From contig NC_089317.1 of assembly GCF_036669915.1 (NCBI RefSeq), positions 2,518,071 through 2,582,070 on the forward strand: a stretch of DNA of 64,000 nt, given 5' to 3'. Positions within the stretch are counted from its first letter, which is position 1. Each line of letters opens with the position of its first letter. Source of the stretch: Pocillopora verrucosa (Eukaryota; Cnidaria; Anthozoa; Scleractinia; Pocilloporidae). Positions 1-64,000 of the stretch are shown in pieces. Under the pieces are notes generated by a model that saw only the letters and a program-made list of their open reading frames with translations, had not been told where the DNA came from and ran no database searches. Both the position numbers and the translations under genes were made by a program.

Positions 1-1714
1 AGATGTAACATTAAACATAATTCTTACCCTCAGAGCACCTTTTCCAGCTTTCACAATATCAAACAAGGTTCCCTGACTCTCATCTGCATCTGCACTTCCT
101 TTTGATTTTCTTGATTTCTTCTGAGATGACTTTTGAGCAGAGGGTTGTTTAGATTTTGCCCTTTTTGCTGCCTGCAAGAATAAAATTATTTATAGATACA
201 CCTTTGGCTATTCACAAGAATGACTCAAACAAACAAACAAAACCACAAATGATCCAACTAACTGAAAAAATATATCAATCAACTATACCGGTGTAGCTTT
301 GGAGGTTTCTGCCGCACGTTTCCTTCCTCGTACTGAGGTAGGCACCTGAACAGGAGTTTCCAAGTCACTGTCGTCACTTGATTTATTTACTGATGACTGT
401 TCCCTGAAAAGACAAAACATTTGAATAAAAAAATTAATATCATTTTGTTTTCTGAATCATCTCAGTGGGCTGAAATTTTAACTCCTTAATTCTGATAGGG
501 AATTGCATGTTTGTAATTGATCTAGCTTTTTGTACTGTGGACCACAGTCTACAATTTTTTTCTCCCCTTATCTCAGCTAAGCAGGAAGAGGAAACCAGCA
601 AGAAAAAAGTAAATAACTTATTCACTGGTCTAGGTTGGTCTGTAGTGAGAAAAAACTGTGCACTTGGGCTTGAGTACGGCTCTCAATTGCTTAAGATCTT
701 GGGTACCTCTCCCCATAATTATATAAACCTCCCACCCAACACATAGCATATAACTCTTCTCTTTTCTAGCCAAGTTAGTTCTACAACTAAAATGATTTTG
801 AAATTGCATCATTGAGTACCCAGCTTCTTCATTTCCTTCTTCTTCGTCATCTGACCCACTACTCTCTGGTGTCATTTTTGTCTTTTTGGTTTTGGACTGC
901 TGTGGTGTGACTTGTGCTTTACTAGCCAGTGGCTGATGACCATAGAGAATCCTCTGCCTGACCCTCCTGCCGCTGCGTCGTGGTGACTCTCCCACCTAAA
1001 GTGGTAAAATATTGATTCAGTTTTCTAAATTAGCTGAAGATTCATTCACTGAAAGAAAAGCCTGCCCTGCAAACTAAATGATATCTTGGTTATTAAAAAT
1101 TTGATCCTTAAGAGTGATAGGCATCTAAAATCTCTCAACAGTATCACCCTTTCATGAAACATTAACATCATGAGAATGAAGGAAGTCATCACCAACTCAA
1201 GAAGCTCTGGACTGTTAGCAAAATTCTCGGATCAATATCAGTATCTGGGCAACTGCCCACCTACCCCTCCCCTAACCCAACAACAGTCAATTAATGACAA
1301 GTTAAGGTTAATGTTGGGCTAGGGGGAGGGGTAGGTGGGCAGTTGCCCAGATACTGATATTGATCCAAATTCTCCTTATAGGTACAATAGGAAATGTATA
1401 GAAAACAGTATGGAGAACTTGCATACTGATGTTAGGGTGTAAAGGTTTAAAATGTTTATCTAAAAATTTATGGCCTCGTGGCACAAATATCATGCTATGA
1501 GATAATCTGTAAAACTAAATTTCCGTAGCCGACAATCATGGTAACTTTAACATTTTGTAGTTATATGCAGGACAATCTTTCTATCTTTTTTCCTTTTTTA
1601 TTCGCCAGAATGTACCCTGGTCTTTGAAGGAGATGGTGTGCTGCTCACAGCTGGACTTGGTGCAGCACTGCTGCCACTGGCATCCTCTTCATCTGGCTGT
1701 GTTGTAGACATCAT
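1..1714 (-). CDS. STAG: Cohesin subunit SA/STAG, N-terminal four coding exons (partial)
   Basis: Four exons join in frame on the minus strand: 1714-1616, 995-820, 403-289 and 171-28 (534 nt, 178 codons), with donors GTACAT, GTACTC, GTATAG and GTAAGA. The start is ATG at 1714 because an in-frame TGA lies directly upstream. The first 160 or so residues are low complexity, acidic and Lys/Arg/Ser-rich (SGSDDEEEGNEE, RRSGRRVRQR), as in SA-protein tails. The last exon ends with ESQGTLFDIVKAGKGALR, which matches the conserved opening of STAG1/2 (LFEVVKMGKSAMQ) just before the helical-repeat body. STAG binds RAD21 and helps load and hold cohesin on chromatin in the nucleus. The rest of the gene lies beyond position 1. 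It is a single-copy housekeeping gene flanking the duplicated array. The identification rests on one short conserved motif plus composition. Confidence 0.8.
1221..1374. mobile_element. MITE with ~54-bp inverted repeats and 8-bp target duplication in STAG intron 1
   Basis: The left arm (1229-1282, beginning GGATCAATATCAGTATCTGG) is the near-perfect reverse complement of the right arm (1312-1366). About 30 bp of spacer separates them. The direct repeat AAATTCTC sits on both flanks (1221-1228 and 1367-1374). An 8-bp duplication is typical of hAT-type transposition. It has no coding capacity and depends on a transposase elsewhere. The flanking sequence itself resembles the AAATTCTCC-containing repeat also seen near 7,410, 16,750 and 26,050, so the insertion may be nested. 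Confidence 0.85.
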
Positions 1715-1859
1715 TCAGGCAAACTGCAAAAGACAGAAGGTTTCTTGTGACAAAGTTGAAATAACACTTGCCCAAATGCTCTTATACACCATAAAAAGAA
1801 TGGACAAACAAACTATTATGTTTTTATCTATTAGTTCATCTATGTTTTAGTGATGGATG

Positions 1860-3582
1860 TTTTGTTTATCTAATTGTTTTACAGTTTTGATTAATTTGTA
1901 AGAGCACTTTACATTTTTCAAATCCATCTTAATAATTCTAAACAAATAATTTACAATTCTGAATCCTGCTGTGCATCATTTGCTTTTGACAATTATTTAT
2001 GTTACTAAATTAACTTCTTAATTCATATTTACATACTTTGTTTTCAGAATTTTAACCCTTAAACTCCCACAATCTAATCATCAATTCTCCCTTCTGGCTA
2101 CTAAACACTTCCTTATAAGTTAGTCACAAAAACTTGGTGTTACCGGTAAATCAAGGTGACAACTTCCGATAATTTTTAGGATTCTCTTTACCCTTTTGCT
2201 GAATACTATAAAGACATTATATGGAGAAGTTACATGTTAATCACTCTGAGAGTAGCAATTAAAGGTTAAAAAAACTTAAATTAGATTTAAATGTGTGTCA
2301 GAGATTTAATTTGATTGTGATTAATGTGATGGAGTTGATTGGACAACAGGTTCTCAATTAAAAGGTGTCATAACCCAGTGTAGAATATCTTCAATACAGG
2401 TGTAGAATATCCACATTACAGGTAAAACAATTTTGCTGCTTTGAACAATGTACAACTTGTTGATTCAGTCGCACGTCAAGAAAGAACACTATTGCATATC
2501 AACAACCTCAAAATAATTATCGCCAAAAAATTACAGTCTGATGTTGTGGATCAGCGTGTCAAGGGTAGTTTAAAGCATGCAGGCACAATGGATCGAGTTC
2601 TCACAGTATCTAAGTTAAGATATATTTAGAACTTGATTTGTACTCGGCGATTTTTAGCTGATTCAAACGCATTTAAAAGCTATCTGGAAGACATTAGAGT
2701 AATATCCAAATTGTATAAGACGACGATAGACTTCAAGGAGCTTAAAGAAGGTCGAAAACATGTGCAGGAGCACGGTTTGAAGATAAATTCAGGGCTGCAT
2801 TGTCCAGAGGACGACATGACATATACATACATTTGCCAAAGACCTCTCAACTAAGTCATTTGCTGGATTCTGCTCTTTTTTTGCCTGATATCTAATCCAG
2901 TAAACATCTTTACTAACCTCCTTACTCAGGTAACCGATCTATCGTTCATAAAAGGTCGTAAAAGACAGCATAAATGAATAAACTTCTATGTTTTCAGTCA
3001 CAAGTTCTCCCTTTGGAGCTCGATTCTGTTTTGGCGGGCGTTGATCACATGATCGAAATCAAGTAGACCGCTGACAACAATAGAACTCGCGGGAAAATGA
3101 GATAAATTAGGGGAGGGTGGGGTGGAAAGGGAAAACTGAAAGCTAATGAATATCAGCGTTCTATCACAAACGCTGTAATCTGATTGGCTGTCTTATCCTT
3201 GATAGTGGATGAAGTGAATAGTCTAACTTTGTGTCTAACTTCGAGCCTGTTTCGCTGTTATTATTTGGACGGCTGTTATAATTATACTAAGACAATTAGC
3301 ATAATTAGATAATTAGATTAGATAATTTCGCTCTCGATCTCTACGTATGATTCGTCTTTGTCAACTTTTATCAAATATTACGCGATAGAATTCCCAAGCA
3401 CATAACCTTAGTGATAAGCTACAAAAGGAACTTACACCATTGATGTTTGGTTACCTAGCAAATTTACATATTGCCAAGTGACGTTTCAGTTGGAGAGGTG
3501 ATAATTTTGAATTCATGAATTTGACCAACGTTTGTATAACTGGGTGCAATTTTAGACCATCATTTTTCCGATAAGAGAGAGG
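1860..3582. other. Intergenic, unit 1 left part; no gene recognised
   Basis: This sequence is shared by the three units (units 2 and 3 near 11,735-12,660 and 20,460-21,905). Short ORFs at 2441-2629 and 2633-2854 are partly conserved between units but carry stops and frame changes in the other copies (for example 11,8xx). They have no recognisable domain, so I do not call them genes. Confidence 0.5.
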
Positions 3583-4247
3583 GAATTGCGGTCGTTCCGC
3601 CCGAAAGACAATCCGTCTGAAGTCGATCCGCCCGAGAATGGAAGTCGATCTGCCCGACGAACAAACAGTGCATCAAATTACAAAGATTAAGCTATTATTC
3701 CATTTTTTAATTTCTTTTAGTTATGTTTGTAAATATTTGTTGGCCGCATTATCAAAACAACTGCTCATTCAACCGCTGGAATATTTAACTTCTTTGGAAC
3801 TTCTGCGATCAAAAGCGAAATCATTTTGTTATGTAATAGACACATCGAGGCCAAATATCTGAGGCCAAAAGTCAGTTGTGATGTTAGTTGAATAAAATGT
3901 CTGGTTTTGTAAGATATTTCACTGAAAATGCTACCACCACGGAAACGAAATGATTCTACGGGCTTAAGAATGGGATACCAAATTTGTTTAAGTTATGCTT
4001 TTTACGGCGGTCATGCCACCAGTGAACGGAACGTAGACAAGACGAATTTTACCGCCGAGTCAGTATACAACTCGGAAAAAAAAATATTAAACCATTCATA
4101 TTGTATTTCGTTACAAAAACTCATAAAACACTAGTTTTATTTAAGATGTCATTTTAAAGAACTCTACACAACTCATAGATAAGACGACGTATACATCGGG
4201 CGCAATGACTTCGAAGTTCGGGCGGATAGGTCTCGGGCGACCGGATA
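3583..4247. mobile_element. Unit 1-specific insert with inverted CCGCCCGA motifs upstream of gene A
   Basis: Unit 1 matches units 2 and 3 up to about 3,582 and again from about 4,248 (CTCGAAGGTCTTGGAG). Between these points it holds about 665 bp with no counterpart, and it lacks the 850-900 bp found there in B (12,675-13,518) and C (21,960-22,865). The left end carries repeated TCCGCCCGA-like motifs and the right end carries TTCGGGCGGA and TCTCGGGCGACC, so the ends are imperfect inverted repeats. No transposase frame and no clear target duplication are seen. Only about 265 bp upstream of the gene A start codon remain homologous to B and C. Confidence 0.5.
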
Positions 4248-4512
4248 CTCGAAGGTCTTGGAGAATTCTCGAGAAATTTTGCAATCCTCTGACAGCGTGT
4301 CGGGGTTTCATTACTGTCTGTATGTCTCTCGACCTAGTTTAAGTTTTCATTTATTCATTTAGGCTTTGTAAACACGATAAAAATCATCCTTATGCTTAAT
4401 TACAAAATGTCTTTATCACCATGGTAACTTGATAAATGTTTTGACTGAAATTACACTGAACAGTCCAATTCCATCTGTCTGAGTCGAACAACTCAACTGC
4501 AACTGCAACAAC

Positions 4513-7500
4513 ATGACCTTTGAGCTATATTGCACAATTTTTGTCTCTATTTTCTTCTTTCAGTTTAAAGAAGCAATATTTACCGATTACAAAAGCTCTC
4601 TTGATGTTTCTGACGGAATTTTAAGCTTCGCTAATCTTTTCTCGTTTCCTAATCATCTACTGAACGCTACACCATTTGAATCTCTCTTCTTGGATGGGGA
4701 ACAAGACTGCCTTCAAGCTTGTACAGAGAACCCTCGATGTCGATCGTTGAATTTCAAAGAAGGTCCTCGGTTAAATGGAAAATTTCTCTGTGAACTCTTG
4801 GACACTGACAAATTTAAGTCGTTGAAGCTATTTGTTCCAAGTTTGGATTTTCATCACTTCAGTGCGACAGTGAGTATTTTTAAAAATTGAACTGTAACCA
4901 GGATATGACATAGTGAGAAAGGTAAAAAAAAAACGTTCTCTCGTTAAAAAGGTTTTAAAATATGAGCTTTCGGCTATTATACTATAGCCTTTAACGAATG
5001 TAGAAAATATAAGCGCGTGAATGGAAATATATACAGGGGAAGGTGTGAGTATTTTGATAAAAAAAAATTTTGATAAAAAAGTTATTTTATAAATATTTTT
5101 ATGCGTGTATGTGCGTTGTGCTATCTTGAAAGACAGCAGGTAGTTTTGTCAGAAAGGAGCTCAAATTTTGGAAAAATTCTTTAATTCATCTCCTACTATT
5201 TAGTTATTTTCAGTTTTTCTTCAAACTCGAATAAATCTACTTTTTAAAATGAAGTGCGCCCTGAATTAAAATTTAAGAAAATTTGCGTAATTTACGTATA
5301 TGCACTGAAGTTGTCTTTATAAACCAGCCCAGTTCGCACAAGTTTGTGCAAGACATCGATAATAAACTTCGACTTAATATATTTATGGGTGTGGCATTTT
5401 TCAATTAAGTTTTTCTGACAATATCACAACATATGACAATATCTTTTTACCAATGCCTTACATATAATACTTTTAATTAATTAGTTATGTTATTTTGAGA
5501 AAGCTGCCTTTCCTCTATTTGACATTATGACAAAACATGAACAAATCGAGGAATGCTGAGTGCAAATCTAAATACATCGAAATAAATAGAAATTTTTGAT
5601 GGTGAAAAAGGGAAAATTTGGCCTTCTCCTTTCTTGCAATTATTTGTCAAAAAAATACAGGTGTATTCAGAAAAGCAAGTCACTGCTCTATACTAGTTGC
5701 AAAGAATCGATATCTCGACGGTAAATCGATCTGTCGTCGAACAGGATAATCCACCTTAGTGACTTCCATCGGCTATGAGAAATCATAACAATGTTACGAC
5801 ATTTCAGAGTTGATATGTCCTTCCCGAACTCGTTTCGCCTTCATCTTGCCTAGCTTTGTGAGGATACCCTTACTAAGTCAGATTGTTGGTTCTTACCAGG
5901 CCCCTTGCGAGCTCGATCCGTGCGAGAACGGAGGAACCTGTCACCCAGTCGAGATGGCGTACGACTTCAAATGCGCCTGCCCTCCAGGTCTCTTTGGGAA
6001 GCAATGTGAGAAGTGTAAGTATGGTTGCATTTTTCAGATAAAGCAAATGCTGCTGAGAAGATGGCTCGAGGAAAGTGGAATAAAACTAAGATATTTACTC
6101 CTTCCTTACATAGCTGCTTGTTAGTTGCTGGTGACCATTTATACTCCCAGATGGAGCGGGGCACCGTTGGAATAAAGCGCCATATCTGTTAACACATAGG
6201 TTCGAATTCAGATCTTAAGATTAGGAGTCCTGTTAAGAATAAGCTACAAATTTATTCGTTCTCTAACGGGACGAAACAGAATGATAAAAAAGAGACATTA
6301 TTAATTCACAGGTATTAAACGAAACCCCGTCCCCGTCCCTCGGGGGTCCCTTAAGGGCATGTATATCAGTAAACTTCTTTCTCGTCAACTTTTTATTTTA
6401 GTGACCGAGAGCTGCGCTGAGCTGCTAGACGCTGGCTTCACAAACAATGGTGTCTACAAAATTCTTTTTAACAATTCCCAAGTGTTCGACGTGTACTGCG
6501 ATCAGTCCAGCCGGGGAGGAGGTAATATTAAAAAAAACTTTACCTTATTATGCACGAAATTCCTTAGAAAAACTGCTTTGAAGACCTATGCGCTTAAAAA
6601 AGAGAAGTGTTCTTTCCCATCGACATCTTTTGGCGCAATTTTCGGTGAAGTGTCGAAGGTCATCTTGGATATCTTTTATTTTGCTTTACTTTGCTGCGTG
6701 ATTGGTCCTCAAAGCTTGCACCACTTTGTCAACCAATCAGATTTTAAATTTAAACCAATCACGCTTTGATCACTTCTGCTCTCCTACGCCCTAGATGTTT
6801 TGCTTGTTTTGACTTAGAGCTCTGATCCAAGACACGAAAAACTTCCCTTTCCTGGTTTCACGCATGCTCGCATAGCTTATAACCTCATATTTTCCCGCGG
6901 GCGCAGTAACGGTCGTGCGCTTAGCGCTGATAATGTTGGCCTGCTTGCACGCTTTCCAGGTGGTGCATATGAGACTCAAGCGCCGGGCGCATGGCGGAAA
7001 AAAGCTTGGGTGTACTAAGCTCTAGTTTTCGCGGAAAACAATCTATTTTGTATACAGGTTGGACAATGGTTTTCAAGATTGTATCTGGCGTCTCGGTTAA
7101 CGGTAGTAGCATCTCACAACTGTGGTTTTCATCGGAGACGATCAATGAAAATAGATCAGAGGCACTGAACATCGATTCTTCATTCAAAGAACATTACAAG
7201 AACCGCTTTGTGCCAAATTGGCACCTTGCAAAACCCAAAGAGGTAAGTCTGTCTTATTCGCCCATGACAAGTTTTTATTGTCATATATAGTTGACTTATG
7301 AGTAACTCAGACATAACTTCTCCTTCAAATATGGATACAATAACAAGCACCCAAGTGATGAGAAAATAAAAAAAGTATCAGTTAACAGCCGGAATTATTA
7401 GTCGATCCAACACCAAATTCTCCAAACTCACACCATAGGAAATGTATGGCAGACAGTAAGGAGAATTACTAATGAGATCTCGGTAGTGAAAAGATTATTT

Positions 7501-7800
7501 GAGACTTCTTATGACGCGTATTCAGAATTCATTTAATGCGTACTAAAGCAATGGTCCATGTCGAAAATTGTCTGGGACTGATAAACCATACCTCATTTAT
7601 ATTCCATTTTCTGATTGGTTTAAAAAGATCGCATCATCTATGTCGCCAATCATATTTAAAACTGAAACCATTTTAGATATCTGGACCAGCCCCCTTTTCT
7701 CTTCGCATGCTCATTTTTTCCACCGTCATTATTGACCGAGAACCTCTCAGAGGGTCCTCTTAGGGACGCTCTTATAAACTGTAGGGGGGGGGAGGGGGAA

Positions 7801-7858
<58 letters not shown>

Positions 7859-9174
7859 TTTAATTGTCACGATAAAATCAACGTAATTCCCCGTAAGGCT
7901 CTGTAGTATTTTGTTGATTCCCCTGTCTAATGTCTCTCCATTGGCGACGACTGACTCAGTCCCCCCCCCCCCTCCCCTAATAAAAAATGACTAGTCCCTT
8001 ACGGATGTAATTTGTTTTTTGTAGGTGCAGATAGCTTTGTACAAACGGAATGGCTCAGATCCCGAGACCCTTTCTATCGTATTCAACTCGACTAATTCTG
8101 ACGACAAAAACTGGTTTTCTAAAAGTCGGATCGTTCACTCCCCCTGGACAGATTTGGAAAGCGAGCGCCAAAACTACTTCTCGATCAAGGGCTGTTGCAA
8201 TCGAAGGAATTTCTACATTTCCAAAATTCACAACCATTGCTCGAATGATGAAGGATGGCTGGCCATTATCTCTAGTTATTGTCCATGGGAAAAACGTTTT
8301 CCTCTCTCCACTGTTTTGTACAGTAACAGGACGACTTACACAAATTGGAATCATCACGGTAAGATTCGCGAACAAGCTATTGCATTCTTTAGTCCAGTGT
8401 TGCAAAATCACTGCTGCAAGCTAATCAAAAACCTCGCGGTGTGATTGGTCCAGAAAACTCGCGCCACTATCTCAACCAATCAGATTCAAATCAAAAACCA
8501 ACCGTAACTTAATGACTCGCGTTCTCCCGCGCTCCAAGCAGTTTATTTTTCACTCTACGTGCTGATTGGCTTCCGCTGAAACTTCCCCTTCGATGCAATT
8601 GGTTGCTGTGATTACTTTGCATTTGTGTTTAGGACATTCAATCGAAAAGAGCTCCAAAACACCGCTTTCGCATTTTAGATGCGAGCGTATTCGCATTTCA
8701 TTGAGGAAGGAATAGTGTTTCTCTGCCTTTGCAAATAGATGTATCGATCACTTGGAAGGTTAAAACTTTTAATTATGGTTTTTACTTTCGAGGATTTAGC
8801 TTGTGTCCTTATTTAAATTTTATCGCAACTTAGCGTTGGAGGAAAAGTCGTTTCTACTTCTAGGACGTTAGGGGACTGGGTATGGCTTTGTTCTCCCACT
8901 GCTCTGGCCTGGGTTCCATTTCCCAGCCTGATGTCAGCTTGCTCTGGAGTTTTTTCTTGGGGTCTTTCGGTCTTTCTCCCTCCGCAAAAAACCAACATTC
9001 TAAATTGAAGTTTGACGTGGAAAAAGTGGACAGGAATAGCCACCTTTTATATTATCGAACACAAAATTACAAAACTAATTGTACTATTTATACCACTAAG
9101 AATGATAGTCATTATTTTTAAATCGCACAGAAAATGTTGGAGTCGCAGATTTGTTTGTGGTGTATATTCGTTAA
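4513..9174 (+). CDS. Gene A: secreted PAN/apple-EGF-fibrinogen-like protein, coral SOMP-5-like
   Basis: Six exons splice in frame: 4513-4869, 5900-6014, 6402-6521, 7058-7242, 8025-8358 and 9131-9174 (384 aa). Residues 1-21 form a hydrophobic signal peptide. About 25-119 is a PAN/apple domain (GEQDCLQACTENPRC, FHHFSAT). 120-158 is one EGF module (CENGGTC, CACPPG). From 159 the protein reads SCAELLDAG, VYCDQSSRGGG and GWTMVFK, the opening of fibrinogen-like domains, followed by a Cys-rich lectin-like region (FSIKGCC, GWLAI) and a 14-residue tail ending VVYIR. Several N-X-S/T sites are present. It is probably a secreted extracellular matrix or recognition protein. The similarity to coral skeletal organic matrix protein 5 is from memory and the function is unknown. 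Splice sites are canonical. It is the first of three near-identical plus-strand copies. Confidence 0.8.
6120..6250 (+). repeat. tRNA-derived relic in intron 2 (box B-like)
   Basis: Intron 2 of A, B (about 15,470-15,520) and C (about 24,650-24,700) carries a box B-like GGTTCGAATYC followed by CTTAAGAYTAGGAGTCCT. No convincing box A or cloverleaf remains, so it is read as an old tRNA-derived repeat copied along with the unit. Confidence 0.35.
6638..6822. mobile_element. CCAAT-rich foldback MITE, truncated copy in intron 3 of gene A
   Basis: It contains the diagnostic GTGATTGGTCCTC and CCAATCAGATT blocks of the family described at 63576-63808. The right terminal repeat seen in the equivalent introns of B and C is missing here. 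Confidence 0.55.
7798..7857. repeat. (GA)n microsatellite in intron 4 of gene A
   Basis: About 27 uninterrupted AG dinucleotides. Gene B has a much shorter tract at about 17,118-17,135 and gene C has only a remnant near 26,450, so its length varies among the unit copies. Confidence 0.9.
8385..8655. mobile_element. CCAAT-rich MITE in intron 5 of gene A
   Basis: It has the GTGATTGGTCCAGAAAACTC block, CCAATCAGATTC and TCTCCCGCGCTCC, and ends at GACATTCAATCGAAAAG. That end is the same terminal motif as the clean copy at 63576-63808. Orthologous insertions lie at about 17,640-17,895 (B) and 27,010-27,275 (C), so the element was present before the unit duplicated. Confidence 0.65.
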
Positions 9175-9880
9175 TAATTTACCAGATAAGGTAAGTTGAT
9201 TATTATAATTATTTGAAACAATGAATTTTTATCTGAATATGGTTTTGAATATGGTTGACGCATGTCTAGAGAGGTAAAGGACAAAGAGGAAAGGGACTCG
9301 AAGGACACACCCAACTTAAGAAGAATAGGGGGTCTGGATATGTGCAACCCCCTTTCATGAGTTGCCCTTTCTTCTCTTCCACCTCCCACCCCCCCCCCCT
9401 CCCCTCATCTAACCGAACAATTAATTTGAGCTACGCTCTATTGAACTTAGATAAACCAAATTAAAACGCAATATGAACATGTAACATTTAACAAATAGAG
9501 AAGCTTTAACTATGCTCTGTTCTGTTGTAAAACATGAAGGAAGCAGCTAAAGCAAAAAAGAAGAGCACTTCTTGAGTCCACTGCCACCAAGATACAGAGA
9601 GCTCCATTATGATCTCTGCCAGGCTTCGGTTCATATGTGATGCAGGTCATACATAATATATACAATGAGCTATCACGATAGATAGGGACAAAACGATTTT
9701 TTTTCAAAACTCATTACAATATTTTTTTCTCCTAGATATCGCCGACTGAGGTAGAAACATCAAAGCCTGTTGAATATTTAAGTTAAGTTATATATTTAGT
9801 AAGAATTTGCTAGATAAAATAGAAATGTGTTATATTCAGTTGTGCTTCAAAGACTTTAGAGTATAAATGACTGCAAATAC
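9175..9880. other. 3' flank of gene A; no gene
   Basis: The region downstream of the terminal exon is shared with B (18,424-19,080) and C (27,460-28,110). A 65-codon antisense ORF (9510-9707) also occurs in B (18689-18886) but is disrupted in C. It has no domain and most likely reflects overall sequence similarity. It may include the 3' UTR of the plus-strand gene. Confidence 0.45.
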
Positions 9881-9884
9881 ATGA

Positions 9885-10165
9885 AAATCATATATATGTG
9901 AACTGCGGTTGAAGAAACGAATATAAAAACAATCCTCGCAGATACGAATACTACTGAACTAGTAGTGAAAATAAGAACTGAAAATAATTCAGAACCCAGA
10001 GGTCACGAGAGGTCATGGGTTAGAGGTCATGGGTTAGAGGTCATGGGAGAGATCATGGGTTCAAATCCCGTACGGGCCTGGATTTTTTTCAGGCCTGATC
10101 TTCACTACTAGTATAGTAGTATTCATAGCTGCGAGGATCGCTTTCATATTCGTTAATTTAGAGAA
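9885..10165 (+). mobile_element. tRNA-3'-half foldback element, unit 1 copy
   Basis: The left arm (CAATCCTCGCAG, TACTACTGAACTAGTAGTG, near 9,925-9,975) pairs with the right arm (CTTCACTACTAGTATAGTAG, GCTGCGAGGATCGC, near 10,098-10,145). Between them lie three or four copies of AGAGGTCATGGGTT and a tRNA T-arm (GGGTTCAAATCCCGT), then a CAGGCCTG-oligo(T)-CAGGCC hairpin. It is the same family as 31243-31400 and 58566-58835. Unit 2 has its copy at 19,070-19,295. The unit 3 copy (28,125-28,270) carries the T-arm in antisense. Confidence 0.7.
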
Positions 10166-10804
10166 TTTTTTTTTTAATGGATGCTTAAAGTAAAGAAGAA
10201 TTACCGTAGGTTTTTTTGATAGCACGTAACTCTATGACTGGTACAAAACAAAAAATCGATAAGGCTATGGTCGACGCCATAAGGAAATCAGTAGAACTCA
10301 AAATTTCACATTTCCTCACGAAGCTTCGCTTCTTGGCCAAATCATGATTCGTTTTATGGAAAATCTGTCAGCCGCGGACTTTTAGTTGTCAGCTGATATA
10401 CCAGCCCCCTGAATAGAATATTTAGTATTATATAAGTATAATTTAAAGAAATGTAAAAGTTAGGCCACCGAAGTTTACAGTGATTTCAACTTTGCTTAAC
10501 CTATCTGCCTAGGTTAATTTGTAATCAGATGTATGATAAACCCTCTCTATATAAGGACATCATGAGTGTTGAAGTCTTGTGATAACAGCAGTTGTAATAT
10601 TTTCAACACTGCACTTCTTGTAGCGTAAGGAAAACTAAAAACTGATTAAAAAAACGATTTTCCGTGTAAAGTGTGGTTTATGTGACTTTTGTACAGCAAA
10701 ACAGTTACTACAGATATTTTGCCATTTAGGGTTGTTTTATTAGTTAGCCCAAACTGTTTCTTTGATATACCTATTTACTATTCTTTCTTTGATATACCTA
10801 TATA

Positions 10805-11722
10805 CTATTCAGCCCTTCGTCAGAGCGAAGGCCTGAAATTATACGCGTGATTTCAGAAAGTTTCTTCCATTTTCCTGCAATCTGATCAGTTACCTTAAAC
10901 AAGGCTTGAAATCCAGGTGGTTGTTGTTTTTAAGCAAGTCTTTCTCATCGGTTGGGAAAAACATGCGACTGATTTAGAGCAAAAAATTGTGCGCTTCGTG
11001 AATTAACTGCACCAGTGAGAGCCGCTAAGATTGCAAGGATCACCAGGGATTTCAAAATGGATGTTTTCGACAGGTAAATTGACAGTTACCAGCTCCCTTC
11101 ATTTCCCCTTACCTGTGCGTGAGAAGGAAGTATAGGTCGTCAGTTTAGTGCACAATGTGGTTGATTCCGTATATTTTCCCTCCCAGTCACAATTTGTGGA
11201 AGTTGTGGCGAGCCATCCTACATCTTCAGAACAACCTCCATGGTTCCTGATGATATAGACGTCTCTTTTAGTACAGCAGCCTTTGACAGAGATGAGATGA
11301 TGTGGTTCATGAGTCATTATTGAGATCTGTCCAGGGAGAGTCAGTGACGCGAGTTTCTGGGAACCTGTTGACGTTGTCAGAGCTTGTAGAGTTAAAGACA
11401 ATGGTAGGATCTTCTGTGCCTCCTGTGAATAGCAATATTCCTATTCACTTCATGCTACGGAAACTGGGATAAGCTCCATCACAGTGTAGTCACATTCTAT
11501 TGGGGAGTAGTAAGGATACTTCAACTTGCATTACACTACAGCTGAACTGGAGTGGAAGCTGCACCAGTTGTTCTTGTTTGCAGACTCGACCTTTCAATGA
11601 CAACGATACTTGATTTCCTCTCGCCTCTGTCCTAATACTATTATCGTTTTAAAAGACATGAAAGCCTAAAAAACCGTGTAGATTACCTGATCTCTGCAAC
11701 GAAAGTTTCATTCATAACTAAG
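10805..11722 (-). pseudogene. Relic of a gene D-type 3' region containing a broken exon 5
   Basis: This stretch aligns with 29,735-30,738 of gene D. A former exon 5 lies at about 11,416-11,113 with its donor still visible (GCACAG|GTAAGG). Relative to D it has a TGA shortly after the WTDLNN-equivalent position and 7 extra bases there, so the remaining frame (KGCCTKRDVYIIRNHGGC) is out of register. Exon 6 and all upstream exons are absent. The left breakpoint falls in the CAGCCCTTCGTC core of a foldback repeat. It shows that the duplicated segment once reached into a minus-strand relative. Confidence 0.8.
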
Positions 11723-12299
11723 ACGCCACTCAACAACCCCAAAATAATTATCGCCAAAAAATTACAGTCCGATGTTGTGGATCAGCGTGTCACGGGTAAT
11801 TTAAAACATACAAGCACAATGGATTGAGTTCTCACTGCATCTAAGTTGAGATATCTTGAACTTGATTTGTACTCGGCGATTTTTAGCCGATTCAAACGCA
11901 TTTAAAAGCTATCTGGAAGACATTAGAGTGATATCCACATTGTATAAGACGACGATAGACTTTTAAAGAAGGTCGAAAACATGTGTAGGAGCACGGTTTG
12001 AATATAAATTCAGAGCTGCTTTGTCCAGAGGACGAAAGGACATATTCATACATAAAGACCTCCTAACTAAGTCGTTTGCAGGATTCCGCCCTTTTTGTAC
12101 TCCATATCTAATCCAGCAAACATCTTTACTAACCTCCTTACTCAGGTAACCAATTTATCGTTCATAAAAGGTCGTAAAATACAGCATAAATGGATAAACC
12201 TCCATGTTTTAAGTCACAAGTTTTCCCTTCGGAGCTCGATTCTATTTTGGCGGGCATTGATCACATGATCGAAATCAAGTAGACCGCTGACAACAATAG

Positions 12300-13777
12300 A
12301 ACTCGCGGGAAAATGAGATAAGTTAGGGTGGGGGTAGGGTGAGAAGGGAAAACTGTAAACTGATGAATATCAGTGTTCCATCAAAAATTCTTCAGTCTGA
12401 TTGGCTCTCTTATCCTTAATAGTGGATGAAGAGAATAATCTGACTTTGTGTCTAACTTAGAGCCTGTTTCGTTGTTATTACTTGGACGGCTGATACATTC
12501 ATATCAAGACAGTTTAATAACCCGCTCTACGATCTCTCCAACTTTATATCAAATATTACGCGATAGAATTCTCAAGCACATAATCTAAGTGATAGGTTAC
12601 AAAAGGAACTTACACCGTTGATGTTTGGTAATTTAGCAAATTTACATTTTGGCATATGGCGTTTCAGTTGAAGAACAACAAGAACATAACAACTACAAAC
12701 GACCTCCTGTTCACGTGAAGTTTTGAAATGCGTACGGAAAAAATAATGGTGCTAGTTTGATATTTTGGTATTCAGAGGATGTCTCAGTTAAAACTAATGC
12801 TAAGACACACTCGCACGTAGGTGAAACAGGTGATAATAAACAACTAATATACTTAATTGTAAAACTGTCAAACTGCCTTTAATGAATTTAATAACAAGAA
12901 TTCCACCTCATGACAATAGTTACAAATAAGCCTCACACCTTACTTAGAAAAACAGCTTATTAGGTCAAATGTTTTGGTCCATTGATTTTTATTCAGATGA
13001 TAAATATCAGCAATTAGTGATGTAAATTAGCTGACATACTTTTCATCACGAATTGCACTCGAAATCATGTGATTACCTGTACAAACATGAGCAAAAGTAG
13101 TCAAAATCATTAATAACTACAACGAATGTAAAACTTGCGGATGCTGTGCGACCCACGCGAATTGCGTGAGAATCATCACCACTCGTTCACCTACTCTCAG
13201 TTAATGGGAGCTTCTTATATCATTAACAACTGACTCAAAATTGGCTAAAAACTGCTATCTGTATTCAGAAAAGAAAGTCACTGCCTTGGTTGCAAAGAAT
13301 CGATACCGCTATAACCCGCTATATGCTAATAAGTATTAACATAACACTCAAGTATTTTTATGAAATATTTAAGATATTATGCGCGCTTTCATTGGTCGAT
13401 AAGTGTGTTTGGATGAGAATGTGTTTACACAATGTGGTGTTTAAGTCGTGTGTCTTACTGAGAAATATTTTAGAAAGTCACGAAAGCATTTTCCTGCCTT
13501 CACAAAGCCTTCTGTAAACTCTCGAAGGTCTTGGAGAATTCTCGAAAAATTTTGCAATCCTCTAACAGCGTGTCGGGGTTTCATTACTGTCTGTATGGCT
13601 CTCGACCTCGTTTAAGTTTTCATTTAGGTTTGTAAACACGGTAAAAATTATCCTTATGCTTAATTATAAACAATCTTTATTTCCATGGTAACTTAATAAA
13701 TGTTCTTGGCTGAGATTACACTGAACAGTCCAATTTCATCTGTCTGAATCGAACAACTCGACTGCAACTACAAAAAC
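12300..13777. other. Upstream region of gene B; no gene seen
   Basis: The segment 12,675-13,518 is shared with the region upstream of gene C (21,960-22,865) but is replaced in unit 1. It is a candidate regulatory region. I see no TATA box or other motif that I can support. The ORF at 13290-13517 has no recognisable domain and is not conserved as a frame. Confidence 0.4.
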
Positions 13778-16700
13778 ATGACCTTTAAGCTGTATTGCAC
13801 AATTTTTGTTTCTATTTTCTTATTTCAGTTTAAAGAAGCAATATTTACCGATTACAAAAGCTCTGTCGATGTTTCTAACGGAATTTTAAGCTTCGCCAAT
13901 CTTTTCTCGTTTCCTAATTATCTACTGAACGCTACACCATTTGAATCTCTCTTCGTTTATGGAGAACAAGACTGCCTTCAAGCTTGTACAGAGAACCCTC
14001 GATGTCGGTCGTTGAATTTCAAAGGTTCTAAAGTACATGGAAAATTTCTCTGTAACCTCTTAGATACTGACAAATTTAAGTCGTTGAAGCTATTTGGTGC
14101 AACTTTGGATTTTCATCACTTCAGCGTGACGGTGAGTATTTTGATAAAAAAATCCTTTTGTAAATACTTTTGTGTGTGCATGTCCGTTGTGCTATCTATA
14201 AAGACAGCAGGTAGTTTTGTTAGAAAGGATCTCTATCTATTTTTTTGGAAAAATTGTTTAATTCATCTGCTACTATATAATTATTTTTAGTTTTTCTTCA
14301 AACTTGAATAAACCTACTTTTTAAAATGAAGTGCACCCTGAATTAAAATTTTAGGAAACCGAAAAAAAAAATTGCGCAATTTACGTATATGCTCTGAGGT
14401 TCTTCCTATAAACCAGCCCAGTTCGCATTTGTGCAAGACATAGATAACAAACTTCGAGTTAATATCTTTATGGATGCGAGATTTTTCGGTTAAGTTTTTT
14501 TTAACAACATCATTTCTCTAACGTTAGACCAACGCCATATGTGTAACACGTTTCGTTCGGATTTGATTAATTATTTATGTTATTTTGAGAAAGCTGTCTT
14601 TCTTCCATTTGACATTATGATAAAACGTGAGCAGATTGAACAATGCTGACTGCAAATCTAGTTATAAATGCATCAAAATAAATTGACATTTGTGATGGCG
14701 AAAAAGGGAATATTTTCTTTTAGCTGCTGAATTTTGCAATTACTCAACGGCCCCGTTTTTAGCAGGTTTCATTATTTTTCATTACAGCGATATTTGCACA
14801 ATCTGTTGACTCATGAATCGCATTTTCTTCCTAAACTGCAAATAATGTATAATTTATAATTTGCCTCATGTCTTGTATTTGGCCTTCTCCTTTTTTCCAA
14901 TTATTTGTCGAAAAAAATAAATAGCTGTATTCAGAAAAGAAAGTCACTGCCTTTGTCGCAAAGAATCGATATCTCGCCGGTAGATCGATGTATTGTCGAA
15001 CAGGAAAATCGACCTCAGTGACTGCTATCGGCCATGAGTAATCAGCACGATGTTATGACATTTCAGGGTTCCCGAACCTGTTTCGCCTTCCGCTTGCCTA
15101 GCTTTGTGAGGATACCACAACAACTCTGAGCCCTTGGGAACCCAGACTTCTGTCACCCTCACCTAAGTCAGATTTTTGTTTCTCCCCAGGCCCCGTGCGA
15201 GCTCAATCCGTGCGAGAATGGAGGGACCTGTCACCCAGTCGAGATGGTATACGACTTCAAATGCGCCTGCCCACCAGGTTACTTTGGGAAGCAATGTGAG
15301 AAGTGTAAGTATGCCTGCATATTTCAGATGAAGCAAATGTCGCGGAGAAGATGACTCGAATAAAGCGGAATGAAAATAAGATATTTACTCCATCCTTACA
15401 TCGCTGTTTCAAAGTTGCTGGTGAGCATTTATTCTCCTAGACGGGGAGAGGGGGCCATTGGAGAAAAGTGTTATATCTGTTACCACATGGGTTCGAATCC
15501 AGATCTTAAGACTAGGAGTCCTCTTCAAAAAGGAGCTACAACTTTATTCTGTTTTCTGACGGGACGAAAGAGAATGATAAAAAAAGAGGTATTACTATTC
15601 CACGGATATTAAGAGGAACTTCGTGCCTAGTAAGGGAATTTATCTTAGCAAACTTGTGTCTTGTCAACTTTTTATTTTAGCGGCCAAGAGCTGCGCGGAG
15701 CTGCTGGACGCTGGCTTCACAAACAATGGTGTCTACAAAATTCTTTTTAACAATTCCCAAGTGTTCGACGTGTACTGCGATCAGTCCAGCCGCGGAGGAG
15801 GTAATATTAAAAAAAACTTTACCTTATTATGCACGACCGCACTTGAAGACCTATGCGCTTAAAGAAGAGAAGTGTTCTTTTCCATCGGCATCTTTTGGCG
15901 CAATTTTAAGTAGATTATCGAAAGTCGTCATGGATATCTTTTATTTTGCTTTACTTTTCTGCGTGATTGGTCCTCAGATCTTACGCCACTTTTTCAACCA
16001 ATCAGATTCAAAATTAAACCAATCACGCTTTGATCACTTTTGTTCTCCTACGCCCTAGATTGCTTGTTTTCATGATGCGCTTTCGTTATCCCTTTGGGCT
16101 ATTTCTCCCCACCCCTCTTCGTCCTTTGATTGGCCGCCAAAACTTTGATTTCGGTTTTTTTTTTTCGACACTCAATCGAAAAAGTTCTCTCAGATGTCCA
16201 GATATGTAAGAAGTGGAGAAAGAGAGAGAGATTGCATAGGCAACCCATCAAGCTAATTTTTAAGCATGAAAGATGACACCCAAGACATGAAAAGGCTCCC
16301 TTTCTAGTGCATTTCAGACTCTAGCGCCGGGCGCATGGCGGAAAACTGCTTCGGTGTACTAAGCTCTAGTATTCGCGGAAAACAATTTATTTTGTATACA
16401 GGTTGGACGATGGTTTTCAAGGTTGTATCTGGCGTCTCGGCTAACGGTAGAAGTAGCTCACAACTGTGGTCTTCATCGGAGACGATCAATGAAGATAGAT
16501 CAAAGGCATTGAACATCGATTCTTCCTTCAGAGCACATTACAAGAACCGCTTTGTGCCAAATTGGCACCTTGCAAAACCCAAAGAGGTAAGTCTGTCTTA
16601 GTCGCCCATGACAAGTTCTTATTGACTTATGAGTGACTCAGACATAACTTCTCCTTCAAATATGGATACAATACCACGCACCCAAGTGATGAGAAAATTA

Positions 16701-18423
16701 AAAAAGTATCAGTTAACGAGTGGGATTATTAGTCGATCCAACACCAAATTCTCCAAACTCACATCATGTATGGCAGACAGTAAGGAGAATTACTAATGAG
16801 ATCTCGATATTGAAAGGGTTATCAAACACTTCTTATGACGTGTATTCAGAATCCATTTAATGCGCTTTAATGCGTAGTAAAGCAATGGTCCAGTGCCGAA
16901 AATGAGCTGGACCTGAGAAACTTTACCTCATTTATATTCCATTTTCTGATTGGTTTAAAAAGATCGCATCATCTATGTTGCCAATCAGATTTAAAACTGA
17001 AACCATTTTAGAAATCTGTACCAGTCCCCCTTTTCTTCTCATGGTCACTTTTTCCATCGCCATTATTGACCGAGAACCTCTCAGAGGGTCCTCTTGGGGG
17101 GGGGGGGGAAGGGGGAAGAGTGAGAGAGAGAGAGAGGAATTTGGTTGTCACGATAAAATTAACCTAATCCCTTATAAGGCTCTGTAGAATTTTGATGATT
17201 CCCATGTCTAAAGTCTCTCCTTTACTCTCCATTTACTAGTCTCTTACCGATGTCATTTGTTTTTTGTAGGTGCTGATAGCTTTGTACAGACGGAATGGCT
17301 CAGATCTCGAGACCCTTTCTATCGTATTCAACTCGACTAATTCTGACGACAAAAACTGGTTTTCTAAAAGTCGGGTCGTTCACTCCCCTTGGACAGATTT
17401 GAAAAACGAGACCCCGAACGTCTTCTCGATCGAGGGCTGTTGCAATGGAAGGGATTTCTACATTTCCAAAAGTCATGGCGGCTGCCTGAATGATGGAGGA
17501 TGGCTGGCCATTATCTCTAGTGACTGTGAATGGGAAAAACGTTTTCCTGCTTTTACTGCTTTGTACAGTAACAGGATGAATTACACAAATTGGAATCATT
17601 ACGGTAAGATTCGCGAACAAGCCATTGTATTCTTTAGTCGAGTGTTGCAAAATCACTGCTGCAAGCTAATCAAAAACCTCGCAGTGAGATTGGTCCGGAA
17701 AACTCGCGCCACTATCTCAACCAATCAGATTCAAATCAAAAACCAACCGTAACTTGATGACTCGCGTTTTCCCGCGCTCCAAGCAGTTTTTTTTACTCCA
17801 CGTTCTGATTGGCTTCCGCTAAAACTTCCCCTTCGATGCAATTGGTTGCTGTGATTACTTTGCATTTGTGTTTAGGACATTCGATCAAAAAGACCTCCAA
17901 AACACCGCTTTCGCATTTTAGATGCGAGCGTATTCGCATTCTACTGAGGAAAGAGTAGTGTTCTTCGGCCTTTGCAAATAGATGTATCAGTCACGTGGGA
18001 GGTTAAAACTTTTAATTAGAGTTTTTACTTTCGAGGATTTAGCTTATGTCCTTATTTCAATTTTATCGCTACTTAGCGTTGGAGGAAAGTCAGTTCTACT
18101 CCCAGGACGTTAGGGGACTGGGGATGGCTTTGTCCTCTCACCGCTCTGGCCTGGGTACGATTCCCTGGCCTGGTGTCAACTTACTCCAGAGTTTTTTCTC
18201 GGGGTCCTTCGGTCTTTCTCCCTCCGCAAAAAACCAACATTCTTAATTAAGAATTTGACCTGAAAAAAGTGAACAGGAATAACTACCTTTTTATATTATC
18301 GAACACAAAATTACAAAACTAATAGTACTATTTATATCACTAAAAATGATTATTTTTTCAATATTTTTTAATCGCACAGGAAATGTTGGAGTCGCAGATT
18401 TGTTTGTGGTGTATATTCGTTAA
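13778..18423 (+). CDS. Gene B: secreted PAN/apple-EGF-fibrinogen-like protein, paralogue of A
   Basis: Exons 13778-14131, 15190-15304, 15681-15800, 16402-16586, 17270-17603 and 18380-18423 splice in frame to 383 aa. The layout is signal peptide (1-21), PAN/apple (to about 118), EGF (119-157, CELNPCENGGTC), fibrinogen-like start (SCAELLDAG, VYCDQSSRGGG), GWTMVFK block (197-258), Cys-rich block (259-369) and tail GNVGVADLFVVYIR. The exon 3 product is identical to that of A and C except for the first three residues. The second half of exon 5 (from 17402) is strikingly divergent from A (NETPNVFSIEGCCNGRDF). All splice sites are intact, and it is the best intact pair with A. Function as for A: extracellular, unproven. 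Confidence 0.8.
15900..16187. mobile_element. CCAAT-rich MITE in intron 3 of gene B
   Basis: It contains GTGATTGGTCCTCAGATC, CCAATCAGATTC, a GATTGGCCGCC block and the right end CGACACTCAATCGAAAAAG. It is orthologous to 25,098-25,402 in gene C. Confidence 0.65.
17640..17895. mobile_element. CCAAT-rich MITE in intron 5 of gene B
   Basis: This is the copy orthologous to 8385-8655, differing from it at only a few percent of bases. It is used here as a neutral yardstick for divergence between units 1 and 2. Confidence 0.65.
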
Positions 18424-20450
18424 TAATTTGCCGGATAAGGTAAGTTGATTATTATAATTATTTGAAACAATTTTTTTTTTATCTCCACCCAGCTTAGGGT
18501 GGAGCTTAGGAAGAAGAGGGGGTCTGGATATGTGCAATCCCCTTTAATGAGTTGCCCCCTCTTCCCTCCCACCCCCCGCCCTCCACCTAACCGAACAATT
18601 AATTTGAGCTACTCTTTTATTGAACGTAGATAAACCAAATCAAAACGTGATATGAACATATAACATTTAATAAATAGAGAAGCCTTAACTATGCTCTGTT
18701 CTGTTGTAAAGCATGAAGGAAGCAGCTAAAGCACAAAAGAAGTGCACATCTTAAGTCCACTGCCACCAAGATGCAGAGAGCTCCATTATGATCTCGGCCA
18801 GGCCTCGGTTCATATGTAACACAGGTCATGCATGATATATACAATGAGCTATCACGATACATAGGGACAAAACGATTTTTATTCAAAACTCATTACAACA
18901 TTTTTCTCTCCTAGACATCGCCGACTGAGGTAGAAACATTAAAGCCTGTTAAATATCTAAGTTAAGTTATATATTAAGTAAGAATTTGCAAGGTTAATAA
19001 GAAATGTGTTATATTCAGTTGTACTTCAAAGACTGTAGAGTATAGATGACTGCAAATACATGAAAATCATATATATGTGAACTGCGGTTGAAGAGACGAT
19101 TATGAAAGCAATCCTCGCAGATATGAATACTACTGAACTAGTAGTGAAAATAAGACCTGAGGTCATGGGTCAGAGGTCATGGGTCAGAGGTCATGGGTTC
19201 AAATCCCGTAAGGGCCTGAATTTTTTTCAGGCCTTATTTTCACTACTAGCTCAGTAGTATTCATAACCGCGAGGATCGCTTTCATATTCGTTGCTTAAAA
19301 GTATTTTCTTTTTATTGGATGCTTAAAGTAAAGAAGGATTACTGTAGTTTTTTTGATAGCATGTAACTCTATGACTGCTACAAAATAAAAAATTGATAAG
19401 GCTATAGTCGACGCCACAAGGAAATCAGTAGAACTCCAAAATTTCACATTTCCTCACGAAGCTTCGCTTCTCGGCCAATCTTTGGAGAATCTCTCAGCCG
19501 CTGAACTTTTAGTTATCAGCGGACATACCAACCCCTTGAAGAGAATATGTAAAATCATATGGGTATAATTCAAAGAAATGTAAAAGCTAAGTCACCGAAG
19601 TTTACAGTGATTTCAACTTTGCTTAACGTATCTGCCTATGTTATTTTGTAATCAGATATATGATAAACCCTATCCATATTAGGACATCATAAGCGTTGAA
19701 GTCTTGTGATAACAGCAGTTTGAATATTTTCAACACTGCACTTCTTGTAGCCTAAGGAAGACTAAAAACTGATTAAAAACGATTTTCCGTGTAAAGTGTG
19801 GTTTATGTGACTTTCATACAGCAAAAAAGTTACAACAAATTTTTTTCTGCTGTTTAGAGCTAGCCCAAACTGTTTCTTTGATATACCTATTTTGTATTTA
19901 GTTGACAAAATTCCAAGGATCATATTTGTAAACAAAAATGTCATAAATAACAGGGTAGGGCTAAGTTTTGCTCTAAGGTGCATGTACCTACCGGTTAATG
20001 TTAAAGGTAATCCAAATAGGGATTCCTTGAAAGAAAGAATAAAGTTGAAGTTTCAGTTCTATGTGATCCTAAAAGCTGAAACATATAAACACTTTTCTCC
20101 TAAAGAATTTTGTAAATTGACTCATAACGAAGAATATAAAAGCACTTTTCTCCATTTGACATGAGGAAAGTATTACTTATGCATTAGTTGAATTAATAGA
20201 TTGAGCAGCTTTATGGTACTTTTGAAAATTTTCCCTTGGCTTAAACCTCGACTTCCAATCCAGGCTTTTTACCAACTGTTGATTCGACAGGTAACCAACA
20301 GGTTAGCGACAGGTGGTGAAATAGCTTTATTAGACACCATATTAACGTTTTATAAAACTGAACATGCATAGATGTGTATTTTTGCAAAACTTATCATAAA
20401 TGATTGAAATTCCTCAAAATGCCACTAAAACCTAAAAGGCACGACAACAT
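18424..20450. other. 3' flank of gene B to unit junction; no gene
   Basis: It holds the tRNA-half foldback (about 19,070-19,295, with three GAGGTCATGGGT repeats) and the unit 2 end. A 90-codon ORF at 19892-20164 has no domain and is interrupted in the matching part of unit 3 (28,880-29,150). About 20,276-20,450 is unmatched junction sequence containing CAACAGGTTAGCGACAGG. Confidence 0.5.
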
Positions 20451-23084
20451 TCGCTTGTAACAGCAATTTACATTTTTCAAATCCATCTTAATCGTACAAA
20501 TAATTTACAACTCTGACTCTTGTCTGTATGATCCTCAACTCACTTCTTAATTCATAATTAGAAGAATTTGGTGTTAAATCAAGGTGACAACTTTCGATAA
20601 TTTTTAGGATCTTCATTACCTTTTTGCTGAATACTATATGGATATTATACCGAGAAGTTACATGTTAATCACTCTGAGAGTATCAGTTAAAAGGTGAAAT
20701 AAAAAAAACTTAAATTAGATTTAAATTTGTGTCAGAGATTTAATTTGATTGTGATTAATGTGATGGAGTTGATTGGACAACAGGTTCTCAATTAAAAGGT
20801 GTCATAACCCAGTGTAGAATATCTAGGTAAAACAATTTTGCTGCTTTGAACAGTGTATAACTTGTTGATTCAGTCAAGAAAGAATACTATTGCATATCAA
20901 CAACCCCAAAATAATTACCGCCAAAAAATTACATTCCGATGTTGTGGATCAGCATGTCACGGGTACTTTAAAGCATGCAAGCACGATGGATCGAGTTCTC
21001 ACAGCATCTAACCTAAGATATTTTGAACTTGATTTGTACTCGGCGATTTTTAGCCGATTCAAACGCATTTAAAAGCTATCTGGAAGACATTAGAGTGATA
21101 TGGACATTGTATAAGACGACGATGGACTTCAAGGAGTTAAAAAAGGTCGAAAACATATGCAGGAGCACACTTTGAAGATAAAGTCAGAGCTGCTTTGTCC
21201 AGAAGACGAAATGACATATACATACATACGCCAAAGACCTCTCAACTAAGTCATTTGCAGGATTCCGCTCTTTTTTTACTCCATATTTAATCCAGCAAAC
21301 ATCTTTACTAACCTCCTTACTCAGGTAACCAATTTATCGTTCATAAAAGGTCGTAATATGCAGCATAACCTCTATGTTTTCTGTCACAAGTTTTCCCTTT
21401 GGAGCTCGATTCTGTTTTGGCGGGCATTGATCACATGATCGAAATCAAGTAGACCGCTGACAACAATAGAACTCGCGGGAAAATGAGATAAATTAGGGTG
21501 GAGGGTGGGGTGGGAAGGGAAAACTGTAAACTAATGAATATCAGGGTTCTATCACAAATTTAATGCTACAATCCGATTGACTGTCTTATCCTTGATAGTG
21601 GATGAAATGAATAACTTTGTGTGGTCGAGCCTATTTCGTTGTTATTTTTTTGACGGCTGATATATTTATACTAAGACAGTTGGATAATTCGATCTCGATA
21701 CCTTTGTATGATAGCGGATTTGGCCTTCGCCCCCATCAACTTTTATCAAATATCACGAGATAGAATTCTCAAGCTCATAATCTAAGTGATAGGCTACAAA
21801 AGGCTACAAAAACTTACACCCTTGATATTTGGTTATTTGGCAAATTTACATATTGCCAGGTGGTGTTTCATTAGAGACGTGAGAATTTTGAATTCATAAA
21901 TTTGATCGACGTATGACTGACCATCATTTTTCTGATAAGGAAGAGGTTGTAAGAGCTCAACATAACAACTACAAACGATCTCCTGTTCACGTGAAGTTTT
22001 GAAAGATGCGTACCAAAAAAAATTATGGTGCTAGTTTGATATTTTGGTATTGAGAGGATGTCTCAATTAAAACTGGTGCTATCTTAACAAAAATGCCCAC
22101 CTGTAGCAATTATGACAAACTCCCACGTAGGTGAAACAGCAGATAAAAAACAATAAATGTACTTAATTGTAAAACTGTAAAATGGTCTTTAAAGAATTTA
22201 ATAACAAGAATTCCACTTGATGACCATAGTTACAAATATACCTAACACTTAAAACTGGAAAAACAGCTTAATACGTCAAATGTTTAGGTATATTGATTTT
22301 CGGAGACTATGGGCAAGTTTAAATTTTATTCAGATGATAAATATCAGTAATTAGTGATGTGAATTAGCTGACATCCTTTTCATCACGTGCAAGGTCTCAG
22401 CTCAGCTCAAACTGATGAAATTTTATCAATGTTAAACTAGCAGCTATGATTCAAAGATAAATCTTCTAAGTTGAGTGAGCTTGTGGTCAAGATGATTCTT
22501 TAGAAGTGACTTCATTACAGAGGAAAACATGAGCGCACGTAGTCTAAATCATTAAAAACTTCAACGCCGGGATGTAAAATTGCGGATGCATCTGCCCTTA
22601 GTTCATGGGAGCCATTTACATTATTATTGACTGACTTAAAATTGGCTAAAAAGCCGTTTTATGCTAAAATAAGTATTGAGTGAAACAGAACACTCAAGTA
22701 ATTTTATGAAATATTTAAGATATTATGCGCGCTTTCATTGGTCCATAAGTGTGTTTGGATGAGAATGTGTTTAAGCAAGGTAGCGTTTAAGTCGTGTGTC
22801 TAACTGAGAATATCTTATGAAAGTGACGGAGACATTTTCCTGCCTTTACAAAGCCTCGTGTAAACTCTCGAGGGTGTTGGAGAATTCTCGAAATATTTTG
22901 GAATCCTCTAACAGCGTGTCGGGTTCCATTACTGTCTGTATGTCTCTTGACCTTTTTTTAAAAATTATCCTTATGCTTAATAACAAAATGTCTTTATTAC
23001 CATGGTAACCTGATTAATATTCTTGGCTGAGATTACATTGAACAGTCCAATTTCATCGAACAACTCAACTGCAACTGCAAAAAC

Positions 23085-26000
23085 ATGACCTTTAAGCTGT
23101 ATTGCACGATTTTTGCTTCTATTTTCTTCTTTCAGTTTAAAGAAGCAATATTTACCGATTACAAAAGCTCTCTCGATGTTTCTAACGGAATTTTAAGCTT
23201 CGCCAATCTTTTCTCGTTTCCTAATTATCTACTGAACGCTACACCATTTGAATCTCTCTTCGTTTATGGAGAACAAGACTGCCTTCAAGCTTGTACAGAG
23301 AACCCTCGATGTCGATCGTTGAATTTCAAAGGTTCTAAATTACATGGAAAATTTCTCTGTAACCTCTTGGATACTGACAAATTTAAGTCGTTGAAGCTAT
23401 TTGGTGGAAGTTTGGATTTTCATCACTTCAGCGTGACGGTGAGTATTTTGATAAAAAAAATCCTTTTTTGAATACTTTTGTGTGTGTATTGCGTTGTGCT
23501 ATCTATAAAGACAGCAGGTAGTTTTATTAGAAAGGATATCTATCTATTTTTTTGGAAAAATTGTTTAAGTCATCTGTTACTATATAATTATTTTTAGTTT
23601 TTCTTCAAACTTGAATAAACCTTTTTTTTTAAAATGAAGTGCACCCTGACTTAAAATTTAGGAAACCTTTTTAGAAAAAAATTGCGTAATTTACGTTTAT
23701 GCTCTCAAGTTCTCCTTATAAACCAGCCTAGTTCGCATTTGCGTAAGACATACATAATATACTTCGACTTAATATTTTTATGGATGTGGCATTTTTTAGT
23801 CAAATTTTCTGACAATATCATATCTCCAACGTTAGACCAACGCCTTACGTATGGAAATTTTTCGTTCGGATTTGATTAATTATTTATGTTATTTTGAGAA
23901 AGCTGCCTTTCTTCCTTTTGACACTATGACAACTTGAGGAATGCTGAATGCAAATCTAAATGCATCGACATAAATTGAAATTTTTGATGGTGGAAAAGGG
24001 AAAATTTTCTTTTACCTGCTGAATTTTTGCATTTATTCAATGCAGGGATTTTAGCAAGTTTCATTAGTTTTCATTGGAGCGATATTTGCACAATGTTTTG
24101 TGTCTCCTTTTATCCAATTATTTGTCCAAAAAAAAAAAATACGTGTATTCAGAGAAGCAAGTCACTGCCTTTGTTGCAAAGAATCGATATCTCGACGGTA
24201 AATCGATCTCTCGTCGAACAGGAAAATCGACCTTAGTGAATCTTATCGGCTATGAGAAATCTTCCGCTTGCCTAGCTTTGTGAGGATACCACAACAACTC
24301 TGAGCCTCTAGGAACCCAGACTTCCCGTCACTCTTACCCTTAGTCAGATTGTCGGTTCTCCTTAGGCCCCCTGCGAGCTCGATCCGTGTGAGAACGGAGG
24401 GACCTGTCAACCAGTCGAGATGGCATACGACTTCAATGCGCCTGCCCACCAGGATTCTTTGGGAGGCAATGTGAGAAGTGTAAGTATGCCTGCATTTTTC
24501 AGATGAAGCAAATGTTGCTGAGAAGATGGCTCGAGGAAAGTGGAATAAAACTAAGATACTTACTCCTTCCTTACATAACTGCTTCCATGTTGCTGGTGTG
24601 CATTAAACTTCCAGATGGAGCGAAGCACCGTTGGAATAGAGCGTTATATCTCTTACCACATAGGTTCGAATCCAGATCTTAAGATTAGGAGTCCTGTTAA
24701 GAATGAGCTACATATTTTATTCGTTCTCTAATGGGACGAAAGAGAATGATAAAAAAGAGGCATTATTATTTCACAGCTATATTAAAAGAAACCTCGTGCC
24801 CAGACTTCCTCGGGGTCCCTTAAGGGCATGTATCTCAGCAAATTTGTTTCTTGTCAAATTCTTATTTTAGTGACCAAGAGCTGCGCTGAGCTGCTGGACG
24901 CTGGCTTCACAAACAATGGTGTCTACAAAATTCTTTTTAACAACTCTCAGGTGTTCGACGTGTACTGCGATCAGTCCAGCCGGGGAGGAGGTAATATTAA
25001 AAAAAACTTTACCTTATTATGCACGAAATTCCTTAGAAAAATCGCATTTGAAGACCTATGCACTTAAAGAAGAGAAGTGTTCTTTCCCATCGGCATCTTT
25101 TGACGCAATTTTAAGTGGAGCGTCGAAAGTCATCTTGGATATCTTTTATTTTGCTTTACTTTGCTGCGTGATTGGTCCTCAAAGCTTGCGCCACTTTTTA
25201 AACCGATTAGATTTAAAATTTAAACCAATCACGCTTTGATAACTTCTGTTCTCCTACGCCTAGATGTTTTTCTTGTTTTGACTTTGTGCTCACACTGTCC
25301 CTTTGGGTCATTCTTTGGGTCATTTCCCCGCCCCATTTCCCCCCCCCCCCCCTGGCTGTTATAACTTTGACTTCGGTTTTTACGACACTCAATCGAAAAA
25401 GTTATCTAAGATTTCCACACATGTAAAAATTGGAGAAAGGGAGAGAGATTGCATGGGCAAGCCATCAAGCTAGCTTCTAAAGTATGAAAGATGACACCCA
25501 AGACACGAAAACCTTCCCTTTTCTGGTCTCACGCATGCTCGCATAGCTCATAGCCTCATACTTTCCCGCGGGCGCAGTAACGATCGTGCGCAAGCGCTAA
25601 TAATCTTGGCCTGCTTGCACGATCTCCAGATGGCGCATTTGCGAATCAAGCACCGGGCGCATGGCGAAGAAATGCTTGTGTGTACTAAGCTCTAGTATTC
25701 GCGGAAGACAATTTATTTTGTATACAGGTTGGACAATGGTTTTCAAGGTTGTATCTGGCGTTTCGGCTAACGGTAAGAGCAGCTCACAGCTATGGTCTTC
25801 CCCGGAGACGATCAATGAAAATAGATCAGAGGCGTTGAACATCGATTCTTCATTCAGAGAACATTACAAGAACCGCTTTGTGCCAAATTGGCACCTTGCA
25901 AAACCCAAAGAGGTAAGTCTGTCTTAGTCGCCCGTGACAAGTTCTCTTAGTCATAATTTCTCCTTCAAATATCGATACAATACCAAGCACCCAAGAGATG

Positions 26001-27459
26001 AGAAAATTAAAAAAAGTATCAGTTAGGGGCCGGGACTATTAGTCGATCCAACACCAAATTCTCCAAACTCATAAGAAATATATGGCAGACAGTAAGGAGA
26101 ATTACCAATGAGATCTCGGTAGTGAAAGGGTTATCAAAGACTTCTTATGACGCGTATTCAGAATTCATTTAATGCTTTAATGCGTAGTAAAGCAATGGTC
26201 CATGCCAAATATTATCTGGAACTGAGAAACTTTACCTCATTTATATTCCGTTTTCTGATTGGTTTAAAAAGATCGCATCATCTATGTCGCCAATCAGATT
26301 TAAAACTGAAACCATTTTAGACATCTGTATCAGACCCCTTCTTTCTTCGCATGGTCACTTTTTGCCATCGCCATTATTGACCGAGAACCTCTCAGACGGT
26401 TCTCCTAGGGACGCTCATTATATACTGTATGGGGAAGGGGGGAAGGGAGAGGAAGAGAGGAATCTGTTTATGTCACAATAAAATTAACCTAAACCCCCAT
26501 GGGACTCTGTAGTATTTTGATGATTCCTCTAACTCGCTGGCAGTTAAACGTCTAAAGTCTCTCCTCTACACTCCATTGGCGACGACTGATCCCCCTCAGT
26601 CCCCCCCTCCCCCCCCGAATAAAACACGACTAGTTCCTCACTTATATAATTTGTTTTTTTTAGGTGCAGATAGCTTTGTACAAACGGAATGGCTCAGAGA
26701 CCCTCGTATTCGACTCTACTAGTTCTGACAACAAAAACTGGTTTTCCAAAAGTCGGATCGTTCACTCTCCGTGGACAGATTTGGAAAGCGAGCACCAGAA
26801 TTACTTCTCGATCGAGGGCTGTTGCTATGGAAGGGCTTTCTACATTTCCAGAAATCATGGCAGCTGCCATGATGCAGGATGGCTGGCTATTACTGTGAGT
26901 GCCTGTGGATGGGAAAAACGTCTTCCTCCTTTTACTGTTTTGTACAGTAACAGGACGACATACACGAGTTGGAATAAGTTCGGTAAGATTCGCGAACAAG
27001 CTATCACGTTCTTTGGTCAAGTGTTGCAAAATCACCGCTGCAAACTAATCAAAAACCTCGCGGTGTGATTGGTCCAGAAAACTCGCGCCACTATCTCAAC
27101 CAATCAGATTCAAACCAAAAACCAACAGTAATTCGACGGCTCCCGTTTTCCCGCGCTCTAAGCATTTTATTTTTTTACTCTACGTTCTGATTGGCTCCTG
27201 CTGAACCTTCCGCTTTTTTGTAATTGATTGTTGTGATTACTTTGCATTTCTGTTAAGGACAATCAATCGAAAAGTGCTTTATAGCACCGCTTTCACATTT
27301 TAGATTCGAGCCTATTCGCATTCCATTGAGAAAAGAACAGTATTTCAGTAATTACAAAATTTATAGTTCCATTTATATCACTAAGAATAATATGTCATTA
27401 TTTTTTATCGCACAGGAAATGTTGGAGTCGCAGATTTGTTTGTGGTGTATATTCGTTAA
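23085..27459 (+). CDS. Gene C: third plus-strand PAN-EGF-fibrinogen-like copy, frameshifted in EGF exon
   Basis: Exons by homology to A and B: 23085-23438, 24366-24479, 24871-24990, 25728-25912, 26664-26982 and 27416-27459. The EGF exon is 114 nt instead of 115: the AAA after GACTTC in A and B is AA here (about 24,434-24,437). Translation therefore leaves the EGF frame after the codons for YDF and meets TGA at once in exon 3. Exons 1, 3, 4, 5 and 6 are individually intact with good splice sites. Exon 5 has an in-frame loss of 15 nt after NGSET. It is either a young pseudogene, giving only a PAN domain plus part of the EGF, or a sequencing/assembly error in a short A run. An AATAAA lies at 27505-27510, where A has AATGAA. 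Confidence 0.7.
24434..24437 (+). other. Single-base deletion in gene C EGF exon
   Basis: A and B read GACTTCAAATGCGCCTGC; C reads GACTTCAATGCGCCTGC. Skipping the exon does not rescue the frame, because exon 2 enters in phase 0 and leaves in phase 1. The alternative donor GTGAGA at 24,471 would give 105 nt, also the wrong phase. Confidence 0.9.
25098..25402. mobile_element. CCAAT-rich MITE in intron 3 of gene C
   Basis: GTGATTGGTCCTCAAAGC and ACCAATCACGC blocks, with the right end CGACACTCAATCGAAAAAG. Orthologous to the element in gene B intron 3. Confidence 0.65.
27010..27275. mobile_element. CCAAT-rich MITE in intron 5 of gene C
   Basis: Orthologous to 8385-8655 and 17640-17895, with a degenerate right end GACAATCAATCGAAAAG. 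Confidence 0.6.
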
Positions 27460-27504
27460 TAATTTATTAGATAAGGTAAGTTGATTATTATAATTATTTG
27501 GAAC

Positions 27505-27510
27505 AATAAA
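27505..27510 (+). promoter_or_regulatory. Candidate poly(A) signal of gene C
   Basis: AATAAA 46 bp after the gene C stop codon. The aligned hexamer is altered in A (AATGAA) and lost in B (oligo-T), so those genes would need another site. Position and motif only. Confidence 0.35.
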
Positions 27511-29443
27511 TGTTTAAACTGTATATGGTCTTGAATATGGTTTGCGCATGTGCAGAGAAGTAAAGGACAGGGGAGGGACTTGAATGGACACACCCAGCCT
27601 AGGGCGGAGCTCAATGAGAAGATGGGGTCTAGATGTTTGCAACCCCCTTAATGAGTTTTGAGTTGCACCCATCCCCCCCCTCGTCTAACCGAACAATTAA
27701 TTTGAGCTAACCTTTATTGAACTTAGATAAACCAAATAAAAACCCAATGTGAACATGTAACATTTAACAAATAGAGAAGCCTTAACTATGCTCTGTTCTG
27801 TTGTAAAGGATGAAGGAAGCGGCTTAAGCACAAAAGAAGTGTAGGGAGAGCACTTCTTGAGTCCACTACCACCGAGATGCAGAGAGCTCCGTTATGACCT
27901 CGGCCAGGCCTCAGTTCATATGAAACGCGGGTCGTGCAAAACACATTACAACAATTCTCTCTCCTAGATATCGCTGACCGAGGTAGAAACATTAAAGCCT
28001 GTTAACTATTCAAGTTAAGTTATATATTTAGTAAGAATTTGCCAGGTAAAATAGAAATGTGTTATACTCAGTTTACTTCAAAGACTGTAGATTATAAATG
28101 ACTGCAAATACATGAAAATCATATATATGTGAACTGCGATTGAAGAAACGAATATAAAAGCGATCCTCGCAGATATGAATACTACTGAACTAGTAGTGAA
28201 AATAAGAACTGAAAAAAAAACTCAGGCCCGTACGAGATTTGAACCCAGAGGTCGCTTTCATATTCTTTATTCTAAAGTACTTTCTTTTTATTGGATGCTT
28301 AAAGTAAAAAAGGATTACCGTAGTTTTTTTTTTTGAGAACATGAAACTCTATGACTGGTCCAAAATAAAAAATCGTAAGGAACTCAATGGAACTCAAAAT
28401 TTCACATTTCCTCAAGAAGCTTCGCTTCTTGGCCAGATCATGATTTACTTTTTGGAAAATCTCTCAGCCGCGGACTTTAAGTTATCAGCTGACATGCCAG
28501 CCCCTTGAAGAGAATATTTAGTATTATATAAGTATAATTTAAAGAAATGTAAAAGTTAAGCCACCGAAGTTTACAGTAACTTCAACTTTGCTTAACCTAT
28601 CTGCCTAGGTTATTTTGTTATCAGATATATGATAAACCCTATCCATATAAGGACACCATGAGCGTCGAGGTCTTGTGATAACAGCAGTTTTAATATTTTC
28701 AACACTGCACTTCTTGTAGCGTAAGGAAAACTAAAAACTCATTAAAAAAACAATTTTCCGTGTAAAGCGTGGTTTATGTGATTTTTATACAACAAAACAG
28801 TTACAGCAAATTTTTTTCTGCTATTTAGAGTCAGCCCAAACTGTTTCTTTGATATACCTATTTTGTATTTAGTTGACAAAATTCCAAGGATCTTAGTTGT
28901 AAACAAGAAGGTTTGGGGTTATGAAAAATGTCATAAATAACAGGGTGGGGCTAAGTTTTGTTCTAAGGTGCATGTACCTATAAGTTAATGTTAAAGGTAA
29001 TCCGAATAGGAATTCCTTGAAAGAATTGAAAGAATCGAGTTGAAGTTTCGGTTCACTACAATCCTAGAAGCTGAAACACATAAACACATTTCTCCTAAAG
29101 AATTGTTTAAATTGAATCATGATGAAGAATAAAACAGCACTTTTCTCCATTTGACTTGAAGATAGTTTTACTTTTGCATTTGATGAATAAACAGATTGAG
29201 CAGCCTTATGGTATTTTTCAAAATTTTGCCTTGGCTTAAACTTCGACTTTCAATCCAGGGTTTTTACCATCTGTTCATCGAAAAAAAAAGTTTTGACTGC
29301 TGAAATTTTTTTCTGTGGATTCTGGAGTATATATCCTATTATCATCTAGCTTTGAACCTAAGGTGGAGGCAAAGTTTCTTTATAGTTTAACTCTGAGACT
29401 TGTAAACGTGCTGAACAGCAGATTTAAGACTCATTATCGTTGC
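27511..29443. other. Convergent intergenic region between genes C and D; no gene
   Basis: This is the 3'-to-3' space between the plus-strand and minus-strand halves of the cluster. It holds the rearranged tRNA-half foldback (28,125-28,270, T-arm antisense) and the end of unit 3. The ORF at 27786-27992 is a shadow of a repeat shared with units 1 and 2. No structured RNA or coding frame is evident. Confidence 0.5.
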
Positions 29444-32400
29444 TTAACGAATATATACCACCATAACATCAGCGGTGCCCATGTTTTCTGAGAAGAAACA
29501 AATTAGAAATCACTTTCAATTACCACACTACTCCAATATAAGCTGAAACACAAGCCCAAAACATACTCAAAATGTTGCTTTTTTCAAAACGTTTTCAATC
29601 TTGAAAATTTTTTAATCCCCTTCGAAAGTGTCCGTAATTTACTTGAGTGAGGTGCAAGATAACTTTTTTTTTATCAATTGATTTGATAATTTAAATTGGC
29701 CACCGTAAAGAGTCCTTAAAACTGACGTTTCGAGTGTCAGCCCTTCGTCAAAGCGAAGGCCTGAAATTATACGCGTGATTTCAGAAAGTTTTCTTTCATT
29801 TTCAAGTAATTTGATTGGCTACCTTAAACAAGGCTTGAAATCTGGGTGGTTGTTGTTTTTAAGCAAATCTTTCTCATTGGTTGTGAAAAAGATGCGACTG
29901 ATTTAGAGTAAAAATTGTGTGCTTCGTGAATCAACTGCACCTGTGAGAGCCGCTAAGATTGCAAGGGTCACCAGGGATTTCAAAGTGGATGTTTTCAAGC
30001 GGTAAATTGACAGTTACCAGCTTCCTTCATTTTCCCTTACCTGTGCGTTTGAAGGAAGTATAGGTCGTCAGTTTACTGTACAATGTGGTTGATTCCGGAT
30101 GTTTTCCCTCCCAGTCACAATTTGCGGAAGCTGTGGCGAGCCAACCTGCATCTTCAGAACAGCCTCCATGGTTCCTGACGATATAGAAGTCTCTTTTAGT
30201 ACAGCAGCCTTCGATTGAGAAGAAAAGAAGCGGTTCAGTATTGAGATCTGTCCAGGGAGAGTCAGTGACGCGAGTTTCTGAGAACCAATTGACGTTGTTA
30301 GAGCTTGTAGAATTGAAGACAATAGAAAGATCTTCTTTCCCTTCTGTGTACAGCACCACTCGTGCCTGGAAGCGAGAAAAAAGGAAATGAATCCATAAAG
30401 GAAACAAAAAATGAAGGAACATCCCACGAAATTGGAGAATTAACCACGTAGACCTCTTCGGAGAAAGTGCCTCACTCCCAGAGGTCCGTGTAATGTAGTC
30501 ATATCTATGGGAGAGTAGCAAGGATAATTCAAGTTGCGTTATACTAAAGCTGAACTGGAGTGGAAGCTGCACTAGTTGCTCTTGTTTGCAGGACTCGAGC
30601 TTTCAGTGACAACGATGCTTGATTTCCCCTCGCCACTGTCCCATGACTAACATCGTTTCAAAAGACATGAAAGCCTAAAACATCTGTGTAGATTACCTCA
30701 TCTCTGCAACGCGAATTTCATTCATAACTATGTCGCTACTCCGAGCCTTTAATTTAAATTAATAATAATTATCATTAAATTACAAGTCTACCTCGGTAGG
30801 GTTCACAGTCTGCCAGTTCGTCACCATGCGGTTCTTGTAATGAGCTTTGAAATCTGAATTGGTGGTCAGTGCTTCTGGTTTGTCTTCGTTCAAAACACTC
30901 GACGATGTCCATAGCTGGTGAGGAATAGTGGAAACGCCGGACACCAGTTTAAAAACCATCGTCCAACCTGTAAGATAGAGGATGGTTTGTCATCGACAAG
31001 AGGTAAATAAGGTAAAAAAGGTTACGATAAGTGATAGCTGTTAATGCAGTCGTATATTAAGTATTATCGTTTTAAGATTTTAGATATATGAAAATTTCAC
31101 ATATTTTCACTGCGGTGGAGATCCTCGCAGCTCCTAATTTCATCTCTCCACCGCAGTGCAAATATGTGAAATTTTCATATATCTAAAATCTTCATTCACT
31201 TGGATGTTTATTTGTACCCAATTCATTGACTAGCTCCCAGTTGGCTTGTTAGCTCAATTGGTAGAGCGCTGCACCGGTATCGCAGAAGTCATGGGTTCAA
31301 ATCCCGTACAGGCCTGAATTTTTTTCAGGTCCTATTTACAACTACTCGTTTCAGTAGTGTTCTTAGCTGCGAGGATCTCCTAATTTCATATTATCGTTTT
31401 GTTAGAAGCTGTGCGATACGTTAATTATTCTCATTGACATTTAGAAGGGATTTCGTTTATTTATACATAACTTGGCAAACATGTATGCGGCACCTTTTTT
31501 TTTATCGTCCCATGTATGGTACTGTTTCATGTGCTTACAACGGGACCTTCAGTGTGTTTCCTTCGACTAAGCCGAGAGTTGTGAGTGGGAGTCAACCGAA
31601 GCATAGGGGCAAAATTGTTGAATCAAGCGAATAAATCGTGAGTTTATAAGGAAACGGGGTACGGCCTTTTCACGTTTTCGACAGTTTGTCTCACGATGAA
31701 TCCATTTCCTATGTGGATTGTGATGTTTTCTGTCAATAAGGTCGAATACATGCGCATTACGTTATGAAGCTTTCGTCTCAGGAATACCACCCCATCACAC
31801 CTTAAAGTATTTTTGAATGAAAACTCATTAGCGCGAGTAGGGCCTCAAAAGTCCACGTTTAAGATGGCAGACGTTTAGGTAAGTGAACGCATTTCGATCG
31901 TGTGCCGTAAAACCAAACCAAAGTTATCACTGCAGCTAATCATAAAGAAAAGGAAAATATCATTAGGAGCCAATGAGAACCCAAGTTAAAAACAACCAAA
32001 CTGTGTAAAGTGCTGGAAAACGCAAAGTCATGATTGGATTTAGTTTTGCACTTGATTGGTTCAGAGAGTGGGGCAAGTTTCCGGACCAATTACAGAGCGA
32101 AGAAAAGCAAAACAACTGTAATCCCACACTGCTTTCGACACTCAATTGAAAATTTCTCTATATAAATAATAATGAATTCATTACCTCCTCCTCTACTGAA
32201 CTGGTCACAGTAGACATTTATCAACCCTTCTGACTGGCTGGGCTTGATGACGTAAACTCCACTCAGAATATATCCAGCGTTGAGTAATTCGATACAGCTT
32301 CGATATGCTATGAAATAGAATTCAATGACAGTACGGTGCATGCAAACGCCACAAGCAAATTTATAAATAAAAGTAGGGGTGTGATCCTGAATACATCACC

Positions 32401-34342
32401 AGAGAATAAGATTAAAGTGTTTTAGGCTGATATAATTGCCGTTAGGAAGTCTCCTTCATCCGTGCTTCCGGCGATTAGAAAAATAGGTCGTGACGACCAA
32501 ATTTACAGAGAAATTTGTCAATTTTGCGACATGTGTTTAGTGGTCATATGGAACGCCGTTACGTTTTATGGCCTAAAGTTAAGCAAGGAAGACATCTGGC
32601 TTAGAATATGTTAAGATATTGCACAGAACATCCTTTTCCGCTTTTTTTATTTTTTATTCTTTTTGCATAAGGAAAGAAACGAGAGGGAAAATAGTTTTGA
32701 CGGGAAAAATTGTGGTAGCGGCGTCGGAAGTCACTACTTCATCTGTGTGAGTTTTTTTTCAGGCAACAACAATTTTATTTCTTGCAGCCATTGTTTGATT
32801 TTAGTTGATCAATTTGCGACTTTGAAAGTTACGATCTCTGGTTCTTTTGGCGTAAATAGTGACAAAGTGTCAAAAGAATGACGCAAAACGGGTTATACCA
32901 TCTGACCAGTTCGTATAAGATAGTGGTTTTTGACCTTCGATTAAGCCTCTGATATTTTACATCTTTTCCGTTTTAAACCGTCAAACTGTCCTCTTAGATT
33001 GTATTTCTAAAAGTATTTCACTGGGACATAACTTTGATCTATTGCGGCAAGGATAGTGAAGATAATATTTCAAATGCTTACTTACAGATGTTGCAAAGTT
33101 TTCCTTGTAGACCCGGCGGGCAGGTGCATTTGAAGTCATACTGGCCTCTCACTGAGTAACAGGTCCCTCCGTTCAAACATGGATCGTTCTGGCAAGGGGA
33201 CTGGTGAGAGACAACAAAACAAGAAGAAGTTTGTTTTAAATTAATTTTCAAAATCGCCACAAAAAATGTGAATAAGATTAAAAAAGCATTTAGGCTGATA
33301 AATGTGAAAAGGAGAAAAGCAGTTGATAGGAGGGTTTCAATGGAGTAACGGCTATTACGGCTGACAGTTAAAATTTTGATTTTATATCCGTGACTCAAGT
33401 ATACAATAATTCAGCTGTTTCGTGCCAAAAAAAAAAGAAAACGGCATCAGAATTTTCAGTGTCCGAAAAAAATATAAATGAATCAAAAACAACCGATCGC
33501 GTGTTATTAGCCTTTGCCTAGGAATCCTTTTTTAGCCACTGCGATAAAAACTGACGGATTGACAGTGGTCATGGCTTCAGAAATTGTGATCAATACAGAA
33601 ACTGAAAACAAGACAAATAATGGAGCTTTACTTCTAAACTAAAAACGCCTTAATCAGTTTTCATTTCAAGAAATTGAAGTATTCAGGTTAAAAACATAAA
33701 ACAAATTGGTTTTGTCTATGTATACACTTAAAGTATATTAATACAACGCCAGTGTGGCTCCTCGATTGTTTATCACAAATAACCTAGCGCGGTGATGGAA
33801 GATAGAAATTATGATACCAATTCTAGAACATATTTATCATAATTTAGTTATTCATAAACCAAAAATTCGACAATTTGACCTTCAACCTTCCGATAATTTC
33901 AAAAGTATTTTTGCGATAACAATGTGCCCTTGGTTTCCAATAATAGAACGAGATTGTTTATAAAAGATCTTACCGTGAAGCTGTAATGGTGAAAACCTTC
34001 GCTCACATTGAATAATTGCGGGAAGGTGAACTTATCAGTGTCTAGTAAATAACAGAGAAACCTTCCATCATTCCCAGCGGCTATCTTGAAATTCACAGAC
34101 TGGCAGTTTGACGTGTTGATACATCCTAAAAGACATTCCTCTTCTCTTTTAACTTCGTAAGATATGTTTGATGAAGAGTTTAATTGATGGCGACGAAAAG
34201 GCATCGGATTACCGAACAAAAAATATCCATTCGAGTAAGAATTCTTGAAATTTGTTGACTCGGCCACACTGTATGCGAAAAGAAAAGGACATAAAATGAA
34301 GAGGAAGCAACTGTAAGTGTTGGCGACACGATCCAGTTTCAT
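29444..34342 (-). CDS. Gene D: secreted PAN/apple-EGF-fibrinogen-like protein, divergent family member
   Basis: Minus-strand exons 34342-33974, 33200-33086, 32307-32185, 30967-30792, 30365-30041 and 29487-29444 splice in frame to 383 aa with intron phases 0,1,1,0,1, as in A-C. Signal peptide 1-28; PAN/apple about 30-123 ([23 protein letters not shown]); EGF 124-162 (CLNGGTC, CTCPPG); fibrinogen-like start ([20 protein letters not shown]); GWTMVFK block (203-261); Cys-rich block ([25 protein letters not shown]); tail [14 protein letters not shown]. Five or more N-X-S/T sites. The exon 5-intron 5 part was copied into 10,805-11,722, where it decayed. Extracellular role inferred from domains. Confidence 0.8.
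29690..29780. repeat. Fragment of the GTCAGCCCTTCG foldback repeat
   Basis: The sequence ATTGGCCACCGTAAAG...ACTGACGTTTCGAGTGTCAGCCCTTCGTC matches one arm of the palindromic elements at 55,420-55,550 and 61,690-61,830. The duplicated gene D relic begins at the same CAGCCCTTCGTC (10,806), so this repeat lies at a rearrangement breakpoint. Confidence 0.6.
31074..31192. repeat. Inverted repeat (48-bp arms) beside tRNA-like sequence, intron 3 of gene D
   Basis: The left arm 31,074-31,121 (AAGATTTTAGATATATGAAA...) pairs almost perfectly with 31,145-31,192. The loop contains ATCCTCGCAGCTCC. The motifs ATATATGAAAATY and CTGCGAGGATC also mark the foldbacks near 9,885, 19,070, 28,125 and 58,566, so this belongs to the same composite family. 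Confidence 0.75.
31243..31315 (+). tRNA. tRNA-Thr(GGT)-like sequence, likely SINE/tRNA-derived
   Basis: It folds as a cloverleaf by eye. The acceptor arm GGCTTGT pairs with ACAGGCC (7 bp with one G-T), the D arm is GCTC/GAGC, and the anticodon arm is CTGC/GCAG with loop CCGGTAT (anticodon GGT). The T arm ATGGG/CCCGT encloses TTCAAAT. Box A-like (TAGCTCAATTGG) and box B (GGTTCAAATCC) are present. Against a functional tRNA are C instead of T at position 33, an A-C mismatch closing the anticodon loop, and the 3'-half copies elsewhere in foldbacks. A CAGGCCTGAA-T7-CAGG hairpin follows directly; the T run could end Pol III transcription. It sits in an intron of gene D on the opposite strand. Confidence 0.55.
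31922..32150. mobile_element. CCAAT-rich MITE in intron 3 of gene D
   Basis: ACCAATTACAGAGCG, GATTGGTTCAGAG and a right end CGACACTCAATTGAAAA. It is a different insertion from those in the A-C introns, which shows that the family was active more than once here. Confidence 0.6.
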
Positions 34343-35674
34343 CTTTACGGATGGAGGTAGTCTGTGAAGAATGTTCTCTAATTACGCGCGTTTGATTAAT
34401 CAATTTTTCCTAAAGAATAGTATTGTTTTGAAAACATCAATAATTCATTGTCAGATGAGTGATTTCCAACAGTGAGGGTGACGCATCTGTGAAGGTGAAG
34501 GGTAATGGTCAGCACTCATGTCTTCGTCCAAGGGAAGTGTTGCAACGACTTGTTGTTAAGTTTGTGCGTTTTAATAAATAGCTCTCACACTAAACATAAA
34601 CAGTATGTACACTATCTACCTTCTTAAAGCTACTACGTAAATGATAGTTAAACATTGTAGGCAGAGAACATATCATTTCAAGGTTAACAAGAATGATAAA
34701 AGGATGGTTAACATTTTCCATTTTCAATAAGCGAAAAGGATGGTAAATATTTTTCCATTTTTAGGTACTAAAATACACAAGAAGCACCATAACTAATTTC
34801 GAAAACTACCAACCATTTGGCATTTTCCGGTGAAAGAATATGAAATATGAATTTACACATACAAGAAAACTTTATCTTTTCTTAATGCTTTGTGTGCTAT
34901 TTTACTAGTTTTCTTAGCAATTTTGAGCTTCCCAGTCTCAGACATAAAAGGCATGCCTTGATAACTACATGCCAGGTATTTTTTTCTGAAGTTAAGAGTC
35001 AATGTTTTAAACGTTTATACAACTTACAACATTCAAATGCAATAACAAAGACAATGTAGAGAGCAGAATACGACAACAAAAAGAAAGAAAGGAATGGTAA
35101 GAGAAATGCCAAATGACAGAGGCATCCAAAGAACTTCTTAAAGTTAATATGTTGAGACTCACTTTCGGACAAATATACACCAACACTTTAACTCCTTCAC
35201 AAGCTAATTTTCTAGGACATTTTTGACGTTGCGAAACAGTCCTCAAATAAAAATGCAATTTGTAAACCTCGATGGACAAAAGAATCCTATTGAAATTCAG
35301 TTCAAATTGGCTTGGTCGCATCCAGTGACACATTCCTCATTCTGCTTGCCACGCACAAGAGCTATTGTGGTATTGAATTGACTGGGACATTTTTATTACA
35401 GAACATTTTATAGCGGATATTATATAAGTAAGTAGAAACCAGGGAACGGGTCAATAAGCAGATGTCTGACTGTGTACATAACTTTCAATGAAATTTTGAT
35501 AAAATAATTGCTATTTCAGCCCGTTCGCTGTCCTGCCTAAGACAGTGAGTCAGTTATATAGCGCTTCTGAAAGAGTTTGTTGATTTAAGAAGGTTGTCTT
35601 GCATTGATGTGCCAAAAACTTATCTGAGCATCAATTTATAGTCATTCATGTCCATCTCCTGGTGAGTCTTTGGA
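34343..35674. other. Intergenic between gene D start and gene E end; nothing recognised
   Basis: AT-rich sequence of about 1.3 kb upstream of gene D. The ORF at 35007-35333 shows no domain. No repeat element or promoter motif is identified with confidence. Confidence 0.5.
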
Positions 35675-38600
35675 TCAACGAACGAAAACCACAAGAACAT
35701 CGGCAGTGCCAACATTCTCTAAAAAATAAAAAAGGAAATTTGTGTTGGTGAAAGTTGTCTAAACATGGAATTACAAATTCCCTTGATATTGAATGGATCA
35801 CAGCGAAGTGTTTATGCTGTACAACACAGGGGTTCTCAATGGGATGATTGATTTTTACGGCTAATGCTTAAAACTTTGGCCAGGTTTACAGCTTCAGGTT
35901 AATTTCTTTCTGTTACGGTTATGTTACAGAAATGTTAAATGTTAAGTTCATAAATTAATTTGCATTGTTCAAAAACATATTTACTCACTCGTTTTTGCCT
36001 CCATAGTCAAGCAAAAAGAGTAATTCTAGATCGCGCTGCTGTTAGGTTGGATTTTCTTTTTTCCCACATTGGCCGCAAGACAAGACATTCAACAGTCTAA
36101 GATTTTCCCACTTGTAAGAATTCAAATTGATAGAGAAAGATGTTTTTCGTCTTGTCACGAGCGAGTGGGTCCCCATGAGGAATTGAACCTCAGACCTTCC
36201 GATTCCGCACTGCGATGCTCTACCACTGAGCCACAGAGACTCTACAGTAATATACTACTGCAGCTGGGATCAACAATGTCGATAGCGTCATGTTTGTCAT
36301 GATAGAAAAAGAGAGACGGTAAATTTTGAGCTCGGAAAAAAAGTAGAGCATCGGAGCGAAGGTCTGACGTTCGTTTCCTCATAAGGACTAAGAATTTTTT
36401 CTTCGTCTCACGCTCGTGACAAGACGAAAAACACCTATTTCTTTACCGAGCCTTTAGGTGGGCGTATATCGAGAAGGAGATAGTGATAAACCGTGAGAAA
36501 GTGTGGTATAACCATAAAATATCACGCCTCAGGTAAAAAGTAATCTATCAGATTGGTTCCGTCCCTCTATCCCCAATTGGCATACGAATTGAGAAGTAAC
36601 GTGTCTTGATGTGTGGTCTCGTTGAATCATTTAACTCAAGTTTACAATTCAAAATCGATACTTGTTTCTTTACCTTGAAAATTCCAGTTCGTGTAGTTAT
36701 GGAGTTTACTATAAAGGATCACTATGGGTGGAAGCTTTTCTTCGTATTCACAGGGTTTTCCCTCTGTTACCAAGAGCCATCCTGCATCTACAGGGCATCC
36801 CCCATAATTCCTGTTTATGTGAAAACTTCTGCCTGAGTGAGCATGTGGATCAATGTTGGAGAAAATGTTTTGAGATTCACTTCCCAGGTCTGTCCATGGC
36901 GACTCAGTCACCCTATTCTTTGCAAACCAGTTTATGTTGTCAGTGCCAGTTGCGTTGAACGAAATGAAGAGAGCTTCAGAATCGTTTTTGTAGAGAACGA
37001 CACGCACCTAAAATTACATTTAAAAGAAGTTATCACCGAGAAATAAATTCAGAGTACAATCTTCAGGATTTTTGGTTTCGCGTTACTTCGCTTTGTGATC
37101 GGTATGATAACGACAGTGACGTTGCAGATGATATTAACACTTTAGTGGAGGCAAGGATGGCGCAGTGGTGATAGCAGGTCACCCGCCTTTACCTCGAAGT
37201 GTGTATGGGTTTTTTGCCGTAACCGTAAGTCAAAAGCGGGTTAACATCATTATTGGTTCCCGTCCTAACTCTAAGCGTTTTTCCTGTCTCTCAGTCTCCA
37301 CATAAACCAACACTCAAAATCTCAATTAGCCCTGGAAACAGCGGTCGAAAAGCCATTCTTTTGATCTGTGACTGCTGAATCTAATTGTATCCGTCTAAAA
37401 TTAAGTTAGTGATGATCACGATGGCCATGAAGAACAAGACGATAACAGTGCTGATGACGAAGGTAACGAATATGAAAATGATAATGATAATGACAGTAAG
37501 AATGACAACGACAATGATAATGACAATGTTAATAACAAATGACGATAAAAATGACAATGAGAATGATAATAACAATGTTAATAACAAATGACGATGACGA
37601 TGAAAAATGACAAGTTTGAGGATGACGATGATGACAATGACAATGACAATGAATTTGAGGATGACAATTACGATGACGATGACAATGAGGATGAAAATGA
37701 CGATGACCATAACTTCGAGAATGACGATGACGATGAAAAGGACAATAACTTTGAGGATGACAATGATGATGAAATTGACGATGACGATGAAGAAGACAAT
37801 AACTAAGGATGACAACGACGATGACAGTGACGATGACGATGAAAAACGACGATAACTTTGAGGATGAGAATGGCGATAGCGGTGACGATAATTACGATAA
37901 TGACGTTGACGATGAACATGACAATAACGATGACGACGGCGATAATGATAAACACGACAATGACCGTAGAAATGACGTGGACGGTGAATGCGGTGATAAC
38001 GAGGGTTATAAGTTCGATAGTGATACCGAAGATGGCGATCATAAAGAAAAAAATACATATATATCATCATACTCAGTATCACATATCATAATGACCGCGG
38101 AAAATTTTCAGGAATTTTCTCACCTCCTTTAGTCCTAAGGTATTCCAGTTCCTTATCATGCGGTTCTTGTAATGTTCTTTGGGCGTTGAAGTGGTATTCA
38201 ATACTTCTGCGTTGTTTTCGTTTAAAGGGTCACCTGATGACCACAGACGAGAGATATCAGCTGAAACTCCGGCCACTAACTTGAATACCATAGTCCAACC
38301 TGTTGGCAAACACGCAACACGTAATTTTTTCGTTGTGTAGCGAGGCCCAAAGTGGAGGTGGTGGGAAAAATAAATGGAATTTTGGAAATTTATGGGTTAC
38401 GAGATGTCTCATGCGAACTTATATTATTGACTCCGAAACTGAATCAAGTGATCAGAATCAAGGAATACGTTTAGGCTTAGTGATTTGGAGAGTCTTTTGA
38501 TGGCTCCCACGCGATTCAGGAAACTAGGTCGAGGATATAAAATCTAGGCTTCTTCTAAACTTCTGGTAAAAATAAATAGAGGTTCTCAATGGGGTTAATC

Positions 38601-41600
38601 GTTTGCCGTGAAACGACCAAAAAGGCCGTTGGACCTAAAAAATGACAAATTTTTGACCATTAGTCATAAAAAAAAGAAACCATAATTTTTTTCTAGAACG
38701 TGTCATTTTGTGTCATTTGGGGTCAACCGTAGCCGTAAATTGGCCAAACTTCCAACTGTTGGCAGTAAAAGCCATTATTCCGTTGAGTACCTTTAAAAAA
38801 TGGAAGGCTTCCTTCTTAATTTAACGCGTTTTGCTTAGCTTTTCATTTTTCCTTAGAACTTTCTCTCAATTCAAAACTCACTAACTCACTTCGTAACCCA
38901 ACGAACGCAGGCTCATCCTTGCAACCGTAGTATTTAACCAAACCGAATCAGTTTGCAAACCATAGGGATTATAAATCCGGATTTCCGACTACTCGCGACC
39001 TGTTTCTTTGCCATAAATTGTTTAAAATAATTTTCCCTCTTCTCTAGTGCCTCCCCTTTTCGTTTTCATTTTGGAGCTCATTCATACACCAAGATTTTGT
39101 GATATGAGGAGCTCTGTAAGAGTGTAATGCCAGGGTTTTGAGTTCGATACAGAAATCATTTGGAGAGTAGACTGGTGAAACGATTAGCCTTGTTACCTCC
39201 TCCTTGATTGGTTTGATCACAAAAGATGCTGATGATGTCAGTCCCATCTGCTGCAACTTGATAAATGCCACTTTTGTTCGATCCGTTTTCCAAAAACCAT
39301 GTGCAAACATTGCTTCCTTGGGAAATTCTCGCTGTAGGTAAAACACCAAGGATAATCGATCTATAAAATGTTAAACTTGGGCAGACATTCAAGATAAACT
39401 TAACTAAAAATGAAAAGAAATATATGTTATTCACCAGACGGGAAGTCCGTATTGGGAAAAACTGTGCCCGACGTCTTGGATACCGCCCGAGGCCGTAGGT
39501 CGAGGGCGGTACACAAGACAGAGGGCACAGTTTTTCGCAATACGGACCGACCTTGGAAAGTAAATAACATTTTTATTTTTTTCTAAACCTAACAAATGGT
39601 TGCGAAAAGAACCTCCCGCTGTGAGTGGGCCGGATGGGGAGAATACTGCCCGCTATCGGAACCAATCAGATAGCAGGATTTGCAGAATACCGCCCGCTCA
39701 CGAACTGAGAAAAAAATAAATTGAAATACTCACGAAGATCGCATTTTTTTCCTCCAAAATGTTCCGTACACTGACAATTGAAGTCGTACTTTTCGATTAC
39801 TGGGCGACATTTTCCCCCGTTCTTGCATGGATTGTGATAACAAGGAGCCTGAAGAGGGAGAGAATTTGCACCTCCTCTCATTAGATAACATTATTATTAG
39901 ATAACATTATTATCTCATTAGATAACATTATTATTAGATAACATTATTATCTCATTAGATAACAGCGTAAGGTTAAGGCAGCTCAAAGCACTTTTCACCT
40001 TACTGTTTCAATCATGGGCTGACAGCTCACTCATAAAACTGTGCAAATGATATGGTTAACACAGTAAAGTGAACGCATAGCATTTATTAGTGGAAAAGCC
40101 TTTTGGTCCAAAAAGCCAGAGCTTATCCCGGTTTCCATCGCATGAAGTGTCTAAGAGTATTACTACTCTCCTCTGGATGGGATGCCAGTCCATCCCAAGG
40201 CTACCCCCCCCCCCCCCCTCAGCATTTCATCAGGCTTCCCTAACAATTCACCAGTCCCCATTTATACTCCTGGGTGAAGAGAGGCATGGGGAGAGTGGAG
40301 TGTCTTGCCCAAGAACACAACACAAAGACTCCGCCAGGTTTCGAACCCAAACCTCACTGCATTATGTGCCACAATTAGTGTAACTCTCCATTACTCCGCG
40401 TGTTATTTCAATTTGACAATTGCACTCTGTTGTGCCGCCGGTTAAAATTAACACTTCCTTTGGTAACCAACATATCTTGCCATTGTTTGCATTTGATGTT
40501 TATCTCATAGCGAAAACGAAAAATTAATTTATTTATCCATATACTATGTTACCCAATGAGCAATAATCTGGAGTTTACTCGCTTTATTCGACGTCCACTT
40601 GTCATTAAAGACTATTGAACTGTTTCTGTTTCGTATATCTATACTTTTTATCTAATCTGGCTTGCGGTCGAATTTGTGATTCGCTGGATTTATGATTGAC
40701 ATGACACAGTTCATTTTAGAAACAGTTGTTTAAGTCTGGGGAAAAGATAAACTTCAAGTGAAAAAAGAATGGCTTTGACTTACGTTACTGAGGCAACGGG
40801 TTTCGACGTCATCATTTCACAAGATATTTTTGAAAGCCTTATGTACAACATTGTTTCCATAGAAAACAACTCCTATAATTGAAGGCATAATCTTAACCCG
40901 ATGCCAAGGGCTCAATATTTCCTTAAAGTTTGCCTAAGGTTTTTCAAGTTCTTTACGACAATTAAAAATACAATTTCCATCCGATAAGAGGAGTTTTTCC
41001 GAGCTGCGGATTCATATCAGTTGCCGAATGAGAAGCTTAAGTATATTTTTCTCGAAAATTTATTATTTTAGAATAAAAAAACCGTGAAGAGTTAATTTTT
41101 AAACGAAGTTCCTACCATGTATGTAGAAAGTGATTAAGCCCGGTAAATGAGTCTACAGCGGTTTAATGTAAATTCAGTTTCATCGGAAATGTAATGCCAC
41201 TATAAAAGCTTTCTTTAAAGCTATATGAATTCCCGAATTACGAGTTTCTGAAAGCGGTAAAACCTTATTTATCTTCGTAGATCTAGCAACTGGAAAAGCT
41301 TTCATTCCACTCAAAGTTTCTGCCTCAGAGATGGAAAGGAAATTGGATTTAAAAATAAGACAAATACTCTTCTTAATTTTCAAAATCATTCCTGAAACTT
41401 ACGTTATCCACACCTAAATATTTACGATATTATTTTAAATAGATAAAAAAACCCCGCAAACTCATACTAACTTTGTGTTTACCGTTCCTTTGTGAATTCA
41501 CACCTGTTTTTTTGTAAATTTCCCACAAATATATTGATAAAAGGAACTAAGGAAGTAGAGTGCACAGTTGCAGGAGATTAATTATTAAATTCGAAGTCTA

Positions 41601-42174
41601 TGTGGTAACTGTGTTTTGTTAATTAAAATAATTTTGAAAAAGAAAAATTGAATGCGTTGCTTTAAGTTTAATTGCTCGAGGAATTTCTCTAGCGATAAAC
41701 TTTATCCAGGAAAGGTGAAAATTAAATCAAACGGAGAAAAATAAATGGAAAAAAAGTGATACTCGGATTTCATCTACTTACCGCTAAACTGTAATGATGA
41801 AAATCCGGGTTTTTCTCGAATAAAGCTGAAGAGTTGAATTTGTCGTTGTCTAAAAGATGACAGTCAAATTCATCACTTTCCTCTGCACCATGTTTGAAAT
41901 TTAACGATCGACAGCGAGAAATCTGAGAACAAATTTCAATACAATCTTGCTCACTGTTAACTGCGTGAGTTTCAAATGGTCTTGAGTCGAGCTTGTGATG
42001 CGGAAATGAAAACACATTGGCAAATGAGATGATTCCATCAGAAACTTCGGTAGAGTCTTGAAGTCTACCAGAAGAATCATCTGTTGCAAGTATCAAAACT
42101 GGCCATAATAGGACTAAAACAAAATCTTGATACCACTTTGTTATCATAACAATCTTTCGGTGTTCGTGGTTCAT
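35675..42174 (-). CDS. Gene E: secreted PAN/apple-EGF-fibrinogen-like protein
   Basis: Minus-strand exons 42174-41782, 39848-39734, 39331-39197, 38299-38124, 37007-36674 and 35718-35675 splice in frame to 398 aa. ATG 42174 gives a 9-residue N-terminal extension before MITKWYQDFVLVLLWPVLIL; ATG 42147 would place the signal peptide right at the N-terminus and is equally plausible. PAN/apple (SEQDCIEICSQISRC, FHHYSLA), EGF (CKNGGKC, CQCTEHFGG), fibrinogen-like start (VCTWFLENG, IFCDQTNQGGG), GWTMVFK block, exon 5 block (NWFAKNRV, GRSFHINRNYGGC, GWLLV) and tail ENVGTADVLVVFVR. The first fibrinogen-like Cys motif is C-T-W rather than S-C-A-E. Introns hold a large GATGAC satellite, a SINE and foldbacks. 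Confidence 0.8.
36141..36432 (-). mobile_element. tRNA-derived element flanked by 22-bp inverted repeats, intron 5 of gene E
   Basis: On the minus strand 36240-36169 folds like a tRNA: acceptor GTCTCTG/TGGGGAC with G-T pairs, D arm GCTC/GAGC and T arm TGAGG/CCTCA. Box A is TGGCTCAGTGG and box B is GGTTCAATTCC. The anticodon stem is degraded (possible GCG anticodon, Arg-like). The sequence GTTTTTCGTCTTGTCACGAGCG at 36,142-36,163 is inverted at 36,411-36,432 and encloses the tRNA-like part. It is read as a SINE or tRNA-bearing foldback, not a working tRNA gene. Confidence 0.65.
37145..37200 (+). repeat. Possible SINE head (box A-like)
   Basis: GGATGGCGCAGTGGTGATAGC resembles a tRNA-like box A region (TGGCGCAGTGG). 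No box B follows at the expected spacing, so it is only a fragment. Confidence 0.3.
37400..38060. repeat. GATGAC/AATGAC satellite array in intron 4 of gene E
   Basis: About 650 bp of degenerate hexanucleotide repeats (GAYGATGACAATGA, with interspersed AACTTTGAGGATGA). Strong purine bias on the plus strand produces long spurious ORFs in several frames (for example 37381-38082 minus and 37809-38132 plus). Confidence 0.9.
38585..38775. repeat. Dispersed repeat fragment in intron 3 of gene E
   Basis: GGTTCTCAATGGGGTTAATCGTTTGCCGT recurs in part at 35,829 (GGTTCTCAATGGGATGATTGATTTTTACGGC). The right part (GTAGCCGTAAATTGGCC) is a rough inverted match. Assignment to a family is not possible from this window. 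Confidence 0.35.
39424..39570. repeat. Palindromic element in intron 2 of gene E
   Basis: ATGTTATTCACC...GTCCGTATTGGGAAAAACTGTGCCC on the left is inverted as GGGCACAGTTTTTCGCAATACGGAC...AATAACAT on the right. The centre is ACCGCCCGAGGCCGTAGGTCGAGGGCGGT. It has no coding capacity and is foldback/MITE-like. Confidence 0.75.
39878..39966. repeat. 37-bp tandem repeat in intron 1 of gene E
   Basis: The unit CATTAGATAACATTATTATT plus 17 more bases is repeated about 2.3 times. Each unit itself contains two near-copies of TTAGATAACATTATTA. Confidence 0.9.
40045..40395 (-). mobile_element. SINE-like element, tRNA-derived head on minus strand, intron 1 of gene E
   Basis: On the minus strand a box B (GGTTCGAAACC, at about 40,335-40,350) is followed by a body containing CTTGGGCAAGACACTCC, AGGAGTATAAATGGG and GGATGGACTGGCATCC. 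I recognise this conserved body as a widespread invertebrate SINE type, from memory. The box A region is too decayed to define, and the poly-C run at 40,205-40,219 lies inside the body. Confidence 0.55.
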
Positions 42175-43218
42175 TCAACTGTTGTGTAAAGATTTTGGTA
42201 ACAATTCGTTGTTGTAAAATCCCTCACTTCATTTTGTTTGCCACCCAATTCTTTGCACACACTTTATTTATAATCATCTTGAGAAACATGTGGGTTTTAA
42301 TCAACACAGTATGAAAAACAATGCTTATGCAAAATATTGTGGGAGAAACAGATTGTAATGTAGATAGGGGATTGAAGATGTCGAATAAAAAAACGCAAGG
42401 GTCCAAAGCTAATGGAAAAAATAACATCATGACGAATGACGCATGAGTTATTGGTATTTTCTCAAATGTTAATTCATTCTCTTTTTATCCCTAAAGTAGA
42501 TGTTTGAATGGAAATAAAAACCCATCGATCGGTAAATCTCCAAATATAATTTACCGTGTGGAGACAATATCTCACATTCTTATAATTTACGACAAATAAA
42601 ATCAAAAAGTTTATCTCAGCCTTTTTGTACAAGTTAATTTGCATTTATCAATTATATGGCATTGATAGTCTTGTTACGTAGCTTCAGCGCAAATGTTTCT
42701 CAAACAACTTTTTGGTTATCATGAAATTCAGCCCTTTAGGATTCCTCCTTCATTAGAAACGGATTTTTATCTTTGTCAACATTTGCTACCAGCGGAAGCT
42801 TATCTCAAAGTTAAGGCCACCTCCCGTTTCTGTCAGATAGGCCAATAGTCGTCAACGCCTGAAAAATGTAATAGACACACAGTCAAATGGAAGTTTCAAA
42901 CTGATTAAACAGGATCATTGCGCTCCTTAAATTCCACGAGTGTTTGATGATGTTTTCTTCTAATGTGATCAATGAAGTCCAAAGCAGATAAGCCATGAGA
43001 ATAACAAAAGCTAAAAAGTTAGGTTTATGATTAGACTAAACACCAAATTCTCTGGAATAGAACCATAAAAATGTAACGCTAACAGTGGGGTGAATTTTTG
43101 ACAGATCTTGGGGTGAAATGGTGAAAAGAGCATCCACGAGAAATTATGTCTCACGTATCACTGACAAGAGGTTTTGATGAGTTTTAATTAAAACAGTGTC
43201 TTGAAGTTCTAATTTACC
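42175..43218. other. Intergenic between genes E and F; no gene
   Basis: About 1 kb upstream of gene E and downstream of gene F. The ORF at 42224-42430 has no domain and no splice support. A block near 43,030-43,090 (CACCAAATTCTC...GAACCATAAAAATGTA) resembles the repeat noted near 7,410. Confidence 0.45.
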
Positions 43219-46200
43219 TCAGCGAATATACACCACTAAGACATCTGCGACGCCAACATTTTCTAAAGCAAAACAGAATAAGGAAATTGAAAGGTAAACA
43301 AAGAAGAGATACAACGCCCTGATTGTCTTTTGGGGGAACAAAATTCGACGCTTGTGAAATGAATATCGAAAGTAGTCTGGGATTGTATGTGCTTTGCTTC
43401 TTATCGTTCGATGATTGGTTTAGAAAAATCGTGCCACCCTATCAACCAATCAGATTAAAACTTGAAATCAGCAGTGACCTGATCACTTGCGTCAATTTTA
43501 CCGCCCTTCACGCAGTTTCCTTGCATGTTTTTAACTCAGTGAGTTCTCCTCAGCTCCTTGTGAAATTTACTAGGTTCTTACTCTGTGTATTCCAGTTGGT
43601 GTTGGTTTGAAGTCTGCTGTATATGAAAGATGTGCTCGGGAGGCTTGTCTCGTATGTGCAGTGGTGCTGGGTAATAGAGAGCCATCCATAGTCTCCATCA
43701 CACCCAGGGTGGGGCCCATGGACATAAAATCGTCGTCCATCGGCCCCAGGAATAGAAAAGTAAGTAGGCAGATTGCTCTTCAAGTCAGTCCATGGTGAAG
43801 AAATGACTCTATTTTTTGTAAACCAGTTTTCATTGTTGCTGTTTGAGGCGTTAAAGACAATGGAGAACAGTTCACTTCCATCTTTGTAAAGAGCTACGCG
43901 AGCCTAAGGAAATTAATGACACAATGATGCTTGTAATGATGGAATAAATCATTAAATTGAGCGATCCATTGTTAGTCGACCAGCTTACTGTGACATTCTG
44001 ACTGACTGACTAACTGATTCACTGGCTCACTGGCTCACCGGCTCACTGGCTCACTGGCTCACCGGCTGACTGGCTCATTGGCTCACTGGCTCACTGACCG
44101 ACCGATGGACGGGCGTATTAAAAGAGTGATTGTGGAACTTAATCATAAGAAATTTAAGAACTTTTTTAAAGTTCATATAAGTTTACATGACATTGGTCAA
44201 CCCACGCCCCCAACACACACATTTAGTCAAGACACAGTCTAACCTACCTCCTTAGGAGCAACAGTTTGCCATCTGTTCACCAGGCGGTTCTTGTAATGAT
44301 TTCTGAACGACGAGTTTACGTTCAGGGCTTCAATTTTCTCTTCGAATAAACCGTTTGAGGCGGACCACAATTGATAAACATCAGATCCTACACCAGACAC
44401 CGCTTTGAATACCATGGTCCATCCTGGTTTTAACAAATAATTAGCGAGGAGAGAGAGAAATAAAAATGAAAAATAGGAGAGAGAGATATGACTATCGTTT
44501 TGAATGCAAAATGCATGCATGCAAAGTTAAGGTATATATGTCATTTTGTATTATTTAATTTTCGATGTACAGAGTTAGAACTACGTTTATCGCACAATAT
44601 AAACCTTAGCATATTACTATGGTTTGAATTCTTTAGGGAAATTACCCTACGTTCGTTTTCTTTTAGGGTTTTCTTCGTATTTACGAATTCGCAAGTGTCA
44701 AGCCGAGGTGAAAATTCTTGGGTGGGACAACTTTTTCGCGATGGTAGTATTCTTGGAAAAGGAAATAGATCAAAAGAAATTGTTTTAAGAGTTAGAAGAG
44801 ACTGATTTCCCAGGTCAAGCTGTTGGTAAATCCCAAACTAACCTAATGTTTGGTATGGTACAACCAGTAACCCTTGTTGACAAATTGTGAACGAGAAGTA
44901 AACTGGATAGAGTGCCTATTCAGCCTCTCTTAATCAATCTAAAAATCTACTTCTGCAATCAACTCTTGACGCGTGGTTGGTAATCCTTCTGCGATAAATG
45001 CTAGACTGCTAACATCTTACACTGCGCGAACATGACTTTGAAAGTGATGCTCATCGAGTTTGCATTAAAATTCCGAAAAACATGTGATGAGTCTCTTGCC
45101 TGACACGAAAAGTCGGATTATAACCGTAACAAACTATTTTTAACCGAAAAGGAAAAGGTTTGTTTTGCATTAAATTTGAAATAAACAGAATTACTTAAAC
45201 GGAACAAATCAAACTACGAAAAATGCTTTTTTGCATTCTTTACCTTTTTTTGCGAATTTTTCTAAAAGCTTAAACTTGATTTAGTGTAACAAGTTTTCCT
45301 AATTTTCTTTTAAGCTTATCTTATTTACCTCCCTCGATGTGTTCTTGATCACAATAAACGTAAAACCCGCTGTCACTATGTTGATCTTGAATCATGTATA
45401 TCCCACTTTCAGTCACTCCAACATCGCGCAGCTCGGCACAACTCTGGTAAACTGATTAACAAAAGAAGACTTAGTCTGAAAAAATTTTTAACACTGAGAA
45501 CAATTCTTGATTTCAGGATGAAAGAGTTCTTTGTACATTTTAGACAACGTCAGTTGCTGCATTTTTTTGAACGACGAAATTCGTTTAAAGTCAGTTTTGC
45601 TTCAATGTCAGGGAGAGAGAGGGATTCTGAATCTGATTATATTTTCCGCTTAGGTTGCCGAATCGTCTGTCAATTCTACCCACAACAGTCATTATAAGAC
45701 TGTTTTGGGCTGAAAAATCAGTAAAAACGATCAGCTGTTCCCACAGATATTTACATCAGGAATTGTGCACATTCAATTAATTCAATATTGCCTTATTAGA
45801 GAGGAAAATATTCAAGTCAGTCTAACATAAAGTAGTCTATCATTGAAATAATCTTCAAGAAAAGGCACAAAACATTACACTTATCGCAATGGCTTCCCCT
45901 TGTGCTTCTGACGCAGGCGCACTTGTATTCGTACTTCTGGTGATCTGGTACGCAGGTCCCTCCGTTCTTACATGGATTGCGCTCACAAGGGGCCTAAAAC
46001 GAGTATGAATGATAGCAATTTACTTTACTTGGAAAGTCTTCGATAACAAATGATGAAATTACTGACAAATATAAGGCAAGAAAGTTTAAAAAACCATTCA
46101 TATGAAAACTCATCAAAGGCCTCCACTTTTTTCCACATGTGAGGATCTTCTGACCTGGGTTTTTATGATGGAGCACACGATGAATAACAATTAAATTCAT

Positions 46201-47585
46201 GTTTAATTAATAAGGCGCACGAAAGCAAATAAAAGTAGGGATCTCGCATGTTGGCGTGAGATCTGTAATGTTTACAAGTTTGCTAAAGCTCCTTCATGTC
46301 CAATTTCTCACTGACTGCAGAGAACAGCTCAATATTTCAAAAAGTAAAGAAAAAAGCTAAAATTCCAAAAAACATTGAGAATTCTTCTATTCCAATGATA
46401 ATGACGATATCAAAACTACCTTATTTTAAGTGAGAGGATATCGTGGGCTTTAGACTGAACTCAGGGTTTCGGTTCTGATGGACTCATTTGTTCAAGTAAG
46501 GAATTGATTTTGTCGTAAAAACTTTCCGATCCACTAAAAAACTTCGCAATTGTCTACAAAACATTGTGCGTGTACACGGTTGACATATTACAAAACTAAA
46601 TTAACTCGAAATGACAACGAAATGAAAGTCGAGGTTAATTATGATAAAATATATTACATTAATGGTTTCTTAGGAGCAAGTACATTATGTTAATTTTATT
46701 ATTTACTTTTCGATAGAAAATGGTATTTTTTACAGCGATATTGCGATATTTTTTACAGCGATAATGCCTGAAGAGAGTATGGTGCTAAAAATCGTGAACC
46801 ACGAACAATTTTTCGAAAAAAAATAATTGGCAATCTTTGGATGGGTTTGATCATGACAGGCTCAGTACTTGTGCAGCGTAGCAAGAAATGGTCTATTGTT
46901 CCGGCTCAATTTCTCGCATTAAGTATTAAAGAATAGTCCTTTTCTTCTTTGTAGCGCTGAGGGACCTTGGCCGAAGCGACGCGAAAAAGTACGTGACTGA
47001 TCGGAAAAAAAATTTCGATGTGTCTCTAACCTCTCTCTGCGTACTTTATTTTTTTATCAGACAGAGTTTGTTCACCAGTTACGTGAAAATCTTTTTCCTC
47101 TTGTTTTTAGTTTGGATGCTTTTCTGTTTAGCTGCAAAATGAAATATCTAACCCTCGGGTCTGTCAGTGGCCTTTTGCCTTCTGCCACTGAACGATAAAT
47201 AAAGAATAAAGTAACAAATTCTTACCACGGAGCTGTAGTGATGAAAATCCAAACTTGCAGCGAACAAATCAGTCGAGTTGAACTTGTCTGATTCCAGGAG
47301 TTGGCATATAAATTTCTTATCTTTTTCAGGAACAGCTTTGAGATTTATCGAGCGGCATCGATGACTGACGGTGCATGCCTCTATACAATCCTCTGTAGCA
47401 ACTACGGCACGGGATTCGAACGGTGTTGAATTAAGTTTGTGGTTTAAAAATGGAAAACAGTTGCCGTAAACAAATACTCCACTATAGCCATCGTCGAAAG
47501 AACCTTTCAAACTTATGTATTGAGCTATAACAAGTTGCGTGAGGATTGCTAATACTCCAGAGAAATACAAAATGCCAAGAAACAT
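43219..47585 (-). CDS. Gene F: secreted PAN/apple-EGF-fibrinogen-like protein
   Basis: Minus-strand exons 47585-47226, 45993-45879, 45451-45329, 44423-44248, 43903-43582 and 43262-43219 splice in frame to 379 aa. Signal peptide about 1-21; PAN/apple (ATEDCIEACTVSHRC, FHHYSSV); EGF (CKNGGTC, CACVRSTRG); fibrinogen-like start (SCAELRDVG, VYCDQEHIEGG); GWTMVFK block (200-258); exon 5 block (NWFTKNRV, HPGCDGDYGWLSI); tail KNVGVADVLVVYIR. It lacks the paired Cys (GCC) of the A-D exon 5 and has GADGRRFYVHG there instead. Same intron phases as the other five copies. It is the outermost minus-strand member, head to the sulfotransferase 3' end. Confidence 0.8.
43335..43545. mobile_element. CCAAT-rich MITE in intron 5 of gene F
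   Basis: GATTGGTTTAGAAAAATCG, CCAATCAGATTAAAAC, with ATCGAAAGTAG near the left end. It is partly overlapped by a spurious plus-strand ORF (43323-43610). Confidence 0.55.
43998..44106. repeat. Octamer tandem repeat (CTGGCTCA)n in intron 4 of gene F
   Basis: About 12 imperfect copies of CTGGCTCA/CCGGCTCA/CTGACTGA. Confidence 0.9.
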
Positions 47586-48845
47586 AATTCAAATGAAACT
47601 GTACACAGACTTCAGAAACGTGATGTCCAATTGAATGAATAATTTCTTCGTTTCTCCGCTTAGCCCAGCTTGATCTCTCAGTTTGTTTCTTGCCACCTGC
47701 GACTGTATTTTACGATTCAAATCTTTTCCATATACTCATTACATGTTTCGAAAGGACACACGTAATTACGATAACGTTAGCAGGTGAAATTATTACTCGA
47801 AAGTTAGAAAATTTTTGAAAAAAAGTCATGCGTATGTTTTTTTTAAAACTGAAACTTTTTTTTTCACTTGCGCTCTGTAATTTCGACTCCACGACTTGTT
47901 TAAGTTTCCCAACTAATAACCCTTAATTTCATAAGCACTACAACGAAGCCTAACCTTCCAACAGAGAAAAAAAATGGTTGCAAGTCTATTTTTTCCTGTC
48001 AAGAGGACCACACGCTTTGCAAATGCAAAATTAAACGCGTTGAATGATTTATTAGGAACCAAACAGAATAAAAAGTTCACACTTTGGTATCGACACGGCG
48101 AATGCAATGATTGGTTCGTTGATAAGTTCATTACATGCATACGTGTGTTTGTTTTGTTAACCAAGTAATTCATTGTTTTAAGGAGAATAAAAATGAAAAT
48201 GCTGTTGATGCCAAAATGAACTGCACGGTAATTGCTTTATTTCTCTCCATGATAATTTCTGGTCCTCAATCCGATAACTCTTTAATTTATACCTGCTACT
48301 TTTAAGAAACGCGTCGTCTAAAATCGAAGGAAAGATTTCAATTCTAGAGTCGAACGGGTTCAGATTCTGTCCATAACTCTAATAACGAAAAAAGGAAGCG
48401 TTAATGAACTGATCTTAATTTACGCAGGTTTAACATACATGGCCTACATGCATATTAGCGATGAACTAAGTAATCAGAGGGCGCCTGTGGCCAACTCCTG
48501 GATAAAGTATTAAAGAGAGAGATACTTGTAAAGTTGCTATCAATAAACGACGGTGTTAAAAAAAAGATAGAAAGTAGAACCATTGCAAGAAAAGAAAAAT
48601 TATAGTACTTGAGTATGTGATGAAAGCTCCGGGGGGTACATGGGTCATTTTTTGCTGGGTATGTGCAGCTGGCCTCTCAGAACCTCTGCCGTATTTTAGC
48701 CTATGTTGTGGCCAATTAAAGACCCCATCTTTGTCCGCTTTTGGGCAAGACCGGAATGGAACGAGAACCGTTTATTAAATATTAAATACGGTAACACTAG
48801 TTTTTTTGTGAAAAGATAGAGGGGCCGCAGCCAGGATAAAACATA
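47586..48845. other. Intergenic between genes F and G; repeat fragments only
   Basis: Upstream of gene F. Around 48,630-48,745 a GGGGGGTACATGGGTCA...GTGGCCAATTAAAGACCCC block looks like a dispersed coral repeat (from memory). ORFs at 47913-48173 and 47974-48168 overlap on opposite strands and have no domain. Confidence 0.4.
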
Positions 48846-49020
48846 TTGTAAAATTTAAAAAACGATCTCTGGCTAAAACTTTTAAAATACGAGCTTTCGG
48901 CTGTTTGCGCTACAGCCTTCAACGGGTAAAATAAAATTACCCGTTGAAGGCTGTAGCGCAAACAGCCGAAAGCTCGTATTTTAAAAGTTTTAGCCAGAGA
49001 TCGTTTTTTAAATTTTACAA
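48846..49020. repeat. Perfect 84-bp palindrome (foldback element)
   Basis: 48,846-48,929 is the exact reverse complement of 48,937-49,020 with a 7-base loop. A decayed one-arm relative lies in gene A intron 1 near 4,930-5,000 (AAAACGTTCTCTCG...TTTTAAAATATGAGCTTTCGG). It lies between genes F and G and has no coding capacity. Confidence 0.95.
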
Positions 49021-49871
49021 CTAGTTTTTTTACCATGAATCTTCCTGTTTATGAATCCTTGCGCCTAAAATCTCAAAAATGTGTTACCCCGTTCTAGTAA
49101 CTCTATTGAAAATTGCTGAAAATGCAAAACGATACCGGTCAGATTATGGTCCTGCTCTTGGTAACGACTAGCAGAAACCGATCATGCTTTATTTTTACCA
49201 TCAAAACAGTCACGTTTGAATAGAAAAACAACGAAACGAAACGACCATAATGATAAAACCGAAATTAACGTCGCTGCCGAAACGTTCGAAAAACCCCTGA
49301 AACGAAAGAAATAATGCTGTAAATTAACATTTTTTTTTTTAAGTCGTTGGTTCATGTTTCCGTGGGAATTTCCATGTCAACAGCTTGTTCTGTCACTCCC
49401 CAACTCTTGGTGATTCTCGCTGCTCCTCATTATGTTTAGTGCATGGACGATTCGAAGACCCTTCAAATTTGGTGTTTACGTTGATCATAGCACTAATCTA
49501 ATACATTCGAAGTCCATTTCAATTTAGTAAATGTCGAAACAGCCGTGTAAAGGCAATAAACATTGCAACGATCGATGCAATCACAATGGCGCCAGGACTT
49601 CGGACTTCTTCGGAAGGATAGATCTCGAGTTCGGAGCCGACTAATTACGACAAATTACGAAGACTCCACGCCAATTTGCATATCCCAAAGTGCCCACAAC
49701 AACTCGTCTCTAAACTATCGCATATCCACGAGTTAAAAACTGTTACCGGAATAAAATACTTTACTTTCATATCCAGTTTTAGCTTCTGAAGAAAATCAGT
49801 TAAATTCATTCGAAATGAATTTCAGAAATGAAATTCAAATGATTTCCGATAAGATTCCCAAATCTATGTTC
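49021..49871. other. 3' flank of sulfotransferase gene; nothing recognised
   Basis: AT-rich sequence without supported genes. It probably includes the 3' UTR of the sulfotransferase gene. Confidence 0.4.
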
Positions 49872-51135
49872 TTAGCTTTCTTCAGAATCAAAGAGCTTTG
49901 CCAGTTTACCTGGGAATGGAAAGTTAAACATTTTATAGTCGTTTTCGTATATCTTTGCTAACTGCAAGATTTTCGTATTAGGAATTTGCGAATAATATTG
50001 CAACAGGTCAGCGGTGGTGTTCGACGCGCGAACAGGAGGGAACGAAACGCGGTCGTCAATTCCCGCCTTTTTTACCAAATAAGGAGCTTCCTCAGCGAGA
50101 TCTTCGTAATGTCCAATAAAATCAAAGTTAATTGCACAAGGATGGCAAAGGTTGTCAAATGGTCTCCAGTGTTCATCGTACTCTTTTGTTTGCAGCAAAA
50201 AATTCGTGAATTCTGGAAACGTAACAACACTCCCTGTTTCGAGGGCATGTTGAGTAGCATTTGGCCGAAATCGTGCAATGATTTTTCTGCCAATTGCGCG
50301 TCGGAAAATTTTGTTGTCTTCTAGTAACTTGTCTTTGTAAGCTGAAAGTATGCGTTCCATCGGGTCGCGAACAAACAGGAACGTGAAATAACTCTTCAGC
50401 ATTTGCCGTGCTTCTTGCTCAGAAAAGTAATTCAAGTTGTTCTTAGCTACGGTAACGTTTGCATTACGAGACATTTCCTCATCTTCCTCTTTCAAAACGA
50501 AGAGTTCTTTCTGCCATTGCGTACTTGCAACTTTCGGGACAAAACAATAGATAACTTTTCTCTTCCGAAAGACCAGAAAATAGCGGAGATTAGTTCCAAA
50601 TAGAGAGTCACTGGCTTTGTGCCTCTTGCAGTAATCCGCAACCATCTTTCTTCGGGCCTGTATTCGATCTTCAAGTTGTCGAGCGTTTGTAAAGTCCTGA
50701 AAGCAACAGATTAAAACTTTATAGCTTGTATTTTAAAGTTTGTCAATCTAATGAGCGGCAAGAAATCTTATATTCTAAGGTACCAGTGGGGGAGTCGGAG
50801 TATTTGTGGGGATCCCATGATTTTTACGGAAAGGACCGGAAACGGAAGAGGTTGGGAGAGGAGTCGGTCGTCTCATCTCTAACATTAAGTGGGCAATATG
50901 GCAAATTGACTTCCGATGAGGAGAATACTTGATATCCCTTAAAAAAGATAAATTTACCTGTTCCCGTAGGAGCAGGTAAATTTTTTTGCGACACAATCAA
51001 AATTCTCCAACTTCCCCTTGCAGTCGATGAATAATGATCGGTCCCTTGGGAGTTATATTTAGCTACTGTTTCATACATTCGCAATTAGTAAGGCTCACTC
51101 ATTATTACATTACTAAAAGCAAATACGTAAATGAG

Positions 51136-51166
<31 letters not shown>

Positions 51167-52630
51167 GATCCATAATCGATACAACTCGATTGGAAGGTAA
51201 TATCTTGTAGAGGATTGTTTAAACGAGGAATGGGTATTTGCATTGAATTTTTACTCGTTGTACAACTCAAAAACACACACAGAATAATATATCAAACTAA
51301 CATGTAAATTTGAGTGAAAAACAATTGTTTGAATACCAAAAGAAAAAGACTTTAGTCCAATCATTTGCTTTTTAACAATTCCTATAATTTAGAGGGCAAT
51401 TCAAATAATAACCGTCAAATAAATTTAATTTGTATCATGATGTGATCCGTAACAGTCGGTTTCGTTACTTATCGATTACACTACATGTTCGCTACTTACA
51501 TGCCGAATTCGCTACTTACTTCATATTACCATTCTATCATTCTACTTCCACGATCACTTCGAACCAACGTGGTGGTTATCATCGACAAGAGAGAGAAATG
51601 GCAGACCTAGAAAAACGACTGTTAATGGTTCGCTCCTCTAACCTTTGGTCTGGAAGAGATTTCTTGATGACACCTTTTCACTGTGGGAAATTTCTATGAA
51701 AGAAGCTTACAATTTTTTAGACTTCGCCAATACGTTCCACCCTACAATCAGGTTTACTTCTGAGACGCAACCTCGCAACAATCACGAAAACCAACGAGCC
51801 GGTTGACAGCAAACCTTAAGGCAATTTGCATATAATCAGTTTAACTGACTCAAAATGGCAATCACGCAGTTGGGAGTATAAGTTACAGATATTGCTTGTG
51901 AACTAACAGAGGCAGCAAATTCTGCACGTTGGTAGCGAACATGTAGCAAAGTCGAACGTAGCGAACTTGACGAGTAGCGAAACCGGCGTAAAGCATGTGA
52001 TCAGACTCAAGCGAGATAGATTTGCAAAATTTTGTTCTCCGCGCGGATATTGCGAAAGGAAAAGAGGAAAGTGACGAAAAAATGTTGCCGAGGTGTGTCG
52101 TACTGAAATAAATTTTTGTTTTCCAAGAAATTGTCTCGTCTGGTCCGAATCAACCTCCTAATTATAGGATTCTTTAAGCAATAGAGCGTAATTTCTATCA
52201 GTTTAGCGCAATGTTGAGAGCACACGAAAACAGTTCAATGAAATAAATTGACTTTAATTTTCTTAAGGGTTACCGGTGCAGTAAACGACAAGTTTTTAGA
52301 CAAACCAGACCCTCGTAGTATATCAGATATTTTATAAAAGAAAACCTTTCTTTACTTACCACGGAATATTCCTTTCGAAGTGATGTTTTGGATTCTTCCC
52401 TAATCGTTGTCAGCGTAAACTTTGAAGTAAATTCTACATAATTAAAAACAGATCTCGTGAGAATTAATTTTTATTTTTAAGCCGGTCAGAAGCCATTTTC
52501 AAAGCAAGATATGCAGCATTCTAGATTCTAATCTCTACAAACCTTTATAGATATCTGACCACCAAATGCTTCCAATGCAGAAGAATATCAGAATTGTCCA
52601 ACAAATTCGAATCTTGAAATTAAAAGACAT
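49872..52630 (-). CDS. Gene G: carbohydrate sulfotransferase (Sulfotransfer_2 / CHST8-14-like)
   Basis: Three minus-strand exons join in frame: 52630-52543, 52433-52360 and 50696-49872 (328 aa). ATG 52630 opens a type II signal anchor (about residues 8-26, WTILIFFCIGSIWW), then a short stem. The catalytic domain shows the 5'-phosphosulfate loop PKVASTQW (108-115) and the 3'-phosphate motif RDPMERILSAY (164-174), both diagnostic for Golgi HNK-1/chondroitin-dermatan-type sulfotransferases that use PAPS. NATQ and NTTA are N-glycosylation candidates. Family members act in the Golgi lumen on GalNAc or other sugars; the substrate cannot be read here. Length is near the family norm. The first two exons are short and rest on phase continuity (1, 0) and the hydrophobic segment. 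Confidence 0.85.
51138..51168. repeat. (TC)n microsatellite in intron 2 of gene G
   Basis: About 14 TC dinucleotides on the plus strand. Confidence 0.9.
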
Positions 52631-54961
52631 TAATTCCGTTAGACACAAAAGCGACATACACAACAAGTCTTCAAATGGTTTTCTTTCTCTTCCAGTTCAT
52701 GTTCTTGCTTTGATTTATTCAAATAATCTACACTGGCGTTTTTGTTGAAGAGGTTCGGTTGTCATTAGAAATTTCAACCACAGTGAGTGAATCATCAATT
52801 TCATTTCAGGAGCTAAAACGGCCTTGATAAGACCAAAGAGAATTAAAAGTGCGTTTTCAAAAAGACTTGTTGTCTAAAAGAGTGAAAAGCTTCGAAAAAC
52901 TAATCTAAAAACTCATCTAAGTAACTGTCAAGATTACTTCCGCTAAGATTGTCGAGAAGTCAGTCATTCTCAAAGACAACAGCGTAAGTAATCATTTAAG
53001 TGACCGTTAGTAGACTAGAGACCATGTCTCTTGCTCCAGAGATAGTGGGCCTGACCTACGGAGGTTTTACAAAGACAAAACTAGGCGATAGTTAAGTCTG
53101 AAAAATTAATATAAAAATTAAACGAAGCCTTGTGCTGGGCTGTTTCAGAGGCCTAAATGACTACTACGCGCTAAAATTCCTCTTATTTACCTCTATTTTT
53201 TTGCCCATGATGCAACGGTCTGGGATCTAGTTTGCGTAGTGTCTCGTGCCACCAAAATATTTATTTCAACCTTCTTCGCAAACTCATTTGCCTAAGAAAG
53301 CGTTTCTTTTTTCAGGACTAATCTCACCTGGAAGAAAAGGCTAAGTACAATAACATGACAAAACAATAGAGCGTTTTTCGATTAAACCAAAACTAAAGCA
53401 ATCGTAACAGCCAGTCATAGCAAAGAAAATATCAGCAAGAGCCAATAAAATCTTGAAATAAAAACAAGAAAAACTCTGAAGCGCGGAAAACGTGGTCTTA
53501 GTTTTGAATCTGATTGGTTGAAAAAGTAGCAAGTTTTGTGTCAACATGTAGAAGGAAATAGCTGCCTAGTAAAATCAAAACAAATAACCGATTGGTTAGT
53601 TAATTCAAATTTTCTTCTAGAAGGTGTAAAATGCATCCGAAATTGGTGATCATCAATATTTAACTCGGATAGATAAACAAAAGGTCTTTAAAAAAGGTTT
53701 TATTTTTATAATCTTACATTCATACCAGCAAAGCAATATAAAAACTATTCAAAATTGTGAACATATTACAAACTGATATTATATATCGTAACACCGTAAC
53801 ACTACCTGTGATGATATTTTTTTTATTTTCCTTCAAAATACAATCTTCAGAAAACCACTTCCACCACTTTCAGGCTTTCATTAAGTCAAACGATCTATAT
53901 TGACATTTTCACGAGAAGGACTCGGTTTCCATGGAAAATAGCTGTTTCTTGTGGAAATGCTGTGAAATCATCGGGAGAGAGCAGAAATAAAAACACAAAA
54001 AATTAAAGCTTGTCGACGTTCGGGAGCTATTTTTTTTTCAAGAACTAGGAACTCACTGTTTCAAACTGAGTACTTCATCAGCTCAGGAAAGGAATTGTTG
54101 TTACACTGGCCTCGATTTAAAATATTTGTTTTTTGCTAGTTCAACTGTGAAATGATCACTCAAGTCCTTTCTTTGTGTTCTTTTTAACCCGTTTCGTTAA
54201 ACTACATAATGTGAGTATATAAAACTTTTTCCCTTTTTTCTTACAAAAGTGTTTAATAGTCCGTAAAAAGATAATTTTTTTAATTGCTGTGTCACCATTT
54301 ACTTAGTCACGAATTACAACAAAAAGGCTTAAAAAGCACAAAATTTGCCCTGAATAACGTATGAGGCATGGGTACAATAGTGTTATTCTATAGATTGATA
54401 GATATTAAATTTACGTGTTATATGGTTCACCAAGAGATTATAATCTATTTGGCACATGGCATACCACCGTGAAATTTTGTGGATAGCTCGATCATTCATA
54501 TATGAAGAATGATCGTATCTTCATTATCTGACACTAACGGGTAAAACAACTTTGAAATATAATATCATGAACCAAACATAAACCTTAACATAGTCGATAA
54601 AAATGATCAGTAACGTAAGTATTTCATAACTATTACAAGCAACAAAAACTCGAAGTCTTCATCACATAATAAAACTCCTTTAACTTTTTTTAACCTGAAA
54701 TTCTAATTGCATATTTTTCTAAAGGGCAAGAAACTCTATTCAAGGAAAATTAAGAAGTTCACTATTTGTATCGGTTTAATATTCCCGAATAAAGAAAATT
54801 CAAATGCCTTTCAGATAAATTGAAAGTGCCGTTTGCGAGGTACATGTCGCACTCAACTTCCAATCGCGACCCGTTTCCCTTAGAAAAGGGACGTGAGATT
54901 TTCTCAAAGCCACATTATAGCCAAGGATTGGGTAAATATTCACAGCTCTTCACTGATATAA
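52631..54961. other. Intergenic between genes G and H; one repeat
   Basis: It holds the putative promoter side of gene G and the 3' flank of gene H. A CCAAT-rich MITE copy spans about 53,345-53,560. The ORF at 53341-53547 falls inside that repeat. Nothing else is recognised. Confidence 0.45.
53345..53560. mobile_element. CCAAT-rich MITE upstream of gene G
   Basis: AGCCAATAAAATC, GCGCGGAAAACGTGG and TGATTGGTTGAAAAAG blocks in the order of the family, inverted relative to the copy at 63576-63808. Confidence 0.5.
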
Positions 54962-57900
54962 TTACAATATGCGAAAGTCTTTGAAGTTTATTCTTCGCTT
55001 GTAACCGCTGGCCACCATGACTCCTCCGCGCCCAATAGTCGGGAATCGACTCTTGAAAACGGCGACCACTACATCATCTATGAGAACCTTTACTTCGCTT
55101 CCGTTGACCTTGAGGCGCACATCATACCAACTTCCACCCCGCATGAATCCGTATGAGCATGTCAGGGATTTCGGTTTTCTTCGTTCCCCTTCGTTGATTT
55201 TGGTGCCTTGAAGGTACCCTATTTGAACGCAGTCATCGCGGTTGTAGGGTCTGGAAATGAGAGTGGAAATATGTTATGAAAGCATTACTTCGTGGAACCC
55301 CCCGTCTGAGAGAGAGTAAGAGTAATAAAAGGGGTAAGTTTCTATAGCAACTGTGCTGCTGAGTCGGTGGGAGGTATAACGAGATACTTTGGTGCTATCA
55401 ACTGAGTTGGTAAAGTAAACTAACCACCGTTAACAAGAGATTCCAAATCCGACGTTTTCAGCACAAGCCCGAAGGGCTACAGCTCGAAACGTCAGCTTTT
55501 AAACCCTTTACGGTGACCAATTTACGTTATCAACGCAGTTGATATTACTAAATTACACCGTCTATCAGGTGATTTAGAATGAAAAAATTATCGTAAAATA
55601 GTTGAAAGAACTTCATAAATATTTAAAGATAAAACAGTCTCATAAACCTGAGTAGTATTGAGATGGCCTGTTGGGTTTCATAAAGGTCAATTCCCTTATT
55701 TTTTAAGCCTTACAAGGCTTCAAAAAACAAAGACGTGGCCGCCAGAAGTACCGGTAAATGTTATTCAGCATTATTTTAAAAATCAGCTGCGATAGAAACT
55801 CGTGTGTTTGAGAAAAACTTACTAAGTGACTCATAGAGCAGTTCTTTGTTTTGTTTAGCACCAAGATTGGTCAAGAAACTCGCACCACATAGTCAACCAA
55901 TCAGGTGCAGCGCCAGAACCAATCATGACTTCATACTTTGCGTTTTTTTCGCGCTTGAGGTGGGCACATAGACTCACTCTGACTTCTCATGGGCTCTTAA
56001 TATTTTCTTTCGTTTGACAGGCCGTCTTAGTAAATTTGATTTAGAAATAGAGAGTATCGATGAAAATACGCCCCATCGAATAAAAATAGCTAAATCGTTT
56101 TTTTATAAATTTATTCTTACCGGAAGTAAACAAACTCGAAGCTGTCAGCGTTCTTCACATTAAACATGACGCCATACTTTCCACCCAGCAGACTCCCCTG
56201 AACATAAAAACTGACGCTGATGACGTAACTAGTGCCCAGGACATTTTTCGGGTACACTGCGCGGCACACACCGGGTTGAGTAGTGTCTTCAATTCCGGGA
56301 TAAGCCATTAAGGTGAAATAGCTCCCAGAATCCCTTGCGCCCTGACAATTCTTGGAAGTAAAAGGCAGTAACGGAAGCGATTTCACGGTAAAGTTCCTGA
56401 AACGAATGGACTTCTGGCAACCGCCCGTTACAAGAACACCGGTACCTTTGTTGGTGGAGGGAAAATGCGATTTAAAAGTTGCAGCAGCTAGGCCGTTCAT
56501 GAAAACGCTTACGATGTTACTGCGGATTTCCAGGCGGACGTTAAACCATTTCCCGCCTGCTACGGTGCAGGAACAGGGCCCGGTTTTGGCTCCTTCTCTC
56601 CTCTGCCGTCCGCCCATCATGTATCCTGTTTGGTAACAGTGATCCTTCCAGTAAGGTCTAGAACAAATTAACAATTGGTTCATGAGTTAGTTTAATTGGC
56701 ACGAAAAAAGGCGTACTAGTTGCGCAAGACAATTAGTTATAATCATTTTTTATTATAAAATGTTAGCATAAACCTTGTAACAATATCTGAAGTTCAACCT
56801 TAAGTCGTAATGGTGGCAGAGTGGACACTCGTTACTTTTTCAAACCTTAAGTGTTCACAAACACAAGTTGCTTTATCACCAAGCAACGCACATAACTATT
56901 TCGGCCAACTTGATCTTTCCTTTATTTTAAAAAGAAGAGAAGGAAGGGCAATTTTTCAGAGGAAGGCCTTTTGGTAAAAGGTTTGGTCGATAGGATCGGC
57001 GTTTATTCGAAGGGGGTGCTAATATGAGCCTTTACGATACGATGTTTAGGGTTATGCTTTAGGCGTTTACCTGAAGTAAATGAAGTCAGCATTATTGATA
57101 TCACGGGCATTGAAAATAATTCCAAGATATGCAATCCTGTCGCCACTCCAACCCAGATCACTGAACAAGTCCACGGACACTTGATAAGTAGATGTCTCCT
57201 CCAAGTTGACATTTTTCAGAAGAGCGCGGCAGAATCCTTGCGACCAGAAGTCGCCTTGACTTATCATGGAGTAGTACTTTGTGTTATCCTGCATTGTAGC
57301 ACAACTCCTTGTTTCAAACGGCAAAGAAGGTATATCGTTGATGATAAAGTTCTTGAACCGTACAACACTTCCACGGCGATTAGCCAATAACACACCCCCA
57401 GCACCTTTAGGAGGGAAGTGGCCTCGAAAAGAAGTCACGTGAACTCCTTCTAGGAAAACTGAAACTTCAGACTTTCGGACCTCGAGTGTAATGTGTATCC
57501 ATCGTGCATTGCGAGGTGGGCCGTGCGGACAGGAGCCGACCTGGGAACCATACCAGTTCAGCCGGCCTCGCTGGATCTCACCAGTTTGGAAGCACGGGTT
57601 GTCACTTGCTCCAACCCTGAGTGAGTAAAATTCCAAAAAATGGTTAAGCATTATAAGTTGATATCCCCATAGAAAAATAGTTATCTATATTAATAGTCGT
57701 CTATATTAACCTTAAAGAATTAACTTGAAGAATTAACTTGAAGAATTACAGAAAATACCTCCTCTTCAAAAATTTATTTTGCCTTCGTCAAATTCAAACT
57801 CCGGCTCGACTTGTGTTTTTAATTTTTTTTATCTGGAATATATGGGAAGGTGTTGTAAAATAGACATGTTTTCAGGGCTCTCAAAAAGTATGCAATCTTT

Positions 57901-60900
57901 CTTATGAACAGACTTAGGCCCAGCAATAAGGTACATGTTTCTGTACTTGGACTGTTCCAACTTGATTAAATGACTTTTCCTAAAATTCTTTTGAAACTCC
58001 CACAATGGAGAGAAACCATGCCATATATTTACACGGAAGAGGATATTATTTTATAAAATAATTCAAATAGTACACGCGCTCTGATTGGCAATAAAACCAT
58101 TTTACATAAGCGTCTGTAAACGCGGTTTTCGTTCCTCTTTCATTAGTTATTTTATAAAAGAAATGTAAGATGGTTTCCGTGTTTACATAGCCTGATGTAA
58201 ACACTTGGGAGGTTGGGAGATAACTCGATAAGCTGCTTATCTCGTGTTCTCCCAACCTCCCGCGTGTTTACATCAGGCTATGTAGACACGGAAACCATTT
58301 TACTTTTCTTCAATCACTGACCAGGGAAATTCAAATTTAATTCGTTTAGATAGAGTAGTTTTTGTTTCAGTGTCGTAAGACCAGGATCAAAGTAAACACA
58401 ACAGGCAATCACAGTAAAGGTAAAAATATCACGGGGAGCCACTCAGAGCTCAATGAAAAAACAAAAACGCCTAGGGCTTCTGTCTTGCATATGATTGGTG
58501 TAGAGGACGGCTCGAGTGTTCTGAACAAATTATAGAGCGAAGTTAAGCAAACCCATAGCAAACCCGTGAATGAAAGTGATCCTCGCAGTGATGTGCACTA
58601 CTTAGGCAGTAGTGAAAATAAGGCCTGAAAAAAAATGGTGGTTCTAAATAAACCCGTGAAGTGATGAATAGACGGTTAAGAATATATGAAAGTCATATAT
58701 TTGAACTGCGGATAAAGACGTGAATGAGTTCAAATCATGGGTTCAAATCCCGTACAGGCCTGAATTTTTTTTTCAGGCCTTATTTTCACTACTGCCTAAG
58801 TAGTGCACATCACTGCGAGGATCACTTTCATTCACGAAGTTTTCTTTATAAAACAATATATCATCTTCAACATTTTTACCTGAAGAATATAAAATCAAAG
58901 TTGTCCTCATTCTGAGCGTTAAAGAACACACCCACGTAGGTAACCACCATTGAGCCTTTAGTGCCAGGGATATAATAGTCAGCGGACAGCCTATACATGT
59001 CAGGCTCCGATGCTCTGTGCGCACTCAGTGCTCGGCAAAATCCATCTCTGGGCCAGAGACCCTGACTGGCATTTAAAGTGTATAGATCTCCATCTTCAAG
59101 TACGTTTACGCAAGATGACACTTGGCCTGAAAATGTGTTTTACAAAGAATTCCAGGATTAGTTTGTACGCCTTCTGAGCCTAATTATGAGATTGTGCGAT
59201 CCCATTTCAAGGCTCCATTAGCAGATGGAGAAGGAGGGAGAGGGGAGGGGTCTGAGTATCCCGTATCCTATAAATTTTTGGCCTAAATATCTTGTTGTTT
59301 ATATCCCTATAATTCTAAAGCTCGATATCCCGGAATCTCTATTTCAAATATCCCCTGTCCCATTTATTTTTTCCTCGAGTATCCCTTATTCCTATCATTT
59401 TTACCCCAAATATCCTGTATTCCGATAACTCCTAGAAGGGCCTCCATTTCATCATCATCTCGGCCATAGGGTAACTTTCCACCAAGTTGAAACAGCTCTA
59501 AAGGCGAAAGGAGCTGCACACGAGCCTTCCGTAAAAGAAACGTAATACGAACTAACCTCGTAGCAAACGGACGAAAATTATGTAGTTGATTTTCATGAAA
59601 CAATCTTATCTAATAATTTCGTGCTCTTCTTCAATTTCTTTCTTTCTTACAAGAAAACTTTCGACTGCGATTTAAATAGTCGTCTTTGTTTTCTCCCTTA
59701 TTTTGAATTCATTAAATGATTTTTACAATTTACTAATACAAACAGAATATTGCTCACAAAACTGTGTCGTCTTCACTTCAACATTTGCTTCTTTCCCGAT
59801 GCCGGCTTCTGTTCTAGCTTGTATACCGATTTTGTATGTTGTGCCGTGTTTTAAGTTGTCAATGATGAAGTCAGTTAGGTCAGAGGAGATGACCACTGTG
59901 TTATTGCTGTAAGTGATAACGTAGCTTATGACAGGAAATCCCCCACTGTCGTCTGGGTGGCTCCAGCTTAAGACCACGCTGTCGCATGTTGGTTCCCCGG
60001 TGAAGTCTCTTGGGCTACTTGGTGCGGCTGTGGAATACGAGCAGAGTAAAAGATTCAAAACGTGTATATTTTTTTTTAGACAAGATACCATGTTGGATCT
60101 TACCAAATCGGCGCTTTGGAAATTAGGTTACGGAGGCACGAAGCTTGTTAAGAAGTGTATCTGAGGTTTATTTAGCTCATTTAGTGATTGAGAGACGGTT
60201 TGCTTGTTTGTTTGACCGTTTGGTTAGTTGATTGACTTGAGCATATTCCGACTGAGCAATGCAAAACCAAAATCAAAATAATTAAAACAGCCAATCAGAA
60301 GAAAAGCGAGCATCATCATTAACCAATGAGAATTCAAAGCAAAACCAGGCATTCTACTTGAAGCACGGGAAAACGCGAGTAACCAAGTTGGGATTTGTTT
60401 CAGGTTTTTATTTGATTGGCTGAGATTTTGGCACGAGTTCTCCGCTAGACCAATCACAGAGCGGAAGAAAGAGGAACCAAAACAATCCATTACATTTTCA
60501 TCATATCCGTTTTGAACACTCAATTGTAAAATTGCTCTCTTCAGACGTTGCCATATGGTTTGAAGGTTTGTTCGAGTTTTCAAAACGGTCTTTCTTTAGT
60601 GACTTAATTTTCATTCATTAAAGCATTCATTCAAGAAGTCAGCTCCGGCAATGAAAAGGCCGTCTCCTGAGAGGCCAAGAGCCTTGTTCCTCTTCATTTT
60701 CAAAATGAAGTGTTAAGAACTCTTAAATGGCCTTATAGTATTTCCATACTCGTTACCTGAAGATCGTATCGCAAAGGTGTAGTTCTTCTTGGATTTCCCT
60801 ACTTCGTTTTCGGCCATGCAGACATATTCACCGAAGTCATCTACGCTATCAACGCTAACGCTGTACGAAATTGAATCCTCGCCATAAGCCAAAACTTGAC

Positions 60901-63900
60901 CATCCTTCAAGATTCTTACATCAGGAGGCGGATAACCGCTGAACTCGCAGTTGAAGACTGAAGGTTCAGGGTTTCCAATGTAGGAAAGAACAGGCTTGGC
61001 GCGATGGGTACTATCCGCTGGTTTAGGTTCAACTGGCAAAATAAATGAATGAATGAGTAATGCAGTGAGTACTTTCACTCTGAAATAAAAATCGACTGTG
61101 TGGTGTGATCGACCAATTAAGAAAAGATAAAAGTAGTTTTAAAAAAGACTGCTATTGTTAATATAGTATGACGTTACGAAAACTTGAGCGGAAGTCATTG
61201 TCAAGTGAAGAGCTGTTTGTCAGGGGAGGTGTTTTAGGCTTCATCGAAACTGATTGGCTAGTTTTCCAGTGATACCATTGGCTGTAAGACTCAAACAGTG
61301 TCAGTTGTGATTGGTCAATTCAAATACGTCAGTCAAACTGCTTGGATGCATCGCCCGGCTCGATCCATTCGTTACATCAATGTCATAAATAAGTCGTTTT
61401 GGGTACAACCAAATATCATTATTACAAATAATCCAACTCACCTTTGACGATAAGTTTCATGTTTTGCACATCAACCAGCTCCTTCCCTTTGTCGTTTTGT
61501 GCTCCATTTTTCGCTTCACAAATAAATTGCGAGTTGTCTTCCAATCCCAGGTTCAGCAGAGTTATCTCACTCTTACCAGGTGATTTCTGGCGAGAAAAAA
61601 ACATAAAGTACAGAAACAATATGAATAAAGGAGGTACGTTTCTAAAGAAACCGCGGAACTGTGTCAGTGGGGAGTACTACAGGATAATTTGGTTTGATCA
61701 ACTGAGATGATAATGTCAATTGGCCACCGTACATAGTTTCAAAGCGGACGTTTTGAGTGTTAGCCCTTCGGCTCAAAACGTCAGTTTCGAAATTCTTTAC
61801 CGTGGCCAATTTAAATGACTAATTCAGTTTATGAAACAATAGTTTGTAAAAAAGGCCTCTAGCTCTACGGCCACATCCCGAAAATCAGTAAATCGCTACA
61901 GCAACACAGGATGAGATTCGTAGGGCATTGTTGGCGCAGTAAAGACGAACTTGCAAGGGATGTATTACTCTGAAAGCCAACACATGGAAATCAGCCGAGA
62001 GGACGCCCAAAAAAGACCCACATTGACCAAATGATGGATGACACAGGATGCAGACGTGAATAACTATCAACTGCAATGGAAGACAGAGAAATATGGAGCA
62101 TGTCATGGAATACGGAGCATGCTCGACCTGATGATGATGATGATGATGAGAAATCATACACCAGAAATGATGGTGTAATCCTCAGTGCTGTTTTAGTTTA
62201 CACATTTGTAAGCGTGGGCTGCAGACTTTGTGTTTTAGGTTGAAATTGCACGTCACAGGTTGCAGAGTGTAATTTGAAATTGAAGGATGTGAAGTGCACG
62301 TTGCATGTTGCAAGATGCATGTTGCAAGTTGCATGTTACCGGTTGCAGGCTGCAGGCACAGGTTACTGATTACAATTGCAAGTTGTAGCCTGCTTGCCGC
62401 CGGTTACGTTTTGCAAGGTTACAAATTGACAGAAACTGTATAGTGGAATGAGCAAGTCTAACATCTTTCAGCTCAAAATCACATAAATTAAAAATCGAAT
62501 ATGGTGTCAAAACGGTGCCAATTCTTAAAATACTAAGCCCACTATTTTCATGTTTTAGAATAAACTGTCGACAAAGCTATTCGGGAGACATGATGATCAA
62601 ACCTTGATTAGTACAAAGCAGCCGTGCTTTGAACTGCATGGTCTTGAGTAATGTGTAAATTTAACACATAAAAATCCACCTGTCTCATGAAGTTTGACAG
62701 TGGGTCTTTGTGTCGAGAACAAACTATGCATTACGAGACTATTGTATATAAATACCTGCTCATCAAAAAACTCCTTTCCCTCTGATATCCATTTTACATC
62801 CGGGGTCGGGACTCCAGAAGCAGTGCAGGTCAGCGTAGTATTTTCCCCTTCATATACCACCACATCAGGTATCGGCTTGATCTGGGGCGACACTGTGATG
62901 AATTCAATTGAAAGGAATATTAAGATTATTCGGAAGAAGTCATTTTACGTTACCCTCAACAGAACACTTCGTGACATATAAGCACAAGTGTATAAGTAAT
63001 AGTTATCTTTTTTAGAAGTTTCAGGCGGACCAAACCTCCCCGCCGATCACTCAATACAGATTTTCAACGATGTGATCAATGTAAAAAGGAGAGCGAAATA
63101 ATCTCTTTTGAAAGAATGTACCAAAGGATCCTTTGATCGAAAGGAATCCTAGTATTGAATGAAAATAAAGCCGGATCTAAAATCTTTGCTGGCCTCTCAC
63201 CAAATATTGTGCCGAATTCCACCTGAACTTTCGTGGTTTTCAAGCTATTTGTCGCCTCTATCGTCCAAATTCCAGCGTCTTTTTCCTCCAATGTTTTAAT
63301 GGTAAGATTTCTTTCACTCAATAAAAAGCGAGGATTGACCAAAGTTACATATCCTTCCGAAGAGCTCTTCCATCTCATTTCCGGTTTTGGAATACCGGAA
63401 ACGTTCCATGTCATGGTCACTGGAAAGCCTGCGGTTAGATTTCCAGAGGGGACCTTGGGCTCTAACGTAAACTTCGGAGCCTCTGACAGAATGAATGAAA
63501 TGAACGTAAACTTAGATTTTGCTGACTCCACTAGATAATGACGTTTTGTATCTCACGGCTAGTTTATCTAACTATTTTCAATTGAGTGTTAAATGCAGTG
63601 TGGGATTGCAATGCTTTTGATTCGGTTCGCTTCTTGATTGGTCTAGAAAACTTGCCTACCCCCCTGCCCCCCTCAACCAATCAGATATTTAGCTGAAGCT
63701 AATCGCAACCCGTCAACTTGTGTTTTCCCGCGCTTTCAGCTCATTGGCTCCTTGAATGGCTGTAGAGGGTATTTAACCTTGGCCATAGGCGACAACACCC
63801 AATTGAAATGTGCCCTGAAGATCATTGACAAGAATCGCTCACCGGTGTAGCACAACTATCATATTAATTTTATGGAGTCAATACCAACCTGATCTCTTGA

Positions 63901-64000
63901 CTTCGAAGGTATAATTTAACTTGGAAAGACTGACCACATTCTCGGCGACACAGTGGTACACTCCGTAATCATCGAGGCTATCTGTTACGATGTCAATCCA
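54962..64000 (-). CDS. Gene H: Ig-FN3 protein with C-terminal concanavalin-like modules (partial)
   Basis: Ten exons join in frame on the minus strand: 64000-63889 (partial), 63482-63201, 62892-62756, 61586-61442, 61032-60757, 60027-59758, 59126-58880, 57616-57071, 56657-56121 and 55250-54962 (946 codons plus stop). Visible order: end of one Ig domain (YHCVAENV), Ig 38-131 (MTWNVSGIPKPEMRW), Ig 132-225 split by an intron (LTCTASGVPTPDVKW, QFICEAKN), Ig 226-317 (FNCEFSGYPPPDVRI, YVCMAENE), FN3 318-407 (VVLSWSHPDDSGG), then a C-terminal region of about 540 residues with three copies of a module (VRLEIRSNIVSVFMNG, FKSHFP, FEFVYFR) that I read as a concanavalin-like jelly roll. It is likely a secreted or cell-surface adhesion protein. 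The N-terminus lies beyond the right edge. The module family is inferred, and no transmembrane segment follows it. Confidence 0.8.
55420..55550. repeat. Palindromic foldback repeat in gene H intron
   Basis: ACCACCGTTAACAAG...GACGTTTTCAGCACAAGCCCGAAGGGCTACAGCTCGAAACGTC...CCTTTACGGTGACC folds back on itself around GCCCGAAGGGC. Same family as 61,690-61,830 and the fragment at 29,690-29,780. Confidence 0.7.
55838..56050. mobile_element. CCAAT-rich MITE in gene H intron
   Basis: GATTGGTCAAGAAACTCGCACC, CCAATCAGGTGC, AACCAATCATGAC and a TCGCGCTTGAGG block. Terminal motifs are decayed. Confidence 0.5.
58160..58312. repeat. Foldback element with ~50-bp arms in gene H intron
   Basis: TGGTTTCCGTGTTTACATAGCCTGATGTAAACAC...GGAGGTTGGGAGA is inverted as TCTCCCAACCTCC...GTGTTTACATCAGGCTATGTAGACACGGAAACCA. 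Confidence 0.85.
58375..58560. mobile_element. CCAAT-rich MITE fragment in gene H intron
   Basis: AGGCAATCACAGTAAAGG, TATGATTGGTGTAGAGG and TTATAGAGCGAAG blocks recall the family. Strongly decayed. Confidence 0.4.
58566..58835. mobile_element. Foldback element with ~70-bp arms enclosing a tRNA T-arm
   Basis: The left arm 58,566-58,635 (GTGAATGAAAGTGATCCTCG...) is the near-exact inverse of 58,765-58,835. The interior carries ATATATGAAAGTCATATATT, ACTGCGG and the tRNA 3' half GTCATGGGTTCAAATCCCGT-like segment followed by CAGGCCTG. It is the cleanest member of the family at 9,885, 19,070, 28,125 and 31,074-31,400. Confidence 0.85.
60238..60538. mobile_element. CCAAT-rich MITE in gene H intron
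   Basis: AGCCAATCAGAAG, ACCAATGAG, CGGGAAAACGCGAG, GATTGGCTGAG, ACCAATCACAGAGCGG and a right end GAACACTCAATTGTAAAA. Fairly complete. Confidence 0.65.
61690..61830. repeat. Palindromic foldback repeat in gene H intron
   Basis: AATTGGCCACCGTAC...GTTTTGAGTGTTAGCCCTTCGGCTCAAAACGTC...ACCGTGGCCAATTT. A clean palindromic member of the GCCCTTCG family. Confidence 0.8.
61870..62150 (+). mobile_element. Non-LTR retrotransposon 3'-end relic
   Basis: One plus-strand frame reads QQHRMRFVGHCWRSKDELA, then HGNQPRGRPKKTHIDQMMDD, STAMEDREIW and a (GAT)n tail, interrupted by two stop codons. This matches the conserved C-terminal tail of LINE reverse transcriptase ORFs (WKPTHGKR.RGRP...D...MEDR..W), from family knowledge. 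It is 5'-truncated, as is usual for LINE insertions, and sits in the intron that splits an Ig domain of gene H. Confidence 0.75.
62236..62425. repeat. GTTGCA-type minisatellite
   Basis: Imperfect repeats of GTTGCATGTTGCAAG/TTGCAGGCTGCAGG over about 190 bp in the same gene H intron, just downstream of the LINE relic. Confidence 0.75.
63576..63808. mobile_element. CCAAT-rich MITE, clean copy with terminal inverted repeats
   Basis: It begins TTTCAATTGAGTGTT and ends AACACCCAATTGAAA, giving 15-bp terminal inverted repeats with one mismatch. The interior has TTGATTGGTCTAGAAAAC, CCAATCAGATA, TTTTCCCGCGCTTTC and CATTGGCTCC. It serves here as the type copy for the other listed members. No open reading frame. 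Confidence 0.75.

Follow-up and report, generated by a model that had tools for sequence, protein, structure and literature searches.

Signals of diversifying selection in a variable half-exon of a tandem, secreted-looking PAN and EGF domain gene family of the coral Pocillopora verrucosa

Organization of the locus

The window analysed here is a 64-kb stretch of contig C6 in the 353-Mb genome of Pocillopora verrucosa. Self-comparison of the window revealed an array of units of about 9.2 kb carrying the genes A, B and C, all on the + strand, after which the paralogues D, E and F are located on the - strand. Gene A splices to 1125 bases, encoding 374 residues and a stop, with AG/GT at every internal junction. 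In gene B, all six exons have an open frame. Compared to A and B, exon 2 of gene C (24366-24478, +) lacks one base and is thereby frameshifted; this gene may be a pseudogene, or the missing base may be a sequencing error. The features of the family are as follows.

4513..4869, +: gene A exon 1, hydrophobic leader (recognized by eye) and PAN/Apple domain (tblastn, ATG, GT donor; Pfam PAN_1, E 4e-8)
5900..6014, +: gene A exon 2, EGF-like domain (tblastn, splice sites; Pfam EGF, E 5e-7)
6402..6521, +: gene A exon 3, start of a fibrinogen-C-like domain (tblastn, splice sites, Pfam)
7058..7242, +: gene A exon 4, GWTMVFK motif followed by a variable stretch (tblastn, splice sites)
8025..8358, +: gene A exon 5, whole (AG/GT sites)
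8025..8156, +: gene A exon 5, first half, 5 of 132 bases unlike B
8157..8358, +: gene A exon 5, second half (hypervariable patch), with anchors R, F, C, D, GW and C conserved amid changing codons
8193..8210, +: variable stretch 1, exon 5 residues 57-62, putative loop (columns 68 and 73 flagged in C9)
8241..8252, +: variable stretch 2, exon 5 residues 73-76, from Cys to Gly-Trp, putative loop (varies in C6, C7 and C9; column 86 flagged)
8274..8285, +: variable stretch 3, exon 5 residues 84-87, flanking a conserved Cys, putative loop (alignment of copies, C9 site test)
8355..8357, +: final complete codon of exon 5, which varies in C6 and C9
9736..9749, +: gene A exon 6, final codons and stop (splice sites)
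13778..18928, +: gene B, exons 13778-14131, 15190-15304, 15681-15800, 16402-16586, 17270-17603 and 18915-18928
17402..17603, +: gene B hypervariable half-exon (alignment with A)
23085..26982, +: gene C, exons 1-5, with the deletion in exon 2
26784..26982, +: gene C hypervariable half-exon (alignment with A and B)
30041..34285, -: paralogue D, five exons found, ends approximate
36674..42060, -: paralogue E, five exons found, ends approximate
43582..47585, -: paralogue F, five exons found, ends approximate
11120..11444, -: broken relic of a D-type exon 5 in the A-B interval (self-comparison, tblastn)

The region 10809-11434, spanning the D-type relic, matches 29737-30355 at 88.8%, and the duplicated unit therefore carries the dead end of its inverted neighbour. 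A GA microsatellite was noticed by eye at 7801-7854, in intron 4 of gene A. Two tRNA genes were predicted: tRNA-Thr (31243-31315, +) lies in the interval separating exon 3 of paralogue D from its exon 4, and tRNA-Arg (36167-36240, -) lies downstream of paralogue E. A Pfam scan of other open reading frames of the window covered seven of them; the frame at 49872-50732 (-) matches the Sulfotransfer_2 family (E 1e-54), while Fibronectin type III and immunoglobulin stretches at 59723-63552 (-) are perhaps exons of one separate gene.

Domain composition of the predicted proteins

Pfam assigns three domains to the A protein behind its hydrophobic leader: PAN, EGF and the beginning of a fibrinogen C-terminal domain. 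Residues 160-208 correspond to positions 3-52 of the 221 positions of Fibrinogen_C (PF00147), with a score of 25 bits against a cut-off of 22, and this match begins in exon 3 and extends into exon 4. For a profile of exons 3-5 built from six paralogues, angiopoietin-2 is a match over 58 positions (E 1e-7), and intelectins are also found among the matches of the fibrinogen start in the A protein and exon 3-5 profile searches. The remainder of the fibrinogen C-terminal domain includes the ligand-binding region known from ficolins. This remainder was not detected in the A/B/C proteins: with a profile of exons 4-5 alone (11 paralogues), the top sequence match in the PDB was flagellin (E 0.44), and a Pfam search of the same exons returned four families, each in one of the 11 paralogues and with a best E of 0.022; a distant match may still exist. 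Based on these searches, the C-terminal part of the proteins appears to be an undescribed domain. Apart from the three domains named, the Pfam scan of the A protein to E 10 gave a nematode C2 match below the cut-off and no immunoglobulin domain.

Whether exon 5 resembles the part of intelectins that binds sugar was also considered; as the exon 4-5 profile had no intelectin match and only the fibrinogen start does, such a likeness is not claimed. An AlphaFold2 model of exon 5 alone, made with six sequences, reached a mean pLDDT of 32 and is unusable.

Copies elsewhere in the genome

With E 0.001 as the upper limit, a whole-genome protein search gave at least 33 matches, including two pieces of one relic, and a second query gave at least 34, adding two fragments. 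They are arranged in arrays on C6, on C7 (3.84-3.89 and 4.03 Mb) and on C9 (13.67-13.78 Mb), with one copy on C5. From these four contigs, 31 copies of exon 5 were aligned. The C7 and C9 copies have mostly open frames and matching splice acceptors.

Residues 57-62, 73-76 and 84-87 of exon 5 vary in separate arrays, while the R, F, C, D, GW and C between the variable stretches are invariant in 11 paralogues. Over the whole half-exon, 15 of 67 residues are invariant across six paralogues and 9 of 67 across 11. When the 67 columns are classed by variability in A/B/C and in C9, 16 vary in both, 13 in A/B/C only, 9 in C9 only and 29 in neither (p = 0.008). The aligned copies thus display a conserved scaffold of Cys, Trp, Gly, Arg and Asp anchors carrying short variable stretches, with the same codons changing across arrays.

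Two of the copies are peculiar. In L017 (C7:3872233-3872514, -) the C-terminal part of exon 5 equals that of L007 residue by residue, while the first 30 codons or so are unalignable; it is apparently a partial duplicate. In L021 (C9:13736741-13737064) exon 5 is open, and exons 1-4 of gene A found no match in about 8 kb upstream.

Divergence among genes A, B and C

The A-B alignment of the 67 codons starting at 8157 has 34 mismatches in 201 bases and 21 changed residues among 67. The exon's first half has 5 mismatches among 132 bases, and intron 5 (8359-8548) has 8 among 188 aligned ones. These figures bear out the counts of the original prediction. By the Nei-Gojobori method, the half-exon changes between A and B amount to 27.5 replacement and 6.5 synonymous changes. 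Gene C differs again from A and B at many of the same codons, as had been claimed and as can be seen in the half-exon alignment.

The original prediction also stated that the changes are clustered. When a window of 67 codons, a size derived from the finding itself, was moved along the coding sequence, the half-exon came out, within one codon, as the position densest in residue changes for every pair (p = 0.004 for A-B, 0.0035 for A-C, and 0 of 2000 shuffles for B-C). At 40 codons the clustering held for A-C (0 of 2000 shuffles) and B-C (p = 0.002) but was not significant for A-B (p = 0.109).

In all three pairs the half-exon has a dN of 0.19-0.21, compared to 0.01-0.10 in the other A/B/C exon comparisons. 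Its dS is not raised in A-B or B-C, and is higher in A-C (0.402). For A-B, dS is 0.194 in the half-exon, and 0.181, 0.261, 0.123 and 0.108 in exons 1-4, respectively; the first half of exon 5 has 0.034. In the A-B pair, the patch is therefore unusual in replacement and not in silent divergence; since its dS is within the range of exons 1-4 and its flanks are unusually alike, it is the flanks rather than the patch that are unusual in silent divergence.

Average dN/dS values of the half-exon, which are point estimates only, are mixed. They amount to 0.98 for A-B, 0.52 for A-C and 1.31 for B-C, to 0.52 for nine C9 copies, and to 0.13 to 1.66 for the remaining close groups in which the ratio is finite (C7 trio 1.51, L009/L010 1.06, L028/L030 1.66, L012/L013 0.24). 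Averages above 1 are thus found in B-C, the C7 trio, L009/L010 and L028/L030, and not in A-B, A-C, the main C9 group, L012/L013 or L026/L027. The last pair has one replacement and two synonymous changes in the half-exon and no excess, while the close copies L009/L010, L028/L030 and L007/L008/L015 still gain replacements in the variable stretches.

Intron comparison and gene conversion

According to the original prediction, divergence of the exon far exceeds that of the flanking intron. The A-B figures for 8359-8548 agree with this, but the relation is not general. The intron 5 stretch used in that comparison, at about 5% divergence, is unusually similar: of 40 A-B windows lying wholly within introns, 31 differ by 8-20%, three by more and six by less (median 12.3%), and three of the six low-divergence windows are situated directly 3' of exon 5. 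For A-C and B-C, divergence is about 11-18% in windows from the initial 300 bases of intron 5, and 15-22% in the two windows within the half-exon. Among six groups of close copies, the half-exon exceeds all four intron stretches only in L009/L010 (4.8% versus 1.4-3.1%). For the nine C9 copies the order is reversed, the half-exon (11.5%) lying below all four intron stretches (14.5-31.9%).

A check for gene conversion, which had been suggested together with the claim, revealed conversion-like tracts. A scored-run test identified a tract of A-B similarity at 8336-8687 (+), starting from the 3' edge of the patch, and a tract of B-C similarity at 4602-5236, each reached in 0 of 1000 shuffles. The A-B tract is likely due to gene conversion. 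In the alignment, A and B show a mosaic, with neighbouring stretches unusually alike. The argument that the coding patch evolves faster than its own intron was found to lean mainly on this locally homogenized flank, and the intron comparison was rejected as proof of selection, as it depends on the local A-B similarity tract and fails in the nine C9 copies.

Site-model tests of selection

Codon likelihood tests were performed with a purpose-written program, whose false-positive rate was gauged by 120 simulations of one test, on 21 of the 31 aligned copies. The copies D, E, F, L005, L012, L013, L017 and X17001 did not enter the tests because they are too distant or incomplete, nor did L024 and L029, which are broken; L012, L013, L024 and L029 are nevertheless counted in the dN/dS averages given above.

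For the whole exon 5 of the nine open C9 copies, the comparison of M1a and M2a, a site-model check proposed with the original prediction, favoured selection (2dl 11.5, p = 0.0032), as did M7 versus M8 (p = 0.0014) and M8a versus M8 (p = 0.0003). About 11-13% of the codons are estimated at a dN/dS of about 3.5, and all nine codons with a posterior above 0.5 are located in the second half of the exon. None of the 120 null simulations without selection reached 11.5, the highest value being 10.9. The test gave p = 0.011 for the second half alone, p = 0.023 with the tree of exons 2-4, p = 6e-5 with a star tree, and p = 0.031 without L021, a level reached by two of the 120 null simulations.

Exons 2-4 of eight C9 copies also gave a significant signal (p = 0.0068). 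Of the six codons flagged there, exon 4 contains four, and three of these are near Leu-Trp. Selection thus extends beyond the half-exon, so that the patch is not unique, and the selected surface, if it is a surface, probably includes exon 4.

Cross-array codon tests

In order to avoid circularity, codons picked in one array were tested in others. The preferred cross-tests are those of the second half of exon 5 alone; fits that share branch lengths across both halves overstate the A-B dN/dS because the first half is homogenized. A further codon set ('motif loops'), drawn after viewing all copies, was excluded as evidence.

The ten codons at which A, B and C are all different show a dN/dS of 2.33 in 18 other copies, compared to 0.58 for the rest of the half-exon (p = 0.0007 versus 1; p = 4e-9 versus the rest). 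The same codons gave 1.90 in C9 alone (p = 0.033) and 3.78 in C7 together with the minor C9 groups (p = 0.0038). When the exon's last codon is dropped, the pooled value for the 18 copies is 2.04 (p = 0.0068), and the value for C9 alone falls to 1.49 (p = 0.22), or 1.72 (p = 0.08) when the first half is included. Two A/B/C codon sets, of 29 and ten codons, were tried in C9 and only the smaller one exceeded 1: all 29 half-exon codons variable in A/B/C gave 1.07 (p = 0.79 versus 1), with 0.44 for the rest.

In the reverse direction, the nine codons picked in C9 have a dN/dS of 2.93 in 12 other copies (p = 0.0026 versus 1), with 1.04 for the rest, and of 3.55 without gene C (p = 0.0017); for C7 with the minor C9 groups alone the result is marginal (2.67, p = 0.049). 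In all nine second-half fits, the chosen codons differ from the rest of the half-exon at p below 0.03.

Selection above 1 is thus clear only once the codons are separated, and not in half-exon averages. The proposed dN/dS check over many copies is answered in the same divided manner, with chosen codons above 1 and averages mixed, down to the 0.52 of the nine C9 copies. All copies come from one assembly and every test compares paralogues; recombination or functional divergence after duplication can therefore mimic selection. With this scope, and with some tests marginal, a replicated signal of diversifying selection among the paralogues is supported. Repeated change of a few residues within an otherwise steadier domain is of a kind known from proteins that recognise other cells or microbes. 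The diversifying selection named in the original prediction was in this way upheld by evidence other than its own, namely the dN/dS above 1 at the same codons in other arrays.

Interpretation and alternatives

The explanation we favour, with moderate confidence, is that A/B/C belong to a tandem family of secreted-looking proteins with PAN, EGF and fibrinogen-start domains, in which conversion evens the scaffold and selection diversifies putative recognition loops. Duplication would supply the gene copies, short gene conversion would even out scaffold and introns, and diversifying selection would hold the variable stretches, taken here as loops, apart between the copies. The outcome could be a germline-encoded set of binding specificities, each copy presenting a slightly different face. 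The least certain step is that the loops would form one face in contact with a varying target, such as microbes, symbionts or conspecific cells and gametes. The original prediction spoke of a ligand-binding surface and a recognition molecule; for the half-exon both are putative. An extended version, in which corals would possess a germline-encoded variable recognition system with hypervariable loops on a conversion-kept scaffold, possibly acting in egg-coat allorecognition or symbiont choice and paralleling the fibrinogen-type self-recognition proteins of ascidians, is put forward tentatively and considered rather unlikely.

If constraint on the tail of the protein were relaxed, its contrast with the neighbouring sequence would come only from local A-B gene conversion. 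The half-exon averages near or below 1 in A-B, A-C and the C9 copies are consistent with this, as are the value close to 1 of the 29 A/B/C-variable codons in C9, the homogenized A-B flanks and the frameshift of gene C. However, the invariant residues retained across six and 11 paralogues do not suggest a freely changing tail. Different arrays also agree in which codons vary, and in the second-half cross-tests the codons picked elsewhere exceed a dN/dS of 1; we regard relaxed constraint as unlikely. Specialization of duplicates is harder to separate from continuing selection: each copy would have been tuned once after duplication, for a role in matrix, egg or adhesion, with no continuing arms race, and paralogue data alone cannot tell such a burst from continuing selection. 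A possibly related name group, by the presumed link discussed below, spans skeletal-matrix and egg proteins (in a passage of PMC4890752), which fits such a history. The replacements that L009/L010, L028/L030 and L007/L008/L015, unlike L026/L027, still add in the variable stretches argue against it, and it is seen as a possible though doubtful account, a little more credible than relaxed constraint.

Two further readings concern the origin of the patch itself. The original prediction offered imported sequence as an alternative to selection, the half-exon of A being replaced via conversion from a diverged donor, and the similarity of A and B indeed falls at the start of the patch and returns at its end. 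Among the aligned copies in the assembly, however, none is nearer to the half-exon of A than B (69% of residues) and C (68%), the next one reaching 52%. The patch divergence of B-C is moreover as high as that of A-B, and A is therefore not the odd one out. Import is consequently held to be very improbable. Tandem repeats are error-prone and gene C has its one-base frameshift, both of which could point to assembly chimerism or sequencing error; yet the same codons vary in the separate C7 and C9 arrays, whose frames are mostly open and whose splice acceptors match, and an artefact appears the least credible of all the accounts.

If, under the favoured reading of conversion and diversifying selection, the variable residues bind a varying target, corals would have a compact and countable germline-encoded recognition set whose likely contacts are marked by selection. 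Symbiont choice, immunity and gamete recognition would then be open to direct binding and typing experiments.

Comparison with known systems

Cnidarian proteins with PAN, EGF and fibrinogen-start domains, like those of gene A, often bear the label 'skeletal organic matrix protein 5-like'. If this name is right for the present family, it would be a caution against viewing the A/B/C family solely as skeleton components. A passage of PMC4890752 groups USOMP-5 with coral egg proteins by shared partial sequence, and in a passage of PMC7579821 a gene of the skeletal organic matrix protein 5 name group is raised in ovaries. According to PMC4043741, USOMP-5 has a signal peptide but no named domain and is 256 residues long; compared to the 374 residues and the domains of gene A, this counts against the presumed link. 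The passages of these three papers on USOMP-5 and egg proteins contain nothing on selection or hypervariable stretches, and no report of selection in the A/B/C family is present among the matches listed from open-licence papers, as far as their passages go.

The recognition-type systems of other animals offer parallels in kind. The FREPs of snails are a diversified fibrinogen-type recognition family carrying immunoglobulin domains, and the A protein, with no such domain in the Pfam scan, differs from them in this respect. The v-Themis system of ascidians includes a nested PKD1/REJ-type sperm partner gene. The v-Themis proteins are multiallelic, fibrinogen-like components of the egg coat acting in self/non-self recognition (passage of PMC9265791). 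For an egg-coat use in corals this parallel is an analogy only; a full fibrinogen domain was not detected in A/B/C.

In corals, amplified tandem families are likely tied to recognition, according to a passage of PMC10236652, and positive selection is described for tachylectin-2 (PMC2880987) and for the CEL-III lectin (PMC3119059). The latter two differ from A/B/C, belonging by name to different families and being compared there as alleles or putative orthologues, whereas the present copies are paralogues of tandem arrays. A diversified recognition-type system is thus of a known kind, and the A/B/C family as an example of it is not reported in the listed open-licence matches, in the passages concerned. 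By their signal of selection, and by the recognition role that they may have, A/B/C resemble tachylectin-2 and CEL-III.
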